DNA of 64,000 nt from Paramacrobiotus metropolitanus (taxonomy: Eukaryota > Tardigrada > Eutardigrada > Parachela > Macrobiotidae): positions 610,033 through 674,032 of the forward strand of contig NW_026570297.1 in NCBI RefSeq assembly GCF_019649055.1. The letters are read 5' to 3'. Shown in pieces: positions 1 to 64,000 of this stretch. Position numbers and translations under genes: made by a program. Positions within the stretch are counted from its first letter, which is position 1; each line of letters starts with the position of its first letter. The notes below the pieces were generated by a model that did not search any database, was not told the origin of the DNA, and worked only from the letters and a program-made list of their open reading frames with translations.

Positions 1-303
1 TCGCCTACCCTCCTGCAAAGAAAGTACTACATTATCAGCTGCACAATTAAGTGTACAATTATTTGTTAGCGAGTCGGCATGCTTAGCAGTCAGCAGCGAG
101 TTAGCAGCTAGCTAGTTGGTCCTCGTGATTTATTCATTTTGCATAACTTTTTCTGCTCATTTCTACCATCGATCAATGAGAAAACACTATTTCGAGAGCG
201 GCATCTCTTCTGTTTTGACCATTGCAGGAATTTTAAATCTCGTCTTATAACGTACATACAGCAACTTCCAGATTTTTTTGTCTTTGCCTTAATTATCAGG
301 ATA
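1..303. other. Upstream region of F-box family copy 1
   Basis: No gene is seen. The stretch is rich in GTTAGCAGC-like direct repeats around positions 85-115. The ACTTCCGGT element found upstream of copies 2-4 is not present here. An in-frame ATG occurs at 139, but the family start is the later ATG at 304. Confidence 0.5.
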
Positions 304-2308
304 ATGTTTAAAAACGATATTGGGCGTTATGGTGTCGTGGACGTGATGGGCGACAGCGGATTCGTTCGTCATGGAGTCATTGTGGACCTAGTGGAGGATG
401 GAGGGGATTTGGTTGTCGACTTCGACCATCCTAACCATCATGCTGACCGCATCCCCACTAGCAGTTCCTTAGCGCCTGCGAGACCAAGATACAGACTAGA
501 CAAAGCACAAATTGACATTGTAATCCTTATTCAATTAAGCCGAGACCAGCCGTGGTGCTGGTATCCTGGAAAGATTGTAGTCCCAGTCTCTGATTGCGAT
601 AAATTCGGTACTCACAACCATGCTCTGGTGGAAATTCACATCAATGGGAACCGTGTGCGGGAATTTGTTAATTGCAATGATGTTGAAGCTGCTCGTGGCT
701 GGATTCCTTTGGCTGATGAACAAGGTCCTTATTTTCGCAAGCATCTTACGAATTTTGCTTACGAGCCAGCTTCACTGGAAGAAATTCATCAGCCAGAATT
801 TCGAGATATTTGGAATCGTGTGACGAAATCTGCCCTAGTTCGTGCCGATTTGGTGGATGGTGGGCTGAGGGTTGTTTATATTTCGCTGGCGGAGCAACCT
901 ATGGAGGCGGCAGAAGGCGTACGTTCCCTATTTGTAGTGCATACAGCATACTGTGAATTTGCTAGCTTTCTATTTTTGTAATTTGGGTATGGGCAAATGC
1001 TTTTATTAATTAATCAATCTATAGAATTTTTAATCAGTCAGCCTTACTGGTTAAAAAAGTTGATGGTACATGTATTTGTATGTACTGAAGCTAACAAAAC
1101 AGTACCATCAGTTCTCAAATCGCGACTTTTATAAAGGGTTAAATTCACTAATACTGTGAACAACTACAGCAGAAGCATAATGAAGAACAACTCCAGTTAT
1201 TCTTGAACAATTATGATGCTAAACTGCTAGAGTAGTAGATGTACATTGTGCAAATACTGCAATGGTGCTACATGTGAGCAATGAGCATTACTAGGATCGG
1301 CTAGGTAGAAGTGTTCTGATAGTTCACACTTAATACTGTTTCCTGCTTCAGCTCCCGACGCTCGCTCGAATAGAGCGGGAACTGATGAACTATCGTAAAA
1401 AACGAGAAAAACGCGAGAAGAAGCTGGGTAACGTGAGTACAAAGCGGACCGATAGTGATCGTGATATTGGAGTTACGAAGCCAGGAACTGAAGCAAAACG
1501 AATTAAAACGGACGCATCGAAAAGCCGGGCGTTACCGGATACCTGTTCTGTTGTGGCTTTGAAGAGCAGCGCTACCATAAACTTGACAAAGCAACCGGTA
1601 AGACCCATCTAAAATCACCGCGTGTTTAACTTCGTACTGGACGAATTTTTATTTCTACTAAAGGCGATAGCTCGAGGATACGGGAAAAGGGGTATGCCCT
1701 GGTCCCATGTGCCTCCAGAACTTGTCTTCGAGACATTATCCTATCTGCCAATGAACAAGCGAATGCGATTGCGCCGGGTGTGTTGCACCTGGGCCACCAT
1801 ACTTCCAACTGCTTTTGCACATTTCTTCATCGAAGTGGATCCTGACGCATCCTGCCCGCTGGCCAGATTAGCCATGACACTGCATAAGACCGTGCGGGCG
1901 AGCACGAAAGTGTTGCTCATCACGCCTCCTGCAAAACTCCGACGGAACGGTGAATATTCTTTGAACATCGTACGCACTTTAGCGGAAATGCTCGCTGGCA
2001 TGCGGATCCGCGTGCCAGTTATTATTCTGGCACACGTACCCGCCGATTATTGGGATCTGCTGTTGACCATCGCCAGGAGCGCGTTTGATCCGCTGCCTTG
2101 GCGCACGGTCTGCCAGAAGCTGTTGCTGATAGAGGTCAAGGTGGCCACATTGTTGTGGGAAAAGTCCACGGAAGCTTCCAGACAAGAGGTGCTCGATAAA
2201 CTGCAAGCTTTCCATCAGTTGACGGAAATTCGTTGGTTGTGGCCGTATAACGCTTTTCTGCACGTGGTCAAAAGTTCGATGTACACAACTCCAATCGCAC
2301 TCCAATAG
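304..2308 (+). CDS. FMRP-N-terminal-module / F-box fusion protein, copy 1
   Basis: Three exons in phase 0: 304-918, 1352-1597 and 1664-2308, giving about 501 residues. Exon 1 starts at the family ATG (MFKNDIGRYGVVDV). It holds a first Agenet/Tudor-like unit (YGVVDV through DLVVDFDHPNHHADRIP), a second unit marked by PWCWYPGKIVV, and a KH0-like helix/strand region (residues ~155-205). Exon 2 is Lys/Arg rich (NYRKKREKREKK) and probably nuclear targeting. Exon 3 has an F-box (VPPELVFETLSYLP...RRVCCTWATIL) and a C-terminal region I cannot assign. FMRP Agenet pairs bind methyl-lysine peptides and partner proteins, and F-box proteins bring substrates to SCF ubiquitin ligases. A combined role as a substrate receptor is inference. 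This copy diverges from copies 2-4 in the second Agenet unit and in exon 2. Confidence 0.75.
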
Positions 2309-3791
2309 GATTTTGCATTTACCGCGACATAAATTTTCTATCCAAATGCGCCAGTGTACATGTACACTGTTCCACTTTTGGCTTTCTACTTTTGTTTGCG
2401 CACAGGTTTTGTATAGAAGACCAATGTCGGTTTGACTCTCCTAGTCTTACTTTAAAGTAGATTGATCGTAATGTATCTGTACAACACGACTTCCAGGCTA
2501 ATACGGGATTTATACTGTACCTACCTATGCAGCAGAAAAGTTCTGTAGGTGGCCTTATATATTCTACGAGTAGGGCTTTACAAATGTACGAGTACAGGTT
2601 AACAGTGATGCCCGCGTATATTTCTGTCTGTTCTTACTATCTTCTTACTGTTTTTTTTCGCTCTCTTTTAAACTTTGTTGTACATATATATAGCCTGCGT
2701 AGGCGGTCCCAGTTTCTTTGATTTTGATTTTGTCTTCTGTTTTTTGCCAGTGGTCAGACGACTCAGATATGTTTCGTAAAAAAAACATTTTCGTGGCCAC
2801 AGCTGCCGTATAAAGTATGGTATAACGGTGCGCTCCTGCAGTTAACGCCCAGTTTGTGGTGGATCTGAAGGCTACAGGATTATTTTCTATCTGAGTAGTG
2901 GGTATGTCCGGTTGCGTACCACGGGTCACCCGTGCCAGGTTATGTACGGCGGCAAGTATATCGACACGTAACGATAACTTAATTGAAATTTTTAATCTGA
3001 TCGCATCGTACTGCAGCAAAGCTAACAATAATTATTAGTAATTTGCATGTTTCGACTGCCAGGTGCTGTTGACCGTACCAATAGGTCCTCATCATTAGTC
3101 GTACGTGTAGGACAGCAAGGCATACGTACGGACTGTGGACCGATACGGTAATTCATTTCTGGGTGGGTATAGACTGTAGACACGGGTAAGAACAAACGTC
3201 GCCGGCCTATTTAACCAATACTTTCCATGCATCAATCTGAATTCCCCTTCCAAGCCATCTACAAGTCATTACAGCAACAACTAAGTATCATTTTCCTTCG
3301 AGTTGTATGGAAAAAACGTTTTGTTGAAAACCGAAATTCATCATGATAACAGCGACTAGCGTATCGTGCACCCAGCCAACTTCCGCGCTGTATCTGTAGT
3401 ATCAACTATCAACCAATCTGCAAGTTTCAATACTTCAAAAAATTTATCCTAGAAGTATGCAGTATGCACTACCCCGAGTAGCATACCCATAGTGAAATTT
3501 GCATTTTGCAAGAGAATCACAACGATCAACGATGTCATTCAATGCGGTTGTTAAAGAACGCCGAAGTCCGCACGTCTGCGTTAATTACTGCATAAGTAAT
3601 ATAAATTCGTATGTACGAGCACTTCCGGTACTGCGACACCCGCGTAGAGGTGGTTTACTTTAGCTGCGCAAGCAAAGAATGAAATACTCGTCCTATCGCC
3701 TTTCGTTCTGGTTTTGCCTTTTGATATTCAAGTCATCTGTATAAATACAATTTGATGGCGTCGTTTGTTTTACACCCATCAAACTCTGAAT
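2309..3791. other. Intergenic spacer with diverged duplicated 5' DNA
   Basis: No gene is seen. From about 3190 onward the DNA resembles 6840-7100 and the region upstream of copy 3 (shared phrases such as GTGCACCCA...CAACT and TATGGA-AAA). This indicates that gene units were duplicated together with their upstream sequence. Confidence 0.5.
3621..3655 (+). promoter_or_regulatory. Conserved ACTTCCGGT upstream element, copy 2
   Basis: ACTTCCGGT followed by CTGCGACACCCGCGTAGAGG lies about 170 bases before the start of copy 2. Nearly the same block precedes copies 3 and 4. ACTTCCGG is the core bound by ETS-family factors, so that identity is inference from the motif. Confidence 0.45.
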
Positions 3792-5788
3792 ATGTTTAAA
3801 AAAGACGTTTGGCGTTACGGTGTCGTGGACGTCCGGGACAACAATGGAATAATTATTAGTCATGGCATGGTAATTGATTTAGTTGACGACGGTGGCGATT
3901 TGATTGTGGACTTCGGGTACACTGGCCATCATGCTGATCGCATCCCACTGAGCCGTTGCGTCGCATTTACCAATGACGACTACTTTCGTGCTGGTGTCAG
4001 TGTGCAGCTTTTAAATCAACAAAGTCCCGATCGGCCGTGGTGTTGGTATCCTGCTAAAGCCCTCGCCCGGGTGACCGATCGCGGAGCGCATAAGTACAGT
4101 TACGTCCTGGTGGAGATGGACGTCAATGGACAGCGCACTCTGGCGTTTGTGAATTACGATCGCATCCGAGTGCCAAGGGAAATGTGTTCCCTGGCGGAGA
4201 AGGTGCTGATAAGCATTGAACGAGGACAGTTCTACGATAAGTTTCCCATCAGACAATTGTGTTTTCTTAAGCGGCGCGTCGAGTTAGGGTGGTTTCCCGA
4301 CGTGTTAGCCATGGCGGGGAAACGGGGATTTCGAGAAATGTGGAATCATTTAACACGCACCATCTTTGCCCATATCGAAGTGCAGGCGCACGAGATAACT
4401 TTGCATTATATTTGTGCGTCGAAGCGCAATCGTATCATGGACGCAGCGAAATGTGTAAGGGTTTGTTTGCTGTTAATCTGTGGCATATTTGGCGCATATA
4501 TGCATACAGCCACAGGTGGTTGGTTATAGGTGGGCGACCACTGGGCGCATTTAAATAGCTTGTCATCGCCAATTCCCAAAGGCCGTTACCAGAAAACATA
4601 AACACATACCATGATACTTATAACTTATGCAGTTGTTTTAAGAAAAAATAAGCAGTTTTTTTTACAGAAAGAGCATCTGGGTCGCATAAATTCCTTAGTG
4701 GATTCACACCACAGGAAACGAGAGATTCTAATTGAAGGATACTACAAAATCCCAAAGCGACGTAAACAGCAGAAACTGAGTGTGAGTGGTGATTCTCTCC
4801 GTGTCAAACGCCGCCGTCAGAGCGCGCAATCCCTCAAATGCAAGGTATAAATGCGCATTTTTTGTTGCAAACTTGCAGTCGGATGTAGGTATAGGCATGA
4901 TAATCTTAGTTTTTAATTTTTCTTATTTGATGGGTTGATATCGCGATCCACATGCAAGATCGCGATTACACGTAAATCTTTATGACTTGTGAGTGCAATG
5001 AGATGCTACGAGTGTACTTTTAAGGCGTCGTCAAGCGCACCTTTATAAGTCTCCAAATCCAGTACCGCCGTTTACCAAGAGGTACTAGAGCTCGCTCGGT
5101 TAAAATGTTGTAATAAACAACCACCCGCAGGCCGAAGGTATTGCTTACGTATTTTAATCTCTGCGTTTAGGGACTCGGCTCTGAGTCTATCCTCCTGTCT
5201 TATCTGCCGTTGGAAGTTTTAACGGAAACCTTGTCGTATCTCACTGTGGAAAGAAAAGCGATGTACCGACGCGTCTGTCGAGACTGGGATGCACTTATCG
5301 TTCATTCGCGATCTGCTCTGATTCAGCTGGATCCGTTGTCGAAGCACCTTCAAACCACACTGGCATGGATGCTATATGGAACAGCAATGACTTGGTCAAA
5401 TTCCATCCGATCACTGATATTTGCCGCTATCCATCCGGATCGCTGTTTTTTTGCCAGCCGTTATGTTATCCCCATCGTAAAGCAAATGTTGGCAGCGTTG
5501 CGGATGAAAGCGCAGATTGTTCTCCTAGCACATATTAAGGATGCTGATTATAGCGAATTTCTTCCACCGTACCAATCGGAAACTCCACCGCCGTGGTCCG
5601 CGATCTGTCGAAAGTTGCTCCTGGCGCATGTGGTGCTGGCCATTCCGCTGGACTACACCGAAGAAAATGTGGCTGCGGTTTTTCAAAGGTGTGGTAACAT
5701 GGATGGATCCTGGTTGAAGACGAAGGATGAATGGAGCTGCGATACATTGCGGATTAACCGAAGCACCATTTGTTCGACCAAGGAGTAG
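3792..5788 (+). CDS. FMRP-N-terminal-module / F-box fusion protein, copy 2
   Basis: Exons 3792-4454, 4668-4844 and 5171-5788, all phase 0, encode about 485 residues. Residues 1-60 form an Agenet-like unit (WRYGVVDVRDNNG...DLIVDFGYTGHHADRIP). Residues ~75-130 form a second one (DRPWCWYPAKALARV ... YVLVEMDVNGQ). Residues ~165-221 resemble FMRP KH0 (a helix FREMWNHLTRTIFAHIEV, then a strand, then KRNRIMDAAK). Exon 2 carries basic clusters (KIPKRRKQQK, VKRRR) typical of a nuclear signal. Exon 3 starts with the F-box LPLEVLTETLSYLTVERKAM then RRVCRDWDALI. The splice sites are clean (TGT|GTAAGG, ACAG|AAA, AAG|GTATAA, TTTAG|GGA). All three exons are open, so the gene looks functional. A role in SCF ubiquitination is inferred from the F-box only. 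Confidence 0.8.
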
Positions 5789-6713
5789 CGGAGCATGTGC
5801 GAGCCAGTGAGGGTATACAGACAATTTGAGACAATGACGTCCTGTACTATGACGTTCTTCGTATGGTAACGCTTGACCACTGTATAGAATGCCTGAGAAT
5901 GGACATTCAAGTTTCAAGTATTGCTACCAGTATGTTGAAAAACGAAGTCATGCACTCCAAAGGATTTTGCAAAACAACGTATTAGTAACTCAGCAATACG
6001 TTTTGTGGAATTGATTGTGGAAACTGGAATCGCCGCACCCACTTGTTACCTGCCACAGAAGGCAATTAGTTTATTAGCTCCCAGAAAGTCAATATGCTGC
6101 AGCATCTTGTGCAGTGTGCGTTATCAATGCAAAACAGTGTGCGTTATCACCTGTAAAACATACACATGTCAGGAATATATCATATCGGTGATCCGGTGGA
6201 CGCTGACACCATTTCTGGAGTGAAAAATAAAGACGAACCAATGACCGACGTTAATTTTTTATGCACCACGTGTTCCGTGCAGTACTACATTTACGAAAAA
6301 TGAAATTATTAACTTGTAAATTACTGTTACATACTTACATGTGATGATGTGCAGTACTTCGGCCACACTCAGAAGAATGTCCGATGCTTCTCTGTCAAAA
6401 TAAAATCAAAACGAATATAAATAGGGCATTTTAGTTACGCATCCGTGCTGCAACGTGACGGGGATGCCCAGTGTCCAGCTGATGCATTTCCGGGCGTGCT
6501 GCCACCGCCTGGGAGAGCGGTGCAACGGTTTTGTACGGTACTGCCAGCTCAGATTTGTCGTGTTTCAAAAATCATTAACTAAGAAAATTTTTTAGCCGCA
6601 TTTACCTTTTCGGTTATTTTGCCCTGTCGTTGTTTAGATTGCAGTTTTGTAACTTCTACCTGTTTTGTTACATGTTTCTTTTCTACTGGTAGTAAATCTT
6701 ATGCGTCATTTTG

Positions 6714-6777
6714 TGTTTAATAAAAGACGTTTGGCGATACGGCGTGAAAGATGAAGATGATGCGGGTACAATCTGGT
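6714..6777 (+). pseudogene. Relic first exon of the FMRP-module/F-box family
   Basis: After a TTTAATAAAAGACG start region the sequence reads KDVWRYGVKDEDDAGTIW and then stops. This matches the opening KDVWRYGVVDV of the intact copies. The family ATG is lost, the second half of the first Agenet unit is absent, and no basic or F-box exon follows before copy 3. It is a dead remnant of a seventh unit. Confidence 0.65.
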
Positions 6778-8049
6778 AAACCCTACTGTAACAGGCTAAC
6801 ACGACACTTACTTCGTCTGTGTACCTCTGCAAATCAAATTTTCAGTTCCCGTGCCGAACCATCTATGAGTCTTCTACAACATCTATTCCCATATCACCAG
6901 CTTTGAATTTTATGGAGAAAATCCTTTTTCAAAAACCTAATGTTACTTAATTATTACCAGTGGCGCCGCTGAGTGCACCCAACTCCCGTATTTACTCGTG
7001 GATACATTTACAGCATCAACCTTATAATTACTCGTATCAACTTTATAATTACTTGTAGCAGCTTGTACTCGTATTTATGCAGATGCTCAGATACAGTACA
7101 AAATTACAACGATAACAACGTTTTCAATTGCGGTGACTTCTGAACTCCAAAGTCCAGACGGCAGACGCCGAGTTTAATGCCGCTGAAACGCGTCTGCTTA
7201 AGGTTACCCCTATTTTGGCACTGTAATTAATGACCGGCCCGGCTTACCATTTGCATGCCTGCGTATATGCAAGCGATTAGATTTGGACATGCAGTCAAAT
7301 GAATGGAGACTGGAGAGCACCTGTTTGCGATTTGTATCTTTTGTTTTACTGGGTCATAAAACCGTAGCAAAATTGATGCAAACTCTGAAGACAAAAGACT
7401 TTGATCACACATGAGTGTAGCTGGGCAGCGCACAATCGGTTGTCTAGTTGGTCTTTCGGGCTATTCCTACGTGGTGTGTGTGGTGAACTGAGACTGCCAA
7501 CATCTTCAAATGAGATTTATCCCTGCATGAACTTTCGAATCCTACAGCTAAAAATGCGGTTAATAGGCTTTGAAAATTAACTAGTCACTAACGGAATAGA
7601 GTAGGATTTTGAAATTTTGACAGTGGATGTATGGATATCGTAAAAGTCTAATTGCGAGGGCGATTTTGAGAAAAGTTGGTTTTGCTCGAGTTATTGTCGA
7701 ATCAAGCAACCAACGAAGTGTTTTTTGCAAGTTGCAACTTTAAAATGGACTTTTTCCAAAAAAGCTCTCGCAAGGTGCTGGAGAATCGCGTTTTATATTT
7801 TACAGGCCGGTAACAAAAAATCTCAGTTCAATCTAGTCAGACTAGTTAATTTTTAAGCGGAATTACCAAATCTTGAATTTTAAAGTTTACTATTGAACCT
7901 ATGATACTGGTTACAGGGGTTGAATTTTTCATGATTTTAACTAAGAAACACTTTAGAATGGTCAAGACTGAGTTTCGAGTCGATATCGCAGGATCTCCAC
8001 ATTCGCGAACGGTAAAAGCCAAAATAGGGGTAACCTTAAATAGGCTCGT

Positions 8050-8084
8050 ACTTCCGGTTCTGCGACGCCCGCGTAGAGGTCGCA
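8050..8084 (+). promoter_or_regulatory. Conserved ACTTCCGGT upstream element, copy 3
   Basis: ACTTCCGGTTCTGCGACGCC then CGCGTAGAGG lies about 148 bases before the copy 3 start. It differs from the copy 2 block at only a few positions, while much of the flanking spacer has drifted. Confidence 0.45.
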
Positions 8085-8197
8085 TTTGGCTAAACCGCTA
8101 ACGATGTATCGCGTTCGTTTTGGTTGTGCTTTGCAGCTGATTTACATAAATAAAATCTGATTGCAGTTGTATTACGAAATCCCATCAATCTCCGAAT

Positions 8198-11100
8198 ATG
8201 TTTAAGAAGGACGTCTGGCGTTACGGCGTCGTGGACGTCCAGGACGATAATGGGCTGACTCACCATGGCATGGTAACTGACCTGGTTGAAGACGGTGGAG
8301 ATTTGATTGTGGATTTCGGATACACTGGCCACCGTACTGACCGTATCCCACTGAGCCGTTGTGTCGCATTCACCACTAACGACAATCATCGTGTTGGTGT
8401 TGGCGTGCAGTTTTTAGATCAGCGAAGTCCAAATCAATCGTGGTGTTGGTATCCTGCCAAGCTCCTGGTCCGGGTGAACGATATGTACTCCCACGCCCTG
8501 GTCGAAGTGGATGTCGATGGACAGCCCATGCTGGTGTTCGTGGGCTATGACAGAATCCGTGTGACAGAAGAAGTGCATTCCCTGACACAGAAAGCGGCGT
8601 TAGGCGCAGGCACACCACGTACGCGGTTCTATGACACCTTCCCTATTAGACATCTGTATTTTCACAAACGGCGCGTCGAGTTGGGCTGGTATCCTGACGT
8701 ACTGGCAGTGGCGGGCAGGAGCGGGTTTCGGGAAATGTGGAACCGCTTAACACACACCATGTTCGTTTGCATGGAAGTGCAGCCGCATACGCGTGAGATA
8801 TTCTTGCTTTATATTTCCGCATTGAAACGCAAACGTGCTCTGGACGCAGAGAAATGTGTAAGGGCGAATTTATATCAGAGTTTTTGGGACAGCGTCCGTT
8901 ATTGAACCTGGTTTTGGTCTATGCTACATGTAATTTGGGCAGCTTTTAGTGCCACCGAGAGCTAGTAAGATTGTCTTATGGAACTATTTATCATTTTATC
9001 TATAGATAGAAGTATATTTAGTAAAAGGCTTCGAGGCTACGTTGATGCAGTACAATCCTGTCAACGAAAAAAACGGCAAATTCGTGATTACTAATTGCAC
9101 GTGTCGTTTTGACTTTCTAACGTTCATTCCAAATATGCCCGTTTTGCCCATAATTCATGTGTTTAGGAACTGTAGAAATAAGTAGTTGTTTTGTAGAAAG
9201 AGCGCCTGCGCTGCGTAAAAACTTCCTTGGATTATTGTGACAGGAAACGAGAGATTCGAATTGAAGCAAGCCACAAAAACGAAAGGCGACCTAAGAGACC
9301 GAAACTGTCGACCGCCGACGCCGGAAATGATTCTGTACGTGTTAAGCGCCGCCGCCATAAAGCGCATTCTCTCAAGGTAAGGACGAATAATCAAAATTTT
9401 AATTTTTAAGGTGCAGTCAGGCTATGGGCTACTAGAAAATCGGTGTCGTAAAACTGTTACCCGACAATACAGTATTCGTACTGTAATGTCTGATAAGCGC
9501 TTCTGGTTTTTTATGCTTATAATATAGAGTATAATAATTACTAGCAACGACCGCGGCGCGTAGCGCCGCGGTATCCACCGAAGGTTGCGGTGCCGCCTAT
9601 ACTCTTGTATGGTTACTTACTGTCGCGTGGTAACGTTGCGCTGCTAACTTTCGCGTGCTTGCGTTATATCTCTTAGTCTCCCTTGGTTACGCTACGCCGC
9701 ACACTCTCTTGTGGTTACGTTAAGCCGCTCAATCCCTTGCGACTACTTTGCGCTGCTAACTCTCTTGTGGTTACGCTACGCCGCTCAATTCCTTGTGGTT
9801 ACTTTGCGCCGGTTGCTCTCGTGTGGTTACGTTACACTGCTCACTCTCTAACGGTTACTTTGCGCCGCTGGCTTTCTTATGGCTACGTTACGCCGTTCAA
9901 AATCTTGTGGTTACGTTACGCCGCTCACTTTCTTGGAGTTACTTTGCGCCGGTAGCTTTTGTGTGGTTACGCTACGCTGCTCACTCTCTAACGGTTACTT
10001 TGCGCCGCTGGCTTTCTTATGGCTACGTTACGCCGTTCAAAATCTTGTGGTTACATTACGCCGCTCAATTTCTTGTGGTTACTTTGCGCCGGTTGCTCCC
10101 TTGTGGTTACGTTACGTCACTTATTCTCCTGTGCTCACGTTACGCCGCTTACACTCTTGTGGTTACTTTGCGCCGCTTGAGCTCTTGTGGTTACGTTATG
10201 GCCCTCACTCCCCTGTGGTTCTGTTACGCCGCTGAATTTCTTGTGGTTACTTTGTGCCGGTTTCTTCCGTGTGGTTACGTTCCGCCACTTATTCTCCTGT
10301 GCTCACGTTACGCCCGCACTTTCTTGTGGTTACGCGACGCTGCTCATCCACTTGTGGTTACGTTACGCCGCTCCTCTTGTGGTTACAGTATGCCGCAAAC
10401 TTTCTCGTGGTTACTTTGCGCCGGTCACTCTCTTGTAGTAACGTTACGCTGCTCTATTTCTTGTGATTACTTTGCGCCGGTAACTTTCGTGTGGTTATGC
10501 TACGTCACTTGTTCTCCTGTGCTCCCGTTACGCCGCGCACACTCTTGTGGTTACGTAACGCTGCTCATTCTCATGTGGGTACTTTGCCCCGCTTACTTTG
10601 TTGTGGTTACGTTATGCCGCTCACTTTCTTGTGGTCACGTTACGCTGCTCAATTTTTTGTGGTTACTTTGCGCCGGTTACTCTCGTCTGGTTACGTTACG
10701 TCACTTACTTTCCTGTGCTTACGTTACGCCGCTTACTCTCGTGTAGTTGCTTCCTAAGCCGCTTGTTTAATTTATTTGAATTTTTTTGTTAATTTAATTT
10801 TAATTTGTTTAGGTTAGTTATTTTATTTAACTTATTTATTTTATTTATGTAATTTTAATTATTTTTATTAATTGCTATAGATCTAGTTAACTGAATTCAG
10901 TTGATAAGAAATTAATTACTTTTATTTTTCTATTTATTAAATTATTGATCAGTTAGTTATTTAATTAAGATATTTCGTTTTAATTTATTGTATTTAGTTT
11001 ATTTAGTGGGAAATTAATGAAATAATTTAGTTTAATTCAGTAAGATGTTCAGTAAGTTAGATTCTTTAGTAAGCTTAGTAAGTCCGTATAGTAGGTTTAA

Positions 11101-14100
11101 TTCGTTTAGTTAGTGTATTCAGCAGGTTTATTTTGTAATTTGTTTCAGCAAGTGGACTTTGTTTAGTAAGTGATTAAATAGGCTCAGATGTGTTTTAAGT
11201 TTGGTAGGTCGGTTTAGTAAATTTAGGTGGTTCAGTAAGCTTGTTCATCAAGTTCACTTGGTTTAGTGTGTTCAGCAAGTTCAGTTTGTTAAGTGAGGTT
11301 GTATAATATATTTCCGTTGGGTTCAGTTGGTTCACTAATATTAATGTTATGTTCAGTCGCTTTACCAACTCTTCGGCTGGGTTGAGTTGGTTCAATAGGG
11401 ATTGGGTCAGATTCATTTGGTTCAGCATGGTTTGGGTTTAGTCGGTTCAATAAGGTTTTGGTTGGGTTCAGTCGGTTCACTAACTTTTCGGTTGGTTTCA
11501 GTTGTTTCAGTAAGATTTTGGTTGGGTTCAGTCGGTTCAGTAAAATATTGGTTTGGTTCAGTCGGTTCACTAAGTTTTCGGGTGGTTTCAGTTGTTTCAG
11601 TAAGATTTTGGTTGGGTTCAGTCGGTTCAGTAAAATTTTGGTTGGGAAAGGTCGGTTCACTGACTTTTGGTTTGGTTCAGTCGGTTTGGTTGGGTTCTGT
11701 CGCTGTCGGTTCGCTGAAGCGGGTTTGGCTGGTTCAGAAAGGTTTTAATTGGGTTCAGTGAGTTCACTAACTTTACGGTTGGGTTCAGTTGGTTCAGTAA
11801 GGTTCTGGTTGGTCAGCCGGTTCACTAACGTTTTGGTCGGGTTCAGTTGGTTCAGTGAAGATTAGGTTGAGTTCGGCTGGTTCAGAAAGTTTTTAATTGG
11901 GTTCAGTCGGTTCATTAACTTTTCGGTTGGTTTCAGTTGGTTCACCAAGGTTTTGGTTGGTTTCAGCTGATTCATTTTGTTTAGTAAGTGTGTTCAGCAG
12001 GTTCAGTATAGTCTGTGAGTTTGTTCAGTATGTTCACTTTGGTTAGTAAGTAATTAGGTTGTGACCAATGAAAGCAATTTGGAGGCGGTCGCGTTACGAC
12101 TCCTGCCGCTTAATATGTAAGATTATTTAGAGACTTACCCACCAGTTATTATCATGGCGGTAGCATATTAGCAGCAGCAACAAAGTCAATAATTACAGTG
12201 ACATTGTACACGCTCATTGTTTTCCTGTAGTTGTGATTATTTTACTGTACTTTATTCGCACCTTGGCGGCCCCGTGGTTTAAAAGCCATATGATTTATCT
12301 CTTGCGAGTTTTGCGTAATGGTACGCGAGGAACACAGATTGCCGAGCTCCATGCCATGACCCTTCGCTCCTTATAATACCTGATTTGCGATAAGCAACCG
12401 GACTAGTACACATGCCAAGAAATCGCGAGCACAAGTCATAAAAAGTAATTAAAAATCAATTAAGACTGTGCTTACTAGGAACAGTCATGGTCACAGAGAG
12501 ACGGGCCCGACTACCAAAAGTGACAATCGGTAGGCCGCAAGTGCACATGCACATGCGAGAGGTAAAACGATGGATGAATCACAGGAGAAGGGAGAATTTG
12601 GTCTGCCCTGTGTCTGCCCGGGGCCGGTCCATCGCGCGTGCAGTTTTTCGCAAGGCGAAAGAGGCAAGCATTCCTTTCAAACGCATGACGCGGTGCCTCC
12701 GAGTCATGGTATCTATAGCATGGGTACTAGCCGCTTGCTTATCGCAAATTCCAAAATATGTACTGTACTACGCTACGAGCAGGATACACAGTATATGCTT
12801 TTCGCCCCACGGCCCGGTTTGTATGCAATCGGCTCTGTGGTCAAGCAGTCTTCGTGGGCTGACCGGCTGACCGAATGGGTGCCGGCAGGCTGGCAGACAG
12901 AATGCTCTCTGCGTAGCTTCAATGGTCATTTGCCTGTTGTACTGAACTTTGACGCGATAGTGGTTTCTAATTTATCAAGTCCAAGAAGATATTCCTGTTA
13001 TAGTGTACATTGTCGGCATCAAAGTGAACAGGAAGACAATTACTCGCGCTATCCGTTGCACTAATTTTTATCTCGATATGACGTCGCGTTCGTACGGAAT
13101 TTTGGTTTAAAATTTTGTTTTTGATAGTTCTACAGCGTTTTTTTCGAATTTTTGAAAACCCTCCCAGCAACGGATAGTCGACATCAAGATCTATCATAAG
13201 GCGATGTATCGTCCTAAACGGGTGAATAGTGAATATTTTTACCGGGGTCGAAGCAGAAAATTAATTTCCTCATTATTTTGTTAATGACCGCACAAAACTT
13301 TATAAAAAAATTCTCAGATGTTAGCACAACATCTTGGTGGCATACGGCAATAGTCAAGTTAACCGCACATTAACCACCGAGTGCACACTAAAAATTAGCG
13401 CAAGGGGACCATATGTTGGGTACCCCTCGTCTTAAGCACGTAGTACATACAAGTATTAAACGCGATTAAGAAAATAATCAGTCACCCGCTTTGTACATGT
13501 GTATTGTACCGGCACCAGACCACGCAGATCAAATTAAACCATCAAACGCTTATGAATTCTCGCTAACGGCTAAAAGGTCAATGTGGATCCGTTGGGTTTT
13601 TTACAAGATATTGATTGTATTAGGGACTGGTTTCCGAAGAGGCGAGCGATGAAGCAACTCAGTTGTGGTATCTGCCACCGGAAGTTCTTTCCGAAGCATT
13701 GTCGTACCTCGTTGTAGAACGAAAAGGCATCTGCCGACGAGTATGTCGAGACTGGAATGCGCTGGTAGTCCATTCACCGTCAAGCCTACTACTTGAAATC
13801 GACCAGGGGTCTACCCACATTCGGACAACAGTGGCATGGATGTTGTATGGAGTAGCGAAGACTTGGTCAGCTTCCGGTTCCAGGAACTCCAACCAAACGC
13901 TGATAGTTTCCGTCCCACAGCAGCACCGCGACCGGATTTCTGAGCGTGCGGTGGTTAACGTCATACACGAAATGCTAACAGCGTTGCGGATGAAGTTGCA
14001 CATAATTCTTCTGTCACACTTAAAGGAAGCCCATTATCACGATTTTCTGCCACCATTTCAGTCCGAACAACAATCGCCGTGGTTCGCGGTCTGTAGGAAG

Positions 14101-14271
14101 TTGATGCTGGTGGAAGTGGTGCTGGACAAACCGTACGATTATACCAGAGCAGATGTGGTGAAGGGGTTTCGAAGCAGTGGCACTATGGATGGATTCTGGT
14201 TGCGAAATCCGTGGGACAATACTTTGCGGATTACCAAAAGCACATTATCGTTTACCTCGACCGGGGCGTAG
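8198..14271 (+). CDS. FMRP-N-terminal-module / F-box fusion protein, copy 3 (giant intron)
   Basis: Exons 8198-8857, 9197-9376 and 13624-14271, all phase 0, give about 495 residues. The domain order is the same as in copy 2: two Agenet-like units (the second marked QSWCWYPAKLLV), a KH0-like segment (FREMWNRLTHTMFVCMEV), a basic exon (KNERRPKRPKLS, VKRRRHK), and an F-box (YLPPEVLSEALSYLVVER then RRVCRDWNALV). The third exon lies 4247 bases after the second, against 66-547 bases in the other copies. The donor AAG|GTAAGG and acceptor ATTAG|GGACTG are in phase and match the sister genes, so I read one gene whose intron 2 was inflated by two minisatellites. An alternative is that exon 3 belongs to a broken separate unit. 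Confidence 0.7.
9615..10755. repeat. 28-base minisatellite, about 40 units
   Basis: Tandem array of a unit near 28 bases built on CTTGTGGTTACGTTACGCCG, with a common variant TTACTTTGCGCCG. The two types partly alternate. 28 is not a multiple of 3 and no unit contains a stop, so all three forward frames stay open for long stretches. The apparent proteins here (up to about 317 codons) are artefacts of the array. It lies inside intron 2 of family copy 3. Confidence 0.9.
11040..12060. repeat. GT-rich ~30-base minisatellite
   Basis: Imperfect tandem units of about 30 bases: TTTTGGTTGGGTTCAGTCGG then TTCACTAA, with a longer alternating period near 60 in the best-ordered part (11440-11660). The plus strand is strongly G/T-rich with few C. 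It is the second array inside intron 2 of copy 3 and fades into AT-rich DNA at its left edge. Confidence 0.85.
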
Positions 14272-15202
14272 TGGTGCACATTTCCAGAGGTCCTTCGCAG
14301 TAATCGACAATGACGTCCATCGTTTGGAACTTGGGTAGTACAGTGGTCGATAGAATAAAAATACGCTGGAATGCAGCGCTTGAGTTTTTTAGCATGGATA
14401 TCGCAAATAACGTTACGACATTATCAGAAACGTACATTTGGTTTCTGATACAATATCATTTTATGCGATTGATTACAGGACGTGTGGGATATTTAATGGA
14501 ACTCTAAAACGAATTTCATATACTGACGGTTAATTTACTGAATCGATTGTTTGCAAGGATATCGTTGAACATGTATTATTAACTTTTCTTATCGGGTTGT
14601 TATTAAATTTTCGTATTGTCTTGTAGACTGCCTGTTCAAGGAATAGTACGCTTTGCCGGTTATGTACAGCAAAACAAAAATAAGAGCATAAGCAGCGAAC
14701 CAATTTAATTACCACTGGCACTCAGCAAGGAAGATATGTCCAGGTAGTTAATTTGCGTATCATTTATGAAGTATGTCTTCGGAAGACCCATAAAACATAA
14801 ATCCATTGCACCACCGTACACCAGCACCAAAACGCCTGATTAAACTTCTGCACTCGTTGCTATAAATTGCAAAATAAGGAAGTACTTCCGGTTGTGCGAC
14901 ATCCGGATAAAGGCGGCAGTTTTCTGAACGGCTGCAAGACCACTTACTGTACTTGGCAGGGTAGTTGCTGACCACACGTGCACACAGGAGATGGACCACA
15001 GCATAATGTCGACAAAATTAATCACAACATGTACATACTCTACCCTCCGGGTAAGTACTGTACCAGCGTAGTGAATTATTATCCGTATAATTTGTTTACT
15101 ATGGTTCTAGTAGCGATACGAGTATGGCAGGTGCATAGTGAGAAATTTCTTGATTAAATTATGCTGATATCTTAGCATCCATAAGCCCGAAATTGGCGAA
15201 AT
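14272..15202. other. Spacer between copies 3 and 4
   Basis: No gene is seen. It contains the conserved upstream element of copy 4 near 14884. Confidence 0.5.
14884..14918 (+). promoter_or_regulatory. Conserved ACTTCCGGT upstream element, copy 4
   Basis: ACTTCCGGTTGTGCGACATC then CGGATAAAGGCGG is the most diverged of the three clear copies of this block. It lies about 320 bases before the copy 4 start. Confidence 0.4.
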
Positions 15203-17419
15203 ATGTTTAAAAAGGGCGTTTGGCGTTACGGCGTCGTGGACGTGAAAGACGAAAATGGGCTTATCCGCCACGGAATGATAGTCGATGTCGTTGAAGACGA
15301 TGGGGATTTAATTGTGGACTTCGGATACACTGGCCACCACGCTGATCGTATCCCACTGAGCAGTTGCGTCGCATTCACCAACGACGACCCCCGTCGTGTT
15401 GGTGTTTGCGTGCAGTTTTTAAGTCAGCGCAGCACCGATCAGCCGTGGTGTTGGTATCCTGCTAAAGTACTCTTCCGGATACACGATCCTTATATGTACA
15501 CCTACGTTCTAGTGGAGGTGGAATTCGATGGGCAGCCCACGCTGGCATTCGTTGATCATGACAGAATTCGCGTAACAGAAGCCGTGTGCTCCTTAGAACA
15601 GAAGGCGGTGCTGAGCGACGCCACACAACGAGCGGCATCGCAGTTCTGCGATAAATTCCCCATTGGGCAGCTGTATTTTCACAAGAAGCGCGTTGAATTA
15701 GGATGGTGCCCCGATGTGTTAGTCCTGGCAAAAAGGCGCGGGTTTCGGGATATGTGGAATCGTTTGACACACACTATGTTCGTCCGTATTGAAGTACAGC
15801 CAGGCATTATGATTCTGCATTATGCTTGTGCGTGGAAGCGCAGTCGTATAACTGATGCAGCGAGATGTGTAAGAGTTTCTTCGGTTTTGATTTCGTGTTT
15901 GCTGTGCAAACCTGCGTTCGCGTATGCGTGGCTAAACTCGGCAACTGTCATTACCAGGAATGCCTTGGCCTGCAATTCATCATGTGTTTGTGTTTGTAGT
16001 CCGATAAAAACTAAAAACGTTTTGTCTTTTAGAAGGAACGTCTGCGCCGCGCAGATTCTTTACTGGATTATCATGACAGGAAACGAGAAATTCGAATTGA
16101 AGCTTGCCACAAAAACGAGAAGCAACGTAAACGACAGAAACTGACTACCGATACCGGAAGCGGGTATTCCTGTGTCAAGCCCCGTCGTCTCAATGTACAC
16201 TCTCTTAAGGTAACTGCTGCATAAAATACGCGTCCTGATTTTCAGTCTGAGTTCGGATGTCGACACGAGAACATTCATTATATTATTTAATAAAGTATTC
16301 TTTGTGCGTACTGCGTACATCCAGTTAATGCTCTACCGCTTCTCTACAGAGATAGTATGCTACGGTACTACCATTTCCGTGAGAACTGAATAGGCTGTTC
16401 TTTTCCGCGCCAATCACCGGGTATCAAAAAGAATAATTATAATATTCATTATACAAACTGCAGTAATCCGATCCGTAGAACAAGGCGTGCCATAGAAAAA
16501 ACTCTAGTTATTATATTCATAGAAGAGCTCATAATCTGCATTTACAATTAGTGCATCACTGCATCGGCACCATGATGGCAGTGCTTATGCCAGCCATGAG
16601 ACTATAAGCTCTCTGCTATAAGTACGTACGCAGACCTAAGCAAAAATCATCGAACGGCTTGTGAATTTTTCCCATCCAGTTTGTCGACCTTCCAGTATTC
16701 TTGTGTTCAGACCCTTATCTTTGCAAACTTTTATTTTACGAGCCCGTTCTGTTTAGGGACTCGTTCCCGCAGACGCCAGTGAGGGAGCTACTCAACTATG
16801 GTATCTCCCGCTGGAAGTGCTATCGGAAATGTTGTCGTATCTCGTTGTAGAAAGAAAAGCAATGTGCCGACGCGTCTGTCGAGACTGGGATGCCCTGGTA
16901 ATCCATTCCCCGACTGTTCTCATTGAACTGGATCCGTTGGCAACCTACGTTGAGACCACACTGGCATGGATGTTGTATGGAACAGCGAAGACCAGGTCAT
17001 GTTCCATCCGATCCCTGACAGTTACCGTTACTCAACCGCACCGCTCTCGACGTCATCATGCCAGACGTAACCTAATACACATCACAGAGGACATGCTAAC
17101 AGTGCTGGGAATCCAACCGCAGATTATTCTTCTGTCATATATAAAGGATGCCGATTATCGCGATTTTCTGCCGCCATTCCAAGCAGAGCAACCACCGCCG
17201 TGGTGGCCGCTCTGTAAGAAGTTGCTGCTGGTGGAAGTGGAGCTGGCCATTCCGCGGAACTTTTCCAAAGATAATGTATTAAAGGGATTCCAAAGTTTTG
17301 GCGACATGGATGGATCCTGGTTGGCTGATATCGATGAGTGGGGCCGCAGTAAATTGCAGATTACCAGGAGCACCTTATTCACGGCCGGCGTGAAGCCTTG
17401 GCTGGAAAAGGGTCGATAA
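15203..17419 (+). CDS. FMRP-N-terminal-module / F-box fusion protein, copy 4
   Basis: Exons 15203-15868, 16033-16209 and 16757-17419, all phase 0, give about 501 residues. Exon 1: Agenet-like unit 1 (WRYGVVDVKDENG, DLIVDFGYTGHHADRIP), unit 2 (DQPWCWYPAKVLFRI), and a KH0-like region (FRDMWNRLTHTMFVRIEV ... KRSRITDAARC). Exon 2: basic (RKREIRIEACHKNEKQRKRQ). Exon 3: F-box (WYLPLEVLSEMLSYLVVERK then RRVCRDWDALV), followed by a region shared with copies 2 and 3 (a WMLYGTAKT motif, a second block ending MDGSWL). Reading frames are intact. Copies 2, 3 and 4 are closest to one another, which indicates recent duplication. Confidence 0.8.
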
Positions 17420-19334
17420 TAACGTCCCGCGATGGAAAGTTTCTTCCACTCGGTTTATATTTTTTGGTGAAGTCAAAAATGGAGCTCCATCGATCAGTAC
17501 GATGAAATTAACGTGTCGTATGTTTTCCAGAGTGGTTGTCCACCAGCTATATTTTTGTAATAATTTATCACTACAGTATTACTATTATAATGAATTATGC
17601 TCAAAATTGCTTGTACGTTTTTAAATTTTGGCTTTCAGATTTGGTTTTTTATACTTTATCTCTACATGTAGGTACAGTATTTAATGTACACTACATTATT
17701 TCAGCCAACGCTAGTTGGGTCTGTTGTTTTTTATGTAAAAATCAGTTTCCTGAATCGATATAGAAGCACTTGACTTACGAACTGTACTGAAAGAACTCAA
17801 ACTGATCGTCAGATACTGTATGTAATTTATCGTTAACAGCTTATAATAGTCTTGGCCTGCACAGCTACCGAACGGCCAATAAATCTAGAACTTTTCTGTA
17901 CCCCTTTTCTCGCTTTTTTCCCACTGTTTTTTCCTTGCCAAAGTATGAGTTTTTTTACTTGAACGCGGCGCTCTTAATTAGAGCTTGCCCATCGGGTAAT
18001 GGAGATTCATTATGGAAGCATATCTTCTGCATCTTCCTTTTTTTCCTGCAATTTGTGGAGCAGGCTGCTGGATATACGACGCCTCGCTGTTGGAATAACG
18101 GTCGACCGTTGGATATCTGGCCCACCATAAAGCAGAAGCATCTGGCTGTTTTCCCTACTTTGGACGTTAACAACATCCGGTAAGCCAAGACTCCTGGAGC
18201 TGGCATCATCCAGAAATTACACGCAGCATCGTTATCCACCTTTTGCGTTTTGCACACGACGCGGTGCCTCCATCCATGCTGCCGTGTGCCTCACATCGAG
18301 GAGGAGGGGCCTCTCATTCCATCAAAGACTGTGCAATTGCCATTCGCCATCGGCATTTGGAGTGGGCGGAGTTGTCCAATCAGCTTTTGCTACTTCATTC
18401 TTTTTAGGCCCCTTTGTGATGTGCAGGTCGGCTTGCCCTTTTTTGCGGCGCCAAAATGTTGCCTTGTTGTCAATTACGTAGCACTTTGTTTGATTGTTTT
18501 CTGAAATTGTGAACTACATGTACTGACGATCTTGAATTGTACCAACCACAGGACAATAAAGGCTGAGACACATTGTATCTATATGCCCTGTGTCACTGTC
18601 CACTGTCCAGATCGATACTTCCGGCCGAGCTCCTACCGCCCGAGAGCGCGGCATGAGATAGTTTGCTGCTGTCAGCTTGAGCTGTTCAGACGAGTGCACA
18701 ATAATACTGTGCAGAAGTGGCGTCTTACTTGATTTTATTCGTGATTTTACAGCCATTGCACCATCTGTGGACCCGGCTAACAGTGCTAGCCGCACTGTTA
18801 GCCAGTACGGCTAGCATAGCCGCCTATGGAGGATTTGTCATAGGCGGCTATGTTAACCGCAGGGGCTCCTAGTGCATTACCCTGAAGAAGAAACAGAGAA
18901 TCATTTATTTTGTCTAATGCTGTGTATTATTCTGCATTTTTCAAGACTATACATAAAAATTTAATGCAGGAATGAACAAAGTTATGAATTTTCAAAGATT
19001 TACGTTAAAACAGCCTGTGGCATGGGCCACCGCACGCGTGCTTCTGTTACGTTGTCACTTAACAACTGGAGGGTCCACAGATGGTGCAATGGCTGTAAAA
19101 TCACGAATAAAATCAAGTAAGACGCCACTTCTGCACAGTATTATTGTGCACTCTTCAGACTTCAGACGAATAACGAATTCAAAAATTCGTCTGCGACTCT
19201 GCACTGCAATACGTATCAATTTAGTAATTTACAACCCGTTTATTATTTTAAATTTTATTATTTTAAACTTGTTTGGTTTGTACTTGTCACTGGTTGGCTG
19301 TCATCGGAATTATTAAATCTTTTGTGACATTGTT
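17420..19334. other. Spacer upstream of copy 5 with inverted-repeat element
   Basis: It holds the inverted-repeat element at 18692-19153 and an ACTTCCGG core at 18617 like those upstream of copies 2-4. A small ORF at 17935-18180 has a hydrophobic leader-like stretch (FCIFLFFLQFVEQAAG) and ends at a good donor (CCG|GTAAGC), but I found no partner exon, so I do not call it a gene. Confidence 0.45.
18692..19153. repeat. Foldback element: 83-base perfect inverted repeat with hairpin spacer
   Basis: Bases 18692-18774 are the exact reverse complement of 19071-19153. The 296-base spacer opens with two more perfect hairpins: 18775-18786 with 18792-18803 (12-base stem) and 18815-18828 with 18839-18852 (14-base stem, 10-base loop). 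No transposase is seen. The form fits a non-autonomous foldback element or a palindrome made by template switching. Confidence 0.85.
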
Positions 19335-21372
19335 ATGTTTAAAAAAAGACGTCTGGCGGTACGGCGCCGTCGACGTGAAAGACGACGACGGAGTGGTTCG
19401 TCATGGAATGATTGTTGATCTGGTGGAGGATGGCGGTGACATCGTTGTGGATTTCGACTACCCTGGCCATCACGCTGACCGCGTTCCAATGAGCAGCTGC
19501 GTAGCAATCGCACAGACTAAAATTTCCCAATATCAAGCGGGGCTGCAGGCGCAAGTCCTGCTCCAGCATCGCCCCGACCAACCATGGCGCTGGTATCCCG
19601 ATTCTAGAATCCTGTTTGTCGTCCACGATGGCGTCTACAAATCGCAAGATGGTGCTATTCCCGCCCTGCATGCTCTTGTCGAAGTGCCCATCGATGGAGA
19701 GATTATTCGGCTGTTTACGGAATGTGGGAAGGTTAAATTGGCCATGGATTGGGTTCCCTTGACGGATAGATTCCAGAATAATGCAGGCAGGGAGGTGTTT
19801 TGTGATCAGTTTCCAAAAGATCTCCGTTTTGCCAAATACTGCATTACGCTGCCGAGCCATCCAGCAGTATTGGAGGTGCTACGGGAACAGGGTTTTCGGG
19901 GGAAATGGAATCGGTTGACCAAGTCGATACTGGTTCGCGCGGATGTGGTACAAGAACACCTCAGGTGTAAACCCAAATTTACCTATGTTTCCACGACGGA
20001 GCTTCAAATGGATAAACCAGAATTCGTAAGCTACTAGCGCAATCTCGCTTCTTTTTAAATCATTTCATTTATTTCACCACTTAATTTTTTGAAAAATAAT
20101 TTTAATTTCGATATAGTTTATTAAGATAATTTTAATTTTCACAAGTTTCCAGTGAGGAAAGTTGAACTTTCCACTCTGTATTAGTTATTCTTAATTATTG
20201 CATTATTTAGTAATTTTCCTGGTTAATTCATTGTCTTTTTTCTTACTGCTACAGAATGACTACGCACTAAACGTTTCCCATTATGTTTAAAAAATTCTGA
20301 AAAAATGTTCTTCATCCCCAGGAAAGGCTGTTTGCCTATGCCGAAAGCGGACAGACGTCTGCGAGAAAAAAGACACGGAACGGCGATAGTGTAGTAGTTG
20401 ATGCTCTCACTCCGTTTCAGGTACGTGTTATCGATTTGATTCTTCCTTCGTATAACATAACTGCGATTTGAAGGGATGATATTGTAAAATTTCTAATTTT
20501 TCTGTAAAGGTATATGGGTATTATCCTGAAGTCTTAATAACCTTATTTATCTGATGCACTGCAGCAACACATAATTCAAAAACTTCGTTCACTCCGTGTG
20601 CACTCATTTAATTTGCTAATTACAGATATATATCTGTATTATGCGCAGTACCTAAATAAAGAGGTATAAATCAATTATTGTTTTATCAGCTAAATCGCTG
20701 ATTTATTTGAATAATTAAGGGTGATATCATTTCCAGGATATGCTGGGACTTTCCCGTTTGCCTCCCGAACTTATATCCGAAATACTTTCCTACTGTGACG
20801 CCATTACGTGGGTAATGTGCCGTCAGGTTGATCGCAGCTGGGATGCGATCCTCAGTAATCGCCATTATTCAGTGGTTACCATCCGCACCAGTTCGCGGGT
20901 GTCCCGCCCGAAAATTCGTCTAGCCTTGTTAGTGTACCATACCGTTACGGTGTCCACCAGATGCCTGGTAATTTCCGCCCGGGACAATTTTTCGGTGCGC
21001 CTGGTGACGGATATGCTAGCGGCTTTGCAGATTAAAGTGCCGCTGATTGTTTTGGCGCGGATGACTGTTGGTTGGGGGGATCTTCTGATGGATGCGCTTT
21101 TGGTCAGCGCTTTGATCCGGGAGGGGAATCCGGTAGTGGACTGGTGCCGCGTCTGCGCAAAATTGGAACTGAGGAACGTGGATGTTATCATGCCGCCCAT
21201 GGGCGTGCTGGACATGGCGAAATGTACGATGCTGACGTATCTGCAGAAACATCATCAGATGCAAGGGATCCGGTTGCAGAAGAAGGAATATGTTTGTCTC
21301 AGTGTCGCGAAAAGCGTCATGGACACAGCCCTAATTTCTGGCGCGGCTGAAGCCGGTGTTCAGGTTATTTAA
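19273..21372 (+). CDS. FMRP-N-terminal-module / F-box fusion protein, copy 5 (shifted start)
   Basis: Exons end at 20025 (exon 1), 20322-20420 (exon 2) and 20737-21372 (exon 3), in phase 0 from the frame of the conserved domain. The family start ATGTTTAAAAAAGAC is present at 19335, but here the A run is 7 long instead of 6, so that ATG is out of frame with VWRYGAVDVKDDDG. The domain frame is open back to an ATG at 19273, which would add 21 non-conserved hydrophobic residues. Unit 1 (DIVVDFDYPGHHADRVP), unit 2 (DQPWRWYPDSRILFV) and the KH0-like helix (FRGKWNRLTKSILVRADV) are otherwise intact. Exon 2 is short and the F-box is LPPELISEILSYCDAITWVM then CRQVDRSWDAIL. Either the start moved, the copy is dying, or the homopolymer was misread. 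Confidence 0.65.
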
Positions 21373-21966
21373 GTCGGAGTTATTATTGATTGTGTTATTT
21401 TGAAATCCGGTGGATCTCGTTTCTTGATCTCCTAATTTGTTTTGTGGTTTTAGTTTGGTAAGTTTTAATTGTGGGTGATGTGAAAAAAAATTTACAAATG
21501 ATGCATTGGATTTTGCCTACGCAGCCAATGCCATATAATATACAGTGTATGTACAATAGTGGTGAGACTTTATTTCAAACCATCACCTGAATACGTGTTT
21601 AGAAACAGTTAAAAAAACAACAGTTCATTTATTATTCCCACTTTCTCCACCGTGCCCATAACAGAAACTCAGTTCTCTTTTCGAGACAGTTGTTGCCGAA
21701 GATGTTCATGTGAGCGGGCTTCTCCTGAATGAATCAGTACTTACTCTTTTCCCCAGTTCGCCGGGAGTAAGCTCTTCCCCAATTCTTGGATAGCGGCAAT
21801 GGCCGCTGGTCCCCCTGGGCTCGGTGTTTCAGAAGAGATAAGTGCGAAAATAAAACAGCCCTTTAAATAAAATGTAACCTAGGGTATACTTCTCTTCTGC
21901 CTGCAAATCCCGTGTTTGCCGAAGTAGATGTCATGTGGGAAGCGGCGAACGGTCGTGACAGCCCAA

Positions 21967-22205
21967 GTGGTCGCGGGACATTTCGTCGCGTGGGACATTT
22001 CGCCAAAAGGTTTTCGTCGCAGCGGCTAATTTGTTTTGGACAACTCGTTTCGCAGCTGTTTCGTTGTGTGGCATTTGGTCGCGCGACTTTCGGGAGGCGA
22101 AACATTATCGACTGGTTTATGACAACGAGTAGCCATATGACTATTTGCCACAAAAACGACTTGTCCTCAGACGAAATATCCGTAAATGAAATGTCCCGCG
22201 ACCAC
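21967..22205. repeat. Short foldback/MITE-like element with 17-base inverted ends
   Basis: GTGGTCGCGGGACATTT at 21967-21983 is the exact reverse complement of 22189-22205. The inside is made of degenerate GACATTTCGTCGCG-like phrases. The same phrases recur near 58560-58625, so this is a dispersed family. No clear target-site duplication was found. Confidence 0.6.
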
Positions 22206-22500
22206 CTGTCGCGTAGCCTCCACGAGCAGGACGTGCACTTACCAGTACTACTGCATGTCGCGTTTTTGTATCAGCCGGAATCCCAGCTAAACTTGAACCT
22301 CGCGGCACCACAGAAGTGAACGACGTCCCGAAGGCTGCTTAACTTTCGCGTGGCAATGCGAATGCACGTGTTTGACATGCATGGGATGTCATTTGTGTCG
22401 ATAGACTGGATACCAGTAAAACGAAATGTCCCGCGACGACCTGTCGCGTAGCCGGATACGGCTGGATACCGCGCTGGTAAGTACACGTCCTGTTCGTGGA
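22188..22500. repeat. Duplicated element end plus inverted segment
   Basis: A 31-base block at 22188-22218 recurs at 22423-22453 with one mismatch. A 27-base segment at 22219-22245 recurs inverted at 22474-22500 with two mismatches. This looks like a second, broken insertion of the element at 21967-22205. Confidence 0.6.
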
Positions 22501-23916
22501 TGTTTGCCGGCGAAGAAAGAGCGGAAAAGGACCGGAGTGGTGCATGGTGAGACGGGTGTACTTTGGAACAGAAGAATACAAAGCACAAACTACATATACC
22601 GCTATATCGCATAACTTTTTAAATGGGCACGGTCCATCCGATCGATCCTTGACGTTTAGCAATAAAGGAACGAATAAATTAATTATAATACATACACGTA
22701 TGATGTACATATGTGGCAGTTATGTTACACGCAGTGGGAACTACTGAGTCGAAATCAATCTGTACAGGTACGAGTACAGACGGAATAGGAACCAATCTGC
22801 ACAATTAATTGATTGAATTAGGCATGAAATTTATACGAGAGAATAGGAATAGAGTAGGAATCAATGTGCCAAAATTAATACCTGTACGTGTTCGGTGCTG
22901 AAGATATTAAAGCTTCTTCAGGATTGTTTCATCTCCCTTCCTGCCATTCACAATTCACCGCAATTTGTAGTTTATCAGCATTCACTGCTTCATATTTTCA
23001 ACCGTACCCGAAGTCGACATCTCCTAAAAATAACCTGCATAATTCCCGTTTCGATCTAAAGTGTTATAGAGCGACATTGCTTACGATTAAGGAACTACTC
23101 TAACCACTTTTAATGTTTTTCACGCTTATTCTTTTGCGTCTGCACAGCTAAAATAATACTTATGAACACTATAATAAGGCGAAAACGAGCCGGCACGTGA
23201 ATTCAACCGGCAAATTTGGTTTCCGCCTTCCGGTAGTTTCCAGCACACTACTTATCGTCGTTTGAGAGTATGTACGAGTACATAACTAATACTTACCAAC
23301 AAATGCTTTGGATGTTCATTCTGGAAAAGATCATCGTTTAGCAACAATAAAGAAATGTGCTGTCAAATTCGTGTTTGACATTGTTATTTGTGAAGTTCAC
23401 TTCAGGAAAACTTCAGCAAACGCTTAGGAAAATGTTAAGCAGAGGTTTTCGGTGTTCAGTGAAGTTTAATAAGTGTGTAATTTGTGAAATGATCGGTGCT
23501 TGTCAACATCGGTCAATTCTCATCAAGTTGCCTCTACTGTATTATGTTTATAACGGTTGACAAATGCGCTCTGCGGAGATGCACGCATGTTGTACTCCAC
23601 GGGCGATTATTAATCGCAAGTTTTTGTCTGTTTTGTTATACCGGCTTTCAGTGAATTCGGTGAGTGAGTTTTTCTCACGCCGGTCAAGATCACAGCATCC
23701 GAACATGATCAGGACTGTAGAACATCATTACGATGATTCGTGCACATTAACTCGTCCTGACAAGGAACTTGTTGTATACAATATTTTTTGATTTCGGCTT
23801 CAAAGCAATTAGCCAAAATACAGTTATCATGACGTAAGCCACGTTTACAACTTATTGCACAATTATTTCGAAATATCATTGAATTTTGAGAGCATCCGTA
23901 ATTTTGTTACCCAAAC

Positions 23917-26595
23917 ATGATTCTGCGATGGATGATAGACTCACAAGTTCGCAAGTCAAGAAGGAATATTCTGGGAATAATTTTAATCATGTATTTAGTA
24001 GCATCCTTTGTGGAAGCGACCAATCGTTACTATAACACCTACATTAGCTATGGATCGGTAAGTGCAACCGGCATTAATGTAGGAAAGTATCATACCATGG
24101 AAATACACAACTTTACAAGCTGTCGCTATTACTTAAAAGGAAATAACTACTGGTTTTTTATTTATTATTGTTTCGCCAGTATCAGTTTCTAAATGTTTCA
24201 TATAATTCTTTGGCCGTCGAAAAGTATGCACATAAGGCTGCGCAGACAGTACATGTCTTTGCAGTTCTCCACATTAATTGATTAAAAGTATTCATGCTTT
24301 CGGTGTACCGCGAACCGTCGATAAATAATGATAAGTTCCTTTACTTTCTTATATAATAATATGTTTCCTAGGCTGCCGTGAAATTTTTGGTGAAGAGACT
24401 GTATAAATTAACTCTGTAATTGTTGATAATAAGTTTATTGCCGGCCTTCGATAACTACGTATATGTAAAGATGCGGAAATGCGGTGTCTATCTCGGCCGT
24501 TTTTCATATTAATTTGTCGTTAAAAAGCCTCTTGCATGGTGAACCGGGGTTATCAACTTACTGTCACAGTTTAATTTTATATACAATTAATTGGTGGCTT
24601 TAGGGTGACACGATAATACAATCCTACCATCAACATATGGGATCTCAATCACCTAACAGAAAGTGGAATGTTGAATGTCTCGATGGCGAAGCACTGGTTC
24701 GTACATATTAGTAACTGCATGATATAACATCGAATCAGTTATGTATATTGTGTGTTACAATATGCACTTGTTTAAATTATTATTTAAATACAGTACGAAG
24801 TATTCTTTTTTAGTAAAGTAAGTGTGAGCGAGCTGGTAAGCCTATGGCAGCTAGGGTATATGCCGGCTTTAGAATTCGGGATGTTAAATGCATGCTAACA
24901 TTAAGCCTTTACAGAAAAATTAAATTACTCTTTAAAAGTATACATTTACTTCTTCACAGCCGTTTCTCTGGTTTAATAAGTTTTACCACTGGCAGTTTAA
25001 ACGATATGTTCGATTTGCAGTTTGTGCAATAAAATATCAGTTTATTTACCAGTATTTTATTTTTTTAGGTTGGATTGCAGTAAGTGTCTGTACACTAATT
25101 TCTGCAACACTCTAGCTAATTAAAGCTTTGTTTTATAAAATTTGACTGCTTTCAGAGACTGGACTGATGATTTTGAGGTAAAGAGTGCCCATTGATATGT
25201 GACTGAATTTTGCATTTAAAATACCAAATATGGCAACATCGGTCGAGCATTCGCACAGTTATAATATGAAATCTTTTTTTCAGCGTATCCAAGCCTTTTG
25301 GTGCCGATTTACATTTCCTAATAAACCGCCAGCTAGTGGTGCATATCCCTATTACGGCGGGTCAGTAATATTAAAATTGTAGTTAATTTTTTATGTTTGT
25401 GATAGCTCTACGGATGTTGAACGTTGTTATTTTAGCGATATTTGATAAGCTACCAGACGTATTTGATAATTTGTGCAGAGAAATAATCTAGTACGGTCAT
25501 CCAATATATAGATATTACGTTATAGAGTACCTGCAACAAAAAATTCGTACATGAATTTTATTTTGAAGCTTTGGTAAGGCAATATACTTGGTGCTAGATA
25601 TTGCAAAGGAAGAATTACATATTTATCTTTATATATTGTAAACCATCCATGCATCTACACATGCATACGAAGTATCTATCTTGCTGTTCGTTTGTCAGAT
25701 GCCATACACGGAACTACACGAATCAGTATTTCTGCTACAATCCACAAAACTCAGCGAAAACCATCAATACATTTATTACCGGTTAGTTGGTACCTGTATA
25801 AAATTAGGGCCGCGTAAATCAGGAATTTTCCCCTCTCGTAAAATTTATATTATGTACTTTTAACATTGTGGTTATTCAAATTCAAAATCTTATATCATTG
25901 GCAACTTGTTATACTTCGCGCTGATTTTTTGTCTGACAACGACAGCCATGTGGAGTGGCAGTTTCCAGTGGTTCATCCACCTTACGCCCACCTGGGACCA
26001 GGTCCCTTACAAATGCTGCCAACCGCCGCCCGGCTACTACATCGACTACACCTCATGCTACTATCAGGTGACCCACGACCCCTTCTTCGAATACTACGAC
26101 AACACCAACTTCTACATTGTGGTGTGCGCCAACGGCTACGTCATGACCGGCATCTCCAAGAAGATCAACCCCTACGACCACGAATACCACATCGAATGGA
26201 TCCAGTGCTGTCGGATGGGGTTTGGCCCTTACATAGCCACGCCCCCGCCGGTGACTACCAACCCGACGGATGGCTCGTATTCACTGTACAGTCCGCGCTC
26301 CAATAATGCGCCGTTGACGCACATTAGTGAAGCGTACCGCGGACAGTATCGGACGGTGCGCAGTGCCGTGGGGGATGATGAGACGGATGAGTATTTTGTT
26401 AATAAGACTCTGCAGTTGCCGGATGGGCAGTTGGGTGGTGATGCGGATATGGTGGCGTACCTGAAGAGGAAGACGGCCAAGGAGAAGCGGAAGAAGAAAA
26501 AGGAAGGGGACAAGTATGAGAATCTGACGGTGGAGGCGCTGGATCGGCCGCTGGTCAAGTTCTCTACTGCGGGCGAGGGTGGAGCTTCTTATTAA
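23917..26595 (+). CDS. Secreted dermatopontin-like protein with charged tail
   Basis: Four exons fit in phase: 23917-24057, 24604-24696, 25284-25360 and 25962-26595, about 314 residues. Exon 1 gives a signal anchor or signal peptide (NILGIILIMYLVASFVEA). The middle reads like the dermatopontin repeat: GDTIIQSYHQHMGSQSPNRK then WNVEC, and later CANGYVMTGISKKI ... IEWIQCCRMG, which has the same layout as the GxxIxxxxSxH..DRxWxFxC blocks of that extracellular-matrix family. Cysteines come in CC pairs as in that family. The C-terminal ~120 residues lack the fold: a Thr/Ser/Asn region, then a Lys/Glu run (KRKTAKEKRKKKKEGDKYE). The last acceptor (AGTGGCAG|TTTCC) was chosen because it alone keeps frame. 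Family assignment is by motif memory and is moderate. Confidence 0.55.
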
Positions 26596-27817
26596 ATTTT
26601 TATTGAAAGATCTTAAAAATTTGTTGTTGTTTAGTCCGTTTAGCAGTTTGTGATGGGTGCACCCGTTTGTTAATCTGTGGTGTGGCCGATTGGTATCGTT
26701 CTCCGTGAATCATTGCATTGTTATTACGACGTGTTTGGTTAGTACTTTTGGCAGGAGTGACCTTTAGCACGTTGTCACATTATCACGAACAACAAATTTT
26801 CCGTTATTATGGCCTGGCAGAATGGTTTTAATTTGTATGATTCGGGGCAATTTTGGGCACGGTAGAAAATACTCATCTTATTTTCGACTCACACACGAGA
26901 ACCAGATGCATCGGTAGAAGTACTTTGCACGTTACAGACGTGAGTTTTCAAACGCACCGCCATATACGGGTATTTACACATAATTTTACCAGTGGGAGAA
27001 ATGCGAATACGTACACTGCTCCACACTGTGCCATTTTAAGTTCACAAAAGCGATTTGTTCTTTTAAGCAGTTTTAAAATCACCCATGATTACCGTCACCC
27101 AGCCGGAAATTGGCTACCTGGCCAGGTAAAATCTAGGCCCGAACTGATCCATGTTAAATTATTGTACGAGTAATTTAGGTGAAATTAGCATATTATGCTC
27201 TAAATTACACTATGCAATGTTGGTTTGTATTAATCTTTTATCCTCGTACACGGTACCTTGTGGTGGCATTCACGTAGTTTTCACCGGTAATAAAGAATTC
27301 GACTTTGCTAGCGCGGTAAAAATACCGGATCAGCGAGTGTCTGCCGAGCTAGAAGTACCGGATGTACTTGTCGTCTATCGTATCGTCGCAATTGATTAGC
27401 CAGTATACAGTACTTTACTAACGCTGAATTAACTTACTCTACTTGATTAAAATAAGTCGCACATAGAATCGATATTTATACCGAACATACCGAACAACCA
27501 GTTTACGAAGCGGTAGCTGCAGATAAAGCTTTCATATGCGAGTGTGATATTACTCACGCTGCAGTCTGCTCATAAGTCATGATGCAATGTGGCAAACCCT
27601 GTTCATCAGCTGGCTGGTACTACTTAACTGCTTATATCGCTTAGCTTGCCTCCGTTATCTCTTGTAGGTACCCGTATTAGTTTTGTAGCAGACTTTCTTG
27701 AACTTGACAACGCTAGAATTACAAATTGCAGTGAAGACTTAACAGAAACTGGAAGCGGTCGAAAACGTGCATTTTAATGTACTTGCTATCTGTGATAAAC
27801 GAACAATTCACACTAAA
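26596..27817. other. Intergenic region, nothing recognised
   Basis: Only small ORFs without domains or good splice context are present. It presumably contains the promoter of the RNF14-like gene near its right edge. Confidence 0.4.
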
Positions 27818-30031
27818 ATGAGTGGACCACGCTACGCTGAAATCGGGTTGAACCAGCAGACATCCAGCGACAATGACGAATTACAACGCCAGGAGCGGGA
27901 ATGTCTGCAAGCGCTGTTGACGGACGAGGAATTCCAACGGTCCGATACTGGATCTGGTGGTATCCTGAATGTGGCTTTATCTGCTGCATTTTCCACGGAA
28001 ATCTTCGCGATACCCGGCGAAAAATGTGATCAACTCCAAGAAGTCTTTCAAACATTCTGTGATTCGATGTCTTCCAGCAGCGAAGTAAACTGCCTTTAAA
28101 ATTTTTTACTTACAATTCGTTTGAAGCTTGTCACAACCAAATTTCTGACAGGATGCCAAAAAGCATTTACTGGAAAAATTCGCTGAGCTTCGTTCCTCTG
28201 TGATCAGGCATTTGCCCAGCGTTCGCGTTGTCTTTCAATATCCCGGATCTTATCCGTCTGAATCTCCGCCGATCGTCCAGGTTTCGTGTTCCTGGATGAC
28301 GGGCTCAACTGTATGAACAATAAAAATTAATTACCATATTACTAAAAATTTAAAACCCGAATTTAATGTATAGCTGCGTCTGCTGGAAAAGCAGATTGAA
28401 GTATTATGGAAGCACAACGGTCGTCTGGCTGTGATGTACGATTTCTACGAGTACCTCCGGAATATTCTGGATGAAGCAACGGTTTTCCCTTTGGGACACT
28501 GTCTGTTGCTGATTCCCCAGGGTGCTCAATTCACTCAAGTCGACTGCGCCAATATTTTGCCCGTTCATAATCCAGTGACCTTTGCGGCACAACTGCTGAC
28601 CTACAGTAATCAACGAGAAGAAGTCGTTTTTGCCCGTGAATTTCACCAGTGTCCGGTGTGCTTTGAATCACATCTGGGGAAGAATTTCCTGAAGCTTCAG
28701 AATTGCGGCCATCGCTGCTGTCAAGCGTGTTTGAAGAGACACTGTGAGACGCAGATCGCGGAAGGGACAACGTGGCTGGTCAACTGTCTGGTGTGCCAAG
28801 CGGAGCTCCATCCCTCCGATGTACGTCATTATTTCAACATTTTTCATGCTAAAAATTTTAAAATCCTTTCATCAGTAATTCATTGCATGGACATTCATAT
28901 TATTTAAGGTCTCAGCTTTGATCTCCGAAGAAAAGCAAGACAAATTCCAACGCCTGCAATTGGACACAGCGTTGACCCGGATGGGTGATGTCGTCTACTG
29001 TCCGCGTCCACAGTGTAACTCGGTCGTCATTCGGGATGGTGACATTGGTCAGTGTCAGTGCGGATTTGTCTTTTGCACACTCTGTGAGCGAAGTTCACAT
29101 GGAATTCAACCGTGCTATCGGGAGAATGCACGAGGTATGCTTTAAGCTTTCCTTTAACTTACGAAGTAGCTTTAAAATACCTTCACAATGATACTTTATT
29201 CACCTTTGGTATAACGTACAATTAAACACTTTAAAACATCGCAAAAGTTTTTTACAACATTAAGATTTCATTAAACTTTTCCGCTCCTTCCATCGTCCCC
29301 ATAACTGATGCCGCATTTCCCCGCTGTATCTCCAGCGATACAATCGCGTAGTATTGCTAACTTATTTAGAAAGCGGTATTACTAATCGTGGGTGGTGGCC
29401 AACAGATGTCAGCGCTGAAGAACGGGACACGGATGCTGAATACGTTCGCGATAGGCTCCTAACGTCCATCATGGAAACCGGGTTACTGGCCAATGTCAAA
29501 CGCTGTCCACGTTGTGTCACATACATTCAAGTACTTCAACTCACATTTATTTGGAAAGCAACTTGAAGTTTGCAACATTTTTATCCGTTCTTTCTGTTGA
29601 TGCAGTGACAACCAAAATTTTTCGTAGAAAATTAGTGGATGCAATCATGTGGTATGCCGTTGTGGACAGCACTTCTGCTGGGCTTGCCGACAATTCCTGT
29701 CCTCACATGATCCGTACGCCCATTTCCGCAACAACGCCGATCCCCTCTGTAACGATTATTCGGCCGGTGGAGTGGATGTTGGTGTAAGGGGTTTGTTGCC
29801 ATGCCGGATATGTCAGTTTCTTATTTGGCACCGTGTGCATTTTCGTAGAATGCTGCTGTTACCAGGGCGGTTGATGCTTTAGTGGACGAACTGCTTCCCA
29901 CGCCGGAGTTGTGGTTCGACACCACCGTGGTCGAAAAGCGGCTGCGGGAGTTACTGTTAAATGTGCGAACGGTCCAAATGGATGCCGCAGATCGTGATGG
30001 TGATGATCAGGACGAGATCGCCCCAATTTAA
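27818..30031 (+). CDS. RNF14: RNF14-like RBR E3 ubiquitin ligase
   Basis: Seven in-phase exons: 27818-28084, 28152-28310, 28374-28820, 28909-29134, 29370-29530, 29628-29783 and 29849-30031, about 532 residues. The order is: RWD domain (exons 1-3, with YPSESPPIVQVSCSWMT as in RNF14), RING1 (CPVCFESHLGKNF ... CGHRCCQACLKRHCE ... CLVCQAEL), IBR (CPRPQCNSVVIRDG ... CQCGFVFCTLCERSSHG), and RING2 (CPRCVTYIQ ... SGCNHVVCRCGQHFCWAC). The Cys in SGCNH (codon at 29640-29642) is at the position of the RBR catalytic cysteine. RBR ligases take ubiquitin from the E2 onto this cysteine before transfer. RNF14 acts in the nucleus and cytosol; in animals it is linked to steroid-receptor co-activation and to clearing stalled ribosome-protein crosslinks. 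All zinc ligands look present, so the enzyme should be active. Confidence 0.9.
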
Positions 30032-31243
30032 CCAGAGAACTGGTTTATATATTCATTATTTACGAAGGACAGTTCTAACGTGAGGGGAGACTGCATGTTC
30101 TATCTTTCTTTCAGACAAATTAACTTGTGATGCTTACTACATAATTGCTATACATTGTAGTTATTTAACAGTGGTGTCCGGGTCATTACATGCAAGATTG
30201 TAAAGTTCTCCCGATGGTTGGAATGTTGAAGATAATTATAATAACAAAACTTAAGCGCGCAGCGCAACATAAAATTTCTGGCAACAAATCAAGAAATGGA
30301 AGTTTTACACGAAAAAATTAATATGATAGTTCCCACTCACCTTTGGTATGGATACAATTTGGTGATAGATAAATGTACAGAGGGTGATTTCGCAATATGA
30401 TTCCAGCACGGGAAAAAATTCCCAAAATTTATAATAATAATAATAATGATAATTTTATAAATTTATAATATTTATAATAAATTAATGAATAAAGTGGAAG
30501 CATATTGCGAAATCACCCTTTGTACTGATCTTGTTGTTCTGTAACTTTGTCCGGTGTCTTAATAACGTAGTTTTATGCCCGTACAGCAATTTTGAAACGT
30601 GCTGTACGTATCACTGGCGTGAAATAAAGCATAAAAATCTTATCACGTGGTCGCTTGACCAACTTAACACATTTGACGTTCTTCATCAATGAGGGTATGA
30701 CAATTATGAGAAAAGCTGTTTACGGGTTTGGCTTGTGTACTCAACCAAAATTCAATCCAAGTCCAGGAAACGATAACCCTTACGTACTAGTACTTTAAAG
30801 AAAAAAGACTAGTACTTTAAAGAAAAAAGGTTTAAAAGGTAAGGCTGTATAAAAGAAAAGTTAAGCGATTCAGTACATCACACAGTAAGTGGATTGCCAA
30901 CGTTCCGCATCACGTACTGTTGCCGGCAACATCTAGGGTACCACTGGGACCGAGACAACACTTACTAGAGCGTTAAATGTTGGGATGTCCAAGCGGAACG
31001 TGTTTAAACCGTGCTGAAGTCAAGGCCACAACAGAGCAGCTGGGCACTTAATGCACTGGACCGCTGCAAAACAAGCTGAGCCTTTTATCAACAAAGGTAT
31101 AACACGTGATTAACAAGTACAACTTGCACCCTATTTTATTTTGTTGTACCGTTATTATTGTTTTGTACTGTATTGATTGTTATATCAGTTAATGACAATA
31201 TCACCCAGACAGCTGGCAATCTTTTAATAAAAATTGGTGATTA
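30032..31243. other. Intergenic region with MITE and small tandem duplication
   Basis: It contains the TA-flanked MITE at 30378-30522 and an exact 22-base tandem duplication (30786-30807 and 30808-30829). Otherwise no gene is seen. Confidence 0.5.
30378..30522. mobile_element. 145-base MITE with TA target duplication (Tc1/mariner type)
   Basis: The ends are CAGAGGGTGATTTCGCAATA (left) and the inverted CAAAGGGTGATTTCGCAATA (right), similar over about 28 bases with two differences. TA flanks each side (30376-30377 and 30523-30524). The inside is AT-rich with a run of AATAAT and no coding capacity. Small size, inverted ends and TA duplication are the marks of a non-autonomous Tc1/mariner relative. 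Confidence 0.85.
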
Positions 31244-32255
31244 ATGGATCTGCTTCTTGCATGCAAAATTTTCACCGTTTGTGCCTTATTTTTGTTTTTG
31301 TATTATGTACATTTCATCATCCAAGGGTGAGTGCAACTTAACAATATCAAAGTCATGCAAACATCGCTACAGTAGTGCCCATAATTAATTTTGGACGAGC
31401 TCAGCATACGCCAGTTACCGTTGTTCGCAGGGTGATTTGTTTAATTTATCCATCGCGTATCCTAGGTGGTCCTTCGGATCTGCATTTCCGTATACACTTA
31501 TCATTCAACGCCATCCACATGGCGTTATCCCAGACGCCCTGGATGTCCCAATTCCCAGTTCCTTCTCGTCCAAATGGTTTGACGACTGGTTCGCTAACTA
31601 CAGCCAACACGCTGCCGGTATCGACCGATGGACCGGCTACTTTCGCGCCTACACCCACCACTTCCATCACTATCGTGGTCATCCCGTCCATTTCCTAGAG
31701 ATCGGCGTTCAGAGCGGCGGATCCATTAATATGTGGCGCGACTACTTCGGCGCTGGGCTGATGTACTATGGTCTGGATATTGATCAGCGGTGTCGGCGGT
31801 TTACACGGGAAAATGTTACGATTTTCATCGGGGATCAAGGCAATGCCGACACCTTGCGGAATTTTAGCCGGCAATGGCCGCCGTTTGATATCATTCTCGA
31901 TGACGGTGGACATTCGACGCAACAACAACTGGTGTCGTTTGAGATTTTATTTCCCTTAGTTAAAATGGGAGGAGTGTATGTTATCGAGGATCTGCATACT
32001 AGTTACTGGAAGGAGTATGGCGGCTCATCAGAACGGCATGCCGACACAATGATCGAGCGGACCAAGATGTGGATTGATGTGCTAAACTTGCAGCATAACC
32101 GTAATGCGGCGTTTCGTAACAACTCACAGAACTCGGAATTGCATGGTCTCATGGATAGCTTGCATTTTTATGACAGTATGGTTTTTATTGTTAAGAACAC
32201 TGTTCTTCCTAGCAATCGGTTACGAAAAGGTGGTCGCTGGATCGGCCGGAAGTAA
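31244..32255 (+). CDS. Membrane-anchored MycE-like SAM-dependent O-methyltransferase
   Basis: Two exons, 31244-31326 and 31466-32255 (phase 2 junction), give about 290 residues. Exon 1 encodes an N-terminal hydrophobic segment (LLACKIFTVCALFLFLYYVH), most likely a signal anchor placing the enzyme in the ER/Golgi lumen. The catalytic domain has the class I SAM motif HFLEIGVQSGGSINMWRDYF, the acidic residue after strand 2 (YYGLDID), FIGDQGN, and a metal/acceptor motif FDIILDDGGHSTQQQ followed by GGVYVIEDLHTSYW. This layout is that of the bacterial sugar O-methyltransferase MycE and its relatives. The acceptor is unknown. A neighbouring glycosyltransferase makes glycan methylation a reasonable guess. 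The domain is more common in bacteria than in animals, so old gene transfer is possible. Confidence 0.75.
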
Positions 32256-32443
32256 ATGGTACATTTTTTTTTAGAAAAGCATGATGAATAAAACAAGACT
32301 AACATAGATACATGCTAGAATCACCAAAATCGTATAAAATTAAGCGCTACAGTTGAAAATTCGCAGCATACGCAGGGTTTCTCTATCACTGGCTTAACTC
32401 ATATAAAAAGAAAGAAAACTGTACAAAATACAGTATAACCACA

Positions 32444-33493
32444 TTAGTTGCAAGAATTCCGAGAACCTGCACATTCCGCATTCCATAAGACGTACAAATC
32501 CTTTTGCCCCATTTTATGTATGGCTGTATGCTTGTTCTTTAGACAAGGCTGCGCTAAGGAAATCGTTTTGGTCTTCTTCGTAATACCGGCTATATGCCGC
32601 AGGGGTATTCCAGTGTAGTTCGCTACCAATCCGGTGACGTAAATATCATCAATAAAGCTATATGGAATGAACTGGCTGGCGTGTAATATTTTCCCTAATA
32701 AAGCTGTCGGAGCGATGATTAAAAATCCCCAAATATACACCGGATACCGGTCATGGCTGTATTCTTCACGCGGCGAATAATACTTCTCACTGGGATTCCG
32801 CTGTGGGAACCACTCATCGTTCAGAATCTCCTGCTTGTACACGTGCCCGTAGAACGCATCGGGCGGTTGATCCTTCAGAATGTCGTATATTTTCGGTATA
32901 TTGAGGTAAGCGTCATCATCCACCCGCACGATAAACGTCGACGTGGAGCAGTGAGCAGCGCACCACTGGTATAGATGCAGCGTTTTTATCGTGGAACTGC
33001 GGAATGTATCATCGAATTGGCTAGACTGCAAAAGGTCACCGTGTTCCCGGGCTTCTTCCTCCAGGAGCTGTTGTGTGGTTGTCGAATGCACTCTTCCTAG
33101 CATAAATAACATCCGGGTTTGGCAGGAGGATCCGGCTAATGAACCCCAAGTGCGGCGAATCATCGCACGGATACCGGCGTTTCGTGGCGCAGTGATCACC
33201 GCGACCACGAGAAAGATGCCCGGCTCGCAAGGTTTGGGAGAAATCGTATACTGCCTTTGCACAGATTTGGGATCGACAAAGAATAACCCGGGATCGGCAA
33301 GAGCAGTACTTGTTGTACGATTTTTTACGGTAACAGTAGGTCTATGCGAATCCAGAAGCAGAATACAGAATGCAACGCATAAGAGCAGTATTATGAGGAA
33401 AATTGACCCTGCAGTATTCTTTCGAATATTCCACAAAGTGGATCGGTATATGCGCCACATGGTTTTCTCATGATAAACACAAAAAGTTTGCAT
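32444..33493 (-). CDS. Beta-1,3-galactosyl/N-acetylglucosaminyltransferase (GT31)
   Basis: Single exon, 349 codons from the first ATG. The second ATG (33460, MWRIYRST) sits closer to the membrane segment and is an equally good start. Type II topology: short cytosolic tail, one membrane helix (AGSIFLIILLLCVAFCILLL), a stem, then the GT31 domain. Family motifs are present: IRAMIRRTWGS, the nucleotide/metal motif FIVRVDDDAYLN (DDD), WGFLIIAP, and IDDIYVTG in place of the usual EDVYVG. The enzyme should add a beta-1,3-linked Gal or GlcNAc in the Golgi; which sugar cannot be told. It converges on the methyltransferase gene with only 188 bases between stop codons. Confidence 0.85.
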   Translation of the reverse strand: MQTFCVYHEKTMWRIYRSTLWNIRKNTAGSIFLIILLLCVAFCILLLDSHRPTVTVKNRTTSTALADPGLFFVDPKSVQRQYTISPKPCEPGIFLVVAVITAPRNAGIRAMIRRTWGSLAGSSCQTRMLFMLGRVHSTTTQQLLEEEAREHGDLLQSSQFDDTFRSSTIKTLHLYQWCAAHCSTSTFIVRVDDDAYLNIPKIYDILKDQPPDAFYGHVYKQEILNDEWFPQRNPSEKYYSPREEYSHDRYPVYIWGFLIIAPTALLGKILHASQFIPYSFIDDIYVTGLVANYTGIPLRHIAGITKKTKTISLAQPCLKNKHTAIHKMGQKDLYVLWNAECAGSRNSCN

Positions 33494-34034
33494 AACCTAT
33501 CATTGAGTAATATGTATGTTCAAAATATTTAAGCTGTAGGATGATGTAGAAATGTTTGTTTTTCTGCACCGCCATTCATGTTCCGGTTGAAGCCCTGCGC
33601 TGATTATGGCATTGTTGTCTGGGCGCCAACGTTGTCTGTGGTTGGTTACGCTTGATGGTCAGAGATGTGCATATCATGCAGCAGCTAAAGTCGAGTGACC
33701 GGCAGCGACCGGAAGGCGGTAACAAAACATGGCATGCTGACACCAAAAACATAGGGTAAATTACTATGCACTATGACTTGACACTCCGTAATTAACCAAG
33801 GGGAACTGGAGCCAACTTAACCAACCTAGACGAGCAAAACGACGACATACTGTGCAGCTGTGTGAAGGCTCTTAATGTCGTGGAATAATTAAAAACTAAT
33901 TATGCAAGTGAGCAACAATGTAGTAACTGCGGGTATGAAGTTTTTATGAACTTAAATTAAAATAGCTTAATTTCTTAGACCATAACTTAATTAGAAACGG
34001 TATAGGCTATTATGACACAAATAAGAGTTAGATT
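33494..34034. other. Spacer between GT31 and TRPA1 genes
   Basis: No gene is seen. It should hold the GT31 promoter (right of 33493) and the TRPA1 3' end. A TTAATTAGAA-type AT-rich stretch precedes the TRPA1 stop. Confidence 0.4.
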
Positions 34035-37000
34035 TTATGGAAACGTTCTCTTTTGTCGTTGAGCCACGTAACGGCTGAACTTCCGCTTGCGATTTGCGTC
34101 TTCCGTGCTGCCGGCATCATTCTCCAGCGTAATGCCCAGCTGCATCACAATTAAGCGTAGCAATTCTTGCTGTTGCTCCATTTTTGCAGTCAGACTGTCG
34201 GTTCTGCAAAATTATGATAATTGTAATATTTAATGAATTATTAAATTCCCGTAGTGCCGAGAAAAGCCGGGAAACTAACACAGTGTTCTGCTCCATTAGT
34301 TCCGCCTTGATAATCACAGCATTCTGTTCCCAGTCAACGTTCTGCTTGTTTAGGGTCCCATCAGAGGCTTTGTCGTCGTCTTTATCAATTTTAATATCGG
34401 CATTGGTCAGATATCGGAAGACACCCTAACAAAAAAGCAACGCTGACGAAACATAAAACATTTCAGATTAGTGTAAATAAATAGTTTTAATATTAAATAA
34501 TACAAAATGTTTATTTTTTTAAAATAATACTTATTTATTTCTCAAAATGTACATAGCGAGCTTCGCTCAACAATTACATTCAAATGAAGAATTTGTCCCA
34601 GTTAACATGAGAAGGGGCTGTGCACGACACACTCATAGCATTACCACGCATAATCTCTAAACGTAAACGTAAACGTCGAAACAAAAAACACGTATAGCGA
34701 CTCTCGCCCGTCCTCAAAAACAGTTTCTTCCCAATTTCCATTAACGAAACAATGCCGGCCTCACACGAAGTACCAAAAGTCGCGCATTCAAACGGTACAA
34801 AACAGCAGCGATCAGTAAGCAAATATGTTTAATAATAAAGAATTTAGGTATATGCCTTTATCTACAAGTTCGGTATAATAGCAATGTATAACCAAGACAG
34901 AAAAATCTGTTTCAAAAGAAACAAATTGTAGTATTTTCGCACCTGGATCACTAAGCTGCTTAGGGTAGTTAGAAGTTACCTTTAAAAATCGCGACTGCAG
35001 TCGGTTTGGATACACAAACACATTCGTCTTCCGCCATTTACTCAGCAAACGTGCCGGTAATTTCTCCTCAATCTCGGCGTGGAGATCCACTTGCATAGCA
35101 CGGCGACGCAGTATCAGCGTGTCTCGGACTTTCCGAATATCACCCAAAGTGAGACCGTTCTGAAAATGTTTACCATTAGAATTCAATGTAAGACATGACA
35201 TTCAAGAAACCGCTTTACGATTAAAGCCTGAACAAGCATGGTGATTATGGCCATCGACAGCATCCCCAAAATGTATGTGGACACCGGAAACAACATCAGT
35301 TTATTCTGGATCGGGCTGATAAAGTTGACGATCACTAGAAAAAAGTTCAATTGCTATATTGCATTAAAGACAGTATCGGTGGGACTCAGTACCATCAGCA
35401 TCTCCAATCATTTGATCGGACACACGTAAAATAGACGTCTGTAGGGTAGAATAAGCGGTGAAGTAGATGTCGTCCAGCTGGTCGTTATCGTGTTGCCGCT
35501 GTGGAACGTTACTGTTAAAAAATACGTTCCATAACAATTCTGGAATGTTCCATTATACCTCATAAAAAGCTGGATCATCAGGAAGCAGTTTCATGGGATT
35601 GAGGAGGGTAAAGGTCAGGCTGAACGCCACGACCACCACGAAGAAGACACACATGGCTTCGATTAACGTCCGCATAACCGTTAGTAAGATGATGACATGC
35701 AGTCCAACTTCTCCATAACTGCAGTTATTAGTTGTTTTACGAAGGCTTACGATTTTTTCAAAGCAGCAAAAATCCGACATTACCGTTGAAGATAGAAGCA
35801 GAGGTTGACCCAGGTGAAGAAGATGGCGGTAGCTCCCACAAGCCATTGCGACTGCCACGACAAGTAGTAATCTTCTTCATCGTAGAATGCCGCACAGAAC
35901 ACGATGGCGGTAGTGTATAAGGTCAGTTCGAACCAATTCATCAAATGGAAAAAGAACCACAATTTCTGAACAACACAAGCGTATTTTAAAACACTGTATT
36001 TGGTTTGGTACATAAAAAAATGTATGTGTGTGCAAAAATCACAAAACTTTTGCTTGATCATTCAGCTGTTGATAGCAGCCGGATGACCTTTTTAGAAAAA
36101 CTATAGCAAACCTGTTTGGTTAGCTGGAAGGTTTTCTTGGCCAAATTCAGCACCGCAAAAATAATAACGAGGGCCAGTAAAGTACTGTCCAATGCGCTGT
36201 AGTCTTCTTCCAAAGCGTTTAGATTAATGGGACCAAATCTGGTGCCGTTAAAATCGGGCATGTGAGCTTTAATACGTTCTGAGTCCATCTTCCGAACGTG
36301 TGGACGAAGATCCATCTCAATGCCCACAATAACCAAATACGTCATCAAGGTGACAAAGACAATGTACAGCAATAAACTGAAGAAATGGAAGTACACTCCG
36401 TAGGTATGCCATTTGGAATCCAGATAGCGGATGCACACGGGATGCTCCAAAAGCTCGGTGCGCTTGTACGCTGTCATATGCTATGGAATGAAAGACTACA
36501 GAATATAACCGCTTTGACGAATTAAAGAACAACTCAGAACTGAAGCTCTCATACATTCAAAACTTGCAATGGTTGCACTCGGGATTGGTCTTTCGGATCT
36601 TTGCTGGCGATTTCCGGTTCCAGCAGTTCGAAATCATAACGCATCTAAAATCACGCCAGATTGTGTTAGCGTATCGTTACGCATTATAATACATTAAAAA
36701 AAGGATCTGATGTTTCTCACCCAATAGTTTTTGGATAAGACGCCAGTATTTGCCGAGGAAACACATTTATCCAGCACTCTCTAAAAGGTACCTTCTATAA
36801 TTTCCAGTATCCAGCACCATCTGTACGGTAATTCAAAGGGTACAGACGGCCCCTTACCAACATAACTCCCGGCAGTTCTTCGATGAGTCCAAGCACAGGC
36901 CATTTATACAGCGACGATGGTTCAGTGATGATTTCCTTCCATCTATTAAAAGGTACAATAAGGACATATCTTTAGAACATTAGAAGGACTTCCAATAATA

Positions 37001-39823
37001 AACCAGTCCGGTACCGTGACTCACCGCTCACTTTCCATCATCACCAGCACAGCTTCTTTGCGTCGGTTCATGATAGCGAGATCCAGCGCCGTGAGGTTCT
37101 GATCGTTCATGGTCAACTGAGCGTTGGCATGTAGAAGATAAGCCAGGGTTTTTGAGGCATTGTGCTGGGCTGCAACATGGAGCGGCGTATTCTGCAAAAC
37201 AAGCCCCTGTAAATGAAGTAATCAAGTTTCTAAGTAATTAAGTTTCTAAGAAACACGCACCCCGTCCTTTTCTATGGCGTTGAGCAGATTTGGATGCGTC
37301 GAAATGATCAGCTCGGCAACATCTACACAAATACAAAAAAAAACTCCGTCACAACTTGATACGAAGAAAACCGATAACAAGTAACCACCACAGAAATTTT
37401 GAAACACACCTTGTTGATCCATAGCGCATGCAAGATGTAGCGGTAGACATCCCTGATAGTCGCTGTTTAGGAAAAAACTAATTCCCATTTGTTCCTTTTA
37501 GCATAGCTGGCACCAAAGCGTTTACCGTAACATTGTGGCCGCTCGTGACATCAAAAACTGGACAATCTTAATGTGTCCATTTTCCGCCGCTAAGTGAACG
37601 GCTGTTAATCCTAATGAGGAAAAGTAATATGGTACAAGACCTTAGTGTTAGACGAGAAAAGTGCGCGACCAGCCGTTCTTTACCCATCTTGTCGGCATCA
37701 TTGATGATAACCGAGCAAGCGGCATTGCTCGATAATGTTTTGACGGTGTTATATCGTCCATTGCTGTTAACACAAGAACGATTCATTGAATTAATTAATG
37801 ATTGTATTGTTAGCGTTTTTATTCAGTTTATTGTGAACACTCATTTAGAAAATATGTATTAACATACGCAGCCGCATGATGCAGTGGCGATCGAGATTGT
37901 TTATCCTTCGCGGTCAACGTTGCACCCATACGAATTAACCCTTCGCAACAACTGGCAAATCCATGCTGCGCCGCATAATGTAGAGGTGTCAATCCGTCGT
38001 GGTCTTGTCCGTTGATCAGTGCCGGCAGACCTTGGACTGCATCCTTAGAAACAAGGTCTTTCGTAAACAAGCGAGCTTAGAAAAGAAGTGTTACGATCGA
38101 AGCCATTACTTTCTGAAAATCGTCGCGAAATCGCTCTGGATTGCCGCCGATAGCCACCGTCATATGGATGAAATTCTGACCGTTAGCACTGGTGATGGAT
38201 GGATCGGCGCCCAGGCTGAGTAACTCTGAGACGGCATCCCATGATCCGCACGAAGCGGCCAAAACGAGGACTGTCCGGCCAAGCAAATCTTGGGCGTTCA
38301 TGGCAGCACGCTAATAGTTAACAAAGGTCATAAGCAAAATGTGCAAGTGTCAAGCGCATTTTGCTTTGTTCAGAGAATAACCTTGCTGGAATTTCAACTG
38401 GTAAAAAGGGTATCATTGAATCGGAAAACTGGAACTACAATACCTTTTCAACAAGCAAGCGAAGAAGATCCCAGTAGTTGAACATCGCGGCACGGTGCAT
38501 CGGCGTCATTCCCTGGGCATCCTGCATGCTGACCACCTTGTCGAACTCCACGACATTGAACACGTGCATTAATTCAACCATTTCCGTGAAACCCCGAGCG
38601 CAGGCCAAATGCAGGGGCGTCGATTCTTCGAACTATTCAGAAAGGCAGGGTGTTAGTGTTTTGCACTTAAATACTGTTGGTTATAATTTAACTAGCGACG
38701 TAACAGTTGTTTACTGACGATGTACAGTAAACCTTTACGTGTTGAGTATATGTACCATTTGAGCGTTGATAGGTGCGCCGTGTTCCAGAAGTAAGCGGAC
38801 GGTCTCCCGGTTGCCGCTGTTTACACCGTAATGCAACGGTGTAGCCTGTTCCTCATTGGTCGCGGCAAGGAGTTGGTCCACCGGACAGTCCGGCAGCTGG
38901 AGGATGTAGTCCAGCACCTCGGTCGATCCGGCTTCGGCGGCACGGTGGGTTGGCTGTTCACCGGTGTCCGACTGCGCGGTTAAGCACGCGCCATGACTGA
39001 TCAGTATCTTGGCACACTCCAGGTGGTTGAGTGCTGCGGCCACGTGCAACGGAGTCTTGCCGTTGCAGCCTTTAGTGTCGACGTTGATTCGGGCCGATGA
39101 CAACAATTCCTGTTTAGCAAGCGTTACAAATTACTGTTCCCTAACTGCTTTGTCATATGACAAGATTGCATTCGTGTTGTCGTTGACCCGCTAAATGTGT
39201 TTATTGTGCATTTAATTCTTACTCGTAGCGCTTCGAGATGATCACATCGTACAGCCAAATGCAGCGCCGTATCGCCGGATGGAAGTTTGGTATCCACAAG
39301 AAGCTCCGGTAGTTTCAGTAACTCCCTTATAATCAGCGGATCATTTTCAGCACTGGCTGTGTGCAGCAAAGTATATCCTTTCGAATTCGTTGCATTAGGA
39401 TCTTTAGCGCACATAAAAAATTAATTAGGCAAATACTGCGAACAAAATGTTTTGCTTATCATAAGTTAAAACTGACCTTTGGTTAGGTTTAAGAGATATT
39501 GGAAAACTTTCGTTTGTTTCGCAGTAACGGCCAGATGAGCGGGACTTTCATTCAGAGTGGATGTTTTGCGTAACAATTCTGGGTGTTGATGTATCAAAGA
39601 TTCCACAGCATCCAATGACCCGTTTTCAATAGCCTGCATGACAAGTATTACAACGTACGATCGCAATGGAACAATTATTTTGCCGTTTAATGTTCATATG
39701 TATGTGTACCTGGTGGAATCGCGCCTGATAATCGTCTTGCACTGTGGGCACGGGATGCTTCTTCGTGGCACTGGATTCAAATCCGAAATCCGTAACGGAT
39801 TTAGATGGCCAAAACGCCGGCAT
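34035..39823 (-). CDS. TrpA1: TRPA1-type cation channel
   Basis: I could place 23 exons that join in phase with no stop: 39823-39710, 39633-39477, 39401-39223, 39109-38756, 38632-38444, 38310-38110, 38043-37868, 37763-37684, 37610-37526, 37462-37410, 37322-37261, 37191-37025, 36942-36858, 36780-36721, 36644-36564, 36480-36112, 35965-35784, 35718-35559, 35498-35393, 35334-35219, 35159-34980, 34425-34280 and 34203-34035. The product is about 1156 residues, close to animal TRPA1. The N-terminal half is a long ankyrin array (GKTPLHVAAALNHLECAKIL, GLTPLHYAAQHGFASC and others). Then come a pre-S1 block (LLEHPVCIRYLDSKW), S1-S5, a pore helix (SDQMIGDAD), S6, and the TRP-like stretch GLTLGDIRKVRDTLILRRRA then MQVDLHAEIEEKLP, which is distinctive for TRPA1. 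The channel passes cations in sensory neurons in response to electrophiles or temperature. Confidence 0.92.
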
Positions 39824-42800
39824 AGCTGGTGAGTGCAATAAAAAATCTCTTCTTCTTGCAATAATTGCCCAAAACAAGGACTTGGGAAAAGGTTTTTTTA
39901 ATAAAATCCATGCACGGCAAGGCTGTTGTCAAAAGAAAACAAGAAGTGCTGAACTTGACCCAAAGAGTACTTACTGCAAGTATGCAACTAAGCTCTATGG
40001 TGTTTCCATGTCTGACACTCACACGACTAACAAGCGACAACATGCAACAGTTGCACATACATAATTAATTTACTTCACAGGAGGTCCAGAGTATTTTTAA
40101 TAAAATCACTGCAGCCGATAATTCAATTCACTCTCTTAGAACTATGACATGATCGTGCGTTTAACGTCACTTCCAAATGCTACCATTATAATCGTAAGGT
40201 CCTCTTCGTGCTGCTATCATGATTAACCCGGCAACGTCTGCTAGGTGGAAAAACCACCAGTAAAGTTCGCCAATTTTTACAACGCCCAGACTATCGTTTT
40301 TGCCGGAATAACAAATGCATCCGATAGAGCAAGGATAACTTTGTACAGTTAATTTTTGTTTTTTGATCAAACACACCATAACAAAGCTACATTGCTTAAA
40401 AAACACTGAAAAAATAACGTAAAGTTCTACGAAGTGCATCTAAATCGGATGTTATGGTACAAATTTGGGATTAAATTAGTGATAACTTCCTGTGAGTATC
40501 TCACAATTTCAGTATCTTACAAAATTCTGCAGCTCGATCTTCTGTAAAAAACTGTGCATTTTCAAAAACAGATGGTGGAAATTCCACCGCTTGGGCATAG
40601 GCGTAGGACAGTGGCAAACTGTGGCATGCTGCCTGAACAGGCAGAGTGACCAGAGCCGCACATTTCATATGATTCAGCCGTTGCACGCTAGGTGAGCAGC
40701 CAAGCCACATCACTAACAGCTAACTGATCAAGATTACAAAGCCAAGAAGGACATCTGAATGCTTCTGTAGTAGCTAAAATAATAACAAAACAGTATTTTG
40801 ATTGTATTACAATGCTTTCTTCGGCCGTAATAGGGGCACGATGCCGCACGAACAATAAAAGGACGTTATGATCGAAGCAGCCAGTCATAGATATGGCTGA
40901 CCGTGATCAGTTTTGTGCACGTGTAATCTGGCGCAGCCCATCATGACCCTGTAACACACTGACCGGAAATCGCAAATTTTTTGGATTCTGAATTTTTTGG
41001 ATTTTTTGGATTCTGGATTCTGAATTTTTCAAGATGAATTAATCTGCATAAACTAACTTTTGTAAACAGCTACCAAAGCCAAGTCGATTCGAATAAATAA
41101 AATGGCCACGACGTTGTGTAGAACGGAGCTTGTGTGGTGTCGCACCGGCAACCGCCTTGCCCGCACCGTACGTATTGTATATCCTCAATGCCCAAGCGGT
41201 GGAAATTCCACCTACCCTTCAAATTTTAAACTACTGCAGCAAAAATTTTGAAAAAATTAGTTTAAGTTCATTATATTATTGTTATTCTATGGTATGAATT
41301 TCAACGTCGGCAAAAAATTCCTAGATACCTCGGGCATTGCCGGGTTAATATTTTCTGCATTGGAAAACAAGTTCAGTAGCTTTGCAATAAAAGTATATTA
41401 TTAGCTCGTATCAATACACACAACGTTTCATGGATGTCCTTGTTACGCACTATGCCGATCACAGACGTTGATTCTGCGGCACCAAATGTATTAGTACAAT
41501 TCATAATCAAATTATTCTGCTGATTTGTGTGAACAAACAGATCCAATGCTTTTCTTTGAGGTGGTGCTAATCGTAATAATATTATTATTATTACGTCATT
41601 ACATAAGTGCACGGTACAGGTGCGGGTGAAACACGGTAGAAAATTATTCGATAAAACAAATTTGACTTTAGTCAAAGTTACGTTGTCGTACTATGGGTTA
41701 ATAAATCAGTACGTAAGTATAGATTAATGTAAGATTATCTGTAAATTCACGCGTGCAGAAATTTTCGGACGCATGCGGAGTCAGCTGCCCATATGGTATA
41801 GCCGTTTTGACGGCTTCCTGCTGTGTCTTACCGGACGAGCACAAGTGTTACTGAATCACTTAACAATAGTACCAGCGTTTTAAGTTGTAACAATTTTATG
41901 GTGTATTGGTATTTGAAAGACGCTAACAGCTGGTAATGCCAAAAAAATAAACAGCACCAACGGGAAAGCTTAATTGCACTAGGTTTTGCTTCCGTAGAAT
42001 GCATCACTAGACAGGTTTGCCATAGCGAAAATTATGACACGTACTGGTTCCGGACGGGTGAATCGTCTTTTGGATGCTTTTGCGAGGAAACCGGCAACCT
42101 ACAGAGTAGACCAAGGAAAAAAGCGCTTTAAAAACAAAAAAAAAACAACTTACTCGCTGTTATACTTTACCATATCGCATTCAGTATCACACCCGGACGC
42201 TATTGCTGTAATGCGTTTTCCAGACGAACTCTTATGCCGGCGGAGTGTGTTTTTTACCTAAGCGAGAGGTTCTGCTGACTATCAGGTGCCGACACTGCCG
42301 AGCGCCCCGTTCAAAACTCATAATTTAAATCTTGCATGTGGTTATCGAATTGCCATAACGAGAGTATTGGAAAATAAATGGCCAACCTCTTCATGCAGCG
42401 CAATTTACAAGTTATTAAGCATGGACGGTTTAACCAGACCGCTAAGCTCCAGACCGGGCAGAACACCATTCAGATGGGTTTTTCGTGTAACCTTCAACTT
42501 CGTGCTTCCAGCTCGCCGCAGGGTTCCGCCGACTTCGACAGAAAACATGTGGAAAGAGGACCGGACTAAAATCTACGGCGTTAAGGTCATTTTACAGCCT
42601 TTGATGGAGATAACATTTGGCCGTTTATGTTTCATACATAGTCTTTTGTACATCCTGTTAGCACTGGCTCGCTTTAAGATAAATGAGCCGGTACATGTTA
42701 TACTTTGTAGTTTGTACACAAACTACGTGGTTACAAAATGTCATAAAACAATCGAAAAAGAACGCGAAAGCGTTGCGTTTCCACGTGTGTACACGAATTT

Positions 42801-43609
42801 AATACCATGTGCCAGGTCGCACCCTTCCGGTGTTTCCTACGGTGTTTCTAGTGTTTTCTACGTTTCTTGGTGAACTGGATTAAAACTTATGCAAATTGAC
42901 CTAAAAACGTTCCTACAGGAAATTGCTACATAATGGGATAGTTTTTTTGACTTTCCCTATGATGCACCACTGGAAACACTTTTAAAATTATCTACGTATG
43001 GCGGCTGTTGCTGCAATTTTGCTGTAACGATTACAAAGTCTATTCGTTGTCTTGTTATTGCCAACCTAGATTGCTGCCTTTCATTTTTCAAGGTTCGACT
43101 GGTTCGACTGAACGAGCTATAGCTCAAGTTAAAACGCTTAAAAAGAGGCATAACTGAAAATGTGGGCAAAAATGGAGGCCTACGAGTGCATAATCGAAAC
43201 CGAGACATCCGATTCGTATACGTATGTCCTGCAAGTCCAGGACAGATTCTGAGATTTGTACCGTTGGATTGACGATTTTACTTGACAAAATTAATGTAAA
43301 TTACAGAGTAGGTGTGTATTCCGTGTCCACGCCAATGATGAAATACTTACTCTTAATAATAGTTCGAACTTTTGAAAATACTGTTAAACAGGATCTTGAG
43401 AACTTGCCGCGCAATCCATTAAGTACAGTACGAGTATACTGTATGTGTGCGTGTTGCCGGGTATGTAATGTACTCTGTACGTTGTACTGTACTTCGCTTC
43501 TAGAGCGAACCCAAGCAGCAAGCGGGCATGCAAAAATTAAGTGCTTCGGAGAAGATGTTGCTACGCAATACTGTACAGTACATAATCAATTTCTCTAAGT
43601 TGAGTCGTA

Positions 43610-44153
43610 GTGTCAGAGCGGCATCCGCTCTCTATAGGATCGTTCGATAGAATATTTCATTAGATTAAGGCCGAGTATGGAGGTTGTGGGTTCGATTCCC
43701 TCAATCGGCAGATTTTTTGCGAGTGTCTGTGCGAGCCTAGCCCAGCCCTTTCATGGTAGCAGAGCCGTTCCGATCCACGGATCCCCTATCAATTCTATTA
43801 AATTATTCGATTAATTAAACGATTTAAGCGAAAAATTAAAAACTATTATTAAGCCGATTTGCCGAACGTATGACTTAACCGTTGTACGTACAGCCGACTC
43901 GATATGAGTATGAGCCGATTCTATCAGTACGGGATTTGGGCTCTATCAGCTCGAGGGACCTCGCTTCGTAGCGGAGGGGGTGTCAGAGCGGCATCCGCTC
44001 TCTATAGGATCGTTCGATAGAATATTTCATTAGATTTGTATGCTTTGCCGATAGCCTAGTGGTGCCTCTCGGCCTTAGAGTATGGAGGTTGTGGGTTCGA
44101 TTCCCTCAATCGGCAGATTTTTTGCAAGTGTCTGTGCGAGCCTAGCCCAGCCC
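43610..44153 (+). repeat. Tandem duplication carrying a tRNA-like Pol III element
   Basis: Two blocks recur about 370-405 bases apart. GTCAGAGCGGCATCCGCTCT and the following ~35 bases occur at about 43612-43666 and 43982-44036. TATGGAGGTTGTGGGTTCGA and the following ~55 bases occur at about 43676-43750 and 44081-44153. The first copy lacks about 40 bases that the second has between the blocks. Confidence 0.8.
44049..44123 (+). ncRNA. tRNA-related element with A box, B box and T-run terminator
   Basis: TGCCGAT at the 5' end pairs with ATCGGCA at the 3' end. TAGCCTAGTGG matches the Pol III A box, GGTTCGATTCC is an exact B box, and GATTTTTT follows as a terminator. The middle does not fold into a standard D arm and anticodon arm, and the arm spacing is off by one or two bases. 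It is therefore a tRNA pseudogene or the head of a SINE, not a working tRNA. Confidence 0.55.
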
Positions 44154-44478
44154 TGGCCCCTTTCAGTAGTTTACAAGACACAAGTGACGGAGCCGGATTC
44201 ACGATTTCGATTTTGCGGATTTCGCTCAGTGTGCGCAATTACTCGTACATACGTACACTATAGTCACGGACCTATGTGACAATTTTTGAGGTAGAGAAGT
44301 CGTCATCAGTTGTGCAGCACCCCTTTTTTTCGATCTCAGTTTGTCCTCCAACTTTAACGCGTTTTCGACCAGAGTGATCTTTACGGTGACAGTAATACCG
44401 TCATCATATACGCTAGAGTAATACGTTCACAGGTACGATGCGTGTTCGGCATAAGTATCCCCGGCCACAGGCCCACAG

Positions 44479-46614
44479 CGATGGAGAGGTGTGGATGTGC
44501 GAGACAGCAACGGCCTCCTGCAGCACGGCCTCATAGTTAACATCGTGGACAACGGGATTATTGTGGACTTTAACTGCACCGGGCGACGTTCGGAGATGGT
44601 GGAATTCGGGAAAGCGTTCCGGTGCGAAGGCTGCTATTTCCAACCATACAACTGGGACGACCCCAATGCCGCGTTTTTCCGGAATTCCAGCGGCGACACC
44701 CTGAACAATATCGAAGCACTAGTGCAGTTCACTCGTCAACAGCCATGGACCTGGTATCCGGCCAAAATTCTTACCTTCCATGTCTACTGGAAAGAGTTTG
44801 TATTGGTGGAAGTTCAGGTGGGTAATACGGCCTCCAGAGAAGTTATGCCCATCTGGCAAATACGTGTGCGACCTTCCAAAGCAGACATGCAGAAACGAGC
44901 CATCGAAAAGGGCTTTATTGTTAGTCGCACATGCGACTTACCAAAGGAATATGGACAAGGCCTTATTGAACATGAACTATGGAAACAGTGGAAGAAAACA
45001 CTGGAGTATAATGGGCAGTCCAGCGTATATCTCGTGTGTCTTCTCGGACCCACGTTGGTGTATCTGCAGTGCGCCAACGAATCGCCCATGCATTCTGATC
45101 AGCTGGTAAGACATTGCTGTATTAATAGTCCCAAAATTTAATATTATTCGTGAATCGCAAAAATTGAGCCTGCTTGCAGTTAAACTTATTACATACAATC
45201 CGGATTACAAAATCTCATATTAATTACTCAGTATAACCACGGAATATTACTACTCGTTATACAAATAACTTTGCGTGCAACGTGACCAATGTGTTTTTCG
45301 AACTGATAAAATACGGTACACAGTAATACCGTGACAGTATTAATAGTAAATGTTGTTCTATTAGAACCATTTTCATTTGAACGTATTTTTGTGAGCGATG
45401 CTCGTCTTTGCATTAGGAAAATATTATTATTCGGAAAATTATCATTTACCGTTAGAGCAGTTGACAATTTGGCATTGGCAGTTTTCTCTGATAATGACAT
45501 GGCTTATTAGCATTGAACATTACATGGAATGATGTACGAGTACATTTGCTTGGCAAATTGCAGCAATCGGCCTTAGCCAGAGCCAGCAAAGAACTCAGCG
45601 AGTCGAAACAAGATCAGGTGCTGTCGATTGCTCCGGTCGGTTATGATGAACATGATCAACTGCAGTTTTCCGAACTGTCAACTGATATCGTCACCGGCGT
45701 TTTCCAGCGGCTGGACACCATTAACCGCGTGAAGTATCGTCGCGTGTGCAAACAGTGGCACTCACTGCTGACTTCTAATGACACGATGGCGGATATCCAT
45801 GTTTCTTTTATGCCCAATTCATACGCCGGCAAAGCGCACCACACATTCGCGACCTGCGTGTTGAAGGGCATAACGGCGAAAACACGGTGGATTATCATTG
45901 CCGACACCAAACATAACCGCCACACTGACCTCTTGGTGGAATGCCTATCGTGGATTGGTATCATGTCCCTTTGGATGAAAGCCAAGAAATATCGCATCAT
46001 TATTCACAAATGCAAGTGGGATATTGATTCTCTGCGGAGGGATGTAGAGTTGTTGTGCCGTGCGTCGCGCTACATTCCGTACCAGACGGCTTTGGTTTGG
46101 AAGGATTGTGTCTACTCCATGCCTGGCAAACTGCAGGATGCATCTTTGCCCATTGCCATCCGCCCCATTAAATTCCCGTCACGGAATCTGGAGACCGAAC
46201 TGTGCGATCTGCTCGAAGAGAACCTGCCTGAACCAGCGCCGTTATCCATATCGCAGTGGTTCGCCCAGCTCATCGCAGCAGGAAAGGACGCTTTGGAAAA
46301 AAGCGAAGTTTCATCGGTAATACCCGTTTGAATGATGCATACTGGTTTTTCGGAACGCTTGACGGCTTGAGCGGTGGGCTGTAGTATCTGTACGGTGTGA
46401 ATTAATAATACTAATGTCTGTTGTGGTTTTGCCGCAGATTTTTAGTTTCTATCAAGCACTGGATCCACGGACACCCCTTCATATGCGGGATCGATATTTC
46501 GATTGCTCTTCGGACCGGAGACTGCTTGATGTGGATCTAACTAAACTATCCAAGTTGACTGTGTACGCCTTAACCCACTTGATGCAATCCAACCAAGAAG
46601 GAGCAGGACGCTAA
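44479..46614 (+). CDS. FMRP-N-terminal-module / F-box fusion protein, divergent copy 6
   Basis: Exons 44479-45105, 45564-46316 and 46438-46614, phase 0. The 5' end is unresolved: WRGVDVRDSNGLL aligns with the family WRYGVVDVRDNNG, but there is no in-frame ATG. The frame begins just after a possible acceptor (CCCACAG|CGA), so a first exon may be missing. Unit 1 (LIVNIVDNGIIVDFNCTG), unit 2 (RQQPWTWYPAKILTF) and a KH0-like tail are recognisable. Here the basic-exon equivalent (ARASKELSESKQD) and the F-box (LQFSELSTDIVTGVFQRLDT then YRRVCKQWHSLL) share one exon, and an extra 59-codon last exon is present. The copy is 23 kb from the main cluster on the same strand and is clearly older. Confidence 0.65.
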
Positions 46615-47142
46615 TCTTGAAGCACACTGCAATGCCGTTCACCGTCTTCTGATGCAGTCCATTCGTATACCGCTAATTAGCATAATACTTGCATAATTTC
46701 GATTCTTTTACATTTATTTTACCAAGTATTTCCATATTAGCTGTATTAAGTAGTCTTCGTTTACTTAGTATGCAGAAGAAGTATCCCATAGTTCTGCTAA
46801 ATTCCTGGCTTTTTTCCTCACTGATTTTTTTTACAATGATACTATTTGAAGACATGTTGAATAACACATTATGTCCTATCATGAAATGATCGTTTGGTAA
46901 CTCGATGATCGAACAGGTACAGTCTGTACTATAATTCCACAATAAATTACTCGCCTAGTATGTTGGATGTTCTTCGTAGATAAGGATGTGTGAGAGTGCC
47001 GCGTTTGTGGGTTTGGCAACTCAAACTAACTTCATCAGATTTCGAGCTGAATTTCCCTTGCCAAAATGGCAAATTTTCAGCATTTATGTCGTTAGGGAAA
47101 TTGGCAGCAACATTGAAATTGCATGAAAGCATTATGAAAGCA
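46615..47142. other. Spacer between copy 6 and the LRR family
   Basis: Nothing recognised beyond the expected 3' ends of the two convergent genes. Confidence 0.4.
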
Positions 47143-50086
47143 TTATATCTCAGCATTAAACCTTTCCATTTCACACAGTTCGAGTGCGAAAATACTCGCC
47201 CGACATCGCTCTGGGTCCAGTATAACTATAGTTCCGTTCATGCAATCAAAACCCTTCTCGTTGTTATAGTAATCTCCTGCCACCGCAATGCCTCCATGCT
47301 GAAAGGTGATTTCCGCATTTTGCAGACTGCCAATCTTGTATACGCTACCCGGCTCTCGATTGCCGCTGAGTTGTGGATGTGCTTCTAACCAGTCCCACAG
47401 CCACTTGCTGGCGGGGTCACAATAGAATCTGCTGACATCCGCCAGCAAAACGGATTTGTCGTCCTCATCCCGCGGGAGTTCCATATAGTCAGTATTAGCC
47501 ACACCAAATATTTGTAATCGAGGCAGATCCGTAAACGATCCCGGCTCGACGGATCTAAGGACTGTGCCGTAGAATAAGATGATCCGAATGTTTGGCATCG
47601 GTAAAAAGTCTCGCTGACGTACAATAAGAGGCTTGCAGTGGTCGAATGTAATTTCTAACAAATTAGTCAGTCTCAGCAGCCCGACACGGGACGTTGCATT
47701 ACTGTCACTAGAGTCGAAGACTTTCAGCACGACTATCTGCTGCTGAATTGGTAGGATGACCTCCGGTTCCAAGAACGTATCGTTCATGATCTCCACGTAG
47801 ACAGCGCGGTTTTGATTTGCTCTGCTAATCGCTGTTGTCTGGACTTTGAAGATCTAAAATGGAAATGCGCTTATAATCCTCGAACAATTATGTATTTACA
47901 AGCGGCTCGTAAATACATAATTGTTTCAGGCTTGTAACAAGCCTGAAATGACAGGATTGCTCGTATGTACATACTGTACGCTAATACTTTCGGTCAACAA
48001 AAATGAAAAAAGTTATTCCGCGAATACTGTTAAATGCACTGGCAGTGTCATGGCATTGTTCCTTTTTGGCGGGTTTTTACACGTACGTCTTTGGTAACAT
48101 CCTTCCTTAACCAATAATCACACTTTAAAGTGACGTGAGTCTGCTGGCGTCCCATATCATAATCGAAACTGCCCTTTTGGAGAAATGCACAATCGGTCAT
48201 AACCGGGGAAACCGGCTTGCAGGCTCCTCGCGGCCGAGCATTACACTCTTGCTTTTTCAGAGGAGACGTGTCGAAGACTGCATCGGTGATGTTTCCCGGT
48301 GATCCTAGAACGGTAGCCATAAATTAACTAGGAAAGTGCACTCGCTTTTTGCGGGCACTGCATGACCGAAGCGTAGAGTGAAGAGTAAAATGAATGAATA
48401 ATGAAGAGTATTTTATCGTGTTTAAATTTTATCGTATTTGTTCAAATTTTATCGTTATTTTTAATCAATCAACCCATTGGCGCGAACATCGCATTCGTTA
48501 CCAAATTCCGCTGTGACGGTAGTTTCATATTTGCACACCGGCACAAAAACAACGGAGTAGTGGGCCAAAGAAGGCATTTAATTATTTCAGGCTTTTTAAC
48601 CGGTCCAGTTTACGCGCTCTCTGCAGGGTGGCCTTCTTAGTTTTGGTGCTTTGCAGTAAATTGTATGTTTTAACCCGAAACAACACGTACACGTACAGTA
48701 TATTAGACCAGCACGTATATACGTACTGGTCTAAACACTGGTCTTTAACCCCACGTACAGTATATTAGACCAGAGGCAAATTCCCTAGCTCCCAGATGTA
48801 CGACGGAGTGGTTACACGTTACGCCCAGGGATATGTGAATGATGATAGTCTACGCCAGGCACAGTGGCACTTGCGTTCTTGTGAACTTGTTCGACTTGAC
48901 TTTTTAGAAACTTGACTTGTCCGATATGACTTTGTCCGACTTAACTTTTTTTCCTTGACTTGTCCGACTTGTCCAAAATATTCTATAGATTTCAGATTTC
49001 TCCATATGATGCCGATCGGGGTTCCGCTTTAGATGAGTATTTCGCAACATAATTTATTACGAGGTAACAGATGTGCCTCTTCCTGATTTTTGTCAGCATT
49101 TGCCGAATACCGGTAACTTTTCCGGCTAATTACGCACAAAATTTTGCTCTACGTAGTGACCTTTGTAGAACATCTTGAAGTGTTTGAAAGCAATTTAGTA
49201 TTGTGATTCCATGGATCTGTACCGTATGACTTCCGCGCTTCAGGGTAATGGGTGGAATTGTCCGACGAACGTAACAGTTTGTACGAGGCATGAGTACCTA
49301 GGGCCGCGTATAATGACCTTTGAAGGTATAATAACCGAGCAAAAGTGCATTAGGTGGCGGTGACCGACAGACACCACATTTTTCATGCGGCCTGAGTATA
49401 TACGGCCAGCGCGCATGGGCAATTGGTAGTGGTGGCCGTGCATATGTGCATTAGCTGGCGGTGACCGACAGACACCACATTTTTCGTGCAGCCTGAGTAT
49501 ACACGGCCAGCGCGCATGGGCAATCGGTAGTATGGTGGCCGCGCATATGTGCATCAGCTGGCGGTGACCGACAGACACCACATTTTTCGTGCAGCCTGAG
49601 TATATACGTCCAGCGCGCATGTGCAATTGGTAGTACGCGGACTGTGCATACGTGCATTAGGTGGCGGTGACCGACAGACACCACATTTTTTATTAACGCT
49701 GAACATAGAGGACCTTCGCTACGCTTCGGTCGACTATAACGAGCAATGAGCATTCACGCTCGTTTTTAGGTGTATAAAGAGGAAAGAGCCGGTTTACTAG
49801 CGATTTCATTGCTCCATGAGAAGCACGATGCTGAGTATTTTTACTTTGCACGCGCTATTAGTATTCTTACTGATCCAAAAATTTGTTTTACTGGCACAAA
49901 CCCACTATAAACCGTTTGCTTTCGATTTCGAACTGAGTTTCTGATCACCTTCCAAATAATCTTAACAAACAAATGCCGGCAAAACTCAAACCTACCTTTA
50001 GTATGGTTGGTGGCTGCAAAAGTCACCGGGAAAGCCACATCTGCAGCAAAGGCGAAGAAAAGTAAATTTATAAACCGCCTGTCCAT
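47143..50086 (-). CDS. Secreted four-Cys/LRR protein, copy A
   Basis: Exons 50086-49996, 48304-48087 and 47853-47143 (phases 1 and 0) give about 339 residues. Exon 1 is a signal peptide (MDRRFINLLFFAFAADVAFP). Exon 2 carries four cysteines (ECNARPRGACK ... DCAFL ... THVTLKC). Exon 3 has two or three leucine-rich repeats (LLRLTNLLEITFDHC, MPNIRIILFYGTVLRSVEPG, FTDLPRLQIFGV). A C-terminal cap of LRRCT type follows (FYCDPASKWLWDWLEAHPQL ... FDCMNG ... C). The protein should be secreted; the ligand is unknown. Intron 1 is 1.7 kb and contains a tandem repeat (49356-49690). The ATG at 50086 follows the family pattern; upstream in-frame ATGs only add non-conserved residues. Confidence 0.7.
47885..47948. 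repeat. Two adjacent perfect hairpins in intron 2 of copy A
   Basis: 47885-47899 pairs with 47909-47923 (15 bases, loop of 9). Directly after it, 47924-47935 pairs with 47937-47948 (12 bases, one-base centre). Confidence 0.8.
49356..49734. repeat. ~102-base tandem repeat, four units, with a conserved end block
   Basis: GGCGGTGACCGACAGACACC starts units at 49356, 49457, 49560 and 49663. The array ends in a block around 49695-49734 (AACGCTGAACATAGAGGACC ...). The same block and units occur inverted at 59791-60000, so this is a dispersed element and not a local expansion only. It lies in intron 1 of LRR copy A. Confidence 0.85.
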
Positions 50087-50206
50087 AGTTTGAGAAAGTT
50101 TATGAAGTTTTTGCTTGTAATTTTTTACTGTCTGTTTCATGCACTACTAGCTGGAGTGTTTAAGGACTCGCAGCGTTTGATAAATGCCGGTAATCGGTGG
50201 GTTGGG

Positions 50207-50216
50207 TACCGGTTTA
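50207..50216 (-). promoter_or_regulatory. Grainyhead-like ACCGGT site upstream of copy A
   Basis: TACCGGTTTA lies about 125 bases before the copy A start. An ACCGGT core next to an AT-rich side recurs at a similar distance before copies B and E. AACCGGTT is the Grainyhead consensus; the binding itself is inference. Confidence 0.4.
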
Positions 50217-50295
50217 CATGCATAAACAAGGTAGAAGGAAAATAAGTTTATTGCTTGTTTAAATACAGATACCTCGTAGACATAACAGACTTAAA

Positions 50296-50312
50296 GCGCT
50301 TTCGGCGCTTTA
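50296..50312 (-). promoter_or_regulatory. Shared upstream block CGGCGCTTTA, copy A
   Basis: GCGCTTTCGGCGCTTTA (plus-strand reading) recurs as AGCTTTCGGCGCTTTTA at 53466 before copy B and as ACGCTTCCGGCACTTTAA at 56484 before copy E, each about 180-235 bases upstream of the start codon. Confidence 0.45.
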
Positions 50313-51285
50313 GGCTCCTCTACCTAGTTAAAATTTCTCTTCAATAGACCGTATCTGTCCCGTACATGTCTACCGCAACATTTTCGAGATGGGTTTTATG
50401 GATTCTCCAAAATAAGACTAACAGCGCTTAAGGCAGTGGGGTAGTCAGAAAGTAATGTAGTTTTGACAGCAAGGTAAAAGTTTGCGCCAGTATCACGAAG
50501 CTTCATATGCCGATTTCAGTTTTCTCATATTTCGGACTCCTTATACGGTTTTAAAATTTGGTCTCCGGTTACAGCTCATGTGGTGCTTTTTTTGATTGAC
50601 CGCCGATCGCGTACGTTTCTGTAACACGTCTCGAGATTTCTAATGAATTGTTTTTCCGTGATTGACAGTAATTCATTCTACTAATCGTAAAACCAAATAT
50701 TTCTGAAAATTTCCTTGGCTTCAGAAATTAGAATACGTACGGGAAGACGATTTTACGAAACGTACAGTACACGCAAAGTGACTGAAATAAGAGAAAAATC
50801 GAAGAAGGTTATTTTTAGCGAAATATACTACCGTGTCTACATACAGCTGTTTACATTGTCAGGATAAGAAAATGCTCCCTGAGTAATCTGTGAATTCTGA
50901 TCACCAATATGATTTTTACTTCAAATATTTGTTTGATCGCAGGACGCAGAGTCAATAATATTTAATTGAAAACGCAATCTGGTATTTTGTGACTTCTGGT
51001 ATCGGTAATCAAGCTACATTGATGACCTTGCATCTTTCCCATTCAGATGCCCTCACTTGAGGAGTCGAAGTGCTTAGCAGGCAGGCCCAATCGAGGCACT
51101 TTCTACATTCTGCAAACTTTGTTATCATTTACCTAATGCCATTTATTGGAATTACTTGAAAAAGTACATTCGTTAAGGACAGCGTACTATATGTGGCGTA
51201 CGTACAGCGTACGTACTAAAATATGTGAGAACCGTTGCTTCAACGTTTAACGCACCATAATATGGAGGCCACGTTTAATGTTTAA

Positions 51286-51340
51286 CGCCACCTCCATTAA
51301 TCCGATTTTATATTATGAAATCGAATTAATGGAGGTGGCG
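51286..51340. repeat. Hairpin: 23-base arms, one mismatch, 9-base loop
   Basis: 51286-51308 pairs with 51318-51340 with a single mismatch. A shorter related phrase (TATGGAGGCCACGTTTAA) sits just to its left. It could be a small inverted-repeat insertion or a structured RNA. Confidence 0.75.
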
Positions 51341-51613
51341 GTAGCGGATCTACGGTCCTACCTGCTAATAACTAACCGTACAAAGTACTGTACTGAACGC
51401 TACAGCACTACAGCAATGCACACAGTGCGGTGAATCTTATAAGCTCTGGTTGTATGCTGTATTCTGAAGTTTGTTTAAATTTATTGTTGGCACCGATCGA
51501 TCAGTTGATAGTATAAATTTTTGCTGTAGATACACAATTAAAATAGAATAACATTTTTCAAGTTTCTCATGGACAGCACTATTTTCCAACGATACTAGCA
51601 GTAGGCAGTACTG

Positions 51614-53296
51614 CTACGGCGGACAGTCATCCGATGGTATCATCGCACTGCATATTTCATCCAGATCAAGATTTAAACATGGCAAAGCTACACACAGATT
51701 ACATGCGAAGCCACCGTTTTTGCATTGCTCCGTTGTCATCGCCATTGTTCCATTAGAGCAGTCAAATCGGGCGTTGTTGAAATGAATTCCTGCTGGTGTG
51801 GTGTCTCCCTGCTGAAAATCAATCTTTTCATTCAGCAGTGTGCCAATCTGGAACACGCTGCCCTCTTTGTGGCTGACGCTCAGCTGTGAATGTGCCGCTA
51901 ACCATTTCCACAGCCATTCGTTGCCGGGATCACAGTAGAGACTGTTGAGATAATGCATCAGTGTCAGATTGCCACGTTTAGTCTGAAAATAATCCAGACT
52001 GGATAGGGCGAAAACTTGTAGCCGAGGCACACCCGTAAACGTTCCCGGCTCCAGGAAACGGATGGCCGTGTTGTCGAATAAGATGATGCGAATATTCTGC
52101 ATCGGCGAAAAGTCACGCTGATGAATAGTTAGCGGTTGACAGCTCTCAAACGTAATTTGTAACAAATTGGTCAGCTCCAAAAGGCCAACGCGGGACGTTA
52201 CTGCATCATCTCGGGAGTTTATAATTCTAAGTACGACTGTCTGCTGTCTAATTGGTTGAAAGACTTCCGGGTCCAGGACCGTATCGTTGATGACTTCCAC
52301 ATAGACAGCACGGTTTTTACTGCGTTTGTTAATCGCAACCGTCTGCTTCTTAAAGATCTGCAACCATAAATGCACTTGCATTGTCGGTGGCAACTAAATT
52401 TAGGAACAGCCCTATTAACCGCAGATAGTTGGTAGTCGGGCGTTCGATCTACGAGTATGACTAAAATTATGAGACCGCGAGCATGGTACAAGTACATAGT
52501 CATTGTAGCAGTCCTGTGAACGGTTGATAACCTGTTCCTGGTAGTCAGTTTCTCTCGCAATACAACTAATGCGTCGGTCACATTACGCGCCTCTTTTCAC
52601 AAATTAATGGCAAGGTTACCAGAAAAATTGTAATTTGAAATATGAACAGCGTTATTTCTCGAATTACGTCTCGGGACAGTACGTACATCTTTGGTCACTT
52701 TCGCACTTAGATATTCAACGCATGTCAACGTTATATGCGTCTGATAACGTCTGGCTACATCTCCACTCGTCTGTGAAAGGAATGCACAGTCCGATCGATC
52801 CCGGGTACCCGGTGTGCAGATACCCTGCGGCCGAGCAGAACACTCCCGCATATCCAGCCGAGAAATGTCGAAAATTGCATCGGTGGTATTGGTCTGTGCT
52901 CCTAGAATGGGAGCCAAGTATCCTAGAGTACTCTATATTTGCATTAAACACCAGCGTCGTTGGTCCAACGATACAAACCAGACATTGACAAAAAGACAAG
53001 CATACCTTTCTCAAAACAGAAACCATTATAGCAGGAATCTGCGAACCGAGAAGGAAGCAGGTATGTGTAGACTGCGTACTAGATTTCAAATTTTTCGGTA
53101 CAGCACAAACTTTTCTAGAATCGGTTTCACGAAATCACGTTATGTTCTCCGTGCTCGATAAATATATTTTGCGATTTCCATTACCGGCAAATTACAACAT
53201 ACCTTCGGTGCCATTGGTTAAGGACAAGACCGATGGGGAAAATGCAGTTACAGCTAAAGCAAAAGTGATAAAATTTACAAACGACCAGCAAGCCAT
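51614..53296 (-). CDS. Secreted four-Cys/LRR protein, copy B
   Basis: Exons 53296-53203, 52901-52687 and 52357-51614 (phases 1 and 0) give about 350 residues. Signal peptide MACWSFVNFITFALAVTAFS. Four-Cys exon (ECSARPQGICT ... DCAFLSQT ... THITLTC). LRR exon (LLELTNLLQITFESC, MQNIRIILFDNTAIRFLEPG, FTGVPRLQVFAL) with an LRRCT-like cap (LYCDPGNEWLWKWLAAHSQL ... FDCSNGTM). The C-terminus extends about ten residues beyond copy A and has extra cysteines (CNLCVALPCLN ... CSAMIPSDDCPP). Splice sites and phases equal those of copy A. This is the best-preserved copy. Confidence 0.75.
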
Positions 53297-53382
53297 GCAT
53301 GCTCGGAAAAGACCTGTGACTGATATTTTGATTCTGAATTATTTTCCATAGTTTCGGTTGTTTGCCACAACCTGTATTGTAA

Positions 53383-53393
53383 AAACCGGTTTA
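53383..53393 (-). promoter_or_regulatory. Grainyhead-like site upstream of copy B
   Basis: AAACCGGTTTA contains the full palindrome AAACCGGTTT, about 90 bases before the copy B start. It is the best of the three upstream ACCGGT sites in this family. Confidence 0.45.
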
Positions 53394-53465
53394 CAGAGAC
53401 GAAGAAAACAAAAGGGTGCCTACTTCGTTTGTCTAATTACTGTAAATAAACGCGCCTCAGTGTAG

Positions 53466-53482
53466 AGCTTTCGGCGCTTTTA
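53466..53482 (-). promoter_or_regulatory. Shared upstream block CGGCGCTTTTA, copy B
   Basis: Same block as at 50296 (copy A) and 56484 (copy E), about 180 bases before the copy B start. Confidence 0.45.
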
Positions 53483-53511
53483 GAGCAATATTCGATTTAG
53501 AAGTATATTCT

Positions 53512-54101
53512 CTACATATGACTGCCACTTGAAACTTTCACAGTTTGAACATTACCTTTATCTACAAATGGCGCCGTCTGCGATTTTGTTTTCGGACATG
53601 GCGTAATGTCGAAGTACAGTACTCCTAAGTCCTTTATGCACATTCCAGTGTGTCGCCTGGTAATCTCGACTGTCTCGCAAGTGCCAAGAGGAATAGGCAA
53701 TCCGTGAGCCTGATGAATAGATGCCCGTTCACTTGAGCTCAGAGGAGAGATGTCAAAAACCGGCATTGTAATGTTGCAAGGGATTTCTAACGCATAGGTC
53801 ATTAGGACGAATCAGCACGTCTTTAACTTGTAAATACTAAAGCCGTACTCGAATACAACAGATCCAACGTTCGGCAAAAGCTAGACATTAAGTACAGACC
53901 AAAAAGTTACAAAAAACCCTGAGAATAACTACGTATTTTGGCGACACCTATTTTTATCGAAAGTACGGTGCAGCAAACACTTCCGAAGAAGCCGAACAGA
54001 ACTTCTGTGCTAATGATTGTCGGTAAAGATGAAACCACAAGACAGGTCGCAGTAAGCGCAGAGGTAAAGAAAAGCGAGTTTACGAATGGCCAGAAATCCG
54101 T
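53512..54101 (-). pseudogene. Decayed four-Cys/LRR copy C (exons 1-2 only)
   Basis: The signal-peptide exon is recognisable at about 54101-54040 (DFWPFVNSLFFTSALTA), but the start codon aligned with the ATG of copy E reads ACG (minus strand, 54101-54099). The exon 1 donor aligned with GGTAAG of copy E reads GTTCTG. Exon 2 (acceptor near 53790) keeps NITMPVFDISPLSSSE but has lost the regular cysteine pattern. No LRR exon follows before the upstream region of copy B. Three independent defects make this a pseudogene. Confidence 0.7.
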
Positions 54102-54259
54102 GGTCTTGGCTTAATAAATAGCGTTGTATTTTTTAATTATTTGGTAAAGAAGCTTTATATAAAGTATGTTTGCAGAATATTTAATACGTCAAGCTGCACA
54201 CTGCTGGTTTTTGCCAAAAACTTTACATACAACCAGAGAAGCTGCTTTATTTTTTTCGA

Positions 54260-55535
54260 AATTAGAAAGTTATTAAAGTTGGCAACGATTCACACAAATA
54301 AAATGCAAAGGAACTCGCACGACATTGCTCTGCAGTCAGCGCCAGTCTTTCATTATCGCATGCGTACCGGGCGTTGTTAAAAGAAACTCCAGATGGTGCA
54401 ACGCCGCTTTCTTGAAACCACGTTTCCTTGTTTTGCAGAGTTCAATCTTAAATACACTGCCGGCTGTGCTTTCGACACTCAGTTGGGGATTTGTCGGTAG
54501 CCAGTTCCAAAACCATTCGTTCCTCGGGTCACAGACTCACAGTAGAAACTGTTCAGATCCACCATAATTTCCTTGTTAGCCTCATTATCCAGAAAATACA
54601 GGATATTTGGCACACCGAAGACTTGCAGTTTGGGCAGATCGGTTAACGTTTCGCGCTAGAGATACCGGATGGCAGTTACGTAGAATAAGATGATCCGCAA
54701 ACTTTTTAGCTGTGAAAAGTCCTTCTGGTGTATGATGAGCGGCTCGCAATCTTCGAAATAAATTTCTAGCAGGTTGCTCAGTCCCAGCAGTCCGATGCGG
54801 AAGGTCAAAATGTTGTCAATGGAGTTCTTAATTTTAAGCACGACTATCTGCTGTCGAATTGGTTGGATGACTTCCGGGTCCAACACCGCATCGTTCTGGA
54901 TTTTCACGGAGACAGCACGGTGTTTACTGCGTTTACTGATGGCTGCTGTCTGTTTCTTAAAGACCTACAGCCAAGATAAAATAGAAGGTCTTAATTGCAG
55001 TCGTTAATAGCCGCACTGATGACTGAGTGGCTGGGCCTCAACTGCGCCGATATTTTATTTGGTGAGCACGCTTTCTTGTTGTGGATGTTTTTTTACCAAT
55101 ATAAACCACGTTCTCGAATATTTTTGAGCAAAACACCACCCCCACCATCCGGTTATTAACATGCCTTAAATAGTCTTGAGTAAATTACTTTAGGTTTATG
55201 GGTCGCATAAATTCACTCGCACGTACGTCTTTGGTGGCGTCCTCACCACAGACCAATGTGATGCATGTTTGTGTGCGTTTAGCAAAATACTCGCCGCTCG
55301 TGTTCGAAAGGAATGCGCAGTCAGATGTATCCAGCGACGCAGGTGTGCAGGATCCCTGTGGTCGAGCAGTACACTCGCGTATATTCAGAGGAGAGTTGTC
55401 GAAGTTGGCGTCGGCTGTACTGGCCAGAGCTTCTGAAACAGAATTCAACTTCAGTTCAGCAAGACAAACGACAACGACAAATGCAGATGCCTTTTCATGT
55501 AAAAAACCGCAAAGCGCGGTCGATCGGGGAAGCAA
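54260..55535 (-). pseudogene. Decayed four-Cys/LRR copy D
   Basis: Exon 2 (55432-55227) is intact and in phase (ECTARPQGSCT ... DCAFLSNTSG ... TCITLVC). No clear signal-peptide exon exists in front of it. The LRR exon starts at 54964 and stays open only to a TAG at 54656-54658, where A and B have Glu (AIRYL-stop against AIRFLEPG). Beyond the stop the homology continues in pieces: a duplication-like 8-base insertion after FYC (near 54530-54537) shifts the frame, and another shift lies near 54430. The copy looks recently inactivated. Confidence 0.7.
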
Positions 55536-55704
55536 GAATACAGACGCTCTGTAGCAGTTATATTACGTGTTAAGATTTAAGAAATTAAGTGTGTATAGAA
55601 ATTTGTCGATACGAAAAAGAAACTTTAAGAATGGTTTCGACATTACATTCTTCGAATTAAGGATGTAGCCGGGACCACGTATTGACTAGCTAGTATATAC
55701 CTAC

Positions 55705-56259
55705 ATCTTTAGTAATATTCTTCATGTTTGTCCACTCACAATGCAGTGTAACGTGCGTCTGATAATCTTTGCTGTCGCTCAAGTGAAATCTGCAGTCGGA
55801 CGACCTCAGTGAACGCGGTGAGCAGACGCCGTGCGGCCGAGCTTCACACTCGCGTACGCTTAGAGGAGAGATGTCGAAGGATGCATCGGTGACATTCGCG
55901 AGAGATCCTAGAAACCACAAGTTAGTGTAAGAGAAACGATCCTTAAGTTGTAAACAGTAAACCTTCGATCTAGCTGTCTAATCATTAATGAACAAGTTGT
56001 CCAACAATCTCGAAAAATATCTGTAAGGTACTAAGTAATGTAGAGAATGTAGACCAATTTGGTATAAAAATAAACCTTTGAGATTCCTTACCGAAACCCA
56101 TTTGACTCAAAAGCTTGCTCAAAAGTCATTCGGGAAGCCAAGCTTACCTTCTGTGCTGTTGGTTGCAATTGCATTCGCTGGCGAAGATGGAACCACTTGA
56201 AATACTGTTGTAATAAACGTAGAGACAAAGAAATATTCTATGATTGGCCAGGAATCCAT
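55705..56259 (-). CDS. Secreted four-Cys protein, copy E (no LRR exon of its own)
   Basis: Exon 1 56259-56148 gives a signal peptide (MDSWPIIEYFFVSTFITTVF). Exon 2 55907-55705 gives the four-Cys unit (ECEARPHGVCS ... DCRFHLSD ... THVTLHC). Both are intact with clean splice sites. No LRR exon follows before copy D. Its donor (AAAGAT|GTAGGT) is in phase 0 and could join the LRR exon of D, but that exon is broken. Read through the donor, translation ends four codons later, giving a small secreted peptide of about 109 residues. So this is either a truncated product, an alternative 5' end of the D unit, or an early pseudogene. Confidence 0.5.
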
Positions 56260-57046
56260 GGTGGAGGTTAGTCAGAAGCGCCCTGACTTTTCAATTATTT
56301 GGCAAAGGCCCACCTCATTTTATGGACGTAGACACTGCACACATATCTATACGCATGCACCCGTCTTCTTCGCCGAAGACGGTATAAACCGGTATTGAAA
56401 AACGGATAAAAAATTAATGTAATGAAAAAGCGAGTGTAGTTCAAGTACAATTAGTAGCTTGTTAACTCTTAACATACAACCGAACGCTTCCGGCACTTTA
56501 AATTCCTATCATTAGGCTCCATCCGCCAACTATTTTTATTTGCTTTTCCTAAAGACGAACGCGAACATCTGGGGTCGGCCAAGATTACCTTTGCCTCCCC
56601 TTTGCCTTTTTCAACTTCACCTTTACCTTTGCCGGTACCCTTACCTACTGTTCAAATTGCTTTTAGGGCGAAAGCCATAGCTGGTCATTAAGTCAACAAA
56701 ATTCCGAACGCCGAACAAACATGCTCACTTGATTACAGACGGATCCATTACCATTTATACATACATATATAGTGCAGAAAAGTAATTATTTTGCAAACTA
56801 AATACTTTCTTTTTCTCATATACTTTAGTGTCTTATAAAGACCTTTTTACAGTGGTTGCTGCACCTTGCGGGCTGTCAACGCCGGTTGTAAACCTCGACA
56901 CTGACACACCTAAGGCACGTTTTCTACACGTCAAATTTTTGGAAAGCTAAATCCTGCCTGTTGTTTGGTGAGCCCCCTGTTGACGTCTGTTGTCCGCCTG
57001 TAACCTTCCAGTTGCCTTGGGAATTCTGCCCACGCATTGCCCTTGT
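56260..57046. other. Upstream region of copy E
   Basis: Contains ACCGGT at 56385-56394 (TAAACCGGTA), the CGGCACTTTAA block at 56484-56501, and a run of CTTTGCC/CCTTTACC phrases near 56590-56650. No gene is seen. Confidence 0.45.
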
Positions 57047-57590
57047 TCTCTATCGTCATCTTCCGTTGTCCTGCGTTGTCCTTCGTTGCCGACCCGTTGT
57101 CCTCCGCTGTCCACCCGTTGTCCTCCGTTGTCCACCCGTTTCCTTGAGTTGTCCACCGGTTGTCTTCCGTTGTCCACCCGTTATCCTCCGTTGTCCACCC
57201 GTTGTCTTGCGTTGTCTACCCGTTATCCTCCGTTGTCCACCCGTTGTCTTGCGTTGTCCACACGTTGTCTTGCGTTGTCCACCCGTTGTCCTCCGTTGCC
57301 CACCCGTTGTCTTGCGTTGTCTACCCGTTATCCTCCGTTGTCCACCCGTTGTCTTGCGTTGTCCACACGTTGTCTTGCGTTGTCCACCCGTTGTCCTCCG
57401 TTGTCCACCCGTTATCCTCCGTTGTCCACCCGTTGTCCTCCGTTGTCCACCCGTTGTCTTGCGTTGTCCACCCGTTGTCCTTCGTTGTCCATTTGTTGTC
57501 TTACGTGGTCCACCCGTTGTCTTGCGTTGCCCATCCGTTGTCCGGCCGTTGTCCTCCGTTGTCCGCCCGTTGTATTGCGTTGAGCACTAA
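57047..57590. repeat. 21-base minisatellite, about 25 units
   Basis: Units of 21 bases, CGTTGTCCACCCGTTGTCCT plus one base, alternate with a ...CTTG version. 21 is a multiple of 3 and no unit contains a stop, so all three forward frames remain open; the heptad proteins read from it are artefacts. The same unit occurs inverted at 63738-64000. Confidence 0.95.
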
Positions 57591-58829
57591 AATTTCTTGC
57601 ACAATAATTTTTTAAGCCGGTATTGGGTTAGAATATTGCGGCGAAAACAGAGTCAGAGCTCATTTAATGAGATTAGATGCTAGTATCGGGGTTGGTGTGG
57701 TCTGGGAACAGTATTAAAACCAAAAATAAAAAAATCGGTTGCTCTTTGATATGGTATCGGCGACCACAGGCATGTACGTGCTTGGGCTAAGAGCGGCACT
57801 ATTTGAACCAGAAAAGGTGCAAGGTTATGCGAAGGCTGCATTCGAAACTATGAAAATTGCACCCCACTCTCCTGCCACCTAAAGAACTGATAGAATCCTC
57901 ACACCGAAGACACAGATTTCTCTGACTGTATCTCAGTTATGGCATGCCACAAAATAGGTCTTAAAAGCGTTGAAAAATTAATCATTGGCAGATAAGGTAA
58001 GAGAAAAGTTACGAGTTATATGTACACTGTACAGCAATGTTTGTAGAAAGGAAAATTAAAAAAAAATGTTCAACAGTTACTATATCCAAATATATATGCA
58101 AAAATTCGTGCACCCAGCCAAAACCCGTGGCAACTCTCGTGCATGTAGGCAGCAGCCATGCGGACCCAAAAGATCACCGGTGCCCACAGCTGACGCCCGT
58201 GCGTTCGCTGCGCACATACTAGTATTTAGGCGTCCGGTCGAGCTTTCTTTATCCAGTCCTTTTGATTTCTCGCAGTTAATTTTAGAAGCAAAGTTTGGCA
58301 AATATTTACGAATAACTAAAGTGCATTAAAATCGGCTCAAGATACAGTTTTCATTTTCCCAAAAGCACGAAACTAAAAATTAGCAAGAAACGTTTCTTCT
58401 TGTCGAAGAAATCCGCACTTTAATTTGCGTAAGTTTGGAAACGATTCAGCGATATGATGATAACAGGGATGAGCATTCTGTGTCATCAATTGCACTGAAA
58501 AGCAGAGAAATGGTGATAAAACACGCAGTGCCGTGCCAAACACGCACCCGGACATTTGGGAGTGTGACATTTCGCCGCAATTAAATTCGACGCACGACTT
58601 TTTGCCGCGAAGACATTTCGCCATTTTCATTAGTTTCCTAGGCCTGTTAGTCTATGTAATGCCTCGTTTCCAATCTGTAGCGAATTTAGCTACGGTACAG
58701 GACACCACCGTCCCATAATAGGAGATACGCGATACGGTATGTCGGTTTTCGCTTCGCGTATCTGGTTATCAGCGCAAAGATTCGGGACCGAGATATGCTG
58801 CATATCCGAATGCGTCCCGTTTCCACAAG

Positions 58830-59640
58830 GCCCAGACTCCAACTCTGACTCTGACTCTGATACTGACCACTCAAACTCTGACTACTCAAAGTCTGACTCT
58901 GACCGCTCAAAGTCTGACTCTGATACTGAAGGTTTCTTAGGTTTCTTGATAGTTTTCTTATGTCTCTTAATAGGTTTCTTAGGTTTCTTAGGTCTCTTAG
59001 GTTTTTCATCTGATCTAACTCATCATCAGCTAAAAAGTAAAAAGTAAGGACGATGATGCCAAAAGCTTTCAATCCAGGGAACAACATTTAGCAGTTCAGA
59101 CTAGGAACTAACTAGAATGAAGGCATAAAAACAGTCAGCACAAGAATTCTTCCAACAAACCCCGAGAACACAAAAAAACTGGTAAGCAGTGCGATATGCG
59201 ATCGAAGCGATGGTACGCAAATACAGCGATACGGGGCCAAAGCTGAAGATTCGATACAGGAAACGGAGAGCGAGCCCAGTTTCGATATGCGTAGCCTGTA
59301 CTGCATCTTGGTGGTGCGCACCAAAAAGTGTCCCATTTTTGAACTGTAGCGAAACTAGATACTGCTGTATCGCAACGAGATACGCTTTAGAAAGGGGACG
59401 AAGCCTAAGGTTTCTTAAGTTTCATAGGTTTCTTAGGTTTCTTAGGTTTCTTATTTTTCTTTGAATTCTTAGGTTTCTTAAGTTCTTTAGGATCCTTGGG
59501 TTTCTTTTGTATCTTAGGGATTTTAGGTTCTTTAGATTGCTTGCGTTTCGTTGGTTTCTTATGGTTTTTAGGTTCCTTCGGTTTCTTAGGTTTTTTAGTT
59601 CTTATTTTTATTAGAATTCTTAGGTTTTCTTAGGTTTCTT
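58830..59640. repeat. Low-complexity blocks: ACTCTG and TTAGGTTTC types
   Basis: ACTCTGACTCTGA phrases run to about 58930. TTAGGTTTC phrases follow to 59010 and again from 59404 to 59640. Units are degenerate and broken, unlike a live telomere tract. Confidence 0.7.
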
Positions 59641-59790
59641 AAGTTATTCTCTGGTTAGTTTCAGGCTAGTCTCAGGTTTTTGGTGGGTTATTTTCAGGTC
59701 ATTTTTATGCTGTTCTTAGGTTATTCGTAGGTTTCTTAAATTTTTCTTATGGTTATTTCGTACTTTGTTGATTTCCTTAACTTTATTTTG

Positions 59791-60000
59791 TTGACCGAGG
59801 CCTAGCGGAGGTCCTCTATGTTTAGCGCCAATGGAAAAAGTGATGTCTGTCCGTCGGTCACCGCCACAAAATGCGCATGTGCTCTGGGGCGTTTGGTACC
59901 ACATGCACACATGCGCGGTGGCCGTATATACTCAGACCACTTGCAGCTCAAGATATCTGTCCGTCGGTCAGCGCCACCAAATGCATTTTTATGCTGGGTC
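59791..60000. repeat. Inverted copy of the ~102-base repeat at 49.3-49.7 kb
   Basis: CCGTCGGTCACCGCCAC (59851) and CCGTCGGTCAGCGCCAC (59961) are reverse complements of the core at 49356. 59791-59829 is the reverse complement of the end block at 49695-49734 at roughly 80 percent. The spacing here is about 110 bases. Confidence 0.75.
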
Positions 60001-60180
60001 TTTTGGTACCGAAGGAAATACATAAGCATGGGTCCTTGCATGAGCGTAATGACTAAAATCTCCGATAAGTCCGCAGGTGCCGCCTTAAACCTGTTATACT
60101 GTCTGTACATAAATGAAATTTCCGGTTTGATATTTGGAAGAGACGATGTTTGTTAATGCAGCCTGCATTAACAGCTTCCA

Positions 60181-60232
60181 GCCTGCAGTACGATATGGAC
60201 TGCATTATGCAGGTCTATATCGTAAGGCAGGC
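60181..60232. repeat. Imperfect hairpin, ~24-base arms
   Basis: 60181-60204 pairs with 60208-60232 with about 3 mismatches or bulges. The terminal loop is only a few bases if fully paired. Confidence 0.7.
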
Positions 60233-60629
60233 TCGAACTTCGAAATCAAAAACTTTTCTTCGGACCCATCGAAAAACTTTCAGCACAGTAAAGTGCCCTC
60301 CAACAAAACAATAAAAAAGCTACTCTTCGATTCATAAAGGATTTTTGCAAGGCGGAAAAAGTAGGCTTGCTATAATGTAGCACGTCACAACTGAACGGCG
60401 GCACTGCTGCAGTTTGTAAAACCGTGCATTGTACTGACAGACCCGTCCAGAGAAATACTAGTGCTGATCAGACCTGGCTAAACATTTAGCAGATGTTTTT
60501 GCTGAAGTAGGGCACAACGCTCTCTTGCGCGCCCGTGAAAGATAACGCGAGTTAGTCACCACAACCTTCTCAAGCCGAAAGCTAACGGCTGCGCTCATTG
60601 GTCCGCTACGTGATCCGCAGATGAATTAC

Positions 60630-60655
60630 AAAACGCAGCTTCGAAGCTGCGTTTT
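60630..60655. repeat. 26-base perfect palindrome
   Basis: AAAACGCAGCTTCG followed by AAGCTGCGTTTT is an uninterrupted palindrome centred on TTCGAA. Confidence 0.9.
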
Positions 60656-61079
60656 CTATTTCACATACACATTCACCTCCGTTGTTGTGCATAGCCAACC
60701 GAGCTTTACACCGTGGTCACCGGAACCCGTAACATATAGTAAATATTAAAGCATTATGTATAATTGCTAATTTGCTAATAAAATGTGGTCCAAGTATTAA
60801 ACCGCATTATTAATTTAGCCTCACTTAGTTTTAAAAGTTGTTACTACTTACTAGTAATAGACTATTAGTGATTGTTAATTTAGTAATTACGATTAATTAT
60901 TAAAGTAATTATTATTAGTGATTACGATTATCAATGCACATTTGTAATATTGTGTAGGTTGTGTTACTGTAATTAAGTCTAATTATATTAATTAATAACG
61001 CGTATTAATTTGCTAAGTTACATTGAGTAAGTGGATACATTTTCTTCTTCAGTTAAGTTGTAAATTATTGCATTAATTA

Positions 61080-62323
61080 ATGACACCTCAAGCATGCGGA
61101 TTAAAACGTGCCTGCGGCCCTGCTGTACAATTCGTTTGTGTGTACGCATCTGGCGTTCGACTGCGAGTGCGAACCGGTGTGATGTCGGGTCCGATTACTC
61201 CACCAATCTCGCCAACTCATCTTGGACATCCCAGACAACAGAATCTCTGGATGGACCCGAACGCAACGACCCACTTAATGAACCGGCTGAACCAGCATAG
61301 AAGTCAGGTCGGAGGACAGAGCCAACAAGTGCCTGTTCCGACGACGACCACACAGGTCGTAATGTCGATGCCTCCACCCTTTACGGTCGTCCCACAAATT
61401 AACACCAACGGGAGAACCGAAGTGGAACTGCGCCAGCAAGCGACAACGGCTCGTGCTCACATAGAGACGATTAGCCAAGCACTGTCGCAGACTTCACAAA
61501 TGGATCCAAACCACACCCAACACCGGGTGATCTTGTTAGGCCAACTGTCGTACTACGAGATTCGTCTGAACGACGCCAACACCAAGCTTTACGCGAAGGA
61601 ACAGAAATCTCTCCAGATCTGCCAGCAGGCAGTAGCCCAACAGATAGCCCAAAGACTTGGAGAAGACACTGGCTTCTCGGCTACGACCACACAGATCGCA
61701 ACGCCGACGTCTCAGCCAACTCCATGGACCTCGGCAGGCCCACAGACGTTTAACCGAGTACCGTCAGTGGAGATCGGAAATTACAGATCCAGAAGGAAGA
61801 GGCCATAAAACAAGCAGTGAAACTCAGAATGAGTTACTCACAGATCCCCCACACAGCGGAGAACTACACCGCCGAGATGGGAAGGATAGGCCGACAAGAG
61901 CAACGTCATATCGACTCGGCCGCCGACCTGGGAAAAAGAATACGAGCACAGGAACGACTCTTGCGCCCGTCAGGAACGTCAGCACCGACCACACAGGCGG
62001 TGATTGACGAGGAAATCCGACTAGCTCGATTAGATGGCCTAGCAAAGAAGCGTAACGAAGCGCTCCACGAGATTAACGAGGTGAAGAAACGCCTGGCCAC
62101 ACTCGATCCGACTAAGGAATATTACTCTTCAGCCGTCCTGTGTAACTCCGAGCAAATCACGTATTGGACTGAGAAACTGACGGAGAGGGATAACGAAAAC
62201 CGAGCGTTACAACCGTCAACGACTCAACCAGTAGCCGTTCCGACCGGAGCGCAACTTTCACCGCTAAGTCAGCACACCGGAAGCGAGACTGTCGCTGGTT
62301 GCCATACTCGCAGGCTGCCATAG
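61080..62323 (+). CDS. Uncharacterised Gln/Thr-rich coiled-coil ORF in two frames
   Basis: Frame 1 is open 61080-61808. It is Thr/Gln/Pro rich, then helical (VELRQQATTARAHIETISQA ... LLGQLSYYEIRLNDANTKLY). A second frame, offset by two bases, continues from about 61758 to 62323 with the same character (RKLQIQKEEAIKQAVKLRM ... LAKKRNEALHEINEVKKRLA). No known domain, zinc knuckle, protease or polymerase was seen. The composition and the helical repeats would fit a gag-like or ORF1-like protein from a retroelement, or a degenerate gene, but I do not recognise it. No slippery heptamer is evident in the overlap, so an indel or a short intron is likelier than programmed frameshifting. Confidence 0.3.
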
Positions 62324-63737
62324 CAACTGGCCCGACAGCATTTAAAACAAAGAGAAGAACAAAAACTAAAAAAACCTAAAAAATGTGGCCCAAGAAAGCA
62401 GACGCGTGTGACCGAAGCTGAGCATCTCGGTACCACCGCGATACATTCATTGTGTCTTCAGGACTCTCGTAACCAAAGTTACTGCAAATTTACGTACGTG
62501 CGATGTGCTTAAATCATTTAATCTGAATACCATCATGGTGTATCCAGAAAACAAAAGCGGGATGTTCTTTCCTTTAGAATATTCCTCCGGCTCACCGCAT
62601 TATAGAGCCATACTGGTAGGTAAAATTTTGAAATTCATTTTAAAATTTGAAAAAAATTGTGGAAAGCTAGTTCTGTGCGAGAACGACATTCAATGTGCGC
62701 TTTCGTGCAAAATTTGAAGAGCATCGGTTCATAATGAGAGTTTTTGGTACACCGCCGCGCGTTTAAAATTTTGGAATTTTATTTCACTACAGATAATTCC
62801 TCCCAAACCGGAAGTTGCGCGCACAAACGGTTTTTTCGCCTATGTATATGAATCCTTTGGCTACAAAACATTATAAGCAATGCAAAAAAGTTTTTGACAG
62901 TGTGCGACTGCAAAAGTTGGCGTGTATGTGTACGAATTTGGTGCTATGTACCGGGCCAAATCCCTCAAAACGCTGACGCCTATTGGTGTTGGGGCGCAAC
63001 AGTGTCTTCAAGATGTTTTTCTCAATGCACCACAGCAATTTGATACGCATCCGATAGTGTAGTTAGCGTTACGAGACCTTACAGCAGCAACAAAATACAA
63101 ACCAAACTGAAATCTTAAGTCCCTCAAGAACCACGAGTTCGCAAAAGTCGCTAATTTTGAACTTTATAACCTCGAAGAGTTCCTTGTAATTAACTAATTA
63201 GTCATTGAGTCAATTACTCTGAGATAATTCAGTAATGTACTATAAGTAATGCTTTATCAGGACTAACAGGCCTCGGTTCTCGAAGTTAAACAGTGGATGG
63301 CCAAAATCCATCGAAAACTCGGGTTGCGTGCAGACACAATTGGCCGTGTAAGGTCCTGAAGCACGGGCGGGCGCATTTTTGACACTGTTACAATTATGTA
63401 TACTTCTATCGGATAAAGTCTTGTTGGCTCAGACTTCTAACTTGCTCCACGTGGTTCAGTATGCCGGAAATCTCCCAAAAACGATTTACTAGAGCGGTAC
63501 CCGGGCGGTCGGCTACGGCACACAAGCGAACGAATCGGTGGTTGCTTATGGACAACGAAACTTCCAAGATAACCGAACGTGCCAACCACGTCTCATAACC
63601 TGCAGTAGCGCATTTCTTCTAATCGGCATGAAAACCCTGCAGTCGGCCCTGCCGATATACTGCGGTTTACGCCAACCGGACCTTACAGCGGTGCAGGCGT
63701 GCAAAAAATACGTCAGTCTCCTCTGTAGCCGTGGATA
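62324..63737. other. Region between the coiled-coil ORF and the final minisatellite
   Basis: No gene is seen. 62920-62970 resembles 42790-42830 (TGTGTACACGAATTT... against ATGTGTACGAATTT...), so a diverged dispersed repeat is present. 63245-63330 has a faint 5S-like phrase (TCTCGAAGTTAAACAG) that is not enough for an RNA gene. Confidence 0.4.
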
Positions 63738-64000
63738 ATAACAACGGGTGGACAACTGAAGGCAACGGGTGGACAACGGGTAACAACGTGTGGACAACGC
63801 AAGACAACGGGTTTACAACGCAAGACAACAGGTGGACAACGGAGGACAACGGGTGGATAACGGATGGACAACGGAGGACAACGGGTGGACAACGCAAGCC
63901 GACGATTGGACAACGCCAGACGACGGGTGGACAACGTGTGGACAACGCAAGACAACGGGTTTGCAACGCAAGGCAACAGGTGGACAACGGAGGACAACGG
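63738..64000. repeat. 21-base minisatellite, inverted relative to 57.0-57.6 kb
   Basis: Units such as CAACGGGTGGACAACGCAAG are the reverse complement of the array at 57047-57590. About 12 units are visible and the array runs off the window end. Confidence 0.95.

Follow-up and report, generated by a model that had tools for sequence, protein, structure and literature searches.

The array described here raises the question as to whether an FMRP-type N-terminal module and an F-box, encoded by successive open reading frames (ORFs), belong to one and the same protein and, if they do, which part of that protein would select substrates. An F-box is an adaptor marking proteins for destruction, and expanded F-box repertoires are known in nematodes and plants.

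A tandem array and its amplification

ORF inspection combined with sequence comparison places five exon-1/F-box genes (G1-G5), all on the + strand, between positions 304 and 21372 of the window, i.e., the whole stretch of 64,000 nt analysed. Their mutually homologous exon-1 ORFs start at 304, 3792, 8198, 15203 and 19339, and the F-box ORFs found downstream on the same strand end at 2308, 5788, 14271, 17419 and 21372. The preliminary description had counted six genes in this interval; a sixth copy (G6) does exist but is divergent and lies outside it, at about 44482-46331. Exon 1 of the remaining five copies (G1, G2, G4-G6) is 28-68% identical to that of G3. In the following list, all features are on the + strand, all exon-1 donors are in phase 0, and each exon 2 comes from a search limited to phase-0 segments.

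304..918, +: G1 exon 1, FMRP-NTD-like; donor GGC/GTACGT
1352..1597, +: G1 exon 2, basic, LPTLARIERELMNYRKKREKREKKLG...
1664..2308, +: G1 exon 3, F-box, C-terminal region and stop; Pfam F-box-like 2.9e-6 on 1688-2308, acceptor read
3792..4454, +: G2 exon 1; donor TGT/GTAAGG
4668..4781, +: G2 exon 2, basic, KEHLGRINSLVDSHHRKREILIEGYYKIPKRRKQQKLS
5171..5788, +: G2 exon 3, F-box, no in-frame Met ahead of the F-box; Pfam 2e-4, under the curated cut-off
8198..8857, +: G3 exon 1; donor TGT/GTAAGG
9197..9376, +: G3 exon 2, basic, KERLRCVKTSLDYCDRKREIRIEASHKNERRPKRPKLS...
13624..14271, +: G3 exon 3, F-box, no in-frame Met ahead of the F-box; Pfam 5.8e-6
15203..15868, +: G4 exon 1; donor TGT/GTAAGA
16033..16209, +: G4 exon 2, basic, KERLRRADSLLDYHDRKREIRIEACHKNEKQRKRQKL...
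16757..17419, +: G4 exon 3, F-box, no in-frame Met ahead of the F-box; Pfam 5e-5, just under the curated cut-off
19339..20025, +: G5 exon 1, no Met at the homologous start; donor TTC/GTAAGC
20322..20390, +: G5 exon 2, weak candidate, ERLFAYAESGQTSARKKTRNGDS
20737..21372, +: G5 exon 3, F-box; Pfam 8.5e-6 on 20725-21372, acceptor read
44482..45105, +: G6 exon 1, divergent, start codon ambiguous; donor CTG/GTAAGA
45564..46331, +: G6 exon 3, divergent F-box, by sequence comparison

At the homologous start of G5, where the methionine is absent, the ORF reads ...LLCLKKDVWRYG; in G3, exons 1 and 3 are ~4.8 kb apart and the gap contains two short-period satellites. Stops were also seen within exon 1 of a copy on the same contig as the window (P584). 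A basic exon 2 common to all copies had been claimed; among phase-0 segments between AG and GT, it is clear in G1-G4 and weak in G5, but the same search found no separate exon 2 in G6.

The joining of the two modules in one gene, also claimed at the outset, is supported indirectly by the phase-0 donors of all six copies, the frequent lack of a start codon before the F-box, correlated divergence and conserved order, splicing being inferred from the genomic sequence. A start codon is missing ahead of the F-box in 19 of 32 exon 3s (script count, with the row for L007 corrected by eye), a Met being present there in G1, L015 and L007, and a phase-0 AG with at least 9/15 pyrimidines was counted in 26/32, with the F-box missed in L007 and misplaced in G1 and L015. 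Exon-1 and exon-3 distances correlate across 31 genes (r 0.86; 0/5000 permutations) and across the 15 genes outside the cluster contig (r 0.80; 0/5000 permutations). When the best 150 of 997 candidate F-box matches plus 93 from one query were used for pairing, at least 69 of 297 exon-1 places were followed by a same-strand F-box no more than 4 kb away; the other placements within that distance were upstream on the same strand (24) and on the opposite strand (2 and 8). The pairing exceeds chance, since other contigs carry the two ORFs in this order as well.

The proposed amplification extends well beyond the window: a search of the genome locates exon 1 at no fewer than 297 places on at least 112 contigs, a figure that combines the best 149 of 154 matches of one query with the best 149 of 150 of a second, includes weaker matches (E up to 0.04), and follows the removal, from each of the two match lists, of one entry that was the second piece of a locus already counted. 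Exon-1/F-box genes number in the scores, and probably in the hundreds, across the genome.

Homology of the head and of the F-box

Pfam offered no credible family for the five exon 1s of G1-G5 (best E 0.074), and homology was therefore tested with profiles built from paralogues. The group A profile holds 23 exon 1s, six from the window and 17 from other loci (L013 and L019, with short ORFs, were omitted), and the profile of a second subfamily, group B, holds 20 (L011 included, L045 omitted). Searched with hmmsearch against 177,635 PDB sequences, group A ranks six FMRP/FXR1/FXR2 sequences on top (E 2.7e-10 to 4e-8), the first match after them standing at E 0.42; group B ranks the same six first (E 2.3e-5 to 1.6e-4), with the eggless Tudor close behind (E 2.1e-4). 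A distinct FXR gene is also present in the genome (L001) and, used as a query, retrieves those six sequences as well. Alignment of group A with FXR by hhalign (98.2%, E 4.8e-14, 168 columns) is co-linear over both Tudors and KH0, and its score was reached by 0/100 column shuffles; for each group A domain taken singly (Tudor 1, Tudor 2 or KH0), 0/200 shuffles scored as high. KH0 of group B compared directly with FXR gave no match above chance (90/200 shuffles as good) and is linked to FXR solely via group A (0/200 shuffles as good). Profile comparison thus places tandem Tudor (Agenet) domains in exon 1 of both groups and a KH0 domain in that of group A. On these comparisons, exon 1 is homologous to the Tudor1-Tudor2-KH0 amino terminus of FMRP/FXR, as had been proposed.

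Standard models see little of this: over all 43 exon 1s, the best Pfam match was Tudor_FRX1 (E 1.1e-4; 22.5 bits, under its cut-off of 25.9), and no KH family matched any of the 23 + 20 sequences at E <= 1. The AF2 model of exon 1 is poor (mean pLDDT 42.7), but its six Foldseek matches at E <= 0.001 are all FMRP NTDs. Because that model is poor, the TM is about 0.2 and Foldseek scoring mixes sequence and structure letters, the match counts only as consistent with the homology. At three further loci (L002-L004), Tudor 1 scores above the Tudor_FRX1 cut-off and no F-box was found within the 3.1 kb of sequence per locus; relatives without an F-box may thus exist.

The F-box assigned earlier to exon 3 is borne out by Pfam and PDB profile matches. 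At E <= 0.01, PF12937 (F-box-like) is matched by 30 of the 32 exon 3s and PF00646 by 28, F-box models being the only Pfam matches; no KH family is listed at this threshold, and the exon 3s run to a stop. Pfam contains FTH and FBA2 models, neither of which is listed for the 32 exon 3s at E <= 0.01. At E <= 10, the exon-3 profile retrieves 25 PDB sequences. Each is an F-box protein, either so named or, in the case of SKP2, the p19 entry, CDC4, KDM2A/B, DIA2 and an ankyrin-repeat protein, known as one. The AF2 model of exon 3 is weak (mean pLDDT 55.9) and shows, at this low confidence, strands and helices in the C-terminal region; Foldseek found no PDB match for it at E <= 0.001, and it provides no usable fold. 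Four Skp1 loci stand above cut-off in the genome.

A second subfamily lacking F-boxes was considered and rejected. In the first pairing, at least 8 of 149 group B places had an F-box within 6 kb; the group-A F-box profile, however, finds same-strand F-box stretches below 0.1 in 15 of 20 loci and at i-E < 0.01 in 11 of 20 (E-values computed for this small set of 20). Many of these stretches are split in two between separate ORFs, and the best opposite-strand value is 0.2. With this profile, L031, L034, L035, L038 and L040 gave nothing below 0.1.

Which part would read the substrate

Over 15 pairs, which share genes and often have dS near or above 1, and with region borders set by simple rules, pooled dN/dS is 0.14 for Tudor 1, 0.29 for Tudor 2, 0.26 for KH0, 0.14 for the F-box and 0.44 after the F-box. 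The C-terminal value is higher than that of Tudor 1 in 15/15 pairs, of the F-box in 14/15, and of Tudor 2 and KH0 in 13/15 each, one of the remaining two for KH0 being a tie. Since dN/dS exceeds 1 in no region, diversifying selection is not established; moreover, mean identity over 31 genes is lowest in the C-terminal region (0.245) with KH0 close to it (0.267), which weakens any sharp contrast between head and tail. Based on its dN/dS of 0.44, compared with 0.14-0.29 elsewhere, the stretch after the F-box appears to be a better candidate for substrate reading than the FMRP-like head.

At a probability of roughly 0.6, these genes would encode SCF receptors of a new architecture, the head docking on a common partner and the C-terminal tail selecting the substrate. 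Such a protein would begin with the Tudor1-Tudor2-KH0 unit of FMRP/FXR, continue through a short basic linker encoded by exon 2 into the F-box, and end in a C-terminal region of ~150 variable residues. The F-box would dock on Skp1/Cul1; the head, with its slow Tudor 1, would act as the shared docking unit, most likely for a single common partner, for example an FXR or mRNP component; and the fast-changing stretch after the F-box would choose the substrate of each receptor, in the manner suggested for nematodes with their expanded F-box families. A role in defence or gene regulation may follow.

Doubtful is the converse assignment, in which the head, as in the preliminary description, is the bait that captures the substrate, be it a methylated protein, an FMRP partner or an RNP, and what follows the F-box is a mere scaffold. 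The FMRP head binds proteins, and PMC5430443 describes partners sensitive to F32L and/or Y96L; F32 is Phe in 23/23 group A and 18/20 group B members, and Tudor 2 and KH0 are more variable than Tudor 1. Against this, the pooled dN/dS of every head part is below that of the C-terminal region, Tudor 1 being constrained like the F-box and Tudor 2/KH0 being intermediate. In addition, the position of Y96, a Tudor-2 pocket residue in FMRP, is aromatic in 0/23 group A and 3/20 group B members and is occupied by Ile in the FXR encoded by this genome. With this methyl-lysine pocket aromatic lacking throughout group A and in that FXR, the data do not favour methylated targets. The likeness between the KRxR motif closing exon 1 and the KRAHML helix is confined to some copies, the FMRP R180 position being Arg or Lys in 5/23 group A members.

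It is quite unlikely that the many copies are competitors or regulators of FXR/mRNP assembly rather than ligases, with the F-box kept for other contacts. The head is FXR-like, and FXR-SCF links exist, since human Fxr1 is a reported substrate of SCF(Fbxo4) (PMC5688124, in part); however, the F-box has a pooled dN/dS of 0.14, as low as any region, and the 32 exon 3s match F-box models only. Improbable, too, is that part of the family consists of selfish antidotes or arms-race by-products resembling the KSS F-box antidotes of C. tropicalis: tandem birth, clustering (148 of the 297 places among the matches listed, by a 30 kb rule) and this published precedent (PMC12680543, in part) speak for it, but the copy number seems, in our opinion, above the needs of such elements. 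Adjacent independent genes or pseudogenes are very improbable: G5 lacks a start Met, P584 has stops and exon joining is a prediction from the genome, but order is conserved on many contigs, donors are in phase 0, 19/32 F-boxes have no start codon before them, divergence is correlated and pooled dN/dS is below 1 in both exons.

Place among known systems

By comparison with the NTDs of FMRP, FXR1 and FXR2 (PDB 4QVZ, 4OVA, 3KUF, 3H8Z), the family proposed here as SCF receptors displays the same Tudor1-Tudor2-KH0 order in co-linear homology and keeps both F32 and W79 in 23/23 group A members, but does not retain Y96 in that group and continues into an F-box where FMRP/FXR1/FXR2 continue into KH1-KH2. 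The F-box-FTH and F-box-FBA2 families of Caenorhabditis, as presented in excerpts of PMC8665587, likewise expanded in tandem within particular lineages, certain species reaching hundreds of genes, and combine a conserved F-box with a faster C-terminal region; their F-box, however, sits at the N-terminus with FTH or FBA2 after it, whereas here an FMRP-like head precedes it. The C. tropicalis KSS antidotes are also clustered, fast-evolving F-box proteins whose recognition surface varies, but the excerpts of PMC12680543 mention no FMRP-like head. In the human Fbxo4-Fxr1 pair, an SCF ligase also meets the FMRP family, Fxr1 being a substrate in trans (PMC5688124, in part), while here the FMRP-like part and the F-box share a gene.

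No description of an FMRP head joined to an F-box was found in the literature searched, in line with the novelty claimed beforehand, and a large set of ubiquitin-ligase receptors with an FMRP-like head is apparently undescribed. As a tentative extension, which we regard as rather unlikely, the FMRP head might be a universal plug by which hundreds of different SCF receptors reach ribosomes or mRNPs; their variable C-termini would there read foreign or faulty nascent proteins in a repertoire-type, germline-encoded intracellular surveillance. The N-terminal module of this F-box repertoire is a homologue of the head of FMRP, an RNA-regulatory protein that has been studied extensively. Should the repertoire be confirmed, it would be a large family nearly invisible to standard models (best Pfam E 1.1e-4), its many FMRP-head variants would constitute a natural experiment separating structurally required residues from binding residues, and it would offer a new route for attaching ubiquitin ligases to RNPs.

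Identity of the head and the F-box exon

By sequence comparison, exon 1 is an FMRP head. With the six window copies as a profile, just six matches at E ≤ 10 came out of the 177,635 PDB sequences, all of them FMRP, FXR1 or FXR2 (E 0.06–0.11); a profile of 23 sequences (group A, the window copies and 17 from other loci) recovered the same six at 2.7e-10 to 4e-8, with the next match at 0.42. The profile of a second subfamily of 20 exon 1s (group B), located with a query from another locus (L005), again placed these six on top (E 2.3e-5 to 1.6e-4), and because an eggless Tudor follows directly at 2.1e-4, its specificity for FXR is modest. In profile–profile alignment, group A is co-linear with FXR through Tudor 1, Tudor 2 and the greater part of KH0 (columns 11–188 with FXR 5–182, E 4.8e-14), and no shuffle equalled the match of either whole group to FXR (0/100 each), while in the negative control, run with the F-box exon, the score stayed inside its null (5/50 shuffles as good). 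The FMRP-type exon 1 of the preliminary description holds for group A in Tudor 1, Tudor 2 and KH0 (each 0/200 shuffles as good), but not for group B KH0 compared with FXR directly, where nothing was detected (90/200); group B KH0 does match that of group A (0/200). Single members seldom match Pfam at E ≤ 1: Agenet in 3/23 and Tudor_FRX1 in 1/23 of group A, and Tudor_FRX1 in 2/20, Agenet in 1/20 and Tudor_4 in 3/20 of group B.

Exon 3 is, on profile matches, the F-box that it had been proposed to be, with PF12937 in 30 and PF00646 in 28 of 32 copies scanned. Its profile gave 25 PDB matches, F-box proteins by name or, as with SKP2 and CDC4, as commonly classified. The predicted model, of low confidence (mean pLDDT 55.9), alternates strands and helices past the F-box and matched no solved fold at E ≤ 0.001.

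Gene copies and exon junctions on the contig

The window lies at 610033–674032 of contig C77, in an assembly (G000) totalling 169.8 Mb. The tandem family proposed for the first third of the window is there, but with five genes instead of six, each an exon-1 ORF followed by an F-box ORF; a divergent sixth pair lies apart. Eleven further copies were read upstream on C77, six on the + strand and five on the − strand; the F-box exon is open in all eleven and exon 1 in ten, the exception being P584, which has either gained an intron or is decaying.

Features of the gene copies on contig C77
Window 304–21372, + strand: five tandem genes
Window about 44.5–46.3 kb: divergent sixth exon-1/F-box pair (G6)
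G000:C77:584091–584921: P584 (locus L048), in-frame stops and an extra stretch within exon 1
Window 9568–10815 and 11263–12004: short-period tandem arrays in a G3 intron, 28-nt and 30-nt units
Window 18686–18774 and 19071–19159: 89-nt inverted repeat, 98% complementary, arms 296 nt apart

The intron between exons 2 and 3 of the third gene copy (G3) is unusually long and contains both arrays. The inverted repeat, perhaps a small mobile element, lies directly upstream of G5, whose exon 1 is without the usual start methionine.

Exon 1 ends in a phase-0 GT donor in all six window copies, as read by eye. The basic exon 2, formerly ascribed to every gene of the family, is clearly flanked by AG and GT in G1–G4 and a weak candidate in G5, but none was found in G6 between exons 1 and 3; as the search admitted phase 0 only, it gives no independent evidence on the phase of exon 2. 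G2–G4 share text of the kind KE.L......D...DRKREI.IE, and the basic run resembles a nuclear localisation signal. An in-frame methionine ahead of the F-box is absent in 19 of 32 F-box exons (script count, with rows corrected by eye), and 26/32 have an AG in phase 0 preceded by a pyrimidine-rich stretch (by a script that misplaced the F-box in G1 and L015 and missed it in L007).

Amplification and pairing across the genome

Two merged searches found at least 297 exon-1 match places on 112 contigs, the weaker ones, at E up to 0.04, being putative; the number may be larger in truth because only the best 150 of about 490 candidates were scored in each. Of the 297, 148 fall in clusters under a 30 kb rule, and the sequences analysed were those of 40 loci and the C77 cluster. 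Set against 214 merged F-box places (the best 150 of 997 candidates, with 93 from one query), at least 69 of the 297 are followed within 4 kb by an F-box on their own strand. At least 24 have one upstream on the same strand, as expected since the arrays are tandem, and opposite-strand counts are at least 2 and at least 8. Same-strand F-box stretches occur in 11/20 loci of the second subfamily at i-E < 0.01 and in 15/20 below 0.1. Divergence between copies in exon 1 correlates strongly with that in exon 3 (r 0.86 over 31 genes), also outside C77 (r 0.80, 15 genes), and 0/5000 permutations reach the observed value in either case.

Tudor 1 exceeds the Tudor_FRX1 cut-off in the genome's own FXR gene (L001; G000:C5:3433812, open over at least 610 residues, no intron) and in three further loci, L002, L003 and L004, the last only with neighbours counted. 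These three, where no F-box was found within the 3.1 kb examined, may represent another, third type of gene with an FXR head. An apparent intron separates Tudor 1 from Tudor 2 in L002. Four Skp1 loci lie over the family cut-off (contigs C6, C3, C12 and C26), fewer than the 20 Skp1-related genes given for C. elegans in PMC12680543.

No description of the architecture had been known at first, and it is indeed absent among the matches listed for titles and abstracts on tardigrade F-box, on F-box with Tudor/Agenet/FMRP, and on tardigrade gene family expansion or FMR1; 'F-box' does not occur in the main text of a tardigrade comparative genomics paper (PMC5531438). Absence from the literature searched does not prove that no description has been published.

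The candidate target-reading region

The FMRP-like head had been proposed as the bait, a role against which two patterns argue. Pooled over 15 pairs of cluster copies, dN/dS is 0.14 for Tudor 1, 0.29 for Tudor 2, 0.26 for KH0 and 0.14 for the F-box, against 0.44 for the C-terminal region, which exceeds Tudor 1 in 15/15 pairs, the F-box in 14/15, and Tudor 2 and KH0 in 13/15 each; because genes recur across pairs and dS values are high, the contrast gives a direction and is not a test of positive selection. By mean identity over 31 genes (Tudor 1 0.53, Tudor 2 0.36, KH0 0.27, F-box 0.35, C-terminal region 0.25), KH0 varies almost as much as the C-terminal region. Conservation differs between the FMRP positions linked to the Tudor pockets: F32 is Phe in 23/23 of group A and 18/20 of group B, whereas Y96 is aromatic in 0/23 and 3/20, respectively, and Ile in the genome's own FXR. 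Both are putative Tudor pocket residues of FMRP in PMC5430443, and a Tudor-2 pocket of FXR1 is described in PMC2970552.

From the dN/dS contrast and the F32/Y96 pattern, the region past the F-box appears the better candidate for a variable target reader, and the FMRP-like head would be the unit common to the family. Such an arrangement would resemble that of the Caenorhabditis families as reported in PMC8665587 and PMC12680543.
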